Below are positions 1-64,000 of a DNA stretch of 64,000 nt, piece after piece. Under the pieces are notes generated by a model. That model was not told the DNA's origin. It searched no databases and saw only the letters and a list, made by a program, of their open reading frames with translations. This stretch comes from Gimesia fumaroli (GTDB taxonomy: Bacteria; Planctomycetota; Planctomycetia; Planctomycetales; Planctomycetaceae). The DNA is taken from the NCBI RefSeq assembly GCF_007754425.1, contig NZ_CP037452.1:434001-498000 (forward strand), written 5' to 3'. The position numbers were made by a program, and so were the translations under genes. The stretch's first letter is position 1. Each line of letters begins with the position of its first letter.

Positions 1-1
1 G

Positions 2-2218
2 AAGACGCCGCGAACTGGCATGCATGAGGAAATTCCCCTGCGTCACTGGCACCTGCGTGATCCGGGAGTGGTTCCAAACCTGTTGCAGACAGGTGCGGGC
101 TCACCAACGGGAATCTGTGTTTATGAAGGTTCTCTTCTGCCGAAAAAATATCAGGGCGAAATTATCCACTCCGATGCCGGACCGAATGTGGTCCGCGCGT
201 ATCCGGTTGAAAAAGAGGGCGCAGGCTACAAAGCCGAAATCGCCAACATCATCACCAGTGAAAAAGACAAATGGTTCCGCCCGTCCGATGTCTGTGTTGC
301 CCCCGATGGGTCTCTGTTCGTTGCCGACTGGTATGATCCGGGCGTCGGCGGACACCGGATTGGAGATCAGGAACGGGGACGTATTTTCCGCATCGCACCT
401 CCCAATACAAAATATCAATTTGACAAACTTGACCTGAGTACAATCGAAGGCGCGATTGCCGGAATCAAAAGCCCGAATCTGGCAACCCGCTATTTAGCCT
501 GGAATAAATTGCACGATTTACAAGAGCAAGCAGAACCACAATTGGAAGTACTCTATCAGACTGACAACCAGAGGAACCGCGCTCGCGCCCTCTGGCTGTT
601 GGCTGGTATAAAGGGTAAGTCAAACCAGTACGTCGAACGCGCGATCAAAGATGAGAATCCTGATATTCGCATCACCGGACTGCGCGCCGGCCGTCGTTAT
701 AAGCTGGACGTGATTCCCTATGTGAAACATTTGGTGAAAGATCCCTCACCGCAAGTGCGTCGTGAGTGTGCCATCGCACTGCATCACAATCAATCCTCGT
801 CCGCACCCGAGCTCTGGGTTACCCTGGCTGATCAATATGATGGAAAAGATCGCTGGTATCTGGAAGCACTCGGAGTCGGCATGGATGAGCAGGAGTCAAA
901 ATTCATGTCAGCCTGGCTCAAGCAGGCAGGCGACAATTGGGATACTCCCGTTGGCCGCGATCTATTGTGGCGATCCAAGATTCCATTAGCTGTGCCTTAT
1001 CTGGTTAAAATCATCGAGAACCCGGATACGAAATTAGCCACGTTACCTCGCTATTTCCGTGCATTGGACTTTATTCCAGGGAAAGAAAAAAATACAGCGG
1101 TTGCAGAATTGGCTCTCATGAAAGAACCTGGAAACAAAACCCGGGAGACCTACATCATCGCAGAAGCCATTTCCCGAATGCCTGCGAACGTTGTGACACA
1201 GGATAAAAAGTACCAGCATGCATTGGCACAAGTCATCGACAGCAGCCGGGGGACTCCCGAGTTCACGAAGCTGGTCGAAAAGTTTAAGGCGTCTGACTAC
1301 TATCCCGAGTTGGTCGCGTTGGCCAGCCAGTCGGGTAAATCTCAGGCAGCCGTCGATGCAATTCGCGCGGCCTTGAGCCTGAAGCAGAATGCGTTGATCC
1401 GAAAATCGCTGCAGGAAAAAGCAGATACCGAAAAAGAACAGAATCAAAAGCTTGATCTGATCTGGGCTTTGGGAAGTGCCGGACATAATGGTGCTAATGC
1501 GATCCTGTTAAAAATCATCAAAGACAATCAGGAGCCGCTGGTCGATCGACGCGAAGCCGTCCGGGCGATTGCCAAGACTCGTTCCGGTGCACATGCGCTG
1601 CTTGATCTGGCAGAGAAAGGTTCTTTTGCCCCGCAATTAAAACAGACCGCTGCTGCAGCAATGTCTTCGACGATTATGAAAGATGTGAAAGAACGTGCGG
1701 CCAAACTATTCCCGGCACCTCCGACCAAAGACAATAAACCTCTGCCTCCGATCAATGTTTTAGCAGGGATGAAGGGAGATACACTGGATGGTCGGGTGAT
1801 GTTCAATACCAAGGGTACTTGTGCCAAATGCCATGTCGTGAATGGCATGGGTAAAGAGGTCGGGCCGAATCTGTCTGAGATCGGTAAGAAGCTGAGCCGC
1901 GAAGCGCTGTTCGAATCAATCCTCTATCCCAGTGCCGGGATCAGCCACAACTATGAATCGTATACACTGATTCTGGAATCGGGAAACGTTGTGAATGGGC
2001 TCCTGGTTAATAAAACCGACGACGCCATCACGATCAAGGATGCGGAAGCGATCTCACGCACCTTCAAAATGGATGACGTAGATGAAATCATTCAACAAAA
2101 GATCTCCCTCATGCCTGCCGACCTGCAGAAAGTGCTGACTCAGGAAGAACTCGTCAACATCGTCGAGTACCTGACCACACTGAAGAAGGCCAAAAAGAAC
2201 GAAAAGGCGAGCCGGTAA
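2..2218 (+). CDS. PVC-type haem-binding CxxCH protein with HEAT-like repeats (5' partial)
   Basis: The reading frame is open to the left edge, so the N-terminus lies outside the window; the ATG at 20 is internal. The first ~130 visible residues are the end of a beta-propeller, PQQ-dehydrogenase-like domain (DVCVAPDGSLFVADWYDPG). A long helical stretch of HEAT-like repeats follows. The last ~140 residues form a cytochrome c domain with a single haem site CAKCH, a distal region around ISHNYESY, and a DUF-like end (LMPADLQKVLTQEELVNIVEYL). This three-part layout is typical of the large planctomycete family often named membrane-bound dehydrogenase. The protein is probably periplasmic and redox-active; its substrate is unknown. 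The family call is secure; the function is not. Confidence 0.9.
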   Translation, partial: KTPRTGMHEEIPLRHWHLRDPGVVPNLLQTGAGSPTGICVYEGSLLPKKYQGEIIHSDAGPNVVRAYPVEKEGAGYKAEIANIITSEKDKWFRPSDVCVAPDGSLFVADWYDPGVGGHRIGDQERGRIFRIAPPNTKYQFDKLDLSTIEGAIAGIKSPNLATRYLAWNKLHDLQEQAEPQLEVLYQTDNQRNRARALWLLAGIKGKSNQYVERAIKDENPDIRITGLRAGRRYKLDVIPYVKHLVKDPSPQVRRECAIALHHNQSSSAPELWVTLADQYDGKDRWYLEALGVGMDEQESKFMSAWLKQAGDNWDTPVGRDLLWRSKIPLAVPYLVKIIENPDTKLATLPRYFRALDFIPGKEKNTAVAELALMKEPGNKTRETYIIAEAISRMPANVVTQDKKYQHALAQVIDSSRGTPEFTKLVEKFKASDYYPELVALASQSGKSQAAVDAIRAALSLKQNALIRKSLQEKADTEKEQNQKLDLIWALGSAGHNGANAILLKIIKDNQEPLVDRREAVRAIAKTRSGAHALLDLAEKGSFAPQLKQTAAAAMSSTIMKDVKERAAKLFPAPPTKDNKPLPPINVLAGMKGDTLDGRVMFNTKGTCAKCHVVNGMGKEVGPNLSEIGKKLSREALFESILYPSAGISHNYESYTLILESGNVVNGLLVNKTDDAITIKDAEAISRTFKMDDVDEIIQQKISLMPADLQKVLTQEELVNIVEYLTTLKKAKKNEKASR

Positions 2219-2239
2219 TTTGATCGAGGGAGGAACCAG

Positions 2240-3160
2240 TTGCGCACCATGAATCTCATTGGCTGGATTGGTGTGCTGCTGGTCACACTTGCTGCCAGCT
2301 TCTGGTCGTTCTGGGGGACCATTGAGGCCTTTCACGAAGGTTGGTGGCAACCTCAATTAGGGATGCGGCTGCTGCAGACGGCCGCTTATCTCAGCCCGGC
2401 AGTCGTCTTTAGTGGTCTCGCCGTATTGGGGATTCGCTGGCCCCGTGTCGGCGCAGTGTTGTTTCTTTTGCTGGGAGCGGTGATCGCAACTCTTATCATC
2501 ATCGATCGGTCGAGTATTTCAATTCAGATCATACTTTGTTTGACTGCCCTGCCGATGATAGTGGGCCTTCTGTTTCTATTCGGGCGACCGCAGCCCAAAG
2601 CAGCCGCTTATGCTGTTGCGATGGGAATTCCTCTGTTGATATTACTGGGATCGGGGGCAGAGCCTGTCTATCGGGTTTGCACGCGATTCGATGATGGTGA
2701 TCGGGGAGAGCGGTTGGTGGAAGGGCAGGGGGTGACTCTCGTCTGGGCGCCGGCCGGGCCCGGGTGGAGTCGGGACGGAGGCGTTGACTGGCACGAGGCC
2801 CGCGAACGCGTTCGCTATCTGACTGAGGATGGTCTGTCACTGGCCAACGAACCGCAAGATTTCTGGCGGTTGCCAACGCGCGAAGAAGTCGTCTGTTCAT
2901 TGACGCGTGGCAATCGAAATGCAGGCGGAACATGGGACCCCGTTCGTAAGCAGCCAGACTACGAACGCAAACCTGATAAAGAGGCTCCGCTCTGGGATCC
3001 CTACTCCCCCCTGATTTATCTCTGGACGTCTGACGAAGCAGACGAGCGACGTGCCTGGATCGTGGTCTATCATGGCGGCATCTACGCAAAACGGAAAAAA
3101 CTGGCATCACCCAGCATCGGCTTTCGTGCCGTCTGCAAACCTGGGGCAACCAAACTTTGA
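2240..3160 (+). CDS. Membrane protein with C-terminal DUF1566/Lcl-like domain
   Basis: About 306 residues. Four or so hydrophobic helices fill the first ~140 residues. A soluble domain follows, with the signature of DUF1566/formylglycine-enzyme-like folds: DFWRLPTREEVVCSL, LIYLWTSDEADERRAW and a C-terminal GFRAVCKP. I chose TTG at 2240 because AGGGAGGA (2226-2233) ends six bases before it; the ATG at 2249 would sit too far from that ribosome site. The gene starts 21 bases after the cytochrome gene stops and may be cotranscribed with it. The exact function is unknown; the domain usually sits in surface or lectin-like proteins. Confidence 0.6.
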   Translation: MRTMNLIGWIGVLLVTLAASFWSFWGTIEAFHEGWWQPQLGMRLLQTAAYLSPAVVFSGLAVLGIRWPRVGAVLFLLLGAVIATLIIIDRSSISIQIILCLTALPMIVGLLFLFGRPQPKAAAYAVAMGIPLLILLGSGAEPVYRVCTRFDDGDRGERLVEGQGVTLVWAPAGPGWSRDGGVDWHEARERVRYLTEDGLSLANEPQDFWRLPTREEVVCSLTRGNRNAGGTWDPVRKQPDYERKPDKEAPLWDPYSPLIYLWTSDEADERRAWIVVYHGGIYAKRKKLASPSIGFRAVCKPGATKL

Positions 3161-3281
3161 AAACGGTTCAGGAACAACTTCTCTCAAATTACTTTAATAT
3201 CTCGTTAACAGATTTATTTTCAGATCTCCTATGCTAAGATAGTTTTAGTCACTGTTTCATTTTAGCCTGTTGGCGTTCGAC

Positions 3282-4133
3282 ATGAATAAGAGCATCTCAG
3301 CCACAGGTCTTCCTCGGCTTTCAGACATCGGTACTGATTTGCTTCAGATTACAAGATGTCAGCGGGTTCGAACTCTTTCAATCCCCTTCATTGCCTGTCT
3401 CGCGTATTGGCTGTTTGCCTGTTCTGGACACTGGGTCTTTGCAGTCTTGTCGCTGGTTGTAATGAGCTTTATTACTTACGGCTCTACTTCACACGATCTG
3501 GTTCATCACAATCTGGGATTGCAGCGCAGGACCAATGAGTTTTTCTTATTTCTGATCGAAGCGATTTCGCTTCGGAGCGGCCATGCTTATCAGGTGGTTC
3601 ATTTGAACCACCATGCACGATTTCCACATGAAGATGATATTGAAGCTGATGCATCCCGCATGTCTTTCTCGCGGGCCATCCTGGAAGGTTTTGTGTTTCA
3701 GTTTCGAATTTATATCTGGGCGCTGCGAAATCCGCGGGGTCGATTGAGCTGGATTATTGCTGAAGGAGTGCTTGTGTTTTGCCTGATCCTGGGAGCCCTG
3801 ATCGCGATTCCGTATACTCTCCTTCCTGTCATCTATGTCGGTCTGATGATTGCCGGGAGCTGGATTATTCCGCTCATTACTGCATTTATCCCACATGATT
3901 CGCGGGCAACCGATGCCGTGCATCAGACACGATTATTTCGAGGGACACTGTTTCGTTTCATTGCCTTTGATCATCTCTACCATCTGGAGCATCATCTTTA
4001 TCCGAACGTTCCTCATCAGAACTGGCCTCGGCTGGCACAACGTCTGGACCCCTGGTTTGAGAAAATTGGTTCCAGTCGATCCGCTTCTGGTTCTGATGAG
4101 CAAACAAGGTTCCTGTGGGGGAGAATACCATGA
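3282..4133 (+). CDS. Fatty acid desaturase / carotenoid-hydroxylase-like membrane di-iron protein
   Basis: The three histidine boxes of the membrane desaturase superfamily are visible: HDLVHH near residue 75, HLNHHARFPHEDD near 110, and HHLYPNVPHQNW near 235 (EHHLYP). Hydrophobic helices lie between them. About 283 residues from ATG 3282; a TTG 12 bases upstream is in frame but less likely. The enzyme should use O2 and electrons to desaturate or hydroxylate a lipid or carotenoid chain in the membrane. The stop overlaps the next start as ATGA (4130-4133), so translation is probably coupled to the metallo-hydrolase. The length and final histidine box fit beta-carotene hydroxylase-like as well as acyl-lipid desaturases; I cannot separate these. 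Confidence 0.85.
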   Translation: MNKSISATGLPRLSDIGTDLLQITRCQRVRTLSIPFIACLAYWLFACSGHWVFAVLSLVVMSFITYGSTSHDLVHHNLGLQRRTNEFFLFLIEAISLRSGHAYQVVHLNHHARFPHEDDIEADASRMSFSRAILEGFVFQFRIYIWALRNPRGRLSWIIAEGVLVFCLILGALIAIPYTLLPVIYVGLMIAGSWIIPLITAFIPHDSRATDAVHQTRLFRGTLFRFIAFDHLYHLEHHLYPNVPHQNWPRLAQRLDPWFEKIGSSRSASGSDEQTRFLWGRIP

Positions 4134-5167
4134 TTGGGAAATGGCTGCGATTTCTATTGTGGCAGCCTTATGCACTATTCTGTCGGCGTTTTCCCTTATG
4201 GCCATTTCGTGTGACTGTGACGCAACCCGTGGAATATGTCACCTGTATCCAGATCGATAATTTACTGACACGCCTGTTAAGCCGGTTCAGTGGAGGATAC
4301 GATTACGCCGTCTGTTATCTCGTGGATGGATCGCTGTTGATCGACACGGGCTTTCCCTGGGCACGTCGCAGTTTGAAACAGACACTCATCGAACTGGGGG
4401 TCATGGATAGCATCACCACCGTCGTCAACACGCACTATCATGAAGATCATACGGGAAACAACGACCTTTTGGTCGAGCTGTGTAAAGCACAGGTGCTGGT
4501 TCATCCGGATGCGATTCCGGAAATTCGTTTTCCCGTCGAATTGCGCTGGTATCGCAGTTTTCTATTTGGCCCGACTCATATTGCGGATGCGAGTCCCATC
4601 GGGGCGTCAATCAAGACAGAGCATACGCAATTTGATGTTATCGAAACCCCCGGACATTGTCCGGGGCATATCTGTCTGTTTGAACCGAACAAAAAAATCT
4701 TATTCAGCGGAGATCTCTACATCGCCGCCGACCTGGACAGTCAATTGGGTGATGCGGATGGTCCCCAATGGATAGCCAGCCTGGAAAAAGTGATGGCATT
4801 AAGGCCCGAATGGCTATTTGATGCGCATGGCACCGTTTTTCAAGGGAGCGAGGCGGTAGAACAGCAGTTACAGAGAAAACTGGACTTTCTGCTGACGATT
4901 CGCAGTCGGGTAAATCAGATTGCGACGCACGAGCAGACGATTGAAGAATTGACTCGGAAAGTGTTCGATCGTCATAGTCTGGTTGATTTTCTGTCTTTTG
5001 GCGAAGGTTGGCTTTCCTTAATAACCGGCTCCGATTTCTCTCGAAGTAATATCGTGAAGTCTTTTCTCCGCGAAAAATTTCGTGCTGAAGCTTCTAATGA
5101 GAAGACATTCATAAAAAAAGAAGTTCAGGACACAGCCATTTCTTCGATGGATGGTCAACAACTCTGA
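4130..5167 (+). CDS. Metallo-beta-lactamase-fold hydrolase
   Basis: The MBL metal motif THYHEDHTGN lies near residue 101, followed by the downstream ligands in ETPGHCPGH and SGDLYIAADLD. These give a complete binuclear zinc site. I chose ATG 4130 because GGGGGAG lies six to seven bases upstream and the start overlaps the desaturase stop. The C-terminal ~100 residues resemble the helical extension of glyoxalase II/LACTB2-like members. Substrates in this family range from thioesters to lactones. Coupling with a desaturase suggests a lipid or acyl-thioester substrate, which is inference only. The C-terminal tail of ~30 residues is charged and probably disordered. Confidence 0.85.
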   Translation: MIGKWLRFLLWQPYALFCRRFPLWPFRVTVTQPVEYVTCIQIDNLLTRLLSRFSGGYDYAVCYLVDGSLLIDTGFPWARRSLKQTLIELGVMDSITTVVNTHYHEDHTGNNDLLVELCKAQVLVHPDAIPEIRFPVELRWYRSFLFGPTHIADASPIGASIKTEHTQFDVIETPGHCPGHICLFEPNKKILFSGDLYIAADLDSQLGDADGPQWIASLEKVMALRPEWLFDAHGTVFQGSEAVEQQLQRKLDFLLTIRSRVNQIATHEQTIEELTRKVFDRHSLVDFLSFGEGWLSLITGSDFSRSNIVKSFLREKFRAEASNEKTFIKKEVQDTAISSMDGQQL

Positions 5168-5232
5168 GCGGAATCAGTATGATGAGGGTGAGAACAAAAG
5201 CCGATTTCCTCTATTAGCAGTGAGAAGCGTTC

Positions 5233-6288
5233 ATGCCTGAAACCACCCGTTATCGTGAATTAGAAGTCGCAGGCACGCCCCGTGAAATGGGGCAGCAGGT
5301 GGGAGAGACAGCGCGAGAAGAAGTGCAGTCGTTTTGCGAGGTGGCGCTAGTTCGGCTGCAGGAAACCATGCAGATCAGTGGCGATCAGGCAAAAGCGTTA
5401 GCGGAACAGTGCCTGCCGTTGGCGAAAGAATATAGTCCGGATTCTGTTGAGGAACTGCAGGGCATTGCTGAAGCAACGGGACTGCCGTTCTGGAAAATCA
5501 TGCTGTTGCAGATTCGTAATCAGTTCACTCCAGACCCCGACTCAGGTTGTACCTCAATCAGCCTGCCTGCGACTTCGAAATGTTCCGCGATTGTCGCGCA
5601 AAACTGGGACAATGATCCTACGCTCGATCCCTTCACCATCATGCTGACACGCCGCCCGGTTGGAAAACCGGCACTGATGACACTGACCCAGGCAGGATTA
5701 ATTTCCTATATCGGCTTTAATGAAGCCGGGATCGGGGCCTGTCTGAATTCGCTGCCGGCACCGAGTCGCTCGCTGGGAGTTCCACATTATTTCACGCTCC
5801 GCGAATTATATGAGGCAACCAGTCTAGCTGCCGCGGTAAACGCGATTTGGCGGGCACAGCGTGCGATTCCAGCGAATATCATGTTAACCACACCCGAAGG
5901 ACCTGCCGACTTCGAAGTCACCATAGACAACGTGCAGGTTCTACGTCCGGAAGAAACTAGTTGGATAACGCATACCAATCACTGTCTTCATCCAGATCTG
6001 TGTGAATATAACGAACAGTTTCCAGAGCTGATCGGCTCGCATCCTCGCAAAGCCCGTATTGATAAATTGCTGAGTGCAAATACCGCCGAGATCGGAGTTG
6101 AAGAAATCAAGACGGCGCTCAGGGATCACCGGGGCCATCCTCGTTCCATCTGTCGGCATGCCAACGATGATCCAGATCACGGGTTCTGGCAGACCGTCTT
6201 TTCTGTGATCATCGAGCCCGGCGAGAGACGCATGCACGTCTCACGGGGGACTCCCTGCAGTGCACCTTATGAGGTCTATCAGTTATAG
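5233..6288 (+). CDS. C45 family peptidase / acyl-CoA:6-APA acyltransferase-like (AAT) Ntn hydrolase
   Basis: The N-terminal GTPREMGQQVGE and the SGCTSIS motif (Cys106, the predicted N-terminal nucleophile after self-cleavage) are hallmarks of the AAT/C45 family. Later conserved patches are AQNWDNDP, GFNEAGIGACLNSL and THTNHCLHPDL. The 351-residue length matches the family. The protein is made as a precursor and cut to expose the catalytic Cys. It then hydrolyses or transfers an acyl-amide bond. It follows the desaturase/MBL pair by 65 bases on the same strand, so it could act on an acylated small molecule. Its stop overlaps the convergent aminotransferase gene by 10 bases. Confidence 0.85.
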   Translation: MPETTRYRELEVAGTPREMGQQVGETAREEVQSFCEVALVRLQETMQISGDQAKALAEQCLPLAKEYSPDSVEELQGIAEATGLPFWKIMLLQIRNQFTPDPDSGCTSISLPATSKCSAIVAQNWDNDPTLDPFTIMLTRRPVGKPALMTLTQAGLISYIGFNEAGIGACLNSLPAPSRSLGVPHYFTLRELYEATSLAAAVNAIWRAQRAIPANIMLTTPEGPADFEVTIDNVQVLRPEETSWITHTNHCLHPDLCEYNEQFPELIGSHPRKARIDKLLSANTAEIGVEEIKTALRDHRGHPRSICRHANDDPDHGFWQTVFSVIIEPGERRMHVSRGTPCSAPYEVYQL

Positions 6289-7493
6289 ACCGTTTCTTCC
6301 TGTGCTAATTGGATGATCAAACCACACATCGCATCAACGGCTGCGTCAGTCAGTTCCGGGTAACAGGGGAGAAACACCGTTAGGTTTAACAGATGTGTTG
6401 CATGCGGGCAGTTGAGTTCAGGCCGATCCGCGGGCGGGGGAACCACTGCCAGGCGTCCCCGCTGCGTGCTATCAAAACCCTGTTGTTCTAAATTCGCAAT
6501 CAGCCTTTCAGGTTGATTGTTCAGCAATGGAAACAGCCAGAACGAGTGTCGGGGGTCGAGTAGTTCCGGCTGTGATTGTTCCAGTCCTAACCAGGTAATA
6601 ATTCGTTGTGCGTGTTGGATCCGTTGGTGGATTCGGCGGGCGTTGTAGGTTTGCAGACGATGTCTCAGCAGCCGGAGTGTGCCTGTGCTGGGCTGTTGGC
6701 GTAATTGGGCCAGCAAATTTTCATCTGCAAAGCCGCGAGTCAGACCGCCGAGGACGTCGTCAACACTTTTTCCCCATCGTCTGGCGAGTGCGGTGATGAT
6801 ATCGAAAAAAGGTTTTGTCGAGATTACTTTGAGGCAGGCAAATTTACAGATGTTGAAGATGAGTTTTTTACCGGGCTGAACAGGCTCCTGCGCTTGTCTG
6901 TTTCGCATACGATCAAGAATAGCCGGATCACTCACGCGGCAGAGCGCGCCGCCCAGCGCCGTTACCGTTTTGATGGGACCAAAACTGAATAGACTGGCGT
7001 CTGCTTGTTTGCTTCCGCGCCACTCGGGTTGACACCATGCCTGAGCACAGTCTTCTACCACATAGAGACCGTGTTCGCGGGTTACTTCGAGAATTTCCTG
7101 CATCTCAGGTCGGGCACCGAACAGGTGCGATACGATGAGCACTTTTGATTTTGAAGTCACTGCTTTTCTTAGAGCAGTAACGTCAAGCTGAAAATCGCTG
7201 CCGCTGAGATCAACGGGGACCGGGATGAGTTCATGAGCTCTCGCAATCAGTGGCATGTCGGGAATTGTGACTGCGGAAAACAGAACCTCTGATCCTGTCG
7301 GCAGGTCAAGGGCCGACAGCAGCAGATCGAATCCACTGCGGACTGAAAGACATGCCAGCGCATCCTTGTCACTTCTCGACCAGAGGTCTTCCAGTTTTTC
7401 ATGCGCGACTTGCCTGCCTCCCGGCAGCAGTGAGCTGCAGAATCCAAAGCATAAGTCGCGCCAGCCAATATCCAGCCTCAGGCGGATCCACAT
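6279..7493 (-). CDS. DegT/DnrJ/EryC1/StrS-family PLP aminotransferase
   Basis: A PLP type I fold of 404 residues. EDCAQAW (Asp148) matches the cofactor-nitrogen aspartate, and FSFGPIKTVTALGG carries the Schiff-base lysine (Lys175). Members usually transaminate keto-sugars, or act as dehydratases, for cell-surface glycans and secondary metabolites. The insert and tail around residues 190-330 are unusual, with little of the sugar-binding pattern seen in classical ArnB-type enzymes, so the substrate is uncertain. The gene is read after the FAD oxidase gene (57-base gap), probably in one transcript. It is tail-to-tail with, and overlaps, the C45 gene. Confidence 0.8.
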   Translation of the reverse strand: MWIRLRLDIGWRDLCFGFCSSLLPGGRQVAHEKLEDLWSRSDKDALACLSVRSGFDLLLSALDLPTGSEVLFSAVTIPDMPLIARAHELIPVPVDLSGSDFQLDVTALRKAVTSKSKVLIVSHLFGARPEMQEILEVTREHGLYVVEDCAQAWCQPEWRGSKQADASLFSFGPIKTVTALGGALCRVSDPAILDRMRNRQAQEPVQPGKKLIFNICKFACLKVISTKPFFDIITALARRWGKSVDDVLGGLTRGFADENLLAQLRQQPSTGTLRLLRHRLQTYNARRIHQRIQHAQRIITWLGLEQSQPELLDPRHSFWLFPLLNNQPERLIANLEQQGFDSTQRGRLAVVPPPADRPELNCPHATHLLNLTVFLPCYPELTDAAVDAMCGLIIQLAQEETVYN

Positions 7494-7550
7494 TGAATTG
7501 CTTTCATTATTATGATCTCAAGAATCAGTTTCGAAATCCTGTTTCTCATC

Positions 7551-9092
7551 TTACTCTATCTCTTCCTCAGGGTTCTCATATTTCTGATAGAAATGATTCT
7601 GGAACAGTTCCTGAGGATCATAGGCCCTCTTCAATTTAAAAAACTGTTTTGCCTGGGGGTAGGCGCTGTGAAACTGTTGTGGCGTCGCGTGCAGACGGTA
7701 GGGCAGGTAGTACCGCCCGCCGGCTTCAAGTGCTGCTTCGATCAAATCCACAGACATTGCCTTCATTTGCTTTTCTCCTGCTTCTGTTCGTGGTTGATAA
7801 AATAACATGACGAACGCAAATTGCCGCTGATCTGCATAGCGGAGAAAGGTGTCCTCATCCATTTCGACTTGACGCACTGTCACATTCAACAGGTCCTGAT
7901 TATGTCGTGGAATGATCTCACGTAACGCTTTGACAAAAATCACAAGACCTGCTTCAGGTATAAAATATTCATGTAGAATGTCGGTGTGATCTGCAGACCG
8001 ATTCTCAAAGATTTCTACACTTTCATTCAGTAATTGGTTCCGCGAATAATATTTCTGTTGCAAATGTGGTTGCAGTTTTGTCTCTGCATTCCAGCGCAGT
8101 TTTTTTCCGTATTCGTTGTTGCTGGATCCTCGGAAAATATGACGTCGTATTGCTGCCATGCCTGGTTCTGCCAGATCAGGTATGTCTCCTGACGGATCTG
8201 GATCGCGATAAAACACATTGATGATGACGTCCTGCAGAAAATGATCGGGGGTGATATTCATTCGCGAGAATGTCATTGCGACATCGGGATCGTCGATCAT
8301 TGTGTCGAACATATTCAGAGCCTGTTCGACAGGGACGATTGATTGTTCCAATCGGTATCTTTCATTCGGCACAACTCGCAAATCAACATCCAGAATCACA
8401 CCAAACAGGCCGTACCCACCCAGCGCCAGTGAAAACAGCTCTTTGTTTCTGGTTCGACTGCAATGGACAATTTTCCCATCAGCCAACATCAATCGAAAGG
8501 ATTCCACTGACGAGGCGATGGGAGGTTGGCCGTATTGCCAGCCATGACAATTCACACTGACAGACCCGCCGATGGTGAAAGAATTGTTCGACTGCATGAT
8601 CGCGACAGATTTTCCGCGCTGGTTGAGCCAGGGAATGATTTCACTCCACTTGGCTCCCGCCTGAACGTGCAATAAACCCTGTGCTGCATGCAGTTCCATG
8701 TTTCTAAAGGGCGTCATGTCGATCATGATCCCGCCGGGAACCAGGGTATGGCCTCCCATACTGTGTCGCGAGCCGGCAATCGAGATGCGCAATCCTTTAC
8801 GATGCGCGTGCGCCAACAATTGTGCAAGTTGTGTTTCGGCTACTGTCGTATCCAGGGGAACCGGCCAAACCTGATTGATTTGGGTTAAATTCATTCGGCT
8901 GGCATCATCCATGAAACCTTCCGGCGGCAATTCGCGCGCTTCGGTATCCTGCCAGGCGATTTGAGCTAAGTGCAGTATTGGCCGCCCGATCAGCGCCGCT
9001 GTCAGTAAGAAAATGACGACACTGACAACAGCACAAAGGCGTCCTTTTCTGCCCCACTTGCAGTCTTGTAATGGAAATAACGTCCATCGCAT
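7551..9092 (-). CDS. FAD-binding oxidoreductase, aldonolactone-oxidase/VAO-like
   Basis: An N-terminal membrane segment (residues ~18-38) precedes a FAD_binding_4 (PCMH) domain. It shows AGSRHSMGGHT near 105 and the Gly-rich SFTIGGSVSVNCHGWQ near 165, as in L-gulono/D-arabinono-lactone oxidases and related flavoenzymes. The C-terminal half (DLLNVTVRQVEMDEDTFLRYA; RYYLPYRLHA) matches the cap domain. It is likely anchored in the cytoplasmic membrane. The ATG at 9092 follows a very G-rich ribosome site. It is the first gene of a two-gene minus-strand unit with the DegT aminotransferase. Confidence 0.8.
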   Translation of the reverse strand: MRWTLFPLQDCKWGRKGRLCAVVSVVIFLLTAALIGRPILHLAQIAWQDTEARELPPEGFMDDASRMNLTQINQVWPVPLDTTVAETQLAQLLAHAHRKGLRISIAGSRHSMGGHTLVPGGIMIDMTPFRNMELHAAQGLLHVQAGAKWSEIIPWLNQRGKSVAIMQSNNSFTIGGSVSVNCHGWQYGQPPIASSVESFRLMLADGKIVHCSRTRNKELFSLALGGYGLFGVILDVDLRVVPNERYRLEQSIVPVEQALNMFDTMIDDPDVAMTFSRMNITPDHFLQDVIINVFYRDPDPSGDIPDLAEPGMAAIRRHIFRGSSNNEYGKKLRWNAETKLQPHLQQKYYSRNQLLNESVEIFENRSADHTDILHEYFIPEAGLVIFVKALREIIPRHNQDLLNVTVRQVEMDEDTFLRYADQRQFAFVMLFYQPRTEAGEKQMKAMSVDLIEAALEAGGRYYLPYRLHATPQQFHSAYPQAKQFFKLKRAYDPQELFQNHFYQKYENPEEEIE

Positions 9093-9098
9093 CGTGAA

Positions 9099-9111
9099 AT
9101 CTCCCCCCCCC
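9099..9111 (-). promoter_or_regulatory. Poly-G ribosome-binding site of the FAD oxidase gene
   Basis: On the minus strand a run of nine G (9103-9111) continues into AGA and ends about seven bases before the ATG at 9092. It supplies a strong Shine-Dalgarno match and is the longest G run I noticed in the window. Such tracts are prone to slippage. Confidence 0.6.
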
Positions 9112-9246
9112 TGAAAAAAGATCCTGCCAGCATCAAGGCGGGATCAAGGAAGAAAAATCACGGCGAAAATTGATTATTTCTGAAAATCAGGAGATACATT
9201 GATCGATGTCAGAGAATCTACTTTTAAGTTCTCGATGTAACTGTTT

Positions 9247-11949
9247 TTAGTTGGCATATGCCTGATTCTGATTTCTTTCATGTATATAACTGGCCACAAC
9301 TTCAATCAGCTTTCTGCGGTCAATTGGCTTGGTCAGATAGTCATCGCAGCCGGCATCAATACACTTTTGACGATCACCACTTAACGCATGAGCTGTTAAA
9401 GCAATAATTGGTCCATGGAAATTGGCTTCTCTTAATTGTTGAGTGGCGTTATAGCCGTCCAGTACCGGCATTTGCATATCCATCAGAATCGCGTCGAAAG
9501 GGCTTCCATCTCGCATGGCGGCTGTGGCCTGATCAAAAGATATTTGTCCGTTCTCTGCCAACGAGACTTCAGCGCCTGCCTTTTTCAGAATAAAGCTGAT
9601 CAGTCGTTGGTTGTCGATTCCATCTTCAGTCACCAGAATATGTTGGTTGAGTAGCGGAAGCTCATTTGATATTTCCGGTTTTGAGTCAGTTTTCTTACTT
9701 ACCGGCGCTGTAATATGCCCTTCAATCAGGCGAATATTATCTAAGGAACCAGTGTTAATGGTGAAGGAAAAGAGACTGCCTTTTCCAGGAGTACTGGTAA
9801 CAGAAATGGTCCCCCCCAGGAGTTCTGTCAACCGTTTGCTGATTGCGAGCCCCAGACCGGTTCCACCATATTTCCGTGTCATGGAACCATCGGCTTGGGT
9901 AAACGGTAAGAAAAGCATATGGGTTTTATCTTCGGCGATCCCAATGCCGGTGTCGATGATATCAAACTGGAGTTGAGGTTGCTGACTCTGTTCATTCATC
10001 AGACGAGCAATCACCTCAACAGTTCCTGTCTCCGTAAATTTAATGGCATTTCCAATGAGATTGATCAGGATTTGAGTCAATCTTGTGGGATCAGTATGAA
10101 TTGTTTCCGGGATAGGACCATCAATGCGGAAGTCAAATTCCAGACCTTTGGTTTTTGCCTGGAGTTTCATTAAAGAGACCACCTTACGCATGATTTCGTG
10201 AGGAGAACACCGCACTAATTCTACAAGAAGCTTTTCAGATTCGATGCTGGATAAGTCGAGAATATCAGTAATCAGCTTGATTAGAAATTCTCCGTTTTCC
10301 TTGATCGTACGTGCCGATTCTACTTCGCCCGGTTCACCGGCACTGTCTAGAATAAGATCACTGAACCCCAAAATGGCGTTCATGGGAGTTCGGATTTCAT
10401 GACTCATGTTCGTCAGGAATTCACTTTTGGCGCGGTTCGCCGCCTCAGCAACTTCTTTTGCTTTGATTAGATCGACTTCAGCATGCTTACGCGAAGTAAT
10501 GTCCGTTGCATACAGGTTGACGTAGCTCTCTTCTTTGGCAATCGGTGTCACGATCAGAGAGTAATATCGATCGATGGCATCGATCTCAAGTTCAATCGGC
10601 TCACATTTTTCCAGAGCCTGCTGACAGGTATAATAGATTTCGTCAGGAAGTGGTTTTTCCTTTTGGGTTTCCCAGAAATCAAGTAAATGTTTACTCGATT
10701 TATTGGCGTATAGTAACGTCCCGTCAGCAGAGGCTCGCATGACCGGGTTGCTATCTTCGTCGGGGAATCGTGACAGCCGCTCAATTGCTTTGGAAGATCG
10801 TTGCTGTTCTGTAATATCCAGTATGACGGCTACAAAAACCTTTCTCGTTCCTAGAACAGAAGATTCAATGTGCACTTCGACTGGATATTCTGACCCATCT
10901 TTTCTACGATGTATGCTGTTTAATTCGACATAGCTTTGCAAACCAAGCTTGAGAGGCTCCAGCATCCTTTCTAAATCAGGCTTTGTGAGACCTGATGTGA
11001 TATCCACAGGAGTAAGTTTTTGCAATTCTTCCAGATTATAACCAATATTGAGTCGCGCTCCTCGATTGGCATAAATAAAATGGTAGGTCTCGGGATCGCC
11101 GATAAATATTTCGTTATGAGATTGATCCAGAATTTTACCGAACGCGCTGAGTTGTTCGGCTCGTTCATTCGCTGCTAACAACTCTTCAGCCTGCTGTTTC
11201 AGTTCCAGAGTTTTCTGCTCCAGTATACGGTTATTTTCTGAGATCAACTGGTTAGCTGAATGTAATTCGTGTGTTCGTTTTTGAACCTCTGTTTCTACTG
11301 TTTCGTTGGTTTCTTCCAGTGTTGCTCTTTGTTGTGCCATTGCTCTCATTTCACGCAAACTCTGATTAATGGCAATCAGCAGAAAGATATCTTCAAAGAC
11401 AACCCAGGCACCATGCTCTACGATCCGCCAGGGGCTTGCTGAGAGAGTCCCGAATACTGCCTGCGGATAGAAGAGACCAAATGCAGTATGATCGATGACT
11501 ACTACTGTTGTGGCTGTCACCAGTACACGCCAGTCTCGATAAAAGGCCAGAAACGCCAGCGATCCAAAAATATGGAAGTGTGTTTCAATGCGCCCTCCAC
11601 TCAGATGGATCAAGAGCGATGATGTCAACATTTGGCCAATCGCAATTGAATGCCGTGTTAAGGTGGCACCAGGACGGAGATAAGTTAATAGCACAGGGAA
11701 GAGGGTAATCAATCCCCCAAATAATATTGCCGCCCAGACATGCAGATGTGTTTCGCTGACAGAGCCGATCCATGTTCGTGGAGTTACCAGAAATGCGGCT
11801 CCGATCGCAGCAAACCACTGCACAATCATCAGACAGGCAAAGAGTCGGTCGGTTCTTCTGTAAAGATCTCGCCGATTAACCGTAAACAGTTCATCCGCCC
11901 TTTTCGAAGCTGTTTCGTTCATCGTTGCAGATAAAATTCGAGTAGGCAT
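9247..11949 (-). CDS. Membrane hybrid sensor histidine kinase / response regulator
   Basis: About 900 residues from ATG 11949. Order: an N-terminal region of six or so membrane helices (residues 30-210, MASE-like); a coiled coil; two PAS domains (about 270-400 and 405-490); a HisKA domain with MSHEIRTPMN (His near 516); an HATPase domain with FTQADGSMTRKYGGTGLGLAISKRL split over its G boxes; and a C-terminal receiver with ILMDMQMPVLDG (Asp near 820) and LTKPID. The start is fixed by AGGAGA eight bases upstream and by the TAATG overlap with the RedB-like gene. The signal is unknown. Coupled translation with a thioredoxin-fold membrane protein hints at redox or metal sensing, by inference. Confidence 0.92.
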   Translation of the reverse strand: MPTRILSATMNETASKRADELFTVNRRDLYRRTDRLFACLMIVQWFAAIGAAFLVTPRTWIGSVSETHLHVWAAILFGGLITLFPVLLTYLRPGATLTRHSIAIGQMLTSSLLIHLSGGRIETHFHIFGSLAFLAFYRDWRVLVTATTVVVIDHTAFGLFYPQAVFGTLSASPWRIVEHGAWVVFEDIFLLIAINQSLREMRAMAQQRATLEETNETVETEVQKRTHELHSANQLISENNRILEQKTLELKQQAEELLAANERAEQLSAFGKILDQSHNEIFIGDPETYHFIYANRGARLNIGYNLEELQKLTPVDITSGLTKPDLERMLEPLKLGLQSYVELNSIHRRKDGSEYPVEVHIESSVLGTRKVFVAVILDITEQQRSSKAIERLSRFPDEDSNPVMRASADGTLLYANKSSKHLLDFWETQKEKPLPDEIYYTCQQALEKCEPIELEIDAIDRYYSLIVTPIAKEESYVNLYATDITSRKHAEVDLIKAKEVAEAANRAKSEFLTNMSHEIRTPMNAILGFSDLILDSAGEPGEVESARTIKENGEFLIKLITDILDLSSIESEKLLVELVRCSPHEIMRKVVSLMKLQAKTKGLEFDFRIDGPIPETIHTDPTRLTQILINLIGNAIKFTETGTVEVIARLMNEQSQQPQLQFDIIDTGIGIAEDKTHMLFLPFTQADGSMTRKYGGTGLGLAISKRLTELLGGTISVTSTPGKGSLFSFTINTGSLDNIRLIEGHITAPVSKKTDSKPEISNELPLLNQHILVTEDGIDNQRLISFILKKAGAEVSLAENGQISFDQATAAMRDGSPFDAILMDMQMPVLDGYNATQQLREANFHGPIIALTAHALSGDRQKCIDAGCDDYLTKPIDRRKLIEVVASYIHERNQNQAYAN

Positions 11950-12635
11950 TATTGATTCTCCTGCTGACAAACATCGTTTCGTCCAAGCAAAGGGCATCCA
12001 AAGGTGAATGTTGTTTGTTTGTCGGTATTGCCACCGATTAAGATTGTTTCGATTGCTGTTCTTCCCGCGTTGTCACCTGAATGGCCCCGTGAACCCGTGA
12101 TACCACCGTGAAATAATAATTGTCCATTTGCATCATAAAGTAAGACATAACCGGAAGTCGTGGCACCAAATAATTGAGCCTCGGAACCATCGATATCACT
12201 GGAAACAGAGACCCCGGGGATGTGCTTCGCTGTTTCCCAGAGATCTGTCTTTTCCCAACCTTCAAGAAAATGGGCAGGTTTAAAGAATAATACGCGGGCA
12301 TCAATCCGTTCTGGACCATGCGCCATGATCAAGGCCAGTTCGCCAATGCTGGCACGCGTGCAAGGACAACGAGGGTGCGCAAACATAACCAGAGTCGGCC
12401 GTCTATGATTACAGGTCATACGACTGTCTATTGGCCAGCTGATTGGTGCATCGGGAACTTCCCCCGGCGTCACTTGATACTCCCAGATTACAGACATGCC
12501 AAGAAATACTGCCCCCAGCCAGAGAATAACCATAGCAGGTAGAGCCAGACTTTGGCTCATCCCTTTTGGGGGAGGCAAATCTTTTTGGTCAATCATCTTC
12601 TCAGAGTGTGACATCTGATGGCTTTGTGAATTCAT
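11949..12635 (-). CDS. RedB-like membrane-anchored thioredoxin-fold protein
   Basis: About 228 residues with one transmembrane helix (about 30-52). The soluble periplasmic domain begins with TLVMFAHPRCPCTRASIGEL, where CPC stands in the place of the thioredoxin CxxC/CxC site. The later region SGYVLLYDANGQLLFHGGIT is the usual strand carrying the cofactor-side loop. I recognise the pattern from proteins annotated RedB in planctomycetes and proteobacteria. The role is probably thiol redox or metal handling. The stop codon overlaps the kinase start by one base (TAATG), so the pair is likely one functional unit. Confidence 0.65.
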   Translation of the reverse strand: MNSQSHQMSHSEKMIDQKDLPPPKGMSQSLALPAMVILWLGAVFLGMSVIWEYQVTPGEVPDAPISWPIDSRMTCNHRRPTLVMFAHPRCPCTRASIGELALIMAHGPERIDARVLFFKPAHFLEGWEKTDLWETAKHIPGVSVSSDIDGSEAQLFGATTSGYVLLYDANGQLLFHGGITGSRGHSGDNAGRTAIETILIGGNTDKQTTFTFGCPLLGRNDVCQQENQ

Positions 12636-12918
12636 ATTATCAACTGAAGTGACTATCCAGTTCCCTGAAAATGGTTTTGAAAAAGTAACACTGCTTTAAA
12701 AGAATAAGTTGCGTTTCTGGATAACGGTGACAATTTCAAAACAAATCAAGATCGATCGATCTTAAATTTGAGGCTTTGTATGGCGAGGCTTCATAACCGG
12801 TAAAAGCAAATGAAATCGTGGAGGAATTTCTCTGAAGACAAAATAAACCTCCCTTAAACGGTCTCATTTTCACAAGTGAAACATAGGTTGAGAGTTGCGA
12901 TCTCAATAGGACATTTTC

Positions 12919-13185
12919 ATGTTGCCGGAAGCAGCCAAGCGCTTTGAATTCGTTGCGTTTGTGCAGAAAAAAGAATCATCCGATTCACCTCCTCTCTCAA
13001 GAGAGAAGATTCCCTCCATCAAGGGAAATGGTGAAATAGAAGCGTGTTTTCAAGAGGGGGCTGATGATGTTCTATGCAAACATTTGAATGAAGAAAATGA
13101 TGCGTATGCGAAACCTCCGCGCAGGATTTATCGAGTTTGCAATCATAATTCGAACATGCGCAGGCTGATTTTGTTCAGGAGATGA
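12919..13185 (+). CDS. Possible small hypothetical protein (weak)
   Basis: An 88-codon frame with ATG 12919 preceded by AGGACA at a plausible distance. The product is charged, with no membrane segment or motif I recognise (REKIPSIKGNGEIEACFQ is its most ordered part). It stands alone between a minus-strand kinase unit and a minus-strand protease, with no clear terminator. It may be spurious. Confidence 0.25.
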   Translation: MLPEAAKRFEFVAFVQKKESSDSPPLSREKIPSIKGNGEIEACFQEGADDVLCKHLNEENDAYAKPPRRIYRVCNHNSNMRRLILFRR

Positions 13186-13206
13186 TGTGAAATTAGACCC
13201 ACTCCC

Positions 13207-14004
13207 TTAGTAAGAGGGGGCAGACATCCGTTCGACACTGACCTCCATTCGTAGTAAATCGACAGGGTCTCCGAATTGTGAGTAGATGGCAACGTCAGCG
13301 GCATCTCGACCGTACGCAATAGCGACTCGTCCCCCTTGCAGGTTGTCTTGTGTTGGGTCGAATGTGTACCATCGTCCTCCGACATAGGCTTCAAACCAGG
13401 CGTGCAGGTCCATCGGTTCAAGCGTTTCCAGATACCCCACGACCATTCGCGCGGGGATCGAAATCGCCCGACAACAGGCGATACCTAAATGCGCCATATC
13501 CCGGCAGACCGCCAGCGATTTTTCATTGACTTCGCAGGCGCTGATAATCTCCTGCCCCTCTCCGGGTGCATACTGAATCGTGTTGCGAATATACTCAACG
13601 ATTGCAGAACACTGGTCGTACCCGGGTGCCCGTCCTTCGACGATCGACGAAGTCATCTGAGTGAAGCGATCAGATTCGCAATAACGACTTGGCAACAAAA
13701 ATGGTAGTGTCTCATCAGGCAATTGCTCCACTGGGACAAAATGAGCCCCTGGAGCCGAATCAGAAGCATCAGCGGCTTCTATATCAACTGACGTTTGTAT
13801 GGAGAACGGACCAGCAGGCGCCACCAACCGCTGACATAGATTACCAAACGGATCGGTGAACTCGACCGCTGACACACTGGGTGACAATACATACTGTTCC
13901 CTGCCAACCCACTGCTGATATCCACTGCGGGGACGAAGCATGAGCAAAAAGGGGGTGGCAACCGGAATGTTGAATTCAAGGAGGCAAGATGCATGTAGCC
14001 ACAT
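13207..14004 (-). CDS. Transglutaminase-like cysteine protease family protein
   Basis: A transglutaminase N-terminal beta domain (residues 1-90) is followed by a core domain whose catalytic triad is visible: Cys in [14 protein letters not shown] (near 170), His in [13 protein letters not shown] (near 205) and Asp in WYTFDPTQ (near 221). The end [15 protein letters not shown] matches bacterial transglutaminase-like proteins (about 265 residues, usual length). Such proteins are cytoplasmic or periplasmic thiol peptidases of unknown substrate. The gene stands alone and is the last normal gene before the tRNA scar. ATG 14004 has GGAG 13-16 bases upstream, a loose ribosome site. Confidence 0.88.
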
Positions 14005-14270
14005 AAAAAGTGAACTCCGTCTGGAGGAAAAATAAGCTGGCTCAGACCAGTAGGAATTTGTATTGTCTCAGGAATGAGTTAACACGGATCTGTTCCAGGT
14101 TGGAGCGGAGCTCAACGCCGAGTGTTCGGAGGCACGAACAGAATCTATGGGAACTATGAGTGACAGTATTTTAGATTACAGTCGACAAAATCATAGTGGT
14201 CATTCATAAATTAAGAGCGGGGCAAATGGTGCAGAAAACGCTTTCATCAGATCAAATTCGCCCCAGCAAC

Positions 14271-14308
14271 AAAAAAAGGACTTAGAGCGATATTGCCCTA
14301 AGTCCTTT
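14271..14308 (-). terminator. Rho-independent terminator downstream of the tRNA-Leu fragment
   Basis: On the minus strand the arms AAAGGACTTAG (14308-14298) and CTAAGTCCTTT (14285-14275) pair perfectly over 11 bases, with a 12-base loop, and end in a T run. Its position just beyond the tRNA 3' end suggests it is the original terminator of the tRNA gene. Confidence 0.85.
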
Positions 14309-14318
14309 GATATCAAAG

Positions 14319-14375
14319 TGCCCAAGAGAGGACTCGAACCTCCACGGGGATTACCCCCACTAGCCCCTCAAGCTA
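14319..14375 (-). pseudogene. 3' half of tRNA-Leu(GAG): probable integration (att) site
   Basis: Read on the minus strand, the segment begins in the anticodon arm with the GAG anticodon (loop around TTGAGGG). It then shows the long class II variable arm (GGGGG..CCCC), a normal T arm (GGAGG TTCGAGT CCTCT) and the acceptor strand CTTGGGC plus discriminator A; CCA is not encoded. The matching 5' half (acceptor GCCCAAG and D arm) is absent upstream. Breakage at the anticodon loop is the usual footprint of tyrosine-recombinase integration into tRNA genes, where the far end of an island keeps only the 3' fragment. The next ~290 bases (14376-14667) hold no gene that I can support. Confidence 0.8.
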
Positions 14376-14667
14376 AAAAGGCTATATATCAAGGATGCCT
14401 CAATCACATTGTAATCGTATTATTATCAAAAGGTTGCGTTTATTCAACGTTGAAAACTGATTGAAGTCATATTGCATTGAAATTCTCAATTCTGTCCGCG
14501 ATTTGTCCGCGGTAGCAATAGTCTGATCAGCAGCCTATATGCAGTACATGGAACGAAACTATCAACACCCCTGGGTTGCATTAGAGTTAAAAAACAGAGT
14601 CGACGTTACTACGAACTATACTGACATTTAGATTTTCAGAATACACTTTCACACCATTGGGCCATCT

Positions 14668-15750
14668 ATGAGCTTCATCCTGCAACCTTGGCAACTATTC
14701 TTCATCATGATGGCTGGTTGGGTTAACAGGCACCAGCAAGAAGTGATCGAATACCTGAGAACCGAGAATCAGGTTCTTAAAGAGAAACAAGGTAAGAAAC
14801 GCATTTTGCTAAATGATGAGCAGCGTCGAAGGCTTGCCGTTAAAGGTAAGATTCTGGGACGTAAGCGACTCGAAGAAGTCGGTACTCTGTTTACACCAGA
14901 TACGATTCTTCGCTGGCATAAAAAGTTGGTTGCCATTAAATGGGATTATTCTGATCTTCGCAAAAATAACTCAGGCAGACCTCAGCTGTCTGATGAAGTC
15001 AAGCGATTAGTCTCGAATCGCAAAAGAGAACGGCACCTGGGATATGATCGGATTGCTGCTGCTGTTATAAATTTGGGCTACAAGATTTCTGACGAATCGG
15101 TACGCCAGATTCTTAAAGAACAGGGCATTGAACCAGCGCCTGATCGCAAACACTAGACAACCTGGGGCACCTTCCTCAAAGCACACTGGGAGGTATTGGC
15201 TGCGATCGACTTTGCCACTGTGGAAGTCTGGACGAAAGGTGGGCTTGTTACTTTCTATTTGCTGTTTGTAATCGAACTGAAGACGCGCCGAGTTCATTTC
15301 GCTGGCTGCACAACGAGTCTCCACGAAGCATGGATGAAACAGATTGCCAGAAACTTGTCAGATGAGGAAGATGGTTTTCTGGTTGGAAAACAGAAGCTAA
15401 TCATGGATCGTGATTCAACTTTTTGTGAGTCGTTTCGGTCGATCTTAAGCCAGTCAGATATTCAGCCGATAGTTTTGCCTCCCAGACCACCCAATCTGAA
15501 TGCTTTTATTGAGCGATTCTTTCGCTCACTCAAATCAGAGTGCCTCGACAGAATGATTTTCTTTGGTGAGAATTCATTAAGGAATGCCATCAAAAAATAC
15601 TTGGTTCATTATCACGCAGAACGCAATCACCAGGGACTCGATCACCGTATCATTCAACCGGGAGAGGAAGTTGGCCAAAATGCTGGTGAGGTTGAGTGTC
15701 GCGAGCGGCTTGGTGGGCTGCTGAATTATTACTATCGCAAGACAGCGTAG
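14668..15750 (+). pseudogene. Integrase-core (DDE) transposase interrupted by one amber codon
   Basis: One frame runs from ATG 14668 to 15750, broken only by TAG at 15154-15156. The N-terminal part has a helix-turn-helix (TILRWHKKLVAIKWDYS; LGYDRIAAAVINLGYKISD). After the stop the frame continues TTWGTFLKAHW and the rve domain, with all acidic residues in place: IDFATVEVW (Asp), IMDRDSTF (Asp) and NAFIERFFRSLKSEC (Glu). Readthrough would give ~360 residues, the usual length for this IS3/IS481-like group. Since only one base differs from an intact gene, the inactivation looks recent. I could not find terminal inverted repeats. It lies 300 bases from the tRNA scar. Confidence 0.8.
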
Positions 15751-16127
15751 AGATACTAATTACATTATTCTGTGTCTTTTGCGATCACGGTATGCGCACT
15801 CCATTGAAATCCAGCACGAAAGGTTTTCTATCTTACCAGCGTACAGTGACAGTCATCGGAGAATTGATCTCACTAACGGCGAACAAAACCAAATTTTCAA
15901 GGATCTTATCGCGCGGCTGAATAAATTGACCATACGGGATCGAGACGTTGCATGCGCAAAAAGAACTTGGCAAGGTGGCAATCCCAATAACACTTGAATT
16001 TAGTAATACGCTGATTGACCTCAGGAATTTCATCATCATGAGGATGCCGCAGGAGTACTTCGATACTCAAATTTATCGATGGATACATCTACTTGGTACT
16101 ACAGGCATTTCGGCGTTCGCTTTTCCG
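15751..16127. other. Gene-free interval between transposase and exporter operon
   Basis: About 375 bases with only short frames on either strand, none with a recognisable motif. It may hold decayed DNA from the transposition, and the terminator region of the minus-strand exporter operon. Confidence 0.4.
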
Positions 16128-17234
16128 TTAGTACATCCGTCGCCGAAACAGCCAAGCGGCCGTGCCAAGAGTCACGATCCCGATTACCGCCATTGGCCAG
16201 AATTGGTCAATCAGCAGTTCGAACGGAGTACCTTCTAGAAATACGGATCGTAGAATGATCATAAAGTATCGCATCGGATTTAAATAAGTAAGTTTCTGCA
16301 CAATAGACGGCATGTTGGCTATAGGTGTGGCAAACCCGGAGAGAATAATGGCAGGAACCAGAAACATGAATGCACCTAGTAAACCTTGCTGTTGAGTCGT
16401 GGACAGAGACGAAATCATCAATCCCACACCAATGGCCGACAGAAGAAACAGTGCAATGCCGGTATAGAGAGTGATTACGCTTCCCAGAAGAGGGACTTGA
16501 AACCAAAAAACGGCAACGAAAATAATGAACGTAGCCTCGCCCATGCCAATAATAAATCCGGGTACGGCTTTTCCGATTAGAATTTCCCATGGCCGATACG
16601 GTGTGACCAGCAATTGATCGAATGTGCTCTGTTCACGTTCTCGAGCCACGGAGAGGGATGTAACAATCATTGTCACTACAAGGGTCAGCAAACCGACAAT
16701 GCCTGGTATAATGAACCATCGACTGACGAGATTGGGGTTGAACCAGGCTCGCACCTGAAGGCGGGCGGGCGGTCCGGGGAATCCATTGCGACGCGCCCAT
16801 TGAACATTAAAGTTTTGAATGATCGTATCCGCATAGCCATTGGCAATCATTGCTGTATTGGAGTCACGTCCATCGACAATTACTTGCACGTCGGTTGTTC
16901 GGCTTTGGTACAGGTCACGACTAAATTGTCGTCCAATATGCAGGACTACGATCACTTTTTTTGTGTCGATTAGTGGTGAGATTTGGTCATCGTGTGTGAT
17001 TGTGGCAACCCGTTGAAAGTTGGGGGAACCATCAAATCTCGCGATGAGTTCTCGTGACAATTCACTGTTACTCTCATCATAGATTGCTAAGGGAACATTC
17101 GTTAGATCAAACGTAGCTGCATAGCCAAATACAACGAGCTGGATTATGGGCGGACCGATGATCACGAACCGGCTTTTGGGATCCTTAAGCAGGGTGAGAA
17201 ACTCTTTAATGATTAAGGCCACGAGGCGTGACAC
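16128..17234 (-). CDS. ABC-2 type transporter permease (YbhR/YhhJ-like)
   Basis: About 368 residues with the ABC2_membrane_3 layout. One N-terminal helix (KDPKSRFVIIGPPIIQLVVFGYA split at residue ~20-40) precedes a large extracytoplasmic domain (about 45-175) and five C-terminal helices. The family motif VAREREQSTFDQLLVTP occurs near residue 205. It is the last gene of a four-gene minus-strand operon after adaptor, double ATPase and sister permease, 11 bases from the latter. With that sister it should form the heterodimeric membrane channel of an exporter like Escherichia coli YbhFSR, which is linked to drug and cation efflux. The substrate here is unknown. Confidence 0.88.
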   Translation of the reverse strand: MSRLVALIIKEFLTLLKDPKSRFVIIGPPIIQLVVFGYAATFDLTNVPLAIYDESNSELSRELIARFDGSPNFQRVATITHDDQISPLIDTKKVIVVLHIGRQFSRDLYQSRTTDVQVIVDGRDSNTAMIANGYADTIIQNFNVQWARRNGFPGPPARLQVRAWFNPNLVSRWFIIPGIVGLLTLVVTMIVTSLSVAREREQSTFDQLLVTPYRPWEILIGKAVPGFIIGMGEATFIIFVAVFWFQVPLLGSVITLYTGIALFLLSAIGVGLMISSLSTTQQQGLLGAFMFLVPAIILSGFATPIANMPSIVQKLTYLNPMRYFMIILRSVFLEGTPFELLIDQFWPMAVIGIVTLGTAAWLFRRRMY

Positions 17235-17245
17235 CTATTTATCTC

Positions 17246-18379
17246 CTAATCTAACTGTTTGCGTGATTTGTATCGCGTCAGCCCAAGGAAAAGCGTGGCC
17301 ATCATTGCCAGTGCCATTGCGTTGGGTAACAACACGGACCATACATCGCCTGCCAAAAAGATTGTCTGCAAGATCGCTACAAAGTATCGCGCCGGAATAA
17401 TATGTGTCAGTAACTGAATCGGATACGGCATGCTTCCGATGTCAAAAATAAATCCCGATAGAATGAACGCTGGCAGAAATGTGGTGATGATGGCTACTTG
17501 AGCCGCCACAAACTGGATGCGGGCGATCGTCGATATTAATAAACCCATTCCCAAAGCAGTTAGCAGGAATAGCGATGTGCCGACCAGAAGCACCCACATT
17601 GATCCTCGTAGTGGAACATGAAACAACCAGACTCCCATTCCGACTGACAAAGCCATGCCTCCCATCCCTAGCACAAAGTAAGGCAAAATTTTTCCGATCA
17701 GGACTTCGCGCATTGCGACAGGCGTCGCCATCAGGGCTTCCATCGTGCCACGTTCCCATTCGCGCGCCATAACCAATGCTGTTAACATCGCTCCGATCAG
17801 AGTCATGATGACAGCGATCAGACCAGGAACGAGAAAGTTGCGGCTCCTGAGGTTGCTATTGAACCAAATACGCTGTTGAATTTTCACGGGAACTAGCAGC
17901 GGTAAACCTTCGTCAGTTGATCGGCGTTCCAGCCATTTTGAATACGCACCTTGGCTATATCCGATGATCAGACGCGCCGTGTTGGCATCGACACCATTCA
18001 CAACAAGCTGAATTGATGCACCATTTGATCGACGGAGCTTTTCGGAAAAGTCATTGCGAATATGTAGTATTGCATCAACCCGCCGTTCCATCATTGCCCG
18101 TTGAGCGGTATGCAGACCATGAATATATATGGGCTGGAAGTAGTGGGAATGTTCAAACTCGGAACACAGACTGCTGGTATCGGCCGAAGGCTGATCGACC
18201 ACAAGTGCAATAGGAATATGTTCAGCGTCGAGCGATACACCATAACCGAACAGTAATAGTAAGATGACTGGTAAGACGAAAGCAATCGCCAGTGAACTCG
18301 GATCGCGTAGAACCTGTAGGAATTCCTTCCGCAGCAGTCCACGAAGTCGCATCAGTGACCCACCGCGATTCGACATCAT
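17246..18379 (-). CDS. ABC-2 type transporter permease (YbhS-like)
   Basis: About 378 residues with the same fold as the following permease: N-terminal helix at LRDPSSLAIAFVLPVILLLLF, a soluble domain, then five helices with the motif MAREWERGTMEALMATPV. I start it at ATG 18379 (ATG 18376 is equally possible) because GAGGTGG lies four to seven bases upstream. An in-frame TTG at 18436 would overlap the ATPase gene. It sits between the double ATPase (31-base gap) and its sister permease. The paired permeases are only distantly alike, as is usual for YbhS/YbhR. Confidence 0.87.
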   Translation of the reverse strand: MMSNRGGSLMRLRGLLRKEFLQVLRDPSSLAIAFVLPVILLLLFGYGVSLDAEHIPIALVVDQPSADTSSLCSEFEHSHYFQPIYIHGLHTAQRAMMERRVDAILHIRNDFSEKLRRSNGASIQLVVNGVDANTARLIIGYSQGAYSKWLERRSTDEGLPLLVPVKIQQRIWFNSNLRSRNFLVPGLIAVIMTLIGAMLTALVMAREWERGTMEALMATPVAMREVLIGKILPYFVLGMGGMALSVGMGVWLFHVPLRGSMWVLLVGTSLFLLTALGMGLLISTIARIQFVAAQVAIITTFLPAFILSGFIFDIGSMPYPIQLLTHIIPARYFVAILQTIFLAGDVWSVLLPNAMALAMMATLFLGLTRYKSRKQLD

Positions 18380-18410
18380 CAGGCCACCTCTAACTGTGTA
18401 TACAGGAGTC

Positions 18411-20219
18411 TCATGATTTTTCCTCATGCGAATCAATCAGGTGAATGAACGCATCTTCCATTGTTGGCTCCGGTGCTTGTTCTGTTTGTACGCTACGTTT
18501 GATTTCAACAGGAGTGCCGAGAGCCAGGATCTCGCCGGTAATCATGATAGCCATTCGGTCACAATATTCGGCTTCTTCCATAAAGTGCGTCGTGACCATC
18601 ACGGTAACTCCCTGATTTGCCAGATCATTGATGCGATGCCAGAATTCGCGACGGGCCAACGGGTCGACACCAGAAGTCGGTTCGTCAAGGAACAGGATGT
18701 CTGGTTCGTGCATCAGCGAGCACGCTAATGCTAAACGTTGTTTGTAACCGAGTGGTAATAGACCGCTGGTTGTGTTGTATACGGGACCAAGTTCGAATTC
18801 ACTGGTCGCCCAGTTAATGCGTTCGCGCCGCTTTTGACCTGTCAGTCCGTAGGCACTGCTAAAGAATCTCAGGTTGTCAGCCACGCTCAATGTTCCGTAC
18901 AGTGAGAACTTCTGCGACATATAGCCGATGCGAGCGCGCGCTGCTGCGGCTGTCTTGCGAACATCAACCCCGGCCACCTGCAATGTTCCGCCACTGGCTG
19001 GGAGCAGACCGCACAACATTCGAAACATCGTTGTCTTGCCGGCACCGTTCGCTCCGAGCAGACCGAAGACTTCGCCACGGTTTACATCGAACGACACACT
19101 CTTCACTGCATAAAAGTTACCAAATCTTCGTTGCGCATCTCGTACTTCGATGTCATGGTCAGTGCCCATGCTATATTTTATTGTTGATTGCGGAGGTAGA
19201 TTGGAAACAGAGTGAACGGAATTCTCGATCTCTTCGGCACGGCGTTTACGGAGCATCGCAATGAAGCCATCTTCGAAACGGGGTGGAACACTGTTAATCG
19301 TTGCGTTTGGTGCATCGGGCAGAAGTATATCGGTTGACGAATCTGCATTTGACCGAAGCACTACCCGCACGGCATCCCCTTGAATTACGGCATCAATGAC
19401 ACCAGGTTGCTTCGAGAGCGATTCCTGCACGTCACGGTTTTTCTGATGCGGAACGCGCGCTTGGAACGTTTGTCCGGCCAAAGGCTGACTGAATTCCGAT
19501 GGTGAGCCGTGTCCCAACAACTGACCCTCATCGAGAATAATGACTTTGTCGCAGCGTTCGGCTTCATCAAGATAAGACGTGCTGAGCAGCACGGTAGTGC
19601 CCTCCTGTTGCACGAAGCGTTGGACGATTTGCCATAACTCACGCCGAGACACAGGGTCGACTCCCACCGTTGGTTCGTCTAATAACAGCAGATTTGGTGG
19701 GTGCACCAGCGTGCAGGCGAGCCCGAGTTTCTGCTTCATGCCTCCGGAAAGGCGCCCCGCCAGCCGCGACATGAATGGGGATAATCCTGTCATATGCATC
19801 AAATCGTCGTAACGCGCTGCTCGCAACTTGACGGGTACGCCTTGCAAGTCGGCGTACAAATCGAGATTTTCTTGAACAGACAGATCTTCGTACAAACCAA
19901 ACCGCTGCGGCATGTAGCCGATGTGGGCCTGGAGAGACAAAGCATCGAGGGTGGTCTCCATTCCAAGCACTGTGATTTTGCCAGTATCCGGAAAGAGCAA
20001 TCCTGCGGCCATCCGCATGAGAGTGGTCTTTCCGGCTCCATCAGGACCAATCAATCCAGTCACCATCCCTCGAGAAACTGACAAGCTCACTGAGTTGAGA
20101 GCCTGCGTATTCCTATGGGAAGCTGGGAAACTTTTACTGACGTTATCGAAGAGCACTACTTGCTGACTGAGATTCTTGCCTAGCGTTCCCAAGTTGTTAC
20201 TCGCTGTTATGTTGTCCAT
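18411..20219 (-). CDS. ABC transporter with two fused ATPase domains (YbhF-like)
   Basis: 602 residues holding two nucleotide-binding domains in tandem. The first has Walker A GPDGAGKTT (near 57), signature LSGGMKQK and Walker B LLLLDEPTVGVD. The second has Walker A GANGAGKTT (near 392), a degenerate signature LPLGYKQR and ILFLDEPTSGVD. The switch His is present in MVTTHFMEEAEYCD but is replaced in the first half (LLSTSYLDEAERCD), so the two ATP sites may not be equivalent. This fused architecture is characteristic of YbhF in the YbhFSR exporters. It is cotranscribed with the HlyD-like adaptor 43 bases upstream. Confidence 0.92.
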   Translation of the reverse strand: MDNITASNNLGTLGKNLSQQVVLFDNVSKSFPASHRNTQALNSVSLSVSRGMVTGLIGPDGAGKTTLMRMAAGLLFPDTGKITVLGMETTLDALSLQAHIGYMPQRFGLYEDLSVQENLDLYADLQGVPVKLRAARYDDLMHMTGLSPFMSRLAGRLSGGMKQKLGLACTLVHPPNLLLLDEPTVGVDPVSRRELWQIVQRFVQQEGTTVLLSTSYLDEAERCDKVIILDEGQLLGHGSPSEFSQPLAGQTFQARVPHQKNRDVQESLSKQPGVIDAVIQGDAVRVVLRSNADSSTDILLPDAPNATINSVPPRFEDGFIAMLRKRRAEEIENSVHSVSNLPPQSTIKYSMGTDHDIEVRDAQRRFGNFYAVKSVSFDVNRGEVFGLLGANGAGKTTMFRMLCGLLPASGGTLQVAGVDVRKTAAAARARIGYMSQKFSLYGTLSVADNLRFFSSAYGLTGQKRRERINWATSEFELGPVYNTTSGLLPLGYKQRLALACSLMHEPDILFLDEPTSGVDPLARREFWHRINDLANQGVTVMVTTHFMEEAEYCDRMAIMITGEILALGTPVEIKRSVQTEQAPEPTMEDAFIHLIDSHEEKS

Positions 20220-20262
20220 CTTCTGGCGACTGGCGATCCAGTTCCATTTGAAGTAAATTCGG

Positions 20263-21270
20263 CTAATTTGGTGACTGGCTGATAAGTTTTATCTTGACGG
20301 TGGCTGGCATTCCAAGCCGGAGTTCGCTTTTTGGATTCTTCACGAACACGCGGACTTGATATACCAGCTTGGTACGCAGCTCAGCAGTTTCGACAGGCTT
20401 GGGTGTGAACTCTGCCGTTGGTGAGATAAACCCGACCCACGCTTCATATTCTTTTCCAGGAAAACTATCTGTGATAACGACAGCCTTCATCCCATCGTGG
20501 ATTTTTCCCAAGTCCGGCTCAGATACATATGCTCGCACCCACACTGGATCAACAAATGCAAAAGTGAAGACAGGTTTTTGTGGCGAAGCCATATCGCCGA
20601 CTTCCAGAATGCGTTCTTGTATAATTCCACGTGATGGTGCATAGAGTGAAGCATCTTTAAGATCATGCTTTGCCTGTGCAAGTTCTATTTCCATCCGTTT
20701 GAGCACTGCTTTGGCTTCAGCAATGTCTTCTTTGCGAGGCCCGGCCTTTGCCAGATCGAGGGATGCCTGCAGAAGCTGGGCGTTCGCCGCTGCTGAGTCA
20801 CACTTTGACTTCGCATCATCGACTTCCTGTAGTGAGACGGCTTTCTTTTCCCTTAATGCCAGAATTCGCTTCAACGTTGCAGCTGCATCATCATATTCGG
20901 CCTTAGCTGATAAAAGCGAGGCTTCAGCCTGACGAATTTCTTCTGGTCGCGTACCTGCTTCGAGTCGGGCTACGACCTGTTGTTGGATTTCGATCTGAGC
21001 TTTCGCTCGTGCCACTTTCAATTCAAATCGTTCCAGTTCCAATTCCGCCAGGAGTTGTTTCTGCTCGACAAAATCACCCTCTTCCACAAGAATTCGTCCG
21101 ACTCGCTCGCTACCGTTGATTGCCAACTCCACCTGTCGAATATCAACATTTCCGTACAGCACGAGTGTGTCGTCGTTAGTGTCCTGCTGCCGTGCTTTCC
21201 AATACCAAGATCCACCGGCTATGCCACCTGCAAGAGTAACGAAGATCATGACGCGTACGATTGTTTTCAT
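20263..21270 (-). CDS. HlyD-family membrane-fusion protein (YbhG-like)
   Basis: 335 residues with one N-terminal signal/anchor helix (about 6-23). Next is a biotinyl-lipoyl-like half-motif (VGRILVEEGDFVEQKQLLAELE), a long coiled-coil hairpin rich in Ala/Glu/Lys (about 75-210), the second lipoyl half and a beta-barrel domain (VWVRAYVSEPDLGKIHDGM). This is the periplasmic adaptor that links the inner-membrane ABC exporter to an outer-membrane channel. It is the first gene of the operon, transcribed away from the HEAT/proton-ATPase unit. No TolC-type partner is encoded next to it, so a channel elsewhere would be shared. Confidence 0.9.
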   Translation of the reverse strand: MKTIVRVMIFVTLAGGIAGGSWYWKARQQDTNDDTLVLYGNVDIRQVELAINGSERVGRILVEEGDFVEQKQLLAELELERFELKVARAKAQIEIQQQVVARLEAGTRPEEIRQAEASLLSAKAEYDDAAATLKRILALREKKAVSLQEVDDAKSKCDSAAANAQLLQASLDLAKAGPRKEDIAEAKAVLKRMEIELAQAKHDLKDASLYAPSRGIIQERILEVGDMASPQKPVFTFAFVDPVWVRAYVSEPDLGKIHDGMKAVVITDSFPGKEYEAWVGFISPTAEFTPKPVETAELRTKLVYQVRVFVKNPKSELRLGMPATVKIKLISQSPN

Positions 21271-21583
21271 GAGTCATACAATTCTTTCTAATAATTATGA
21301 TATCAGAACTAATCATCCTACTAAGACCCAAGCTGATTGTCCATCTGTGGAGATTTGAAATAGGCTAGTTCTAATTTAGGAATTATTCTTAAGTTCTTAT
21401 TACAATGTGGAGGGAAACGTAAAAAGGAATTCATCTGATTCTCAACAGAAAATATATACCGACGAATTCAATCATTGAGCAGGCTTATTGCAGATCTTGA
21501 TGTACTTTTTTTGCTGTTGAAGATATACTCCATTCTATGCAGGAGAGTATGAAAATAGAGGACACACATCAGGAGACAAACAT
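21271..21583. promoter_or_regulatory. Divergent intergenic region between exporter and proton-ATPase units
   Basis: About 310 bases between two units read outward in opposite directions, so it must carry both promoters. It is AT-rich. AGGAGA (21571-21576) is the ribosome site for the HEAT gene. I see no convincing FNR, sigma-54 or other known operator, and no coding frame with support. Confidence 0.45.
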
Positions 21584-22117
21584 ATGACAGACGAAGCTAA
21601 TCAAGCATCATCACAATCTGGTTCCGATAATGCTCAAATTACTGAATGGATACAACTGCTTGGCAGTACAGACAGCGAGGAGCGACAAACTGCACGCCGT
21701 CATTTAGCCAATACTGGGGAATTTGCAGTTCCTGCGCTCATCACTGCCTTGGGCGACTCTTCCGAAATGCTCCGATGGGAAGCAGCGAAGACACTGGGTG
21801 AAATCCGATCCCCATCGGCGATACCTGCTCTTATAGAAATGCTGACTGAAGACTCTGAAGTTAAATGGGTGGCGGGTGACGCATTGATTGCGCTGAGTGA
21901 GACCGCGGTCCCACCGTTGCTGAAAGCATTAATCCACGAAACCGGATTGATCAGAGACGGCGCATGTTATGTTTTGCACCATTTAGCTGGCGAAAACGAT
22001 AATCTTCGTGAGACACTGAGGCCTGTCGTTGAAGCCCTGAAGTCGCTGGATTCATCTCTTACGGTACCAGTGGAGGCTGAAAAAGCACTCTCGCAACTTT
22101 CAGAACCCGGATTATAA
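21584..22117 (+). CDS. HEAT-repeat protein
   Basis: 177 residues, with about four HEAT/PBS-lyase-like repeats. Each carries the pattern of paired helices ending in DSSEMLRWEAAKTLGEI or DSEVKWVAGDALIAL. No signal peptide; probably cytoplasmic. The ATG has AGGAGA seven bases upstream. The gene ends 12 bases before the proton ATPase gene. HEAT proteins are generic protein-binding scaffolds. Its place ahead of the pump suggests a regulator or assembly partner of the ATPase, but this is inference. Confidence 0.75.
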   Translation: MTDEANQASSQSGSDNAQITEWIQLLGSTDSEERQTARRHLANTGEFAVPALITALGDSSEMLRWEAAKTLGEIRSPSAIPALIEMLTEDSEVKWVAGDALIALSETAVPPLLKALIHETGLIRDGACYVLHHLAGENDNLRETLRPVVEALKSLDSSLTVPVEAEKALSQLSEPGL

Positions 22118-22129
22118 AAAGCATGAGAC

Positions 22130-24766
22130 ATGTCAAACCAATTGGATTTCAAGGAGCTCTCTGCTGACGAAGTGGTTGAAAAGCTTCAGGTTAATCCATC
22201 TACGGGACTCATGACGGAGCAGATTGGATCGCGTCAGCAGCAATACGGATTCAACGAAATTCCTGAAAAAGAAGAAACTCTTCTCAGTCGCATTCTGAAG
22301 CGGTTCTGGGGACCAATTCCATGGATGATCGAGATCGCCGGGATCCTTTCAGCTGCTGTTGGCAAGTGGGAAGATTTTGGGATTATTATGATCCTGCTGT
22401 TGGTCAATGTTGTGATTGACTTCCGGCAGGAAGCAAAAGCGATCAGTGCATTGAAGCTGCTCAAAGAGAAGCTTGCTCGTTTGGCGCTCGTATTACGAGA
22501 CGGGCGTTGGAGCGAAATTCCGGCACGCGAGCTTGTTCCCGGCGATGTCATCAAACTACGGATCGGCAACGTCATACCGGCGGACGTCACTCTGATTGAT
22601 GGTGCGTATCTCCAGGTGGACCAGTCTGCGTTGACTGGTGAATCAGTACCGGCCGACAAAATGACGGGTGATATTGCCTACGCGAATTCAGTCATCAAGA
22701 TGGGAGAGATGGTTGCAGTTGTTACCGGAACCGGTTTGAACACGTTTTTCGGACATACGGTTGAGTTGGTCGCTCAGGCTGAGAAACATGAACACAGCCA
22801 CCTTCAGAAGGCAGTAGTCAACATCGGGAACTATCTGATTCTGATAGCCGGAGTGATGGTCGTGCTGATCATTTTTGTCGGGTTGAACCGACACGACTCA
22901 CTAATGGAGATCCTGCGGTTTTCACTCGTACTGATGGTTGCATCAATTCCAGTGGCATTGCCAGCTGTACTTTCGGTGACAATGGCCGTCGGAGCGATGC
23001 GGCTGGCGCAACACCAGGCGATTGTCAGCCGACTGGTGGCTATTGAGGAACTGGCGGGTGTCGACATTCTCTGTTGTGACAAAACCGGGACATTAACGAA
23101 GAACCAGATGAAACTGGAAGAGCCCGCTCTTTTAAACAACTTCACACGCGATGATGCGCTGTTTTATGCGGCACTCGCCAGCCGAGTAGAAAATAATGAT
23201 CCATTGGAATCGCCAATCTTTCAGGCCGTGCAACATTCTCATATCCAGCAGCGTCTGTCTGATTGTGAACAATTAGATTTCACTCCTTTCGACCCGGTCA
23301 GAAAGCGGACAGAAGCCACGATTAAATTCGGAGACGATAGCAGTCGTATTGTGACCAAGGGGGCTCCACAGGCTGTTCTTGCTCTGTGCGATGATGCGGT
23401 AGTTGAAGAGACTGTCATCAGGCAAGTGGAGCAGTTTGCACATAACGGGTATCGCACGCTCGGTGTTGGTGTCCGTTCGCCAGATGAGTCCACATTCCAC
23501 TTTGTTGGATTGCTGCCGTTTTATGACCCACCGCGGGACGATTCTGCTGAAACGATCGCTACCGCGAAACGATTGGGCCTCGATGTTAAAATGATTACCG
23601 GTGACAACCTTGCCATCGCACGTCAAATCGTCGAGATTCTTGGAATTCAGGGGGAAATCCGTAATCACACAGAACTCAGCGAAGAGAGACCAACCGAGTT
23701 ATTGTTAATTGCCGATGTTGTGACCGAAACGCTCTATGGTCGGTTGAAGTCCGATGCAACATCTGACGAAGTGCGTGCTGTGGTCGAGGAAGTCGTAAAT
23801 CGACTGGAAGAACGGTTGCGAGATGTCCGTCCGCACAATGGGTTCGTGCGACGTCATGAATCGGAGATCGTTCGGCTAATTGAAGAAACTGGCGGCTTCG
23901 CACAGGTATTTCCCGAAGACAAATATCACATCGTTGATCGGCTGCAATTGAACGATCATATAGTTGCTATGACAGGTGACGGAGTTAACGACGCGCCAGC
24001 GCTAAAAAAGGCAGATGCTGGCATCGCAGTCTCCGGGGCCACCGATGCTGCCCGCGCTGCAGCGGATATCGTGCTATTACTTCCTGGTTTGTCAGTCATT
24101 ATCAATGCAATAGAAGAATCCAGGCAGATTTTCGGCCGAATGAAGAGCTATGCGATCTTCCGTATTGCAGAAACGCTGCGCGTGATACTATTTATGACGT
24201 TGGCCATCACAGTGTTCAATTTCTACCCTGTGACGGCAATCATGATCATCATCCTTGCGCTGTTAAACGACATCCCGATCATGGCGATTGCCTACGACAA
24301 TTCAAAAATCGAACCACATCCCGTGAGGTGGAACATGCGTGAAGTTCTGACAATCGCCTCGGTCCTGGGGCTGGCCGGCGTTGTCTCTTCGTTCCTCTTA
24401 TTCTTCATTCTGGAAGAGATGCAGTTTTCAAGGGGACTTATGCAGGCCATTCTGTTCCTCAAGCTCGATATTGCCGGGCATTCCACAATCTATGTAGCCC
24501 GTACTGGCGAGCGGCATTTCTGGGAGCGACCCTTTCCGTCACTGAAACTGTTTATCCCTGCAATGTCCACGCGTATTGTTGGAACTTTGATTGCCTGTTA
24601 CGGAATCTTTATGGAGCCAGTGGGCTGGAAGATGACAGGTTACATCTATCTATATGCAACAGTCTGGTTTGTCTTCAACGATTTTCTGAAAGTTGCTGTG
24701 TACCGAATGCTGAATCGTACTAAATGGCTGCTGGGCCGCGAGCACGTTCATGAGATAATAAAATGA
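22130..24766 (+). CDS. Plasma-membrane proton-efflux P-type ATPase (type IIIA)
   Basis: 878 residues with the full P-type layout. It has an N-terminal cation-ATPase region, actuator motif LTGES (near 170), phosphorylation motif CDKTGTLTKNQ (Asp near 320), nucleotide domain with TKGAPQAVL, hinge MITGDN and MTGDGVNDAPALKKADAGIAV, and about ten membrane helices. The short N-terminus and IRNHTELS resemble the proton pumps of plants, fungi and archaea. A segment of roughly 70 residues (about 525-595, charged and Arg/Glu rich) is inserted between the hinge motif and the GDGVND motif and is unusual in length. It hydrolyses ATP to expel protons, so it probably draws on ATP made by the acetate-kinase pathway encoded next to it. 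Confidence 0.92.
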   Translation: MSNQLDFKELSADEVVEKLQVNPSTGLMTEQIGSRQQQYGFNEIPEKEETLLSRILKRFWGPIPWMIEIAGILSAAVGKWEDFGIIMILLLVNVVIDFRQEAKAISALKLLKEKLARLALVLRDGRWSEIPARELVPGDVIKLRIGNVIPADVTLIDGAYLQVDQSALTGESVPADKMTGDIAYANSVIKMGEMVAVVTGTGLNTFFGHTVELVAQAEKHEHSHLQKAVVNIGNYLILIAGVMVVLIIFVGLNRHDSLMEILRFSLVLMVASIPVALPAVLSVTMAVGAMRLAQHQAIVSRLVAIEELAGVDILCCDKTGTLTKNQMKLEEPALLNNFTRDDALFYAALASRVENNDPLESPIFQAVQHSHIQQRLSDCEQLDFTPFDPVRKRTEATIKFGDDSSRIVTKGAPQAVLALCDDAVVEETVIRQVEQFAHNGYRTLGVGVRSPDESTFHFVGLLPFYDPPRDDSAETIATAKRLGLDVKMITGDNLAIARQIVEILGIQGEIRNHTELSEERPTELLLIADVVTETLYGRLKSDATSDEVRAVVEEVVNRLEERLRDVRPHNGFVRRHESEIVRLIEETGGFAQVFPEDKYHIVDRLQLNDHIVAMTGDGVNDAPALKKADAGIAVSGATDAARAAADIVLLLPGLSVIINAIEESRQIFGRMKSYAIFRIAETLRVILFMTLAITVFNFYPVTAIMIIILALLNDIPIMAIAYDNSKIEPHPVRWNMREVLTIASVLGLAGVVSSFLLFFILEEMQFSRGLMQAILFLKLDIAGHSTIYVARTGERHFWERPFPSLKLFIPAMSTRIVGTLIACYGIFMEPVGWKMTGYIYLYATVWFVFNDFLKVAVYRMLNRTKWLLGREHVHEIIK

Positions 24767-24894
24767 GCATGATATGGCTCGTATTTTAAAATGAAGACGA
24801 ACTGAAAGAACTACAAAATGAGCCGCTAGGGACTGCACGTCCACATGCGCAAAACTAACTTCGTTCGGATTGCAGAATGACGAAGGAGCCACCT

Positions 24895-26088
24895 ATGAAA
24901 CTATCTAACGCACGCATCCTTACGATCAATGGCGGCTCGTCGAGTATCAAGTTTGCGTTGTTCGAGCCTGGTCACTCGCTCCAACGCATTCTGGAGGGAG
25001 GAATTGATCGGATTGGACTAGCGGATGCCGCTCTGCGTGTGAAAGTCTCGAATCAGGCGGACTCCATTTCGCAGCCATTATCGGCACCAGATCACACAGC
25101 GGCGGTGGGTACTCTGATGGATTGGATTGAGGAATACTGCGGACGTGATGTTTTGACCGCGATAGGGCATCGTGTGGTGCATGGCGGGCCGAAGTTTAGC
25201 AACCCGCAGCGAATCACTGCGGAAGTGATTGAAGAGTTGCACCGGCTGAGTCCATTCGCTCCGAATCATCTTCCGGAGGAGATCTTGTTGATCGAGGCGT
25301 TTCATCGCCGATTTCCCGACTTGCCTCAAGTGGCATGTTTCGATACGGCTTTTCACCATGATCTGCCACGTGTGGCCCGGTTATTGCCGATCCCGCGCCG
25401 CTATGAAGCACAGGGAGTGCGGCGGTACGGGTTTCATGGGTTGTCATATGCGTTTCTCATGGAGGAGTTGGCCCGCCTGGTCGGATCGAAAGCGGCACAA
25501 GACCGGGTCATCCTTGCTCACCTCGGCAATGGAGCCAGTTTGGCGGCGGTGCATCGCGGCAAACCCGTGGACACGAGCATGAGTTTCACTCCGACTGCAG
25601 GCGTGCCGATGAGTACTCGTTCCGGTGACATCGATCCCGGACTTGCTTGGTATCTAGCACGCACTGAGAGTCTCGATGCAAAGCAATTCAACGAGATGGT
25701 CAATTTTAAGTCCGGTTTGCTCGGCGTGTCGGAAACCAGTTCCGACATACGTGACTTGCTCGAACTTGAAACGCAGGACGTGCGTGCGGCTGAGGCGGTC
25801 GCGCTATTTTGCTACCATGTCAAGAAATGGATCGGCGCATTTGCGGCAGCCTTGGGGGGATTGGACACATTGGTATTTGCTGGGGGAATCGGCGAAAATT
25901 CGCCACTGATCCGAAAGCGGATCTGCGACGGACTCGGTTTTCTCGGCATCGAATTAGATGACACGTACAACGCGGAAAATGTATCGCTGATTTCATCGAA
26001 CGTAAACCGTGTCGCAGTGCGAGTCATTCGCACGAATGAAGAGCAGATGATCGGTGAGACGGTTTGCCGCGTTCTTGGTCTTAGTTAA
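24895..26088 (+). CDS. ackA: Acetate kinase
   Basis: 397 residues from ATG 24895, chosen because AAGGAG (24883-24888) sits six bases before it; an ATG 18 bases upstream is in frame but has no site. All family landmarks are visible: LTINGGSSSIKFA, HRVVHGGPKF, CFDTAFHHDLP (catalytic Asp), AHLGNGASLAAV, MSTRSGDIDPG, FAGGIGENSP and RTNEEQMI. It makes ATP and acetate from acetyl phosphate. Followed by phosphoketolase after 18 bases, whose product is acetyl phosphate, so the pair is a complete substrate-level ATP-generating step. No phosphotransacetylase gene is seen here. Confidence 0.95.
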   Translation: MKLSNARILTINGGSSSIKFALFEPGHSLQRILEGGIDRIGLADAALRVKVSNQADSISQPLSAPDHTAAVGTLMDWIEEYCGRDVLTAIGHRVVHGGPKFSNPQRITAEVIEELHRLSPFAPNHLPEEILLIEAFHRRFPDLPQVACFDTAFHHDLPRVARLLPIPRRYEAQGVRRYGFHGLSYAFLMEELARLVGSKAAQDRVILAHLGNGASLAAVHRGKPVDTSMSFTPTAGVPMSTRSGDIDPGLAWYLARTESLDAKQFNEMVNFKSGLLGVSETSSDIRDLLELETQDVRAAEAVALFCYHVKKWIGAFAAALGGLDTLVFAGGIGENSPLIRKRICDGLGFLGIELDDTYNAENVSLISSNVNRVAVRVIRTNEEQMIGETVCRVLGLS

Positions 26089-26106
26089 AAAAAGGAGAAT
26101 GGAACG

Positions 26107-28476
26107 ATGAAGACAAAGACGCTTTCTCCAGAATTGCTTCACAACATGGATGCCTACTGGCGTGCCGCAAACTATTTGTCAGTGGGGCAGATTTATCTAT
26201 ATGACAATCCACTATTGAAACGGCCGCTGACACTGGCGGATGTAAAACACATGCTGCTGGGACATTGGGGAACGACCCCCGGGCAGAATTTCATTTACGT
26301 GCATCTGAACCGGGTCATCAAGCAATATGACCTCAACATGATTTACGTGTCCGGTCCCGGACATGGTGGGCCGGCCGTCGTGGGCAACACTTATCTTGAA
26401 GGCACTTATAGCGAAATCTATCCCGAGATCAGCCAGGATGAAGCCGGGTTGCAGAAGCTCTTTCTCCAGTTTTCGTTTCCCGGAGGAATTCCCAGCCACG
26501 CATCACCGGAGTGCCCGGGATCGATCCACGAGGGCGGGGAACTGGGCTATTCGCTTAGCCATTCGTTCGGCGCGGTGTTCGATAATCCCGATCTTATCGT
26601 CGCCTGTGTTATTGGCGATGGTGAGGCGGAAACCGGACCTCTGGCCACGGCATGGCATTCCAACAAGTTTCTCGATCCAGCCACCGATGGTGCGGTGCTA
26701 CCAATTCTACATCTGAACGGTTACAAGATCGCCAACCCAAGTGTCCTTGCCCGCATTGAGCACGAGGAATTAGAACAGTTGCTTTGGGGGTATGGTTGGA
26801 CGCCTTACTTCGTTGAGGGACACGAGCCTGAGTTGATGCATGAAGCCATGGCTGGAGCGCTTGACATAGCAGTGGAGCAGATCAAAAAAAATCAGCAGGA
26901 CACCCGTATCCACGGCAATTTGGCGCGTCCCCGTTGGCCGATGATTGTTCTCAAATCACCAAAGGGTTGGACAGGGCCAAAGATAGTTGATGGCCTTCAG
27001 GTTGAAGGCACCTTCCGTGCGCATCAGGTGCCTCTCTCCGACCCTGCTACTCATCCCGAGCATCTGAAGCTGTTGGAAGACTGGCTGAAGAGTTATCGAC
27101 CGGAAGAACTCTTCGATCAGCAGGGCCGCTTGAAACCGGAACTGGCGGAACTGGCTCCCTGTGGCGAACGACGTATGGGCGCAAATCCCCACGCCAACGG
27201 TGGCTTGCTGCTGCGCGACTTACAGATGCCGGATTTCCGCGATTACGCGACCGATGTGCCCACGCCAGGGGTCCTTGGCATTGGTGATACGCATGTGCTC
27301 GGACCTTTTGTGCGCGATGTGGTGAAACTAAACAGCAAACAGCGAAACTTCCGGGTCTTCGGTCCTGACGAGACGCTCTCCAATCGCTTGGAAGCTCTCT
27401 TTGAAGTAACCCAACGCCAATGGGACGCCGCCACTGAGCCAAACGACGAATTTCTCGCACCCACTGGGCGCGTGATGGAAATGCTCAGCGAACACCAATG
27501 CGAGGGCTGGCTCGAGGGCTACCTGCTCACTGGACGACATGGTCTCTTCAACTGCTACGAGGCGTTCATCCACATCATCGATTCGATGTTTAATCAGCAC
27601 GCCAAGTGGCTGAAGGTCACGGCGGAGTTGCCGTGGCGGCAGAAAATCGCGTCGCTGAATTACCTGCTGGCCTCCCACGTCTGGCAGCAAATGCACAACG
27701 GTTTTACCCACCAGGATCCCGGCTTCATCGACCACGTCGTAAACAAGAAGGCCGAGGTCGTGCGGGTTTACTTTCCGCCGGATGCGAACTGCTTGCTGTC
27801 AGTGATGGACCACTGTCTGCGCAGTCGCCATTACGTCAATGTCGTCATCGCGGGCAAGTATCAAGCACCACAATGGCTGACGATGGACGCTGCTGTCAAA
27901 CACTGCACCGAAGGCATCGGCATCTGGCAATGGGCTAGCAACGATCAGGCCGTTTCGCCCGATGTGGTCATGGCCTGCTGTGGTGACGTTCCCACGCTGG
28001 AGACACTTGCCGCCGTCTCCCTGATGCGCGAACATCTGCCCGAACTGAAAATCCGGGTGGTTAATATTGTCGACCTGATGAAGCTGCAGCCGCCCACAGA
28101 GCATCCGCATGGGCTGAGCGACATGGATTTCGATGAACTTTTCACCACAGACAAGCCGGTGATCTTCGCCTTTCATGCCTATCCGTGGCTGATCCATCGG
28201 CTGACCTACCGCCGCACGAACCACGACAACATCCACGTCCGTGGCTATAAAGAAGAGGGGACCATCACAACGCCTTTCGATATGACGGTATTGAATGAGC
28301 TAGACCGCTTTCACCTTGTGATGGATACCATCGATCGTCTGCCGCAGACTGGCGACAAGGGCATCTTCTTGAAGCAGCAACTCAAGGACAAGCTCATTGA
28401 GCACAAGCAGTACATCAACAAGCACGGCCAAGACATGCCGGAGATTCGAAACTGGAATTGGAGTAACACCTTATGA
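26107..28476 (+). CDS. xfp: Xylulose-5-phosphate/fructose-6-phosphate phosphoketolase
   Basis: 789 residues, the normal length. The thiamine-diphosphate motif [19 protein letters not shown] (near 175) and family signatures [37 protein letters not shown] and [15 protein letters not shown] are present, with the C-terminal domain [19 protein letters not shown]. It splits xylulose-5-P or fructose-6-P with phosphate into acetyl phosphate plus triose or erythrose phosphate. AAGGAGA upstream gives the ribosome site. Its stop overlaps the aldolase start as ATGA. In a planctomycete, where Embden-Meyerhof glycolysis is normal, this adds a fermentative bypass. Confidence 0.96.
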
Positions 28477-29495
28477 AAACGCAAGAGCTTATAAATACGG
28501 CGAGAACACTGGTCGCCAACGACAAGGGCTTTCTGGCAATAGATGAAAGCACTCCTACCTGCAAAAAACGATTTGCCAAGTTGGGAATACCCCAGAACGA
28601 AGAAACCCGGTACATCTACCGGGAGATGATTGTGAGTACGCCTGGTCTCAGTGAGAGCATCAGTGGGGCGATTCTCTATGATGAGACAATCCGCCAGCAG
28701 AAGAGTGATGGTGGTTCCTTTGTGAAAGCCCTCACCGATGTGGGGATTATTCCTGGTATCAAGGTCGATACTGGTGCAAAAGCGATGGCCGGTCATCCCG
28801 GAGAGAAAATCACTGAAGGTCTTGATGGACTACGCGGTCGTCTTGCTGAATACGTCCAGATGGGAGCCCGTTTTGCCAAATGGCGCGCGGTGATTACGAT
28901 TGGCGATAGTATCCCCAGCCGGGGTTGTATTGAGGCCAACGCGCAAGCGTTGGCGCGGTATGCCGCGTTGAGCCAGGAAGCCGGGTTGGTCCCCATTGTC
29001 GAACCGGAAGTACTTATGGATGGCGACCATACCCTTGAACATTGCTGCGAGGTTACCGAGGAAACGTTGCGAATGGTCTTCGACCAACTTTACAGGCAAC
29101 GCGTGATGCTGGAAGGTATCATCCTGAAACCGAATATGGTGCTTCCGGGATTGACGTGCCCTCAGCAGAACTCGGTCGAAGAAGTAGCCGCTGTCACGGT
29201 GGCGTGTTTCTCACGTGCCGTCCCCGCTGCGGTTCCGGGAGTGGCATTCTTGTCCGGTGGTCAATCCAGCGAACTGGCTTCGGCGCGTTTGAATGCCATG
29301 AACATCAAATTCAAATCGCAAGTCCCCTGGGAACTGTCATTTTCGTTTGCCCGTGCAATTCAGCAACCGGCAATGGGAATCTGGGGAGGTGATTCTACTA
29401 ACAATGTGGCGGCACAGGACGCTCTCTATCATCGCGCCAAATGCAACCGGGATGCACGCCGTGGAGAATACAATGCCGTGATAGATGGTACATGA
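28473..29495 (+). CDS. Class I fructose-bisphosphate aldolase
   Basis: 340 residues, matching the eukaryote-type class I family found scattered in bacteria. Evidence is [67 protein letters not shown] (Schiff-base lysine) and [15 protein letters not shown]. It needs no metal, unlike class II enzymes. It should interconvert fructose-1,6-bisphosphate and trioses, feeding hexose phosphate to phosphoketolase. The ATGA overlap with xfp means coupled translation. Confidence 0.93.
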
Positions 29496-29563
29496 GCATG
29501 ATAGCAAGTATCCCTCATTTCACGCACGTTGCGGTATCGTTGAGCCAGAAAGAGTACACCACT

Positions 29564-29767
29564 ATGAAACCAAGTGTCGACCTAACCAAGTCTCATGAAT
29601 CGAAGTCCAATGTAAAGGACGATTTGAATTCCCTACCTTTTATGGAACTGGAGAAACAAATGGATGTGTCGCAGGACGGCCTCAGTCAAGCTGAGACGCA
29701 GCAGATCGTAAGCAACACCCTGAACGATTCTAGTCTAGGTTTCTGGCAGGCGAAAGAAAGACCATGA
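29564..29767 (+). pseudogene. N-terminal remnant of a second proton-efflux P-type ATPase
   Basis: A 67-residue frame starting at ATG 29564 contains DDLNSLPFMELEKQMD followed by VSQDGLSQAETQQ, which matches the cation-ATPase N-terminal domain of proton pumps (normally continuing RLxxYGxNEI). After that the sequence loses similarity (IVSNTLNDSS...) and stops as ATGA over malQ. The rest of the pump is missing. It is a different paralogue from the intact pump at 22130, whose N-terminus is shorter and differs in sequence. A short independent protein cannot be excluded. Confidence 0.55.
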
Positions 29768-31347
29768 GCGATAGCAGTTATCCAACAAGTTTGTCCCCGT
29801 TCCCTCCGAATTACCGCGCTTCTGGCGTGCTGCTGCATGTCACATCGCTGCCCTCGCCGTACGGTATTGGTGATCTGGGGCCGCAGGCGCGGGCCTGGGT
29901 TGACCGTCTCCAAGAAGCAGGGCAAACTTGGTGGCAGATCTTGCCACTGGGCCCGACAGGGCATGGCAATTCACCGTATCAACCTCTGTCTTCTTTCGCC
30001 GGTAACTGGCTCCTGATCAGCCCAGATGACCTGATCGCGGACGGTCTGTTGCGGGCAAGCGATGTTGCCGGGCACTCCTTCTCAAAATCTACCGTTGACT
30101 ACGATGCAATCATTTCGTTCAAATACCAGTTGCTCGAAACGGTGTGGACCAACTTCAACACCGTGGCCGGATGGGACCTGAAGCTCGCTTTTGAGCAGTT
30201 CTGTAATGAAGAGAAGCATTGGCTGGATGATTACGCTTTGTTCCAGGCACTGCAAGACTTGCATCACGGCGCGTGTTACCTCGAGTGGCCAACTGAACTG
30301 GTCCGACGGGATCCGACCGCCTTGTTTCAGGCTCGGCGAGATCTGGCGAACCAAATCGATCAGGTTCGCTTGGCACAGTTCCTCGTGTTCCGTCAAGCTA
30401 ATTGTCTGAAGAAATATGCCCATACCAGGGGGGGGCGTTTGATCGGCGACCTCCCGTTTTTTGTTTCTCCCGATTCAAGCGACGTGTGGGCTCATCCGGA
30501 ACTATTTCTGCTCGATGAATATTTACGGCCACGCTTCATTGCCGGTGTTCCTCCCGACTACTTCAGCGACCAAGGTCAACTCTGGGGCAACCCCGTTTAT
30601 GACTGGGATGCGATACGTCAGACCGGTTACCGATGGTGCATCGACCGTGTGCGTGTGTTACTGGCTCATGTGGATCTGATTCGACTGGACCATTTTCGTG
30701 GTTTTGCCGCCGCCTGGCACATAGCGGCAGGGGCTTCGACGGCCTTATCGGGCCAATGGGTACCCGGGCCGGGTAGTGAGTTCTTTCATGCGGTCCAGCA
30801 AGACCTCGGCGGTCTACCATTCATTGCGGAGGATCTGGGGATCATCACGCCAGACGTGGGGATCTTCCGCGATCAGTACCACCTGCCTGGAACACGCGTC
30901 CTCCAGTTCGCCTTTGATGGCGAACCTGATAACCCGTACTTGCCTGACAATTATGTTTCGAATACCGTTGTGTATACCGGTACCCATGACAACAACACCA
31001 CGCGCGGGTGGTACGATACACTGTCCGGTGATCAACGACAAAATGTATGTCAATATCTGCAACGTCCTCATGTCGAGGGCAGCGAAGTCACAGCATTATT
31101 GTTACATCTGGCGTGGTCTTCTGTGGCGGCGCTCGCGGTGACTCCTCTGCAGGATTTGCTCAATTTAGGGAGTGATGCCCGGATGAACGTACCTGGTCAC
31201 TCCGAAGGAAATTGGCGATGGCGCTGCACAACAGACATGTTGTCGGGGCCAACCTTCCAATGGTTGCGGGAATTAACGACAATAACAAATCGACTACCCG
31301 TATTTCAATCAACTCCTGAGTCCCCACCAAATTCGGAGGTAATATGA
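29764..31347 (+). CDS. malQ: 4-alpha-glucanotransferase (amylomaltase, GH77)
   Basis: 527 residues. GH77 landmarks are SGVLLHVTSLPSPYGIGDLG, WWQILPLGPTGHGNSPYQPLS, GDLPFFVSPDSSDVWAHPELF, IRLDHFRGF (nucleophile Asp), FIAEDLGIITPDV (acid/base Glu) and THDNNTTRGWY. It rearranges linear maltodextrins, releasing glucose from glycogen fragments, and fits with the debranching enzyme at 41.7 kb. Translation is coupled to the ATPase remnant ahead by ATGA, and the transaldolase remnant follows immediately (its ATG overlaps the malQ stop). Confidence 0.95.
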   Translation: MSDSSYPTSLSPFPPNYRASGVLLHVTSLPSPYGIGDLGPQARAWVDRLQEAGQTWWQILPLGPTGHGNSPYQPLSSFAGNWLLISPDDLIADGLLRASDVAGHSFSKSTVDYDAIISFKYQLLETVWTNFNTVAGWDLKLAFEQFCNEEKHWLDDYALFQALQDLHHGACYLEWPTELVRRDPTALFQARRDLANQIDQVRLAQFLVFRQANCLKKYAHTRGGRLIGDLPFFVSPDSSDVWAHPELFLLDEYLRPRFIAGVPPDYFSDQGQLWGNPVYDWDAIRQTGYRWCIDRVRVLLAHVDLIRLDHFRGFAAAWHIAAGASTALSGQWVPGPGSEFFHAVQQDLGGLPFIAEDLGIITPDVGIFRDQYHLPGTRVLQFAFDGEPDNPYLPDNYVSNTVVYTGTHDNNTTRGWYDTLSGDQRQNVCQYLQRPHVEGSEVTALLLHLAWSSVAALAVTPLQDLLNLGSDARMNVPGHSEGNWRWRCTTDMLSGPTFQWLRELTTITNRLPVFQSTPESPPNSEVI

Positions 31348-31495
31348 TGAAAGCAACTCAAAAACTCCACGATCTGGGACAAAGCCTCTGGCTCGACAAT
31401 ATTACACGCGACTTGCGTACCAGCGAGTGAAGTCCTGGAAGGAACTCATAGAAGAAATTGCTTCCAAGAGCACCACACTTGCGAATACTGATTAA
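31344..31495 (+). pseudogene. tal: Transaldolase remnant with the middle deleted
   Basis: ATG 31344/31347 after GGAGGT begins MKATQKLHDLGQSLWLDNITRDL, quoted here in two parts: residues 1-12 and the diagnostic GQSLWLDNITRDL of transaldolase. The frame ends at once in TGA. Overlapping it in another frame is VKSWKELIEEIASKSTTL, the conserved C-terminal helix of transaldolase, ending at TAA 31493-31495. So about 300 codons between the two ends are gone and the join is out of frame. It was probably a functional member of this operon. Confidence 0.8.
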
Positions 31496-31537
31496 AGAAC
31501 TTCTCCACTTACGACTCAAACCGAAACGGAAAGGAAT

Positions 31538-31820
31538 ATGAATGTAACAAGAACTATCCAATTACTCTCTGAGTGCGGCGTTAAAGAGTCTCAAAGCCCA
31601 CTTTGGGGAGGTCCAGTACTTACATTTTCGGAAGCTTTTCGCCGAAGATCCCACACACGGCGAGCGGATGGTGTCCGAGGCATTGGGCGTCTGTCTCAAC
31701 TATTTGAAGAATCGCATTACTGACGAAACCTTCAATCTCCTCTTGAACTTGGCGGTGGAAACAGGCTTGTGCACACGGATTGACGCCATGTTCTGGCACG
31801 TATACAATCATAATGCATAA
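31538..31820 (+). pseudogene. pgi: Glucose-6-phosphate isomerase remnant (N-terminal, frameshifted)
   Basis: ATG 31538 follows GGAAAGGAAT and gives MNVTRTIQLL. The homologous frame then shifts by one base and reads ALKSLKAHFGEVQYLHF, RKLFAEDPTHGERMVSEALG, CLNYLKNRITDETFNLLLNL and ETGLCTRIDAMF, a clear match to the N-terminal domain of phosphoglucose isomerase. It stops at 31820. The catalytic C-terminal ~450 residues are missing. Lies directly after the tal remnant, an order often seen in tal-pgi operons. Confidence 0.8.
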
Positions 31821-31852
31821 TGTGAGTAAAATAAATCAAAAGGGTGATAATA

Positions 31853-32527
31853 ATGAGCCACTCAAATCAGCAGCCACTCAAATCAGCATAAGACGCGTGT
31901 CATGATTGTGGATGATCACCCCATCGTCAGGGAAGGCTATTCGCGGCTGATTGAGCGGGAAGCTGATCTGGAAGTCTGCTCTGAAGCAGACAGTAAAGTC
32001 AATGCCATCAAACAAATCATGAATGACCCTCCTATCTGATCATTGTTGACATCTCCCTGAAAGACGGCAGTGGCCTGGAACTGATCAAGGATATTAAATT
32101 CCAATTCAAGCAGATTAAAATGCTGACGGTCTCAATGCATGATGAAACACTGTTTGCCGAGCGATCGATTCGTGCGGGCGCTCTGGGATATGTCAATAAA
32201 CAATAGGCCCCTGAGCAATTGATTAAAGCAATTTACCGGGTTCTGGAAGGGAAAGTGTTTCTCAGTTCCACTGTCACAGAGCGTATGATCTGCCGTTCTA
32301 TCGGATCAGACAATTACACAGACCAATCGCCTATCGAAAGTCTTTCAGACCGCGAATTGGAGGTCTTCGAGCTAATTGGCGAAGGAGAAACCACACGCCA
32401 AATCGCTGATAAATTGAACCTGAGCCCCAAGACTGTGGAAACATATCGGGAAAATATCAAACACAAGCTAAATCTGGAAAACGCAACCGCATTGATCCGA
32501 CATGCGATCCAATGGGTTCTGGAATAA
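31853..32527 (+). pseudogene. NarL/FixJ-type response regulator, triply inactivated
   Basis: The receiver (VMIVDDHPIVREGYSRLIE, then IIVDISLKDGSGLELI with its phosphoacceptor Asp, and FAERSIRAGALGYVNKQ) and the LuxR-type DNA-binding domain ([38 protein letters not shown], quoted in parts) are all readable but not in one frame. Three lesions: a 16-base tandem duplication right after the ATG (31856-31871 and 31872-31887), loss of one base near 32034, and TAG at 32204-32206. The DNA-binding half could still be translated from an internal start. The likely partner is the sensor kinase at 36021. Confidence 0.85.
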
Positions 32528-32840
32528 AACTGAACACGCTTCTCTGCCTGACTTTCCATTGTTGAAAACTTCGGCAAGCCCTGTCACAACCAAAATATCA
32601 ATTCAGAATCACTTTGCCACAGGGTTTCTCTCTTTCGTTGAATAATCGATTTATGGCTCTGGTTACTGCATGTACTTTTTTCGCTTCAGATCATTCAAAG
32701 TATGCTGGCACACACCCAATGTTACGGGTGAAGACGAAATCTGGTGCGTGCCAGCATCCGACTTACTCAACCTTTAGGCCTAAAGTCTGACAATTTAAGA
32801 AACATTTTTTCGTAGCACACCTAAAAAAGTGTAGCCAAAA
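32528..32840. other. Convergent intergenic region with a 15-bp inverted repeat
   Basis: No gene seen. Arms at 32702-32716 (ATGCTGGCACACACC) and 32743-32757 (GGTGCGTGCCAGCAT) pair over 15 positions with one G-T wobble, around a 26-base loop. It lies between a plus-strand pseudogene and the minus-strand BON gene. It could be a bidirectional terminator, although a T run is lacking, or a mobile-element end. Confidence 0.5.
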
Positions 32841-33113
32841 TTAAAAATGGTTATTGTAACCGTCTTCAACAACCAAATTATTACTCACGAACTGGACTTC
32901 TTCTAATGACAGAACCTGAGTCTGGGCAACCTGCTTTAAGAAATAGGTAGGAACCTGCCCTTCGAGGCGCACGTCTCTTTGTTCTACTGCAACTCGAATT
33001 TGAGACAAGGCAGCATACCCCGATAATCGTAGAACCCGCCTGATCCGTGCGACGAGTTGATTATCCGGATTGGGAGCCAAAACGATTCTCGTTTCTTTTT
33101 GCAGTTCCACCAT
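32841..33113 (-). CDS. BON-domain protein
   Basis: 90 residues covering a single BON domain: ARIRRVLRLSGYAALSQIRVAVEQRDVRLEGQVPTYF, quoted in essence as the alpha-beta start near 22 and the VRLEGQVP strand near 50, then the helix LKQVAQTQ and a final strand. No signal peptide, so probably cytoplasmic, unlike OsmY. BON domains bind phospholipid or other ligands and recur in stress proteins. It is just downstream of the Hsp20 gene on the same strand (107-base gap). The start ATG 33113 has GGAGAG a few bases upstream. Confidence 0.85.
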   Translation of the reverse strand: MVELQKETRIVLAPNPDNQLVARIRRVLRLSGYAALSQIRVAVEQRDVRLEGQVPTYFLKQVAQTQVLSLEEVQFVSNNLVVEDGYNNHF

Positions 33114-33220
33114 GCTCTCCTTAGTCTTTTATTTTTCATCCAATAACAGAGATAAAAGGGTGTACCACAGACGAACCTCTATGGTACACCACCTTTAATA
33201 CAGCGACTTCCAGATATTCT

Positions 33221-33709
33221 TTAGAATTTGGGTTTCACAGTAATTTTGTGTGGCTTACTCAAATTAGACTTGGGTAAGAGAACCGTCAAAACCCCCTTGT
33301 CACATTCAGCCAAAACTTGATCGCTATCCACTTCACAAGGAAGTGTCATGGATCGAGAAAAACTACCGCTCGTTCGTTCTATCCGATGATAGGTTTTACT
33401 CTTTTCTTCTTTCTCTTCTTTCCGTTCTCCTGTGATCAACAGAGTATTTCCAGTGACTTCGACTTCAATCTCTTCAGGTTGAATACCAGGAACATCCATC
33501 CGAACTTCGATTTCATCATCGGTTTCCGACATATCGAGCAACGCATCAAAAGCTTGAGTTAGACTCCCATCACCGGAAAAACGACTCATTAAATTATCCA
33601 TCTCATTACGAAGCACCCAAAATGGCGCCCGCCCCCCAAACGGACCAGACCTTGCTAATGATTGCTCTGGTCTTGTGGCTGTCCCTCTTACGGCTGGTGT
33701 AGTGGTCAT
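33221..33709 (-). CDS. Hsp20/alpha-crystallin small heat-shock protein
   Basis: 162 residues with the alpha-crystallin domain from about 55 to 155: EIEVRMDVPGIQPEEIEVEV, then TLLITGERKEEKEEK, the RSFSRSMTLP-type strand (SGSFSRSMTLPCEVD) and the terminal GVLTVLLPK. The N-terminal arm has PFGGRAPFWVLRNEMDNL, typical of planctomycete and proteobacterial class A proteins. It is an ATP-independent chaperone that holds unfolding proteins. GGAGGAGAA lies just before the ATG, a strong ribosome site. Probably stress induced. Confidence 0.93.
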   Translation of the reverse strand: MTTTPAVRGTATRPEQSLARSGPFGGRAPFWVLRNEMDNLMSRFSGDGSLTQAFDALLDMSETDDEIEVRMDVPGIQPEEIEVEVTGNTLLITGERKEEKEEKSKTYHRIERTSGSFSRSMTLPCEVDSDQVLAECDKGVLTVLLPKSNLSKPHKITVKPKF

Positions 33710-34026
33710 TGTAATTCTCCTCCTTCAAACTAGTGTAAACCTTCAAGATACAACAAGCTGTTGAATCAACAACAATGACTCTTCGTTTATGCATTCTCTC
33801 CTAATCGACTTAGCCATATCGAGTCTCTTTTAAGTTTGATAGAGCATTCCCATTAAATTCAGATACTTCGTAACAAACCTTGACTGAGTATAAATCAGAG
33901 AATCCGCTAAAAGCCGATGCAGGATTACCCTACTGCTAACCTCAGGAAATTTCCGATAAATCTAATATTCTGCACACTGCTTACCTCTGGCATAAAACCA
34001 GAATCAATCCATCTGCAAGAGACTAC
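33710..34026. promoter_or_regulatory. Upstream region of the Hsp20 gene
   Basis: About 315 bases between the csrA remnant and hsp20, both on the minus strand. It should hold the hsp20 promoter. I see no CIRCE-type inverted repeat (TTAGCACTC-N9-GAGTGCTAA) and no gene. Confidence 0.35.
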
Positions 34027-34241
34027 CTAAAGAATTATCTGTTCCTGCTTGCCGAACTGCAGTGCCAGCAAAGTTTCAGGTTCAACTAAAGTTTCTATTG
34101 GAACCTCATTTCGACGAATCGGTATTTTGCGAGGACATTCTATTCCCAATTTCACTTTTCCTCCCCGTATCCTGACTACCGTCAATACAATATCATCAGC
34201 AATCTGGATCTATTCATTTTTTTTCGTGTTAGAACAAGCAT
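34027..34241 (-). pseudogene. csrA: csrA (carbon storage regulator) remnant
   Basis: ATG 34241 opens with MLVLTRKK, the universal CsrA start. The A8 run that follows puts the remainder one base out of frame, and TAG (34210-34212) interrupts the homologous frame. Beyond it the protein reads IQIADDIVLTVVRIRGGKVK, then LGIECPRKIPIRRNEV, matching CsrA strands 2-5 including the IPIRRNEV RNA-binding end. A stop lies at 34027. CsrA controls glycogen and central carbon genes after transcription, so its presence inside a glycogen/phosphoketolase region makes sense. The copy is dead unless frameshifting and suppression both occur. Confidence 0.75.
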
Positions 34242-34563
34242 GGCCTTCTTTCCCTGATTTGAATGTACGCGACATCTGATTCTGACAACAAAAACGAGCT
34301 AAATATGCCAGTCGTTCCAATATGACGCGATCGAAACAGGACACTCGATGCTGACCACCCAGATCCAAAAAATCTAGTTTGGCAGCCAGAATCACTCGTA
34401 CCAATTCCTCGCGCGTCATCTGATGGATTTGTTCATTCGACAAATCGGCGATGAGGGTATGATCTAATACCTCTTCTTCGGCTGCCCACGACGCTTTATT
34501 CTGAAATCGGGCATTATCCTGAATTTTTTCTGGTAGAGGCCCGCTTCCTCTGGTTTTCATCAT
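34210..34563 (-). CDS. Conserved small hypothetical protein
   Basis: 117 residues from ATG 34563, preceded by AGGA at about eight bases. The central part IHQMTREELVRVILAAKLDF and the end LERLAYLARFCCQNQ are patterns I recall from small planctomycete and proteobacterial hypothetical proteins. The last ~20 residues (SRTFKSGKEGHACSNTKKNE) run into the csrA start and are probably not original. The gene overlaps the csrA remnant by 32 bases. No known function; it keeps company with stress genes. Confidence 0.55.
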   Translation of the reverse strand: MMKTRGSGPLPEKIQDNARFQNKASWAAEEEVLDHTLIADLSNEQIHQMTREELVRVILAAKLDFLDLGGQHRVSCFDRVILERLAYLARFCCQNQMSRTFKSGKEGHACSNTKKNE

Positions 34564-34860
34564 CTTGTTTTCCTGGAAAGAGAGTTTTCATCTGAACCAA
34601 ACCACTGCTCAAAAACATCCCTGTCCGTCATGGTCACAAAATTCGTTCACACTGATCTCCCAGTCAATGTGTCTCCGGCGTGATCCGACTATCACTACAA
34701 AAATGGTCGCTATTGAATTCTAAGATTGTGTTATCTACTCACGAGCAACATCACCACGCTACGTTCGCAAATGAATCTTTTATCGAGTATCACATTACCG
34801 AAGCTGTAGTCTTTCGAAAACTGGAAAATTGACCAATCTTTAATGGGGAAATCCCCTAGA
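34564..34860. other. Intergenic remnant left of the IS5-type element
   Basis: About 300 bases. A short open stretch reading HHHATFANESFIEYHITEA (34748-34804, plus strand) and another on the far side of the insertion sequence (CLFESEDDQFQHSATTEHVN near 35808-35867) look protein-like but match nothing I recognise. They may be pieces of a gene split by the insertion. Confidence 0.3.
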
Positions 34861-35793
34861 GGGCATCTCAAAACCTTTTTAATAGTGTAAATAAACACCC
34901 AAGAATTACAAAGCTTTCGTAGAGGTAATCGTGATATTCCCAGCGCGTGACAATGCGACGATAGTTGTGGAGCCAGGCAATACTGCGTTCCACAATCCAA
35001 CGTCGTTTGAAGCGTGGGAGCTTTCGACCGTCTTGCGTCGGCGGTTTGACTCTCGATTTTCGATGCGGGCAGATCAGATCGATCTTATTTTCCATCAGCC
35101 GTTTGCGCAACGGGTCCGAATCGGCGGCTTTGTCATAAACCAGTCGCTCGGGTTGTCGATTTTGCAATGTGTTTTTTGCAAGAAGCGGCTCGATCAACTT
35201 GACTTCGCTACGGCTGGCCGATTCTGTGTCGATCGCCACAGGTGTCCCGTGACGATCGACGAAGATCATGATTTTAGTGCCTTTGCCACGACGAGTCGGG
35301 CCAACTCTTCTCCCCCCTTTTTTGCCGAGGCAAACGTGCCATCAGCAAAGGTTTCAGAGAAATCAATTTGGCCGGCATCATCCATTCGTTCTAAGATGAT
35401 TTGCCAGGCAGACAAGAGCCGTCCTTCGATCGTCCATTGCTGGAAACGTCGATGGCATGTCGCTTTAGAGGGATACTCTTTTGGTAAATCTTTCCAGCGC
35501 GCTCCTGTCACCAAAATCCAGAGAATGCCTTCCAAGCAATCTCGCGGGTGGGCCTTGGGACGTCCTCCTTTTTGGGAAGGGGGAGTCCAGGGAAACAAAT
35601 TTGCGACTAAAGACCATTGTTTATCGGTCAAAACGACCGGGCGTTCCGTCCTGGACGCTGTTTTTGTGGAAACCCGTTTTCGTTTGGGCCACCAGACCAG
35701 CGTCATATACATGAGAAATTCTCCTTTCAGGAGAACATTACATGCAAACATCACGCCAAACAGTTCACTTTTTTTGACGTTATGAGACAGCTT
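34861..35793 (-). mobile_element. IS5-family (IS427-like) insertion sequence with CTAG target duplication
   Basis: About 933 bases bounded by CTAG at 34857-34860 and again at 35794-35797, consistent with a four-base target duplication. Imperfect terminal inverted repeats start right inside: AGGGCATCTCAAAACC on the left and, on the opposite strand, AAGCTGTCTCATAACG on the right. It contains one two-frame transposase gene. Confidence 0.8.
34868..35754 (-). CDS. IS5-type transposase, two frames joined by -1 frameshifting
   Basis: The upstream frame (35754-35266) has the DUF4096 domain: LTDKQWSLVANLFP, GRPKAHPRDCLEGILWILV and RRFQQWTIEG. The downstream frame (34868-35269) has the DDE end: IMIFVDRHGTPVAI, YDKAADSDPLRKRL and the RRWIVERSIAWLHNYRRI motif with the Glu. 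The frames overlap by ATGA. At 35312-35323 the minus strand holds A6 followed by G6. Slipping back by one there gives the expected continuous protein (RRVGPTRRGKGTKIM). Both frames look intact, so the element may be active. Confidence 0.85.
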
Positions 35794-35940
35794 CTAGTGA
35801 AGTGTCTTTTTGAATCTGAGGATGATCAATTTCAACACAGTGCGACAACGGAGCACGTAAACCACATCGTCAACTCTCAATTTCAAGCTTGACAATGCAC
35901 TAAGTATTATCTGGTCAATCGAGAGTCTCTTCGGCATTTA

Positions 35941-35969
35941 CTTCAACATAGCCAATGGTTATGTTGAAG
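35941..35969. promoter_or_regulatory. Strong hairpin/palindrome upstream of the sensor kinase
   Basis: CTTCAACATAGCC (35941-35953) and GGTTATGTTGAAG (35957-35969) pair over 13 bases with one G-T wobble and a three-base loop. It ends ~50 bases before ATG 36021. It may be an operator or a 5' leader hairpin. An in-frame ATG at 35955 falls inside it, which argues against that start. Confidence 0.55.
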
Positions 35970-36020
35970 AGTACTTTGTGGGGGGCAAAATGCCGTTCGG
36001 GAACCACTTTCAGAAATGAG

Positions 36021-37481
36021 ATGAGCGTCATGCGCGATGTACAGGGCTTGCCCATTTTACTGATAGAAGCAGACTCAGAATCACGTGCACAGATTATACA
36101 GATCCTCTCGAGTGATAATTATCGTATTGATTCCGCGGAAACGATTGCTCAGATGATGGATCGAGATAACTGGTCCGACTATTTTCTAATCATTCTCGAA
36201 CACGAACTGCCCGATGGAAGAACTGATGAGTTCCTCCCCAAGCTACAACAACTGGCCCCCAATGCAGAGTTATTGGTGATCACGTCGCAACCCAGAATTG
36301 AGAATATGATCATTGCATTTCGTAATGGGATTGCCGATTATTTTGTGAAACCCATTGATCCAGATTTATTTCGATCATCCTTAAAACGGATTCTTCAAAA
36401 TCAGACCATCTCCAATGAATTACGTCACGTACAGGCAAAACTCAAAGCCATCATGGAAGCAGCCATCGAGGGAGTAGTGACAATCAACCGCAGAGGACTG
36501 ATTAGAACTTTTAATCCGGCGGCTGAGAAAATGTTTGGCTATTCTGCGAGTGAAATTATCAATAAAAATGTCAGTTTACTCACTCGCCTTCCCACTCGGA
36601 AACAGTACGATCAGTACCTCTCCGACTATCTGGAAACGGGTATATCAGATATCGTGGGAGCCAGGCGTGAACTGAAAGGCTGCCGACGCGATGGAACAAT
36701 CTTCCCGATTGAACTCTCAGTTACCGATCTGCCTCAATTCGGTATCTTTGCTGGTATTATAGTCGATATTAGCGAACGCAAACGGCCAGAACAAAAACAG
36801 AAAGAATTGACCAGAGCCATTGCAATCGCAGGACAACAGGAACGTCGTCAACTGGCGAATCTTCTGCACGATCAGCTGCAACAGTTGCTGGTCGGCGTTC
36901 GCATCCACCTGGAGATCGCAAAGAATGATACTCCCGTAGAAGCCATCAAACAGACTCTGGAACGCGCGGGTGAACTGCTGAATCAAGGCATCGAACTTAC
37001 ACGGTCATTAACGGCGGAGTTAAATCCCGTAGTACTGCACGAGGAAGGACTGGCGACAGCATTGGAGTGGTTGTCCCATCGTATGAAAGAACGGTATAAC
37101 TTAACCGCCACGTTGGATCTTGATCGCCGAGCCAATCCTCGAACTGAGTTGATAGACATCGTTTTATATGAATGTATCCGCGAGTTGTTATTTAATATCG
37201 TCAAGCATTCTCAAATAACTGAGGCACAGGTCCGTATGTGTCTTCTTTCGAACCAGGAAATTGAAATCATCGTCTCTGATAAAGGAATCGGATTTGATCC
37301 CCAGCAGTTCGAACCCCAGATCTCAGACGTCAGCGGAATCGGTCTCAGTAATATTGAATTTCGCTTATCACTCATTCAAGGAAAGTTTTGGCTGGAATCT
37401 TCGAATGGTCAAGGGACAATCGCACGTATTATCGCCCCCCTTGAATTAGAAGAATCAAATATTTCTGATGAAACTTCCTGA
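36021..37481 (+). CDS. Sensor histidine kinase with receiver and PAS domains (NarX/NreB-type)
   Basis: About 486 residues from ATG 36021. A receiver domain comes first (ILLIEADSESRAQIIQIL, FLIILEHELPDG with Glu-His-Glu where the phosphoacceptor Asp normally stands, and VKPIDPDLF). A PAS domain follows (AAIEGVVTINRRGLIRTFNPAAEKMFGY). Then a HisKA_3 dimerisation domain has ERRQLANLLHDQLQQLLVGV (His near 285), and an HATPase domain has ELLFNIVKHSQ and SDKGIGFDP. The receiver looks degenerate and may not be phosphorylated. Kinases of this type pair with NarL/LuxR regulators; the only one nearby is the broken gene at 31853. No membrane helices: a cytoplasmic sensor. Confidence 0.85.
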   Translation: MSVMRDVQGLPILLIEADSESRAQIIQILSSDNYRIDSAETIAQMMDRDNWSDYFLIILEHELPDGRTDEFLPKLQQLAPNAELLVITSQPRIENMIIAFRNGIADYFVKPIDPDLFRSSLKRILQNQTISNELRHVQAKLKAIMEAAIEGVVTINRRGLIRTFNPAAEKMFGYSASEIINKNVSLLTRLPTRKQYDQYLSDYLETGISDIVGARRELKGCRRDGTIFPIELSVTDLPQFGIFAGIIVDISERKRPEQKQKELTRAIAIAGQQERRQLANLLHDQLQQLLVGVRIHLEIAKNDTPVEAIKQTLERAGELLNQGIELTRSLTAELNPVVLHEEGLATALEWLSHRMKERYNLTATLDLDRRANPRTELIDIVLYECIRELLFNIVKHSQITEAQVRMCLLSNQEIEIIVSDKGIGFDPQQFEPQISDVSGIGLSNIEFRLSLIQGKFWLESSNGQGTIARIIAPLELEESNISDETS

Positions 37482-37748
37482 AATAATTTTGCTGATACAC
37501 AAGAATTTCTCCACTTGCTGACAGAATTCAAGTGGATACTCAGACCAGGAGGTCGATTCGTAGCAGTTACCTTATCGAATTTAGGTTATCAATGTTTTGT
37601 TATAATAACTTAATTGTGGACCCACAAGAATTTCTAAATTTAACAGGTTGTCTGTCAATCTATGTCCGGAAAGCCATGAAAGCGGTCAGGTACGACATCA
37701 ATGACACGTGGGTACCGATAGAAATTAGATTATATTGGCGGTGAAGCC

Positions 37749-38723
37749 ATGAAGACCGAACAGATTTTTCAACTCATGCCAGAACGTTGCTTAAATCGGT
37801 GCAATTTGACTGATGTCAACAGTCGAAACCCTCAAGAAGCAACAGCACCACCCTACTGGATTAATAAGGCCTATCGCGACACCGCGTCACTGCAACCGTT
37901 GCTTGAATCAATTGGCGTACATCCGCTAGCCATAGAAGCGTGTCTGGATCCAACTCCGGCTTCATTACTGGCTGTCTATGGGAAATCGCTCTTCATTGCC
38001 TTGCCAATCCACACGGCATGGGACATTGAAAATCGCACATTTCTATGGATTATTTGCCTACCTCGAATCATCATCACAATACACGAGGCCGATATCCCCG
38101 CGTTGCAGCAAATCATCGAACGCTATAGTGACGGCATGCGTTTTCACGGCGACAACACGTCGGCAATTCTGTACCAGATTCTCGATCATGTGATTGACGA
38201 AGACATGATGTTCACGTTAAAAACACGTGATGTCATCGACCGGCTAGATCAGTTACTCGATGACAATTTCGACAAGAAGTTGACAGAAGAAACTCTCCCG
38301 TTGAAACGCCAATTGACACGGCTAGCAGCTACATTCGAAGATCAACTGTACTGCGTCAGTTCGTTGCAAACGATCGACTCCGAATCGTTCAGCGTTTCAG
38401 AATTGCACGAATACTTTCGCGATGCATTCTTGCATTTGGAACATGCATCCCGTGTGATGGGTCGGCAGCTCGCTCACCTGAGTGCGATCGAACATCAATA
38501 TCAACTCAATCTGCAGGATAAGACGACCGACCGGTTACGACTGCTAACTGTGACCTCAACAATTTTTTTACCATTGACATTGATTACCGGTATTTACGGC
38601 ATGAATTTTCAGAAGATGCCTGAACTCGGTTGGCCCTATGCCTACCCTGCGGTAGTGAGCCTGATGTTACTGCTTGCCGTCGGAATGTTATGGAATTTCT
38701 ACCGACGTGGGTGGTTTCAATAA
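37749..38723 (+). CDS. CorA-family magnesium/divalent cation transporter
   Basis: 324 residues. The two C-terminal helices carry the signature GMN in GIYGMNFQKMPELGWPYAYP, preceded by LLTVTSTIFLPLTLITGIYG. The large N-terminal cytoplasmic funnel domain contains the long helix around DRLDQLLDDNFDKKL. It mediates passive, gated uptake (sometimes efflux) of Mg2+ or Co2+. ATG 37749 has GGCGGTGAAG upstream. Sits between the sensor kinase and a CBS protein; Mg2+ supply could serve the ATP-dependent pump, which is inference. Confidence 0.9.
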   Translation: MKTEQIFQLMPERCLNRCNLTDVNSRNPQEATAPPYWINKAYRDTASLQPLLESIGVHPLAIEACLDPTPASLLAVYGKSLFIALPIHTAWDIENRTFLWIICLPRIIITIHEADIPALQQIIERYSDGMRFHGDNTSAILYQILDHVIDEDMMFTLKTRDVIDRLDQLLDDNFDKKLTEETLPLKRQLTRLAATFEDQLYCVSSLQTIDSESFSVSELHEYFRDAFLHLEHASRVMGRQLAHLSAIEHQYQLNLQDKTTDRLRLLTVTSTIFLPLTLITGIYGMNFQKMPELGWPYAYPAVVSLMLLLAVGMLWNFYRRGWFQ

Positions 38724-38795
38724 TACATTTTGCGAAGAATAATTTCGTGTAGGCGAAGCCACCGATAGTAGTCACAATCTTGAAAGTCAATAGCA

Positions 38796-39272
38796 ATGAG
38801 TTTACTTGATAATAAGACCAGTAAGATTCGTATTAGCGAAGTCATTAAAGGGCTCGGCCCCCGCGATTTGCCAGTGGTCCCGGAGAACGCGTCAATCGAA
38901 GATGTGATTTCCGCCATCGTGGACTGCCGGCACAGCCGTATGTTGAACGTCGTAAATGATCGGAAGGAACTCGTAGGTACAGTCTCTTTGAGTGCGCTGA
39001 CCCGCCATGTTTTCGACCAAGATTACGAACCAACGATTCACGCGCGTTCCTTGATCGGGTTGCTTTCGCGAGAGACCGCGGGTGACATCATGCGAAAGCA
39101 GCCAATTTGTGCGACCGCTGAAGAAGAAATCGGAGTCGTCACACGCCGAATGCTTGCAGCGAATGTGAAAGAGATTCCGGTTGTCGACTCACATAAGCGA
39201 GTCATCACAGATATTACAATCGTCGATCTCATCCAACACTTGTTGGCTTTGAAAGAGGGAGATTTGTTATAA
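38796..39272 (+). CDS. CBS-domain pair protein
   Basis: 158 residues with two CBS motifs: RDLPVVPENASIEDVISAIVD with VVNDRKELVGTVSLSAL, and the second MRKQPICATAEEEIGVVTRRML with PVVDSHKRVITDITIVDLI (quoted by part). CBS pairs bind adenosine nucleotides and act as energy sensors. Free-standing CBS proteins accompany Hsp20, phosphoketolase and cation ATPases in microaerobic stress regulons of proteobacteria (established for FixK-type regulons; extension here is inference). Confidence 0.85.
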   Translation: MSLLDNKTSKIRISEVIKGLGPRDLPVVPENASIEDVISAIVDCRHSRMLNVVNDRKELVGTVSLSALTRHVFDQDYEPTIHARSLIGLLSRETAGDIMRKQPICATAEEEIGVVTRRMLAANVKEIPVVDSHKRVITDITIVDLIQHLLALKEGDLL

Positions 39273-39395
39273 GTACTGATTGGATCCTGTTAAGGCAATG
39301 AAGATCAATCCTAACATGCCACATGGAAACTTATCCTGTCTGATGGGTATCGTTCATAATACTATCGACTTGAAAACATTGGAAAGGATCGACAT

Positions 39396-39683
39396 ATGCC
39401 ACTGACAAAAGAAAAATTATTAGCTGTTGTCGTGATGATAGTGAATGGAATTTTAGGTGCCGTCGTAGGAGACTTTTCAGACAATCGTTTATTCGAAGCG
39501 GCGTTTGCCATCTTGTTTTCGATACCAGGATTGGTCATCATCTGGAAGAGAGAGGTATTGTCCAAAACGGGGTTGACTCGCGGAATACTGCGAGACTCGC
39601 CTCCTGTGCTGCTTGACATCATAGGATGGTTCTTCCTGTTGGTGATTCCGACCCTCTACGTTTATGAACTCAGCAAACATTAA
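39396..39683 (+). CDS. Small integral membrane protein
   Basis: 95 residues with three hydrophobic segments (about 8-27, 32-48 and 72-90) and a short charged loop (WKREVLSKTGLTRGILRD). Function unknown and no family recognised. The start has AAAGGA about 10 bases upstream. It lies between the CBS gene and the permease on the same strand. Confidence 0.65.
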   Translation: MPLTKEKLLAVVVMIVNGILGAVVGDFSDNRLFEAAFAILFSIPGLVIIWKREVLSKTGLTRGILRDSPPVLLDIIGWFFLLVIPTLYVYELSKH

Positions 39684-39822
39684 GACCGAACTGTGATAAT
39701 CGAGTAACTGCAATTAACAATGCTAACCCAATGGATGTATTACGATCAACCATTTAAATAACGTACAGCACACTGCGAACCGGAACCACACTCAGAAGCT
39801 CGGCTTACCCGAACTACTAGCG

Positions 39823-41112
39823 ATGGGCATCGGTGGAATGATTGGTGGTGGCATTTTTTCGGTACTTGGGATGGCTGTTAAAATTTCAGGCCATGCCGCA
39901 CCACTCGCATTTCTTGTAGGTAGTTTCGTGGCACTCGCAGCGGGATACTCTTATGTCAAGCTAGCTCTCGGGTTCCATAGTGACGGTGCAAGTTTTACCT
40001 ATCTTGATCGAGCGTTTCCAGGACATCCAAATTTTGCCGGTATTGTTGGCTGGACAGTCGTTATTGGTTATGTCGGAACCCTCGCACTCTATGCTTATAC
40101 ATTTGGTGCCTATGGAGCACATTTACTGGGCAGTTCCGATTCACAGGCCGTCCGAATTGTGCTTTCAGCGGGAGTCCTTCTCTTTTTCATGTTGATCAAT
40201 CTGCAAGGTGTGAAGTCGAGTGGAAATACCGAAGTCATCATTGTATTCACGAAAGTCATTCTACTTAGCCTATTTGCCGTCGCTGGAATCTTCTCGGTCA
40301 AGCAGGATCATTTATTTCCGGTATTTGAGAAGGGGGTTCCATCTGTATTCATTGCTGGAGCGATGATCTTTGTCGCATTCGAGGGATTTCAACTGATTAC
40401 TAACGCGGTTATGGAGACTGAAAATGCAGAACGCAATATACCATGGGGTATTTACGGTTCAATTGCCATCACTTCGCTGATTTACTTTGGTGTTGCTGTT
40501 ATTGCTGTCGGTAATTTGACACCCAGCGAAATTGCTGCTGCTGAAGAATATGCACTGGCTGTTGCTGCGGAGCCTGCGCTGGGAAATGCTGGTGGGATAT
40601 TGGTTGACCTTGCAGCTCTGTTGGCAACATCATCAGCTGTGAATGCAACCGCATTCGGTGCATCACGTATGATGGCCGAGATGGCGACTGAAAACCGCAT
40701 GCCCCATTCATTCTCGTTTCGAAGCCGAACGGATGTGCCATGGATCGCAATCGTTTTATTGACGGTTTTAGCTGGAGCATTCACCATACTCGGCAGCCTG
40801 GAATTCATTGCCTTGTTTTCAAGTATGACGTTTTTGTTGGTTTCGATTGCGGTTTCTGTAGCTAACCTGAAACTGCGATCTATCACAAACAGTAAAGCCT
40901 GGATTATTCTGCTAGGTATTGTACTGATGCTGATAACCGTTAGCCTGCTGATATTGCATTTGTGGAATGAAGGCCGCGAAATGTTCCTCTGGCTAGGTGG
41001 TTTTTTCTTAACGATCGTGATTATTGAAGTCGCTTTTTGTCGGCGTGAATGCCTGAATTCATTTCCGCCGACGGGAGGTGATGATATGATTGATCAACAC
41101 GGGGATGAATGA
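39823..41112 (+). CDS. APC-family amino-acid permease with missing or unusual start
   Basis: At least 429 residues and about 12 hydrophobic helices. The APC TM1 signature GIGGMIGGGIFSVLG begins at the very first ATG (39823), so that codon would cut into TM1. The frame stays open upstream to the stop at 39724, reading a proper N-terminus (NNVQHTANRNHTQKLGLPELLA) with no ATG, GTG or TTG. Only ATT (39739) or ATC (39745) could start it, or the start was lost. Further evidence: FEGFQLITNAVMETENAERNIPWGI and NATAFGASRMMAEMATENRMP. Probably imports an amino acid or polyamine by proton symport. Confidence 0.85.
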   Translation: MGIGGMIGGGIFSVLGMAVKISGHAAPLAFLVGSFVALAAGYSYVKLALGFHSDGASFTYLDRAFPGHPNFAGIVGWTVVIGYVGTLALYAYTFGAYGAHLLGSSDSQAVRIVLSAGVLLFFMLINLQGVKSSGNTEVIIVFTKVILLSLFAVAGIFSVKQDHLFPVFEKGVPSVFIAGAMIFVAFEGFQLITNAVMETENAERNIPWGIYGSIAITSLIYFGVAVIAVGNLTPSEIAAAEEYALAVAAEPALGNAGGILVDLAALLATSSAVNATAFGASRMMAEMATENRMPHSFSFRSRTDVPWIAIVLLTVLAGAFTILGSLEFIALFSSMTFLLVSIAVSVANLKLRSITNSKAWIILLGIVLMLITVSLLILHLWNEGREMFLWLGGFFLTIVIIEVAFCRRECLNSFPPTGGDDMIDQHGDE

Positions 41113-41146
41113 GAACGAACATTCTGTTAACGATCCCGCAATGGCG

Positions 41147-41180
41147 GGCAAACCACTGTGATAGGTTTGCCGTTTTAATT
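41147..41180 (+). terminator. Probable rho-independent terminator after the permease
   Basis: GGCAAACC (41147-41154) pairs with GGTTTGCC (41164-41171), nine-base loop, followed by GTTTTAATT. It lies 35 bases after the permease stop and before the SpoIIAA-like gene, so that gene should have its own promoter. Confidence 0.6.
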
Positions 41181-41240
41181 AACATACAATTTAAGAGTTT
41201 GTAATGTATTCTTTTAATCATAAGAATGAAGGAGAAAGCC

Positions 41241-41618
41241 ATGACTATTAAATTCCACGAAATTGACCTACAAGCAGACTCAGCTACCAATGTGGTCCGA
41301 GTTCATGTGAGTGGCAAGCTAACGAAAGAAGATTACGAACTATTCACCCCACAAGTAGAACAGTGGATCAGCAAATATGGTAAGTTACGGATTCTATTCG
41401 AAATGGAAGACTTTCACGGATGGACAGCTGGCGCATTGTGGGAAGACATAAAGTTCGATCTCAAGCATTTCAAAGACATTAAAAAGATTGCGATGATTGG
41501 CGAAAAATCTTGGGAACACGGAATGGCAGTGTTTTGTCGGCCATTCACAAAAGCAAAAATACAATACTTCGACCAAAGCCAAGCCGAAGATGCAGAGACA
41601 TGGATTCTGGAAAACTAG
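41241..41618 (+). CDS. SpoIIAA-like (STAS/CRAL-TRIO-type) small protein
   Basis: 125 residues from ATG 41241, chosen because AAGGAG (41229-41234) is six bases upstream; an earlier ATG (41226) has no site. The pattern VHVSGKLTKEDYELFTPQVEQ, LFEMEDFHGWTAGALWED and IAMIGEKSWEHGMAVFCRPFTKAKIQYF identifies the SpoIIAA-like family (DUF3478). These are cytoplasmic proteins thought to bind lipid-like ligands and are common in stress loci. The exact role is unknown. Confidence 0.88.
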   Translation: MTIKFHEIDLQADSATNVVRVHVSGKLTKEDYELFTPQVEQWISKYGKLRILFEMEDFHGWTAGALWEDIKFDLKHFKDIKKIAMIGEKSWEHGMAVFCRPFTKAKIQYFDQSQAEDAETWILEN

Positions 41619-41700
41619 AGACCGTTTTTAGTTTCTCAGTTTGCCACAATAGGTTTGATCCCACTCACTGATTGTCGCACAGGGTCTCATCATTAACGGG

Positions 41701-43779
41701 ATGAAACAAATGGATGATAATATTTTGAACTGGGAGAGCGTAGAGGGGAGTCCGTATCCGCTGGGAGTCTCGTGGGGTGATGGCAAACGTGCGTACAACT
41801 TTGCGATTTATTCAAAGCATGCGGCTAGCGTGACCCTCTTACTTTACAAACAGGATCAATGGAGTCGTCCTGTCTACCAAAAGTCCCTCGACTATCTTAA
41901 AAATAAGTCAGGTCCAATCTGGCATTGTCGTGTGGCCTTGGAAGAGGCTGAGAATGCGAAGTTCTACGCCTATCAAGTGGGCGGGCCTTCACCTGCGGCT
42001 GGCTTTAATTGGCACACATTCGACCCAGAAAAAATCCTGCTTGATCCCTACGCAAGGGCCGTTTTTTTTCCACCCGATTTTGATCGCTCTGCAGCGATCA
42101 ATCCAGGCTCTAACGCTGGACGTGCTCCGCTAGGAATATTATTAGATCCTAGAGCATGTATTGATCATTCAGAGCCTTTCAAACTGCCACATCACGAATC
42201 TGATTTAGTGATCTATGAGATGCACGTGCGCGGTTTCACCAGAGACCCTAGTTCAGAAGTAGATGAAGAGCATCGCGGTACGTTTCGAGGCGTTATCGAT
42301 AAGATTCCTTACCTACAAGAACTGGGTGTCACGGCTGTTGAACTGATGCCTGTCTATCAGTTTGATCCGGACGATGGACACTATTGGGGATACATGCCGC
42401 TGAATTTTTTCTCACCGCATGACGGATATTCTAGCGGAACCGAACCATGTTGCCAGTTGGTCGAATTTCGCGAAATGGTTGAATCGCTTCATGCTGCTGG
42501 TATTGAGGTAATTTTAGATGTGGTCTACAACCATACTTGTGAAGGGAATCAACTTGGTCCGACGTATAGCTTTAAAGGGATTGACAACTCAACCTATTAC
42601 ATGGTTACTGGTGATCCGAATTACACATATTCAAATTTTAGCGGCACAGGTAACACGTTGCACACAGCAAACCGCGCTGTCAGACGATTATTGCTGGAAA
42701 GCCTACGATATTGGGTACGAGAGATGCATGTTGATGGTTTTCGTTTTGACTTGGCTTCAGTCTTTACCCGAAATTCTGATGGCTCGATCAACACGACTGA
42801 TCCACCGATCTTTGGCCAGATAGCCGCAGACGCCGATCTGGCTCATGTGCGTTTGATCGGTGAACCATGGGACGCAGGCGGCGCGTACCAATTGGGCCGC
42901 AATTTTCCCGGAACAAAGTGGATGCAGTGGAACGCAGCTTACCGTGATACGATTCAGCGATTCGTGCGCGGCGAAGCGGGCAATGTTCCAGATTTCATGA
43001 CGCGGATCTACGGCAGCTCGGACTCTTTTCCCGATGACCTCGTACATGCATACCACCCTTATCAAGGTATCAATTATGTGACTTCTCATGACGGTTTTAC
43101 TCTCTATGATTTGGTCTCCTTCAATCACAAAAATAATTGGACAAACGGGCATTGCAACATGGATGGTCACGATGACTTCAGTTGGAACTGCGGTTGGGAA
43201 GGAGACGATGAAGTCCCGGTAGAGGTGATGCAGCTACGAAAACAACAGGTCAAGAACTTTTTTTGCCTGCTGATGCTTTCTGAAGGCACACCAATGTTTC
43301 GCATGGGCGACGAATTTTTGCAGACTCAACATGGCAACAGTAACCCCTACAATCAAGATAACGAAACTACCTGGCTCGATTGGCAACGGCTTGAAGATAA
43401 CCATGAAATCTTTCGTTTCTTCAAAATGATGATTCAGTTTCGCCGCACACATCTCTCCATCTGCCGTTCGAGATTTTGGCGAAATGATATTCATTGGTAT
43501 GGGGTGAAACGAATGGTCGACATGTCGTCCGAATCGCATTCGCTGGCCTATTGTTTACACGGCAGTTCGCAGCATGATAACGATTTATATGTGATGATCA
43601 ATGCAAGCTCACAAACATTAAAGTTTGGGATCCACGAAGGCTTTGCAGGTCAATGGATGAGAGTGATAGATACATCGCTCGATACACCCGAAGATATTGT
43701 TGAGAAACCATCAATAACTTTGGAAACCCCTTATTATGACGTCGGCAGTCACTCAATTGCCGTTCTCCTACGATCATGA
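41701..43779 (+). CDS. glgX: Glycogen debranching enzyme (GlgX/isoamylase, GH13)
   Basis: 692 residues. An N-terminal carbohydrate-binding domain 48 (PYPLGVSWGDGKRAYNFAIYS) is followed by the GH13 barrel: DVVYNHTCEGN, VDGFRFDLASVFTR (nucleophile Asp), VRLIGEPWDAGG (acid/base Glu) and YVTSHDGFTLYDLVSFNHKNN (quoted in part). It hydrolyses alpha-1,6 branches of glycogen, the step before MalQ. Start ATG 41701 or 41713; no clear ribosome site. It is the last intact gene of the metabolic region, 83 bases after the SpoIIAA-like gene. Confidence 0.94.
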   Translation: MKQMDDNILNWESVEGSPYPLGVSWGDGKRAYNFAIYSKHAASVTLLLYKQDQWSRPVYQKSLDYLKNKSGPIWHCRVALEEAENAKFYAYQVGGPSPAAGFNWHTFDPEKILLDPYARAVFFPPDFDRSAAINPGSNAGRAPLGILLDPRACIDHSEPFKLPHHESDLVIYEMHVRGFTRDPSSEVDEEHRGTFRGVIDKIPYLQELGVTAVELMPVYQFDPDDGHYWGYMPLNFFSPHDGYSSGTEPCCQLVEFREMVESLHAAGIEVILDVVYNHTCEGNQLGPTYSFKGIDNSTYYMVTGDPNYTYSNFSGTGNTLHTANRAVRRLLLESLRYWVREMHVDGFRFDLASVFTRNSDGSINTTDPPIFGQIAADADLAHVRLIGEPWDAGGAYQLGRNFPGTKWMQWNAAYRDTIQRFVRGEAGNVPDFMTRIYGSSDSFPDDLVHAYHPYQGINYVTSHDGFTLYDLVSFNHKNNWTNGHCNMDGHDDFSWNCGWEGDDEVPVEVMQLRKQQVKNFFCLLMLSEGTPMFRMGDEFLQTQHGNSNPYNQDNETTWLDWQRLEDNHEIFRFFKMMIQFRRTHLSICRSRFWRNDIHWYGVKRMVDMSSESHSLAYCLHGSSQHDNDLYVMINASSQTLKFGIHEGFAGQWMRVIDTSLDTPEDIVEKPSITLETPYYDVGSHSIAVLLRS

Positions 43780-43884
43780 TTTTTCATGCGATTAATACTA
43801 TGCGGTAAAGAGTGCATTACTGGAAAAACATAGACTTTGACATCCCTCCCGTTTTTTGATCCATACGAAATATGAGAGATTTTG

Positions 43885-44249
43885 TTAATTAATGACCTTG
43901 CATTCTGAGACTTGATCCCTTCCTATAGAATCCCGTACGAAATTCACTGCCTTGCTCCGTTTCGACGGGCTTAGAAGTTTCCCGAGGCAGCTTCCCTCAG
44001 AATCGATTTATCCAGTTCTGATTCTGCCAGTAACTTTTTGAGACGGTTGTTCTCTTTTTCGAGTTCTTTCAAACGTTTGGCCTGATCCATCCGCAGCCCA
44101 CCATATTCACGACGCCATTTGTAATAGGTCTGCTGATGGATTCCCAGTTTCTTGCACATCAAGGGAATGGTCATCCCCTGGGAGAGGTGAATCTCGGCTT
44201 CCCGAAGTTTAGAAATAATCTGTTCGGATGAATGACGTTTCGTGGGCAT
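43885..44249 (-). pseudogene. IS3-family element remnant: orfA plus the start of orfB
   Basis: orfA (44249-43971, 92 residues) is intact: KRHSSEQIISKLREAEIHLS, CKKLGIHQQTYYKWRREYGG, then the coiled coil ELEKENNRLKKLLAESELDK. The following frame, reached by the usual slip near the orfA end, reads SPSKRSKAVNFVRDSIGRDQVSE, quoted as the first 10 and the last 8 residues of the orfB start, and ends after ~30 residues. The DDE catalytic domain is missing, so the element is dead. The IS110 element lies ~80 bases upstream. Confidence 0.8.
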
Positions 44250-44328
44250 AATCGCCTCCTTTTAATGGTCCAGAAACCTGAATTGTATATCAAGCTCTGG
44301 TTTCGGTTAAAGGGGGCACCCATGACTA

Positions 44329-45627
44329 CGCCGTGTCAAGCCTCCGTTTCAATTGTTTTCTCGATTTTAAATTTACGCGGATATAGGCACCCATTCGCGC
44401 CGTCCGGCTGAACGCCGTCGCGCAGATTACAATTCAATCAGTGAGCCGCCCATTCACGTCACCGGTACAGAGTATTTCTCACCAGCCCCCTTCGCGGGCC
44501 GAACTCACTGCTTTCGTGTAATTTATCTCTTCTCTCTTTCAAACCGGCTGTACTGAATGCTCAGTCTGCCAACGGAATAATCGTTTCCAGGAAATCTCCG
44601 CGAGTTTGCGAGGTACAGCAACCCGGGCTTTCTTGGCTCCAGATCGTTTACGAATTCGGGTATAAAACCTTTTCAAGGGAACATCGCGCCGAATCACGTG
44701 AATCGCTACTCCGGTCAGAACCCAACGTAACCAGGGAGGTCCTTGCCTGGTAATGGAGCCATAATAACAGTGACCTCCCGATAGATTCACTTTCGATGTC
44801 AATCCTGCATAAGCCCCTACTTGTTTCGCAGAGCGAAATCGTTCGACTTCCCCCTGTTCGGCGACAATAACCAGAGTCGTATACAGTCCGATTCCGTGAA
44901 TATTGAGTAATGCTTCTACCTGAGGAAAGGATACTCGTAGTTCTTCCAGTTGCTGATCAATCACAGTAATTTGCTCTGTAAAGTGATCAAGCCGAGTGAT
45001 TAGCTCATCACGGATCAGATTGTCAATGGACGAAAACGATTGATCCCGGAACCATTTGATCCCTCGAGGACCAAAAGGGATTCGATAGGGGGCGTCCCGG
45101 TTATTACGCGCCAATAATGCGCGTAAACCAATCTTGATCTGAGCTCTGTCACGGGCCAGTCGGGTGCGGTGGCGTGTGATTTCTCTCAGTTGCTGATAAT
45201 CGTCTGGGGGATGTAGGAGAGTGGGATCTGGTTAATCCGTAGCAGGTTCGCCAGGAGTTGACAGTCCAGACGATCTGTTTTGGCTCGTCGTTGAATCATC
45301 AAGCGTAATTTCGCAGGATGGGCCAACAGAATGGTTCCTTCCTCAGAGAGCAATTGATAAAGCCAGCGATAGGTCGCAGTAGACTCGATAACCGCCCGGA
45401 ACGGTTTGAGTGGTTGCAGAAATTCTAGAATGGCATTTGTGTTCTGACACTCGATTGTCACAGGAGAGACAACTTCTCCAGAATCATTGACCGCCGACAT
45501 GACAACCGTCCTCCGATGAAGATCGATACCAATGTGCCGCATGGATTTGCCTCCTTTGTAGAATGTTCAGATCATGGATAACCGGAACACTCATCTTAAC
45601 GTTTTAAGGAGGAGGCTTGACACGGCG
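44329..45627 (-). mobile_element. IS110-family (IS1111 group) insertion sequence
   Basis: Both ends carry the same 17-base inverted repeat: 44329-44345 (CGCCGTGTCAAGCCTCC) and its complement at 45611-45627. Each is flanked outside by CATGAC/GTCATG. Subterminal inverted repeats of this sort mark the IS1111 subgroup. A non-coding stretch of ~200 bases inside the left end (44346-44538) is on the side distal to the transposase start, where this subgroup is expected to encode its guide/bridge RNA. Confidence 0.8.
44539..45542 (-). pseudogene. IS110-family transposase with one frameshift
   Basis: First frame (45542-45186): the DEDD RuvC-like domain with GIDLHRRTVVMS (Asp), RAVIESTATYRWLYQLL (Glu) and RAKTDRLDCQLLANLL (two Asp). 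Second frame (to 44539): the serine-containing transposase_20 domain (LLNIHGIGLYTTLVIVAEQG, QVGAYAGLTSKVNLSGG). The link DDYQQLREITRHRTRLARDR is readable only in the second frame. The shift is at a run of five C (minus strand, near 45212-45216) that would be six in an intact copy. It would be ~330 residues when repaired. Either inactive or a sequencing error in a homopolymer. Confidence 0.8.
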
Positions 45628-45639
45628 GTCATGGTATCA

Positions 45640-47159
45640 TGTCAGTCTGTTGGCACAGCTTTTATCAAGGTAAATGGACCACAGGCATTTTGGTATTTCA
45701 CGTTAGCTCGCTGGGCCTGTATTCCATTCAGCATTTTGGGAGGCTATGTGTGCTATCGCTGGTCAAGGGAGCTTTACGGAACATCCTCCGGATTCCTTGC
45801 TCATTCTCTGGTGCTTTTCACCAAATGTGATTGCTTGGGGATCAACAATTACTCCAGACACTGGCGCGACTGCTTTGGGGGTGACAGGTTGCTACGTATT
45901 CTGGCTCTGGTTGAAAGAACCAACATGGTGACGAGCAGCATTTGCAGGACTGGTATTGGGACTGGTTCTACTTACTAAAATGACTTGGATTATTTTGCTC
46001 GGACTATGGCCTCTTTCCTGGGCTTGCTGGATCTGGCGTCAGCGTCTCGATTCAAATATGGAAAGCTGTAAAAAGCAGATTGTGCAATTAGCCGTGATCA
46101 TTCTATTGGGGGTCTATGTGCTGAATTTAGGTTACGGATTCGAAGGCTCTTTCAAGCCAATTGAAGATTACACATTTGTAAGCCGGACACTGGCCGGGAA
46201 TGAATCCGTTGTAGACGAAAATGGAGGAGGTAATCGCTTTACCGGGAGTTGGATGGGAAAAATTCCCGTTCCGTTTCCAAAAAATTACTTGAGAGGTATC
46301 GACCTGCAAAAGGTCGACTTTGAATTAAAAAAATGGTCATACCTGAATGGTGAGTGGAAAAAGGGTGGGGGGTATTATTACCTCTATGCACTGATGATGA
46401 AAGTGCCGCTGGGAACATGGGGACTGTTTCTACTGGCTATGGGATTGACTTTTTTTAATCGACATTATAGATCCTCCTGGAGAAATGAACTTGTGTTGCT
46501 ATTGCCAGCGGCAACTATTTTTTTATTTGTGAGTTCACAAACCGGTTTCAGTCGATACTTGCGATATGTACTTCCCTCTTTTCCTTTCTTATTCATTTTC
46601 ATCAGCAAGGTAGCTCAATCCATCAAATTCCGCCAGTGGATAATCTCAATTCCGATGAGTGCAGCATTACTCTGGTCGGTTGGTAGCAGTTTGTTTGTTT
46701 ATCCTCACAGTATGTCATATTTCAACGAAATAGCGGGGGCCCCAAGGGAGGTCACTGGTATCTTATTGACGCTAACATCGACTGGGGACAGGTCATGTTG
46801 TATTTAAAAAAATGGTATGCTGCTCCTCCTGAAGCAAGACCATTGCATGTATTGTGTCATGGCCTTGTCAAACCGGTTCATTTGGGGATCAAAGCTTCTC
46901 AACCTCCTCCGGGACCGGGAAAAAAATATTAGCTTCTCAGGATCCGATCTTTGATGCCCAAAAATGTGGACCACAACCGGGCTGGTATGCAATCAGTATT
47001 CACATGTTGCATGCACGGGAAGGTTCGAATGATTACTTTTTGAAATACTTCAAACCCGTGGCTATGACTGGTTACTCAATCTATCTCTATCACATCACTC
47101 TGGAAGATGCCAATCGCGTTCGAGATGACCTCGGCTTACCACTTATCGATTCTGAATAG
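45640..47159 (+). pseudogene. Degraded GT39/ArnT-like membrane glycosyltransferase
   Basis: Readable pieces in successive frames: ARWACIPFSILGGYVCYRWS; VIAWGSTITPDTGATALGVT; the longest open part (45956-46807) with GLVLLTKMTWIILLGLWPLS, YALMMKVPLGTWGLFLLAMG and TGFSRYLRYVLPSFPFLFIF; then IDANIDWGQVMLYLKKWYAA; and finally PGWYAISIHMLHAREGSNDY to 47159. The TKMTWI and SRYLRYVLPSFPF patterns are those of ArnT/PMT-type transferases that use polyprenyl-linked sugars. At least three frameshifts and one stop break it. The N-terminus is cut at the IS110 element. Not functional. Confidence 0.75.
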
Positions 47160-47513
47160 TGAGAGTGTAAACCAGCCCGTATTTTGACTTGCCTAAAAAA
47201 ACTGTATCAAGGCTTATGAAGGTCAGTTTAGGTAATTTCGACGAAAGCTAATTCAATCCCAGAAATAACTCCACACCCGACTAAGTATCTGATTGCCTCC
47301 GGTTCCGAAGTCGGTGGGCTCATACTCGTGAAACCTATAATACAAGCTGCTTGGAATGGAGTGATAAGCCGCTGGGAGTGTTTTGGGAGTGAGCGGAGTG
47401 GCTGTCATTGGCATTATTTGACATTCAACAGCAGTGAAAAATTGAGTCTGGCGAACAGGGTTGTTTTTCTTTCCTTGTTGTTTGGATAGCTCGCAGTTGT
47501 TTGAATTGTACGC
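47160..47513. other. Gene-free interval
   Basis: About 350 bases. A long minus-strand frame crosses it (to 47726), but its product is low-complexity and has no family features. The following motif is a shared leader, so I treat the interval as non-coding spacer. Confidence 0.4.
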
Positions 47514-47620
47514 CACTCCCGCAAGGTTGTACGGCCGCGCGATGCTTTGCCGTCTCCACCTTGCAGTCGGGCAGGAGGAGGAAGCAACGGCGAGCAATCG
47601 GCGTTCTTTATTTCCTCTCC
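47514..47620 (+). promoter_or_regulatory. Repeated 5' leader motif, copy A
   Basis: Shares, in the same order, the blocks CTCCC, CAAGGTTGT, CTCCACCT, TCGGG, AGGAG, CGGCGAGCAA and a T-rich end with copy B at 48364. The blocks are separated by variable spacers. An ATG at 47631 follows 10 bases later, but the gene that fits (ATG 47719) begins 99 bases on. Could be a structured leader RNA or a shared promoter/operator. Confidence 0.5.
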
Positions 47621-47718
47621 CCCCTTCAATATGCACACTGTTCACCGATTGAGCAGTAATCCCTTTTTTCCCGCTCATTTCGACTGGCGGAGCTTTTGTT
47701 TCTTTCCCATTTTTCCCT

Positions 47719-47952
47719 ATGAGCAACTATGCCATTGTCCGCGCATACACATTCGATGATCTAACGGAATCTGCTCAGAATGTTGTTCTGAGCTATGACG
47801 AGCATCCATCCAAGTCTGATGCAGTCTATAACGCAGATGGAGAATTGATCGATAATGATGTTCTCTGGAACTTCGATTTTAATGTGACATTTTCGATGCT
47901 GCGTGCTATTCCTGAACTTCTTAAGGCCATCGCTAACACTAAAGACAAATGA
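47719..47952 (+). CDS. Small hypothetical protein (mobile-element type)
   Basis: 77 acidic residues: YAIVRAYTFDDLTESAQNVV, LWNFDFNVTFSMLRAIPELL. No motif I recognise. The start ATG 47719 is preceded by TTTCCCATTTTTCCCT rather than a purine-rich ribosome site. It resembles the small accessory genes of plasmids and phages. It probably shares a transcript with the next gene (39-base gap). Confidence 0.6.
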   Translation: MSNYAIVRAYTFDDLTESAQNVVLSYDEHPSKSDAVYNADGELIDNDVLWNFDFNVTFSMLRAIPELLKAIANTKDK

Positions 47953-47991
47953 ACTCCCCACAAGTTTTATATTTTGATTCCCCTTTTTATC

Positions 47992-48219
47992 ATGCAAATA
48001 AGAATTTGTGATATTTGCTATCACGAGAACAGAACATTGGTCGAACTGAAATCCTACCAGCGAGTAAAAGGCCACCCGGAGCTTCGACTCGATCTTTGCG
48101 AAGCGCATTCTGAAACGTATCAACCGAAAACATTGGTTGAGCACATGCAATTCGTGTACAAGCTCGATGGGATTGAATTGGATGAGCATCAAGCCCGCAA
48201 AATGCTGAGTCAAAGGTAG
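47992..48219 (+). CDS. Small zinc-ribbon-like hypothetical protein
   Basis: 75 residues from ATG 47992 (an in-frame ATG 18 bases upstream is less likely). CDICYHENRTLVELKSY begins the protein and RLDLCEAHSETY follows about 30 residues later. The C-x2-C and C-x2-H pairs could bind one zinc. A pyrimidine-rich tract (TTCCCCTTTTTATC) precedes the start. Function unknown; a DNA- or protein-binding accessory factor is possible. Ends before a strong terminator. Confidence 0.6.
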   Translation: MQIRICDICYHENRTLVELKSYQRVKGHPELRLDLCEAHSETYQPKTLVEHMQFVYKLDGIELDEHQARKMLSQR

Positions 48220-48253
48220 ACAAGTCCCATCACAGGTTTGTTTTATGCATTTT

Positions 48254-48287
48254 CCCTCGCTGACTTCAGTTAGCGAGGGCTTTTTTT
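48254..48287 (+). terminator. Rho-independent terminator
   Basis: CCCTCGCTGAC (48254-48264) pairs with GTTAGCGAGGG (48269-48279) over 11 bases with one G-T, loop TTCA, then CTTTTTTT. It closes the two-gene unit that ends at 48219. Confidence 0.92.
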
Positions 48288-48363
48288 GCTCACATTCTTG
48301 GAAAGACTGTAAATCGATTAGGAATCATTTTACGCTACGTCTCTGCTCGCGGTCTTTCCATTG

Positions 48364-48463
48364 TGCTCCCTCGTCAAGGTTGTTTGCTGAGGCAACTCCA
48401 CCTGGACTTCGGGAGAAATAGGAGAGCACCGGCGAGCAAATGCCGGTTTCTGATTTCTTTCCT
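48364..48463 (+). promoter_or_regulatory. Repeated 5' leader motif, copy B
   Basis: Same ordered blocks as copy A. In this copy CCGGC (48430-48434) and GCCGG (48443-48447) form a perfect five-base stem around GAGCAAAT. The next gene starts 10 bases after the motif, so this copy is a true 5' leader of the gene at 48473. Confidence 0.5.
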
Positions 48464-48472
48464 TTTATATTT

Positions 48473-48928
48473 ATGGTTTCTGCTGCCTACTTAACAACAC
48501 CGGCTCATGGAACGGATGTCTTTGGTACTTACTGGAATTGTTACTGCAGTCAATGTGCCTCGCGACGGAAAGTCGTCCACCGGCTAGTCGATTTGTTTTC
48601 ACAAATCCCCTCTCGCTGGATTGAGGAGTTGAGTGAACATCGGAGTGAATGGCTGCCACTTCCAATGTGGGGAACATTGTTTGTTCCAAAAGATTCAGCC
48701 GATATTAGGAATATTGAAAAATTAACGAAATCAATTGAAGATGATGACGAAGAATCTATCAGTTTTCGAGATGCCGGTTGGCAAGCAGTGGCCGCGACAG
48801 GAATCTATGCCATCGAATTCGATGAGGAATTGCTACTCGGCATTCATGGTGCCGGTTATAATTTCTATGTTCAGCATTGGTCAAAGTTGTACGATGCCCT
48901 CGACTATCGCTGGCATGAATCAATATAA
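48473..48928 (+). CDS. Hypothetical protein of mobile-element type
   Basis: 151 residues from ATG 48473, just past leader copy B; a longer frame from 48440 would overlap the leader. Features: CYCSQCASRRK near residue 25, an acidic middle (EDDDEESISF), and the end LLLGIHGAGYNFYVQHWSKLY, a pattern I recall in phage and plasmid hypothetical proteins. No enzymatic motif. Probably soluble. Confidence 0.6.
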   Translation: MVSAAYLTTPAHGTDVFGTYWNCYCSQCASRRKVVHRLVDLFSQIPSRWIEELSEHRSEWLPLPMWGTLFVPKDSADIRNIEKLTKSIEDDDEESISFRDAGWQAVAATGIYAIEFDEELLLGIHGAGYNFYVQHWSKLYDALDYRWHESI

Positions 48929-48957
48929 AATATTTTACTTCTTTTCCCCTCAAAACC

Positions 48958-49080
48958 ATGGACCACAATCCCCTCTCACAAGAGGCCGTTGATGCGGTGA
49001 TGACTCAGGCCAACGCTCAGATTGGCAACTGTCCGGGCTGCCATCTTCCTTGGGCCAATTGTCACTGCCATGCGAAGTAA
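48958..49080 (+). CDS. 40-residue Cys/His-rich microprotein
   Basis: ATG 48958 to TAA 49078-49080. A short amphipathic helix (QEAVDAVMTQANAQIG) is followed by CPGCHLPWANCHCH, four Cys and three His that could bind a zinc ion. The upstream TTCTTTTCCCC tract is like those before the neighbouring small genes. The size, motif density and matching context argue that it is real. Function unknown. Confidence 0.55.
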   Translation: MDHNPLSQEAVDAVMTQANAQIGNCPGCHLPWANCHCHAK

Positions 49081-49089
49081 TTTTCAAAG

Positions 49090-49118
49090 AAAAAAGCCTC
49101 GTCAATCGGGTTTTTTTT
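49090..49118 (+). terminator. Possible terminator
   Basis: AAAAAAGCC (49091-49098 region) faces GGGTTTTTTTT (49108-49118) across CTCGTCAATC, an imperfect stem ending in eight T. Placed right after the microprotein stop. Confidence 0.45.
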
Positions 49119-49167
49119 ATTGCTCACAAAACTAGGGCAGACCGAATCCCCTACTGCGGTCACCCCG

Positions 49168-49442
49168 CCTGTCAGGCCGGACGTCACCCCATGCGACAGG
49201 CTGATGACAGCCTGCCAGTGGGATGGTTTGTCACCCTGTTTCAGAGGAGAATGACGGCCTGACAGGACTCCCCGTCTGAAACCATGACTGACAGCCTGTC
49301 GGGGGCTGACAACACAGAAATGATGGTCTGGCACGGAAGTTTGATGTGTCTGTTTTTTCGCTTTAGAAAGCGGAATCTGCTAGTTGTCACCCCCCTCTGA
49401 CACATGACAGGGAGTCTGACACCCTGAAGGGCAGGGTGACAG
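49168..49442. repeat. TGACA/TGTCA-rich repeat block, possible iterons
   Basis: At least ten copies of TGACA or its complement lie in ~275 bases, several extended to TGACAGCCTG or CCTGTC and some as inverted pairs (for example near 49281-49297). Spacing is irregular. Located ~70 bases upstream of the plasmid-like replication gene pair, as iterons of plasmid origins are. No coding frame fits. Confidence 0.5.
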
Positions 49443-49511
49443 AAAAAGTTGGCATCCTTTCAGCTTTCGCGCTATTCTGAAGCAGCCTTATTTTGTCATC
49501 CCGTCAGCACT

Positions 49512-50387
49512 ATGTCAGTCTCTCCCACCGCCGGTTATCTCACCAAGAAAGAGATCGAAGAAGCGTTCCAGCGTTCCCACCGTTCATTAACCCGCGACTT
49601 CAGTCAGGCGGTCAGAGTAGGGGACTCAGACATTCTCCGAAATCTCAAACTCAGGACCGAAGATGGTAAGGAATTTGAAGGGACCACAGTGACGCTGGAA
49701 CAGATTCAACAACTTTCCAATCAGGGGCTCTCGCCGACCTGGTATGCCCGCCGTGAATGGGTCCAGAAACATTATGGAACAGAGTCCGCAAAAAAGCAGA
49801 AAAAACAAACTGAGCAGGAAGAGAAATCAACGCGAGAAGAGGGACCGAGTTCTACCGCGACAGACAACGAACTGGTCTCCACTTTGAAAGCCCAGATCAG
49901 CCGACTCGAGCAGGAGAATGATCGCCGCTCCCAGGAACATCAGCAGGACAAGGAATCGTTTATGGAACAGATCAAAATGTTTAAGGACATGTTCGACACA
50001 TTGAAGGAAGATCACACCGATACGAAGGAGCTTTTGAAAGAGGTGCATCAAGTGATGGGAAAACTGGCGGACGTCAATCGGCTCAGTTCTCAGAAAGGAC
50101 CGTCCGATGATGAACCCCCAAAAGGTGAGACAGACTCTGACTCAGACAAGGTCGTTGATCTTGGAAACGGATCGACAATGGAAGCGGTCATTGTGGAAGA
50201 ACCGAAGAAAGCAGAGAAAACTTCTGCAAAACAGGGGACCAAGAAAGGTACTCCCAAAAAATCAACAACAGCCACTCGATCAAAACGTTCCGTCACTCCG
50301 AAATCAAAGCCATCTACCAAGACCCAAGCGAGTAAGCCCAAGTGGTATGAGACCCCCACTCTGAACCGTTTCTTATCCCGTAAATGA
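49512..50387 (+). CDS. Plasmid-type DNA-binding coiled-coil protein
   Basis: 291 residues from ATG 49512. An N-terminal helix-turn-helix-like part (LTKKEIEEAFQRSHRSLTRD; LSPTWYARREWVQKHYG) precedes a long coiled coil (about 115-190, heptads such as LEQENDRRSQEHQQDKE) and a very basic tail (SKRSVTPKSKPSTKTQ) ending WYETPTLNRFLSRK. The shape resembles KfrA-like or accessory replication/partition proteins. Its stop overlaps the next start as ATGA. I cannot name a family. Confidence 0.65.
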   Translation: MSVSPTAGYLTKKEIEEAFQRSHRSLTRDFSQAVRVGDSDILRNLKLRTEDGKEFEGTTVTLEQIQQLSNQGLSPTWYARREWVQKHYGTESAKKQKKQTEQEEKSTREEGPSSTATDNELVSTLKAQISRLEQENDRRSQEHQQDKESFMEQIKMFKDMFDTLKEDHTDTKELLKEVHQVMGKLADVNRLSSQKGPSDDEPPKGETDSDSDKVVDLGNGSTMEAVIVEEPKKAEKTSAKQGTKKGTPKKSTTATRSKRSVTPKSKPSTKTQASKPKWYETPTLNRFLSRK

Positions 50388-51757
50388 AATTTAACGGTTT
50401 CGAGCATCTGACGGCCAATTTTCTGTACTGTCCGAATCAGTTTTTTGATGTCTGTCTGCCGCACCATTCACGGGGAACCGTGCGTCTGGTAGCTTACATG
50501 TTGCGAAAAATACTGGGCTGGCTGGATGCAGAGGGGAATCCGATAGAGCAGAATATCGGTCTCTCGTATCACGATTTGATCCATGAAGCGGGTATCAGCC
50601 GCGGTGCAATTCGCAGTGCACTGGATGAAGCCGTTGCCGGTGGTTTTATTGCCTGTCTGCAACCGGGAAGGGCCAACGGACACAATCAGACAGCTGAGAC
50701 TGCTCATTACCGCCTACGCTGGGCGACTGACGGTCATTATGAAAAGACCCCTGAAACATTCAACGGGTTCTTTGCGGGGGAGGGGAATCGCACTCCGATT
50801 CCGAATAGTTTTTTTGATCTCATCGTAAGACAAGAGACGCTGGCCGTGGTCAAAGTCGTCGGAACTGTCTTACGTCACACGGTCGGCTATCAGAACCAGT
50901 TTGGGGGACGCCGTCAAGTCGCTCCGCTTTCCTACAGCTACATCCAGAAGTATGCCGGTCTGAGTGATCGGTCCACTCTCAGTGCCGCGATCCAACATGC
51001 CATTGAAACGGGTTATATTCATTGTGTCGAGAAAGGCTCGGTGAATCCGAGCAGCAATCAGCGACGACCTTCTACCTATGCCATTCGTTGGCATCAGCAA
51101 GCCCATTCCGAAGTCCACGGTACAAAATCCAGACCAGCCGGGGCAGGGCAGTTCAAAAACCAGACCAGCAACGGTTCAGAAACCCCACCAGCCGAACGGT
51201 TCAAAAACCAGACTCAAGAAAAGACACCTGAAAATAACACGGACAAACAACAGGAAATATCTGCTGTTGCTGTTTTTGAAAAATTGGATTCAGTTCAACT
51301 GTTACGAAATGCCGGTTTTGATGAGGTTATCGCCAGAGAACTGGCAGAGGGGAGGGGACCGGATGAAATTCAAAAGCAGATTAACTGGCTCGCGCAACGC
51401 AATCCGAAGCAAAACCGTCTGGGATTGTTACGCAAAGCAATTGAAGAAAATTGGGCCAGTCCGGTGACGGAAACGTCAAAACAGAAGAAAAAATTTCATG
51501 CACAGGAAGAACAGACTGAGCTTGAAGCTACGGAAGCGGACAAAAAACGCAGGCAAGTACGCGAAAAACAGCTTGTCCAATGGAAAAGCCTTTCCGCAGA
51601 TCAAAAACGGACACTCTACAATCAAGCGATTCAGCTAGAGCAGAACAGCATCATTCGCGCCCGATTGGTTCGTTGCCAAGACGAGTTAAAACCCGTTTTT
51701 GAGGTCTTGCGACTTTTGGAATCAAGCCAGGATCAGTCCACTGAAGCAGCGGCATGA
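50384..51757 (+). CDS. Putative replication initiator with two winged-helix domains
   Basis: 457 residues. Two related winged-helix domains: first about 10-120 (VRLVAYMLRKILGWLD, YHDLIHEAGISRGAIRSALD, FIACLQPG), second about 125-235 (IPNSFFDLIVRQETLAVVKV, VLRHTVGYQNQFGG, YSYIQKYAGLSDRSTLSAAI). Both resemble the phage O/plasmid Rep fold ('VANxxFDxLLR...VLRxTxGW'). A linker rich in Gln/Asn/Pro and a helical basic C-terminus (about 290-450) follow. Coupled to the coiled-coil gene by ATGA and preceded by possible iterons, so a replication initiator is the best guess. Confidence 0.6.
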   Translation: MKFNGFEHLTANFLYCPNQFFDVCLPHHSRGTVRLVAYMLRKILGWLDAEGNPIEQNIGLSYHDLIHEAGISRGAIRSALDEAVAGGFIACLQPGRANGHNQTAETAHYRLRWATDGHYEKTPETFNGFFAGEGNRTPIPNSFFDLIVRQETLAVVKVVGTVLRHTVGYQNQFGGRRQVAPLSYSYIQKYAGLSDRSTLSAAIQHAIETGYIHCVEKGSVNPSSNQRRPSTYAIRWHQQAHSEVHGTKSRPAGAGQFKNQTSNGSETPPAERFKNQTQEKTPENNTDKQQEISAVAVFEKLDSVQLLRNAGFDEVIARELAEGRGPDEIQKQINWLAQRNPKQNRLGLLRKAIEENWASPVTETSKQKKKFHAQEEQTELEATEADKKRRQVREKQLVQWKSLSADQKRTLYNQAIQLEQNSIIRARLVRCQDELKPVFEVLRLLESSQDQSTEAAA

Positions 51758-51837
51758 TTTTTATTTTCGCTGATCAAAAATCAATTTTTCAGAACGGAAA
51801 TCAATAAAGCGGCCTCAATAAAAAACCACGTGAGTAG

Positions 51838-52150
51838 GGGAGCGGTATCCCCCGCGTTTGCCCCCGCAGGTAGGTGCGAGGTAAAACATCCTCCGTTGGC
51901 GATGGAAAATCGACCGAACGGGGCTTGGCAAAGCCAAAAAACATCTCTTATGAGGTGACACCACTCGCGGGCGGGAACCCGCGAGGCCGAGACTTCCAAC
52001 ACATTCCAGGGACGTAATGGCTCCATCCTCGGCCTCGCGTCTCCCTTTGGTCGCCTCTCGTGGGTCACGCACGGCTCCCTGGGCAGGGAACGGCCGCGAA
52101 GCGGTATGAAACCTAAAGCCTACCGGCTTCAGACACAACGCGCGCAAGCG
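51838..52150. other. GC-rich multi-hairpin element (possible structured RNA or dispersed repeat)
   Basis: Perfect pairings: CTCGCGGG (51964-51971) with CCCGCGAG (51978-51985), and GCGAGGCCGAG (51981-51991) with CTCGGCCTCGC (52028-52038). The second pairing reuses bases of the first, so the two hairpins exclude each other. GGGGA/TCCCC also pairs near 51839-51857. The minus-strand translation (PREATKGRREAED..., LAGSRPRVV) resembles short, doubtful proteins annotated many times in Rhodopirellula, which suggests a dispersed non-coding repeat rather than a gene. Confidence 0.5.
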
Positions 52151-52573
52151 AAAACGGTCGTTAATATTTACAGTACGACGAATGACGAGTTTAACGAACA
52201 GAATTGCACTTGAGTTATGGGCTAACTACTTCAACGCAATTGTACTGCAGCTCGAACACTATAGTTCCTACTTACCATCAAAATGAGTGGTTTTGATATT
52301 CGGTTTCTGAAGTAGGTTGTCTGACAGATTTTGCTCTATAGGTAGATCAATTGGACCGAGCATCAGTCCTCGAAAACCAGAGTGAATATCGAAATACCTA
52401 AATGGCACTGTAAAATCAGTATTACACTCTGCTAGTGATATCAACAGAACCCAATGTTTTCGAAATCAACTACCCGTAAGATTAATTCGAGTTTATATCG
52501 TATGATTGCGGCTTCTATCATGTGCCTGCATAGCTGATAATGGAATTTGAAGAAGTGATATTCATCTGTTTCC
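52151..52573. other. Gene-free upstream region of the efflux regulon
   Basis: About 420 bases, AT-rich, no supported frame. It must contain the promoter of the regulator-kinase-efflux genes. I see no clear metal-box palindrome. Confidence 0.35.
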
Positions 52574-52615
52574 ATGATATCAACCCGTGTTAAATTTATT
52601 TTGGGTCACGCTGCA

Positions 52616-53290
52616 ATGCCTCAGATACTTATCGTCGAAGATCAAACGAATCTCCTACGGAGTATTATGCGCACATTGAGCGAATCAGGATTTGAACCAG
52701 AAGCTGCAGAAACACTAGGCGCGGCAACACAAAAAATGTCTTCAAGAATTGACCTGGTCGTGTTGGATCTAATGCTGCCCGATGGGTCCGGCCTGGAATG
52801 GTTGAAGCAACTCCGCGCTACAGGGAACAAAATCCCCGTACTGATTTTAACAGCCCGTGATTCCATTGAAGATCGTGTTTCCGGACTCGATATGGGTGCT
52901 GATGATTATCTGGTCAAACCATTTGCCCTCGATGAACTGCTGGCACGCATTCGCGCATTGCTGCGTAGGGACGCACAAGCGAACGAGAGAGAATTCTCGT
53001 TCGGCGATCTCACGGTGAATCTGGTCTCGCGCATCGTTCGTCGGGGCGACAGGTCAATTTCCTTGCAGAACCGACAGCTGGAGTTACTGGCCTATCTGAT
53101 TTCGCATGCCAATCAGATAGTGACGCGAGAGATGATCTCCCGCGACGTCTGGAAGGAATCGACGGCGACATGGACCAACGTGATCGAGGTTCAGATCAAC
53201 CAGCTGCGCAAGAAGATTGAGAAACCCGGGCAGACCGCCATTCTGCATACCGTGCGCGGCCAGGGTTATCTGCTGGGAGATCCTCCATGA
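52616..53290 (+). CDS. OmpR-family response regulator
   Basis: 225 residues from ATG 52616 (an in-frame ATG at 52574 is possible; neither has a strong ribosome site). The receiver has ILIVEDQTNLLRSI, VVLDLMLPDGSG (phosphoacceptor Asp near 51), ILTARDS and DDYLVKPFALDELLARI. The winged-helix output domain has LQNRQLELLAYLISHANQIV and VIEVQINQLRKKIE, HTVRGQGYLL. Coupled to the kinase by ATGA. Together they resemble CusRS/CzcRS, which switch on the RND pump encoded downstream when a metal or other stress is sensed in the periplasm. Confidence 0.92.
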   Translation: MPQILIVEDQTNLLRSIMRTLSESGFEPEAAETLGAATQKMSSRIDLVVLDLMLPDGSGLEWLKQLRATGNKIPVLILTARDSIEDRVSGLDMGADDYLVKPFALDELLARIRALLRRDAQANEREFSFGDLTVNLVSRIVRRGDRSISLQNRQLELLAYLISHANQIVTREMISRDVWKESTATWTNVIEVQINQLRKKIEKPGQTAILHTVRGQGYLLGDPP

Positions 53291-54714
53291 GACAGCTTTC
53301 GATTCGCTGGCGGTTAACACTCTGGTACGCATTCGCGCTGGCAGTGATGTTATGCGTGTTCTCTCTGGTACTCTGCCTGTTGGTCTGGTCTCAGGTGCTG
53401 GCACGTACGGATACCGGCTTGCGTGAAGAACTGCAGGAAATTGGTTTGGAAATCGCGCTCGCCGACAGTGCCTCTGTTTTCGCGTCGCAAGCCTCTGCTC
53501 GATTTTCCCAGCATGATTTTTATGAATTTATAGTCACCGATGAATCGGGGCGCGTCATTTTTAACAGTACAGGGCTGAAGGAACCTGTGGTCACTTTGTC
53601 TCACCCGATCACACCGCTACCAGAAGAAATACTGGAAACGCGGGAACTCAATGGCCTGGGCCCGTATCGCATTGTGAGCACAACTTTGTCTGGCTCGTTC
53701 GGCACCTTGAACGTGCAGGTGATGACCTCTCTCATTCCGCTGTATAATGATCTCCACACCCTGCATTGGGCGGTCGCTTTCCTGCTACCGGTGGCGGTTC
53801 TGCTGGCGATTGCCAGCGGTCAGTTTCTGGCGAGACGCGCACTCCGGCAGGTCCAGCAGATTGTGGACTCCACGAATGCGATCAACATTACCTGTCTGGA
53901 CCATCGGATCAATGTTTCCAATCCGGATGATGAAATCGGAAAACTGTCAGTGGCGCTGAACTCGCTGATTAGCCGGCTGGAACGTGCTGTGAATGAAATC
54001 CGTCGTTTCACAGCGGATGCTTCACATGAAATCCGCACACCGATCGCAGCACTGCGATTGGAAGCCGAGTCGGTCCTGCGTTCCTCTCGTACTCCAGAAG
54101 AATACGCTCAGACGCTGGCTGTCGTGGTTGAGGAAACAACACGTCTGGGAAAACTGGCAGATCAACTGCTTAATCTTAGTCGTCATGATGCCGGAATCGT
54201 GCCCTGCAATCATGATCCCGTTCAACTGGACGCGCTCCTGCTGGATGTGGTCGATCAACTCAGACCATTTGCAGACGATCGTGGTGTGACCTTGAACTGT
54301 GAAGTTGAAGCGGCATGCGAAGTCCTCGGCGATGATATCAGCCTCAGCCAGGTGTTTTTCAACATTCTGGATAATGCCATTAAGTACACACACTGTGACG
54401 GACAGGTGACGGCTCGCCTGAATGTCTCAGGACAAATGGCTGTCATCGAAATCCAGGATTCGGGCATCGGAATTTCTGCCGACGACTTGCCGCATCTGTT
54501 CGATCGTTTTTTTCAGGTCGATCCATCGCGTCAATATTCAGGCGGGGGAGCCGGACTGGGCCTCTCAATTGCCAAAGCTGCCGTTTTGATGCACGAAGGC
54601 ACCATTGAAATTCAAAGTCAGCCCGAACAAGGGACGACAGTGATGGTTCGTCTGCGATTATATACGAACGCTGATGAACCGAGTCCCACTCCCACAGACC
54701 AAATTATGGTGTGA
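53287..54714 (+). CDS. Sensor histidine kinase, CusS/CzcS-like
   Basis: 475 residues: TM1 (about 11-35), a periplasmic sensor domain (about 40-155), TM2 (about 160-180), HAMP (RALRQVQQIVDSTNAIN), HisKA with FTADASHEIRTPIAALRLEA (His near 246) and HATPase with FNILDNAIKYTH, DSGIGISADDLPHLFDRFF and GGAGLGLSIAKA. No His/Met-rich patch typical of CusS is obvious in the periplasmic loop, so the inducing signal is open. It starts within the regulator stop (ATGA). Confidence 0.92.
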   Translation: MRQLSIRWRLTLWYAFALAVMLCVFSLVLCLLVWSQVLARTDTGLREELQEIGLEIALADSASVFASQASARFSQHDFYEFIVTDESGRVIFNSTGLKEPVVTLSHPITPLPEEILETRELNGLGPYRIVSTTLSGSFGTLNVQVMTSLIPLYNDLHTLHWAVAFLLPVAVLLAIASGQFLARRALRQVQQIVDSTNAINITCLDHRINVSNPDDEIGKLSVALNSLISRLERAVNEIRRFTADASHEIRTPIAALRLEAESVLRSSRTPEEYAQTLAVVVEETTRLGKLADQLLNLSRHDAGIVPCNHDPVQLDALLLDVVDQLRPFADDRGVTLNCEVEAACEVLGDDISLSQVFFNILDNAIKYTHCDGQVTARLNVSGQMAVIEIQDSGIGISADDLPHLFDRFFQVDPSRQYSGGGAGLGLSIAKAAVLMHEGTIEIQSQPEQGTTVMVRLRLYTNADEPSPTPTDQIMV

Positions 54715-54766
54715 TGCTCCTCTTAAATGAACAGCCAGATCAGAGCCAATTTGAGCGAAACGAAAC

Positions 54767-56080
54767 ATGAGAAAGAAATTTGAAATGAAAATTCTAAAAC
54801 AAACGTTGGCACTTCTGGGGTTTTGTCTCATTTTAGGGCTGCTATTCATCATCTGGGATCGCGATCGTAAAGCACAACAGAAAAGTACGTCGACAAAAAC
54901 CAAACATGTAGAACACCATGCGAAGACCACTCACCCTGTGAATGAAGCGGATCTAAATATCATTCAACTCAGTCCCGAGGCAGTTAAAAGTCTGGGAGTG
55001 GAAACGCAGCCTGTGGAAATCCGCTCAATGCCTCGCACTAGGCCTTATGGCGCTGAAATGGTTTTGCCGACAGGTGCTTCGGTGATTGTTTCTGCCCCGC
55101 TCGCCGGAACACTGCGGCATCCACACGGCGATTTATTCCCACAGGTTGGCCAGCGTATTAAAAAGGATGAAACGTTACTGGAATTGTTGCCGTTGCTCTC
55201 GCCTGAGCGGTCCGTTTTAACCCCGGCTGAGCGGATTCGCTTCGCGGAAGCAAAAGCGGCGGTGGCACAATCTCAAATCGATGCAGAGGGGATACTTCAG
55301 CAGGCGAATGTGCAGAAGGAAGCGGCGCAAATCGAGTTGACGCGGGCACAGCGTCTGTTACAGGACAATGTAGGCACCCGACGTGCCGTTGACGATGCCA
55401 AAGCTAAAGTGAAACTGGCAGATAAAGTTCTGGCGGCAGCGAAGAGTCGCAAAAAACTGGTCGACAGCATTAAACTGGATGAAGATGCCGGCACGCTCAA
55501 GCCGCTCGCCATTCATTCTCCCCTGTCAGGCATCGTCCGTACCACAAACGTTCAACCGGGTCAGTTGATTGCCGCCGGGCTCCCGCTGTTTGAGGTGATG
55601 AATGATGCGGTCCTCTGGATCAAAGTTCCCGTTTATGTGGGGGAACTCGACGAAATTGATATGAAACGCCCCGCCCGCCTAACTCTGCTGGATGGTCACT
55701 TATCAAACAAAGATGTTCTGGCAAAACCGGTCTCACTTCCACCTACCGCGATGCCGCTTTCGGCTGCGGTTGACATCTATTACGAAGTTCCGAACGACAA
55801 TCATCAATTTCGCCCCGGCCAGAAAGTTTCAGCCCACCTGCCGTTGACTGGCGAGGCTAGCATGAAGACCGTGCCGTGGTCGGCACTCATCTATGATATT
55901 TATGGGGGCCAATGGGTCTACGAACAAGTGGGAGAACGCCAGTACGTTCGACGCCGTGTCGAGGTCGGCTGGGTTGATCACGGACGAGTCGCTCTCTTAC
56001 GCGGACCTGCGGTCGGTGCGCAGATAGTGACTGCCGGAGCGGCAGAACTTTCCGGAACCGAATTCGGCTTTGCGAAATAA
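54767..56080 (+). CDS. RND efflux periplasmic adaptor (CusB/CzcB-like)
   Basis: 437 residues. N-terminal signal/anchor (about 8-30), lipoyl-like halves (GTLRHPHGDLFPQVGQRIKKDETLLELL and later HSPLSGIVRTTNVQPGQLIAAG, quoted by their ends), a coiled-coil hairpin (about 150-240), a beta-barrel domain with VPVYVGELDEIDMKRPARL and a membrane-proximal end. A His-containing linker (TKHVEHHAKTTHP) follows the anchor and could bind metal. It bridges the inner-membrane pump and the TolC-type channel. ATG 54785 is an alternative start. Confidence 0.9.
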   Translation: MRKKFEMKILKQTLALLGFCLILGLLFIIWDRDRKAQQKSTSTKTKHVEHHAKTTHPVNEADLNIIQLSPEAVKSLGVETQPVEIRSMPRTRPYGAEMVLPTGASVIVSAPLAGTLRHPHGDLFPQVGQRIKKDETLLELLPLLSPERSVLTPAERIRFAEAKAAVAQSQIDAEGILQQANVQKEAAQIELTRAQRLLQDNVGTRRAVDDAKAKVKLADKVLAAAKSRKKLVDSIKLDEDAGTLKPLAIHSPLSGIVRTTNVQPGQLIAAGLPLFEVMNDAVLWIKVPVYVGELDEIDMKRPARLTLLDGHLSNKDVLAKPVSLPPTAMPLSAAVDIYYEVPNDNHQFRPGQKVSAHLPLTGEASMKTVPWSALIYDIYGGQWVYEQVGERQYVRRRVEVGWVDHGRVALLRGPAVGAQIVTAGAAELSGTEFGFAK

Positions 56081-56149
56081 CTCAGCAATCAGCAACAGAT
56101 TACAACTAAGTTAACATCAATTGACTGTTCATAACGTTGGGAGATAAAT

Positions 56150-59100
56150 ATGAGGTGGCTCGTTGAAACGGCCCTGAGGTTACGCATCGCGGTGATCGCT
56201 GCAGCGGTGTTGTTGATCGTGGGAGGGCTGCGGATGGTGCCTGAGATGCCGCTTGACGTCTTCCCCGAATTTTCTCCGCCCTATGTTGAGATACAGACCG
56301 AAGCCCCGGGGCTGTCCGCGGAAGAAGTCGAAAACCTGATTACGTTTCCGTTAGAAAACGCACTCATTGGCACGCCCGGTCTAGATACGCTACGGTCGAA
56401 GTCAGTACTTGGACTGTCCTCGATTCGAATGCTGCTTACGGAAAATGTGGATCTCTATCAGACGCGGCAACTGGTACAGGAACGTCTGGCTGTGGAAGCT
56501 CCACGTCTGCCAACAGTCGCACGCCCCCCCGTAATTCTGCAGCCGCTTTCCTCACTCAGCCGTATGATGAAAATCGGGATGTGGTCCGATTCACTCTCGC
56601 AGCAGGAACTGTCGGAATTAGCCGTCTGGACGATTCGGCCGCGTTTGATGGCAATTCCGGGTGTCGCTAATGTAGCCATCTGGGGACAGAGAGACAAACA
56701 GTTGCAGGTGATGGTGGACGTTGATCGGCTGCGGGCCCATCAGGTTACGCTGGACTCCGTCCTGCGTTCTGCCGGAGATGCGGTCGTGCTGGATGCGGGT
56801 GGTTTTGTCGACACACCAAACCAGCGTATGGCGGTACGCCAGCTTTCTCCGGTCAGCGGTCCGGAAGATTTAGCGAGAACGGTAGTTTCTTTTAACGGAG
56901 GCGCCGCGTTGCGTCTGGGTGATGTTGCCGACGTCAGGATCGGGGCGGCTCCTGCCATAGGCGATGCCGTGATCAATGACCAGCTTGGCTTACTGCTGAT
57001 CGTCGAAAAACAGCCGGGAGCCAATATTCTGGAAGTGACTCGCAAAGTCGAAGCCGCACTGGATCTGCTCAGGCCGGGACTGAAAGGGGTCAAAGCCGAT
57101 TCCACTATCTTTCGCCCCGCAACGTTCATCGAACGTTCCATTACAAATCTGACCCACGCGCTGATGATTGGATGTGTGCTGGTGGTGATCGTGTTGATCG
57201 CCTTCCTGTTTGACTGGCGAACGGCGGTGATCAGTCTAACTGCCATTCCGTTGTCGCTGATTTCTGCGGTGCTGTTGATTCACTGGTGGGGCATGACTAT
57301 CAATACGATGATTATCGCGGGCTTGGTCATCGCTTTGGGAGAAGTCGTTGACGATGCGGTAATCGACGTGGAAAACATCGTGCGCCGCCTGCGGCTCAAC
57401 CAGCTTGCCGATCGCCCGCGTTCTGCGTTTTATGTGGTTCTAGACGCCTCAATGGAAGTCCGCAGTGCGATTGTTTATGCGACGGCGATCATCGTGCTAG
57501 TCTTTTTGCCGATCTATTTTCTGGAAGGGTTGCCCGGTTCATTTTTTCGACCGTTGGCACTCGGTTATATCCTGGCCATTCTGGCGTCCCTGCTGGTGGC
57601 GATTATTGTGACGCCGGCAATGTCATTGCTGCTTTTGCCGCGCAAGAATATGAAACAGCATGAGCCTCCTCTGACGCGGTGGCTGAAGATTCCCTATCGC
57701 AACATGCTACCGTGGTTCGCGGTCCGTCCGAAGTCAGCCATCAGTATTCTGACGCTCTCTTTTGCTGCCACCTTTGTATTACTGCAAAGCCTGGGACAGG
57801 AGCTGCTCCCGAATTTTCAGGAGACCGACTTCCTGATGCATTTTGTCGAAAAGCCCGGCACCTCCATTGAAGCGATGGATCGCATTACGATCAAGGCGAG
57901 TCGCGAACTGCGGGCCATTCCTGGCGTGCGCAATTTTGGCAGTCATATCGGACGCGCTCAGGTTGCCGACGAAGTGGTCGGACCGAACTTCACGGAACTC
58001 TGGATCAGCATTGACGAAGATGTGGACTATGACAAAACCCTTGCCAAGATCCAGGCGGTCGTAGACAGTTATCCCGGCTTGTATCGTGATGTGCTGACGT
58101 ATCTAAGAGAGCGGGTTAAGGAAGTCCTGACCGGAACCAGTTCCAGTATCGTGGTGCGGATCTACGGCCCTGATCTGGATTCACTGAGAAAGCAGGCGCA
58201 TGATGTCGCGACTGTCATGGGAGAAATTGACGGCGTCAACAACCTCAAGGTCGAACCCCAGGTGCTGGTCCCTCAAGTTGACGTCCGCCTTAATCCGTTA
58301 GCAGTCGAACGATTCGGATTGACACCCGGGCAGGTCCGACGAGCGGTCACAACAATGCTGCGGGGGACAAAAGTTGGGGAAGTATTCGAAGACCAGAAGA
58401 AAATGGACGTTATGGTCTGGGGAACGGAACAGTCTCGAACGGATCTGGATGCTCTCCATGAATTGAGAATCGACTTGCCGAATGGCGGTCAAGTGCCCCT
58501 CAAAGATGTCGCAGAAATCGGCATTGTGCCCGCTCCGAATGAAGTCAAACGCGAAAGCGGTTCGCGGCGCATTGATGTCACCTGTGATGCCAAAGGCCGG
58601 GACCTCGGTTCTGTTGCGCAAGATATTGAGGCGGCTGTGAGCGGCATACCTTTTGAACGCGGTTATCATCCCGAGTTTCTCGGAGAATTCGCTACCCTGC
58701 AGGCATCACAGAACCGACTTCTTCTACTGGGAGCGGTTGCGCTAATAGGAATTCTACTGATCCTGTATATTGACTTTCAGTCTCTGCGTTTGACATTAAT
58801 GGTCTGCCTTACAATACCGTTTGCACTCATCGGCGGCGTGATTGCTGTCTCATTGACGGGGGGCGTACTCTCTCTCGGCTCGCTGGTGGGTTTCATCACC
58901 GTATTGGGCATCGCCGCCCGAAACGGTATCATGCTGGTCAGTCATTATCGGCATCTTCAGACGGAAGAAGGGATGTCGTTCGGCCTCGAACTTGTGATCC
59001 GGGGCGCCGAAGAACGCCTCGCTCCGATTTTGATGACCGTACTGACCACATCGCTGGCGCTGTTGCCTCTTGTGATTTCGGGGAACAAACCGGGACACGA

Positions 59101-59287
59101 AATCGAATATCCGCTGGCTGTCGTCATCATCGGGGGGCTCGTGACCTCGACCATATTGAATCTCTTTTTGCTGCCGCCGTTGTACCTCTTGTGGGGAAAA
59201 CAGGCAATGCTGAGCACCGAAAATACTGTTGCGGCAGAATTCAATCGGTCCCTGCTCCAATCAGATCAACCCGGACTGTCAACGTAG
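56150..59287 (+). CDS. RND efflux pump, heavy-metal (CusA/CzcA) type
   Basis: 1045 residues with the 12-helix RND plan: TM1 near 10-28, [20 protein letters not shown], two large periplasmic loops, and the TM4 motif [19 protein letters not shown] whose acidic residues relay protons. The final helices include [20 protein letters not shown]. The N-terminal DVFPEF and [11 protein letters not shown] signatures favour the heavy-metal branch. I cannot see which metal: the three-Met cluster of CusA is not obvious, and the protein could belong to a less studied subgroup. Proton-driven export from periplasm/inner membrane through the adaptor and channel. Confidence 0.92.
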
Positions 59288-59474
59288 GTTTCCTAAAGTG
59301 ATTAGTAGAGTCCGGCTTTTATCATCGGGAAGATTAACTCTGACTTAAAAAGGGACTTCGTATTGAATGGAAGGTCAGGATTTTGACGAAAGGAAAGAGT
59401 AAGGCGTGAGCCTGATGTAGGGGAATCGACGGAGTGCTTCCCCACCAAAAAAATAATTACTGGATAGAAACGCC

Positions 59475-60998
59475 ATGATGGCTCGTCTTCACACTCTATT
59501 TTTGTTGCTGCTATTAGCATTCAGCGGATGCAGAACCAACGGTTCATCTCGATCTAATCTGAGCGCTATTAATGACATTTCGAGTACCCCATCTCCTGTG
59601 ATAAAAACTCAGGCAGCCAGAGTCACAGTTCCTGTTAAACGCAAATCAGATACCAACATAAAAAAAGTGTCGTTAAATTTTACGGAATCAGATAAATCCA
59701 AAACTCCTACTGAATCCCCCCATTTTGCAAGGCAGTCGCAGTCATTGTCTGTTTACGATAGCATCTCTCTGGCCTTGGAAGGGAACCCGGACCTGGTTGC
59801 CCTCCGTGAAACGGAACAAGTGGGCGTTGCCACTGTGGGAGTCGCTGAAACTTATCCATTTAACCCAATGGTACAGGTACAGGTCACTCCCAGTCAGGAA
59901 AACCGAAAGATTCCCAATAGAGGCCCTGGGACCACTTCACACTATGTACTATTGATGCAACGAATTCAGTTAGCACATCAACAACAGTACCGTGAGGACG
60001 CAGCGCATTCATCGTTAAATGGAGTGCGTTGGAATATTCATCAAGCCGAACTTCAAACGACTGCACTTACTGCACAGTTATATTTCACGGCACTTTATCA
60101 GCGAGGACTCTTGGAGATAGCAGAGGCCAGTCAGAGCAATAATGAGCGTTTGCTCGAATCGTTGATAAAGCGATTTGAGGCAGGTGATATCTCTGGTGCT
60201 GACCTTGCTACGGTTCGTATCGATACACGCTCCACAAACCAGCAATTGCGATTAGCAGAAGCAAATTATCAGACAGCACTTCGTAATCTTCGACGCCAGC
60301 TTGGACTGCCACCGGACTCTCCCGAAGAGATTGAAGGTGACCTGAGAATGATCCGATGGCTGCTTCCCACTGCGGGGAACGGGGGATCGATGACATCTGG
60401 AATGGGTCTTCAAAGTCTTGATGTTCCCAACGACAATCAAGCGTGGATTGCGAGTTGGGCCGCATCCCGGCCCGATGTGCTTGTGGCGCACGCGAATATC
60501 GATGTAGCATCAGCCAATTTAAATCTTGCTACTGCAGACCGTGTTCCCGATCTGACGATGGGACCTTATTATCAGCAAGACCCGAATGGGTTGGCACGTT
60601 TTGGACTCCGGGCAGAGCTGAACCTGCCAATTATTAATACAGGTAGACCTCTCGAAACACAGCGTATGACCGAACTAAATCAGAGGACTGCATTATGGCG
60701 CCAGACGCTTCTGAAAGCTGAGTTAGAAGCACAGGCGGCTTTCGAACGATACAAACTCGCTTTTGACGTACTCGCCAAAGAGAAAACGTACAGTATTTCA
60801 GAGTTGCCACAAGAATTGCAGAGTTTGGAGAAACAATTCCTTGCAGGAGAAGTGGATGTTGTTCGGATCATCCAGGCTCGAACCAGTATTTTACAAAATC
60901 AACGCGCTCAACTCGACCTATTCAACGAACTCGCTCAGTCAGCCGCTCTCTTAGTTGGCGCGACCGGCATGCCTTTAGACCTGCTCATGGGTCAGTGA
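59475..60998 (+). CDS. TolC-family outer-membrane efflux lipoprotein
   Basis: 507 residues. A lipoprotein signal peptide ends in LAFSGC (Cys20), then a disordered Ser/Thr/Lys-rich linker (about 21-95). Next comes the OEP repeat fold: SISLALEGNPDLVALRETEQ, RFEAGDISGADLATVRIDTR, LRRQLGLPPD, and the second half with FLAGEVDVVRIIQARTSILQ. It completes the tripartite pump with the two genes upstream. A gap of ~190 bases separates it from the pump gene, with a small GGGGAA/TTCCCC hairpin at 59420-59443. ATG 59475 or 59478. Confidence 0.9.
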   Translation: MMARLHTLFLLLLLAFSGCRTNGSSRSNLSAINDISSTPSPVIKTQAARVTVPVKRKSDTNIKKVSLNFTESDKSKTPTESPHFARQSQSLSVYDSISLALEGNPDLVALRETEQVGVATVGVAETYPFNPMVQVQVTPSQENRKIPNRGPGTTSHYVLLMQRIQLAHQQQYREDAAHSSLNGVRWNIHQAELQTTALTAQLYFTALYQRGLLEIAEASQSNNERLLESLIKRFEAGDISGADLATVRIDTRSTNQQLRLAEANYQTALRNLRRQLGLPPDSPEEIEGDLRMIRWLLPTAGNGGSMTSGMGLQSLDVPNDNQAWIASWAASRPDVLVAHANIDVASANLNLATADRVPDLTMGPYYQQDPNGLARFGLRAELNLPIINTGRPLETQRMTELNQRTALWRQTLLKAELEAQAAFERYKLAFDVLAKEKTYSISELPQELQSLEKQFLAGEVDVVRIIQARTSILQNQRAQLDLFNELAQSAALLVGATGMPLDLLMGQ

Positions 60999-61079
60999 AA
61001 TTTGCCAACTACAGTTAGAATACAGACTTCCTCCAGAATAATGGCCGCAGGATTAGTCCTAATCTCTGATGCTGGATAC

Positions 61080-62291
61080 TTACCACCGAAATTCCACAGC
61101 AATACCACTCGCACCTGGATACGATATAGGAAACACGGTCCAGTTTCGATCTGCTTTCTGTGTCGCATCGACTGCGTTGGTTGCAATCCAAGCCATCCAC
61201 CAACCTAGAAAAGCCTGTGAGGAGTAGTGGTGGTTATCATTAACTCGGGACAACGGTGCCAAAGTGGAACCGGCGTAGAAAGCCAACTTAAGAAGTGGTT
61301 TTTTAGTCATCTTTGCAGCAGCCAGAAATGGTATTGCCCCCATGAAACTGTGACCACTTACCCCGTTATTATCTTGAAACGGTTTCCATCTTGAACCGGA
61401 ACTTGTCTCTCCTGGGCGCGAGGCACCAGTTACATATTGCATGGCGAGCATCGGAGGCGTGCCAACGAGGAACGCCCGGATCGAGCGTTCGCCCCATTCC
61501 CCTGTTGTACTTGCTAGTGGAACCCTCTCAAAGAGTTTTCCCGCCACCCAGGCTGCCGCGAAAATCGGCAACGTATAGCGCCCGTTGCCCCATTCTTTTT
61601 GCGCATGCAACGTCTCAAGCCAGTCGTCAGAACTGGCGCTGTGGACACTGATCTGAAAGTGATTTTGGATTCCCTCATCAATTGACGTATTCGCCATGAT
61701 CGCTCCTACGCCAAATCCCCCTGCTAACCAGGTTAATGACTCTCTTGAGTAGTAGTTGGTATGGTCTGATTTAATTCGATCCCATAAATTCAGCCGTTCA
61801 ATAAGTTTGCCGTCGTCGAAAGTCGGGTTGTAAAAATCGGGATTATCTAGAGGATCGTTCAACAGGAAACCCTCAACAGTGACCAATGCCGGCTGTGCAT
61901 CGTTTTGTACGAATTGATCTGGCAATATCACATCCGGATGATGCAGGGGGCGATAGTGAATCCCGTCTGGTGGCATGTTTAGCCAATCCGGATAGGATGA
62001 ACCGGTACCAACGGATTTAGCAGTTCCCCACTCTGTGTCATCCATGTTGGTCGGATTAGCCACTTCTGTTGACTCTGTGACCCGCTGGTAACCCGGCTGC
62101 TCTCTTGAGTTGGTGTTTGTTAGTAAGGTATCGCTCAGGGAAGACGATTCAATTCGCGTTAGCTTTGTAGTGGTGACACAACCTGTCAACAGCAGGAGCG
62201 CGCTCATACATAGGGAAACCAGAATCTGGAATCCATGCCACCGGCTTGGTGCATCTTTTGTATACAATGTCAGCGATGAATGTGATTTCAT
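61080..62291 (-). CDS. PAP2-family phosphatase lipoprotein
   Basis: 403 residues. A lipoprotein signal peptide ends LLLTGC (Cys38). A long linker follows, then the PAP2 domain: GASRPGE in part, SGHSFMGAIPFLAAA (catalytic His in SGHSF) and SRVNDNHHYSSQAFLGWWMA (second catalytic His). The first PAP2 motif (KxxxxxxRP) is only partly visible near TGASRPG. It is likely anchored on the periplasmic side of the membrane and may remove phosphate from lipid or polyprenyl phosphates. Transcribed against the efflux genes; convergent gap of 80 bases. Confidence 0.85.
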   Translation of the reverse strand: MKSHSSLTLYTKDAPSRWHGFQILVSLCMSALLLLTGCVTTTKLTRIESSSLSDTLLTNTNSREQPGYQRVTESTEVANPTNMDDTEWGTAKSVGTGSSYPDWLNMPPDGIHYRPLHHPDVILPDQFVQNDAQPALVTVEGFLLNDPLDNPDFYNPTFDDGKLIERLNLWDRIKSDHTNYYSRESLTWLAGGFGVGAIMANTSIDEGIQNHFQISVHSASSDDWLETLHAQKEWGNGRYTLPIFAAAWVAGKLFERVPLASTTGEWGERSIRAFLVGTPPMLAMQYVTGASRPGETSSGSRWKPFQDNNGVSGHSFMGAIPFLAAAKMTKKPLLKLAFYAGSTLAPLSRVNDNHHYSSQAFLGWWMAWIATNAVDATQKADRNWTVFPISYPGASGIAVEFRW

Positions 62292-62562
62292 TAATTAACA
62301 GGTAGTAGAGAAGGATTGGTAAGAAGTGTAGTCGCGGAGTTGGATAAGTGGAGAGAGTTATGACAATCAGTACACTGAAACCGATTGAAAAGTTAGACAA
62401 ACAGATCCCGAGAGATGAGACGTGAGTGGAATAGAGTTGTCCGAAACGATCAAGACAACGATTGTCCTTTTTTTAAATCATGTTTTTTCTAATTCTGGAT
62501 ATTTAAAAGGGGCGCTCCATCAAGTTTAGAGAATCGAATCATGATTCCGAATTTTTTCAATT

Positions 62563-63999
62563 CTAATTCATTTTATCATCCCTCGCGGCTAATCTGTAAT
62601 TGGGAAACCATCGATCTGAATAATAGAGTTCAAAGGCCGCCTGAAAATAGGACGTGGCGTTATGCTGCATTTCCAGATTTGGGGCAACCTGCTGATCAAG
62701 TTGATGGCTGGCCCGATCCAGTTTGAAGCTCTCCACCGATTTTCCAAATCCGAGCACAACCATGTGATTCTTGGAATCGAGCAATGCCACATCATGATTG
62801 TGCTGCATCACTGCACGCCCTTTTTTCGGATCTTTCAGAAGTGCGTCGTATCCGAAAAAGACCGAACGATAGTCACTACCCAGCCGCCCCATGATGGTCG
62901 GTGCGATATCCAGCGAGCAGGCCAGCGTACTGCAGCGCGTTCCCTTTCCTTTTCCTTCCGGCTGAATCATCAAAACCGGAACTCGATAGGAACTCATTGG
63001 AAAAAGCTGACTACCGGAAACTCGGGCTCCATGATCACCCATTACAATGAAGATTGTATTGCGATAGAAATCGTGCGACTGTGCTTCACGAAAGAAATAA
63101 CCCAATGCCCAATCGGCGTACTTCACCGCATTTTCACGTGACTGTCCCTTCTCGGGAATTCTTCCTTCCGGGTATGTGTAAGGCCGATGGTTGGAAACGG
63201 TAAGAATGGTAGCAAAAAACGGACGTCCGGCTGAGTGCATATTGTCGAGTTCTCCCAGTGACTTGCGGAATAAGTCTTCATCACTGACACCCCAGGCATT
63301 CGCGAAGATGGGGTTCTGGAAATCTGACTGCTCAATGAACCGGTTGAAACCATTTGACTTCATGAACGATCGCACGCCATCGAACAGACCACGGCCTCCC
63401 GTCATAAACAGACGCTCGTAACCACGCTTGGCGAGAACGTTTGCGAGAGTAAAGACACGATTGGAATGGTCACGTTTAAGAATCGATTCGGTGGGTATTG
63501 GCGGCATGGAGGTGAGCACCGCCTCCAACGCACGCGCGGTTCGATTACCCGTAGCATAGAAATTGTCAAACAAAACCCCTTTGCGGGTTAGTTCATCAAA
63601 GTACGGAGTGAGTTTGCGGTTATCACCCAAAACACCGATAAAGTCAGAACCCAGACTCTCTTCCAGAATCAGGACCACATTGTAATCCTGTTGTGGTCTC
63701 CCCGTATCTACAATCCTGTCGACCGGATTATTCGATCCTTTATTCAGTTCGTCATGATCCCCTACTATCTGCTGTCTCAAACGTTGGTCAACTTCAGAAC
63801 TTTCAATTGTGACATAGTTTTCTTTGAAATCGAATCGACAGGTCCAGGCGTAGTACACAAAACTGTATAAACCATTCCACGTACATTCATTTGCAACACG
63901 GTCGCGAGAGATCTGGCGACTGTCTGCTCCAATAGTGGACCATAAGATCATAATTCCAGTGAGGCAACTTACCAAAAATCCATAACGCCGTTTCCAGGG
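62563..63999 (-). CDS. LTA-synthase/sulfatase-family phosphoglycerol transferase-like protein (5' partial)
   Basis: The frame is open to the right edge, so the N-terminal membrane domain lies outside. Visible: NVVLILEESLGSDFIGVLGD (metal-ligand Glu and start of the alkaline-phosphatase fold), FYATGNRTARALEAVLTSMP (nucleophile Thr/Ser region), ERLFMTGGRGLFDGVRSFM, TVSNHRPYTYPEGR, FIVMGDHGARVSG (metal ligands Asp-His) and the short tail. These are the LtaS/MdoB-type motifs. It should transfer a phosphoglycerol- or phosphoethanolamine-type group to a surface glycan or lipid. In a Gram-negative-like planctomycete the acceptor is unknown. Same strand as the PAP2 gene and upstream of it, so they may act together. 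Confidence 0.85.
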   Translation of the reverse strand, partial: PWKRRYGFLVSCLTGIMILWSTIGADSRQISRDRVANECTWNGLYSFVYYAWTCRFDFKENYVTIESSEVDQRLRQQIVGDHDELNKGSNNPVDRIVDTGRPQQDYNVVLILEESLGSDFIGVLGDNRKLTPYFDELTRKGVLFDNFYATGNRTARALEAVLTSMPPIPTESILKRDHSNRVFTLANVLAKRGYERLFMTGGRGLFDGVRSFMKSNGFNRFIEQSDFQNPIFANAWGVSDEDLFRKSLGELDNMHSAGRPFFATILTVSNHRPYTYPEGRIPEKGQSRENAVKYADWALGYFFREAQSHDFYRNTIFIVMGDHGARVSGSQLFPMSSYRVPVLMIQPEGKGKGTRCSTLACSLDIAPTIMGRLGSDYRSVFFGYDALLKDPKKGRAVMQHNHDVALLDSKNHMVVLGFGKSVESFKLDRASHQLDQQVAPNLEMQHNATSYFQAAFELYYSDRWFPNYRLAARDDKMN

Positions 64000-64000
64000 C

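Follow-up and report, generated by a model that had tools for sequence, protein, structure and literature searches.

We conclude, with a probability of about 0.95, that the 3' part of a tRNA-Leu(GAG) gene found in the analyzed stretch of DNA is the distal att remnant of two integrative elements inserted in tandem into a tRNA-Leu(GAG) gene that the genome contains only once. The stretch, referred to below as the window, covers bases 434001-498000 (64,000 nucleotides) of a 7.70-Mb single-contig genome (contig C1), which belongs to a genus represented by 17 genomes. Events of this type are well known, both from the islands detected by Islander and from tandem accretion, and the case described here is unusually well documented. 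The features are listed in Table 1.

Table 1 Features of the window and of the two islands that continue beyond it.
Feature	Window position	C1 position	Strand	Remarks
Chromosomal neighbour gene, left-flank anchor	11949..12635		(-)	Adjoins intact tRNA-Leu(GAG) in G005 and G006
Transglutaminase gene, last outside the island	13207..14004		(-)	Transglut_core
Intrinsic terminator 3' of the displaced tRNA half	~14271..14317		(-)	Perfect stem-loop and T run
Displaced 3' 58 nt of tRNA-Leu(GAG)	14318..14375		(-)	Chromosome-side att site of island A
Att site core CTAGC-CCCTCAA-GCTA	14360..14375		(-)	Anticodon stem and loop; last common bases before divergence
Left 49.6 kb of island A	14376..64000			Synteny break with sister genome; 98-99% blocks with G002
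Putative bipartite arm-type site TCTGTCCGCGATTTGTCCGCGGTA, island A left end	14491..14514		(+)	Repeat present at all four island ends
IS3-like transposase pieces just inside island A	14707..15750		(+)	HTH_32/HTH_21 and rve_3 domains; within G002-shared block
DDE_Tnp_1/DUF4096 transposase	34868-35751			
HTH_Tnp_1	43971			
IS110-type transposase	44539			
Island A		448376-562411		114 kb
Island B		562412-637180		75 kb
Tyrosine integrase A		534852-536105		Island A; PF00589
Tyrosine integrase B		624178-625431		Island B; PF00589

The displaced tRNA end and its chromosomal setting

The fragment contains the acceptor 3' strand, the T arm, the long variable arm, the 3' strand of the anticodon stem and the anticodon loop, as well as 4 nt from the 5' strand of the anticodon stem. 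It is identical to the 3' end of the sole intact tRNA-Leu(GAG) of the genome (C1:637123-637208), which is located 189 kb further to the right in the same orientation, and to a second 58-nt fragment (C1:562354-562411) found between the two, at 114 kb. A perfect tRNA match of 58 nt is not due to chance. Divergence from the intact gene begins past CTCAAGCTA, just beyond the anticodon loop. When ARAGORN and Rfam were applied to the window, no tRNA was called, which is what one would expect of half a gene. The terminator stem-loop has a folding energy of -21.7 kcal/mol, and the same stem-loop is found beside the displaced fragment of the sister genome, G001. A match on the opposite strand at 448275 was discarded, as it consists of the palindromic terminator only.

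To the left of the fragment, the chromosome is ordinary, being collinear with G001 at 90% over 436.2-447.1 kb, and collinearity with this sister species is seen at ~90% on both sides of the islands. In G008 and G010, the transglutaminase gene likewise has the left-flank neighbour gene beside it (85%). The site is empty in G005 and G006, where the two flanking neighbour genes and a complete tRNA-Leu(GAG) lie within a kilobase of each other and no fragment is present. Clean fragments of 58-59 nt were also found in G002, G003, G004 and G014 and a slightly altered one in G001, with G003 and G004 containing second fragments that are shorter and decayed. The interval between the flanking genes ranges from 0.9 to 190 kb across the genus, amounting to 190 kb here and to 2 to 87 kb in other species. 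When both islands were removed in silico and the flanks joined, ARAGORN recognized an intact tRNA-Leu(GAG).

These results agree with much of the first-pass annotation of the window. It had described a tRNA-Leu(GAG) 3' half with its terminator still attached, which the identity to the genome's own gene and the stem-loop confirm, and ordinary chromosome to the left, as the collinearity with G001 shows. The full tRNA that it placed beyond the window does lie there, on the same strand, and the relatives lacking the island to which it referred are represented by G005 and G006. Its reading of the fragment as an island boundary is likewise supported, although in refined form, as the fragment at 562354-562411 indicates two islands in tandem.

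Att sites, end repeats and integrases

The att core corresponds to the last bases common to all 58-59-nt fragments, with identity ending 4 nt past the anticodon loop. As tyrosine integrases use anticodon-centred sites (PMC4383910), the crossover would be expected to fall within the anticodon loop. A 24-bp repeat, TCTGTCCGCGATTTGTCCGCGGTA, occurs only at 448491, 562272, 562527 and 637041 when up to 4 mismatches are allowed over the 260 kb searched, these positions being the four island ends, and is also found at the equivalent position in relatives. Judging by its form and position, the bipartite repeat is probably an integrase arm site.

The integrases, one per island, are 87% identical as proteins, and upstream of each is a small HTH_17 gene that could encode an excisionase. 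The 10-kb backbone ahead of the integrase is common to both islands and includes JAB and ThiF domains. In addition, the block encoding a primase-like protein, a Replic_Relax protein and a VirD4/HerA-like ATPase (C1:508496-513475 and 590111-595090) is 95.7% identical between the islands. The JAB and ThiF domain genes, of the ubiquitin-like pathway, adjoin each other at C1:526835-528531 as part of this conserved backbone.

Relatives that are at least 74% identical lie beside tRNA-Leu genes in G002 (GAG), G001 (CAG), G004 (CAA) and G097 (CAG), where the arm site, a terminator and the tRNA-Leu gene come in succession after the stop codon of the integrase, all within 134-137 bp. This close clade uses tRNA-Leu genes with differing anticodon loops. 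Among more distant relatives (34-46%), the neighbour is often a tRNA gene (Leu, Asn, Gln, Lys, Pro or Met), located on the 5' side of the integrase. As the integrases of close and distant relatives alike stand beside tRNA genes, the link between the family and tRNA genes is general. The related integrase records are mostly from Planctomycetaceae, and no close relative was found in the viral contigs or phage records searched.

Two further loci differ in detail. In G014, the same tRNA-Leu(GAG) is associated with a divergent integrase (~35%) on the other strand, and TGTCCCA-type repeats near the tRNA replace TGTCCGCGG; a similar repeat is found in G016. At the tRNA-Leu(CAG) locus of G001 (L171:5880-6220), a GAG-type tRNA-Leu fragment is present between right-end and left-end arms. 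It lies at a distance of 46 kb from the intact tRNA-Leu(CAG) and may reflect an element that switched isoacceptor or a rearrangement.

In the mechanism that we propose, the attP of each element would carry a copy of the tRNA 3' half together with a terminator, and the tyrosine integrase would recombine this attP with the anticodon stem-loop region of the tRNA gene. The whole tRNA would thereby be rebuilt on one side, while the original 3' half would be displaced to the far end along with its terminator. The arrangement observed is of the Islander type, as the fragment lies downstream of the intact tRNA gene on the same strand. Since the second fragment lies between the first and the intact tRNA, there are two islands, A and B, and not one; each has a fragment and an integrase of its own, and both occupy a single att site, as in tandem accretion. 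Island A would be the older of the two. The islands may also be mobile at present, although neither an excised circle nor an empty site is visible in the strain itself.

Taken by themselves, the outer fragment and the intact tRNA could delimit one island of 189 kb, and the middle fragment would then have arisen by chance or duplication. The middle fragment, however, is followed by its own terminator, which differs from that of the window fragment, and has an end repeat on either side, one of the right-end and one of the left-end form. As each half also has its own integrase and a backbone common to both, we consider a single island very improbable. It is harder still to credit that the fragment is a tRNA-Leu pseudogene produced by non-mobile duplication or rearrangement. 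Duplication can indeed yield tRNA fragments, but one would then have to account for an identical cut point at 58-59 nt across several species, for island-specific ends and integrases, and for empty sites. Both explanations are already contradicted and were rejected in favor of tandem integration.

Island content, transfer between species and proposed fusion

Two expectations of the first-pass annotation were borne out only in part. It had placed a tyrosine recombinase next to the tRNA, and while recombinases are present, they are found ~26 kb (island A) and ~11.7 kb (island B) from the att sites. Similarly, it had described the right side as rich in transposases and pseudogenes; several transposase genes or remnants are found there (Table 1), yet most of the genes tested are intact cargo. 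In the window, the cargo of island A includes an ABC exporter, a P-type ATPase, a phosphoketolase, a 4-alpha-glucanotransferase, an isoamylase-like protein and an RND efflux system. Further to the right, island A contains a sulfate permease and, in the part beyond its integrase (A2), glycosyltransferases and an RHS-repeat protein. Island B carries, at C1:562809-577996, SspA-SspB-SspC-SspD together with DndB and PbeA/PbeC-like genes, a phosphorothioation-type defence cluster.

With regard to an integrative and mobilizable element (IME), which would depend on helper functions, the integrase, the VirD4-like ATPase and the Replic_Relax protein are present, and no oriT or relaxase was identified. 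A complete ICE was considered and rejected, as no match to the VirB4-type secretion ATPase (PF03135) was found in the genome; the VirD4/HerA-like ATPase, which is conserved, and the Replic_Relax protein are present. A prophage was considered as well: the integrase has no close relative in the viral contigs or phage records searched, and no virion structural or packaging genes were found among the subset of proteins scanned.

Comparison with G002 revealed a total of ~44 kb of island A at 98-99% identity, in several blocks, as opposed to chromosomes that are only 73-76% identical. The alignment begins at the fragment and runs for more than 1 kb without a mismatch from the tRNA part rightward, while nothing to the left of the fragment aligns to G002 and the terminators differ. 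Judging from these alignments, island sequence has recently moved between species. In G002, the pieces of island A are found at two places, C1:481500-519000 and 4064000-4132500, a distance of 3.6 Mb separating the left end from the integrase/tRNA end; such a split over distant places suggests that the G002 chromosome was rearranged through the island. The 18 kb around integrase A, in contrast, match G001 at 92%, about the chromosomal level, and island A thus looks mosaic when this stretch is set against the G002 blocks.

The distance of the integrases from the att sites should be considered together with the arm found directly behind each integrase, which is a hybrid, its prefix being that of a right end and its suffix (TAGC) that of a left end. 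The hybrid arm of island A is degenerate and shared with G001, and that of island B has lost one repeat. Such a mix of prefix and suffix was found in none of the 9 right-end and none of the 5 left-end arms compared. Together, the remote integrases and the hybrid arms suggest that each island may consist of an integrase-bearing element fused to an integrase-less neighbour (A1+A2 and B1+B2). One should, nonetheless, bear in mind that this fusion model would rest on two independent hybrid arms, of which one is degenerate. Recombination between the 24-bp arms that flank a buried tRNA fragment would delete the att core and leave one hybrid arm; around the surviving buried fragment at the A/B junction, the arm sites are ~255 bp apart.

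Alternatively, the material between integrase and att site, amounting to 26 kb in A and 11.6 kb in B, could be ordinary inserted cargo, introduced, for example, by IS elements, with no fused element being involved. Cargo and transposases are common throughout the islands, and the degenerate state of one hybrid arm also leaves room for this explanation. It does not, however, predict that both integrase-proximal arms should be hybrid when the other ends compared are not, nor a G+C content of 43% beyond the integrases (A2 and B2) as opposed to 48% in A1 and 46% in B1. Moreover, right ends without an integrase exist elsewhere, as G009 presents an arm-bearing right end at tRNA-Leu(GAG) with no integrase of this family nearby. 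We thus consider ordinary cargo the less likely explanation, and lean cautiously towards the view that arm-site recombination may weld stacked islands into larger mobile units, in which an integrase-less element would become the permanent cargo of its neighbour.

Relation to known systems and biological meaning

Insertion of tyrosine-integrase elements into tRNA genes, with the gene being restored from attP, is established (PMC4383910). Among the 3919 islands of Islander, 2083 have sites centred on the anticodon, and 125 arrays comprise two or more islands in tandem (PMC4383910). The islands described here resemble these in presenting an intact tDNA with a 3' fragment of the same orientation, an integrase per interval, a probably anticodon-centred att site and a tandem array, but differ in their planctomycete host, in the hybrid arm behind each integrase and in the distance of the integrases from the att sites. 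Stacking of elements and cis-mobilizable elements have been reviewed (PMC5704250). As in ICE/IME/CIME accretion of the ICESt1 type (PMC5704250), elements of the same specificity are stacked at one att site, some of them lack an integrase, and they are jointly movable in principle. Unlike in ICESt1-type accretion, the att core between the units is apparently deleted here, with one arm site remaining, and the pair would therefore move only as one unit; a further difference from the ICE/IME/CIME systems is that no VirB4-type conjugation gene was found in the genome. The ssrA islands of Dehalococcoides (PMC3146451) are similar in that several islands stand in tandem at one RNA gene and are mobilizable rather than conjugative, as may hold here too, but they involve a serine recombinase and the T loop of tmRNA, rather than a tyrosine integrase and, probably, an anticodon loop.

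At the level of sequence, the locus clearly illustrates the movement of islands between species of planctomycetes, whose mobile elements have received little description in the literature searched. A single tRNA locus serves as an island hotspot across the genus and, as island B carries the Ssp/Dnd/Pbe defence cluster, the hotspot also moves phage defence, while the integrase clade exploits several tRNA-Leu isoacceptor genes. Finally, the hybrid arms offer a proposed and testable route by which tandem islands may become fused.
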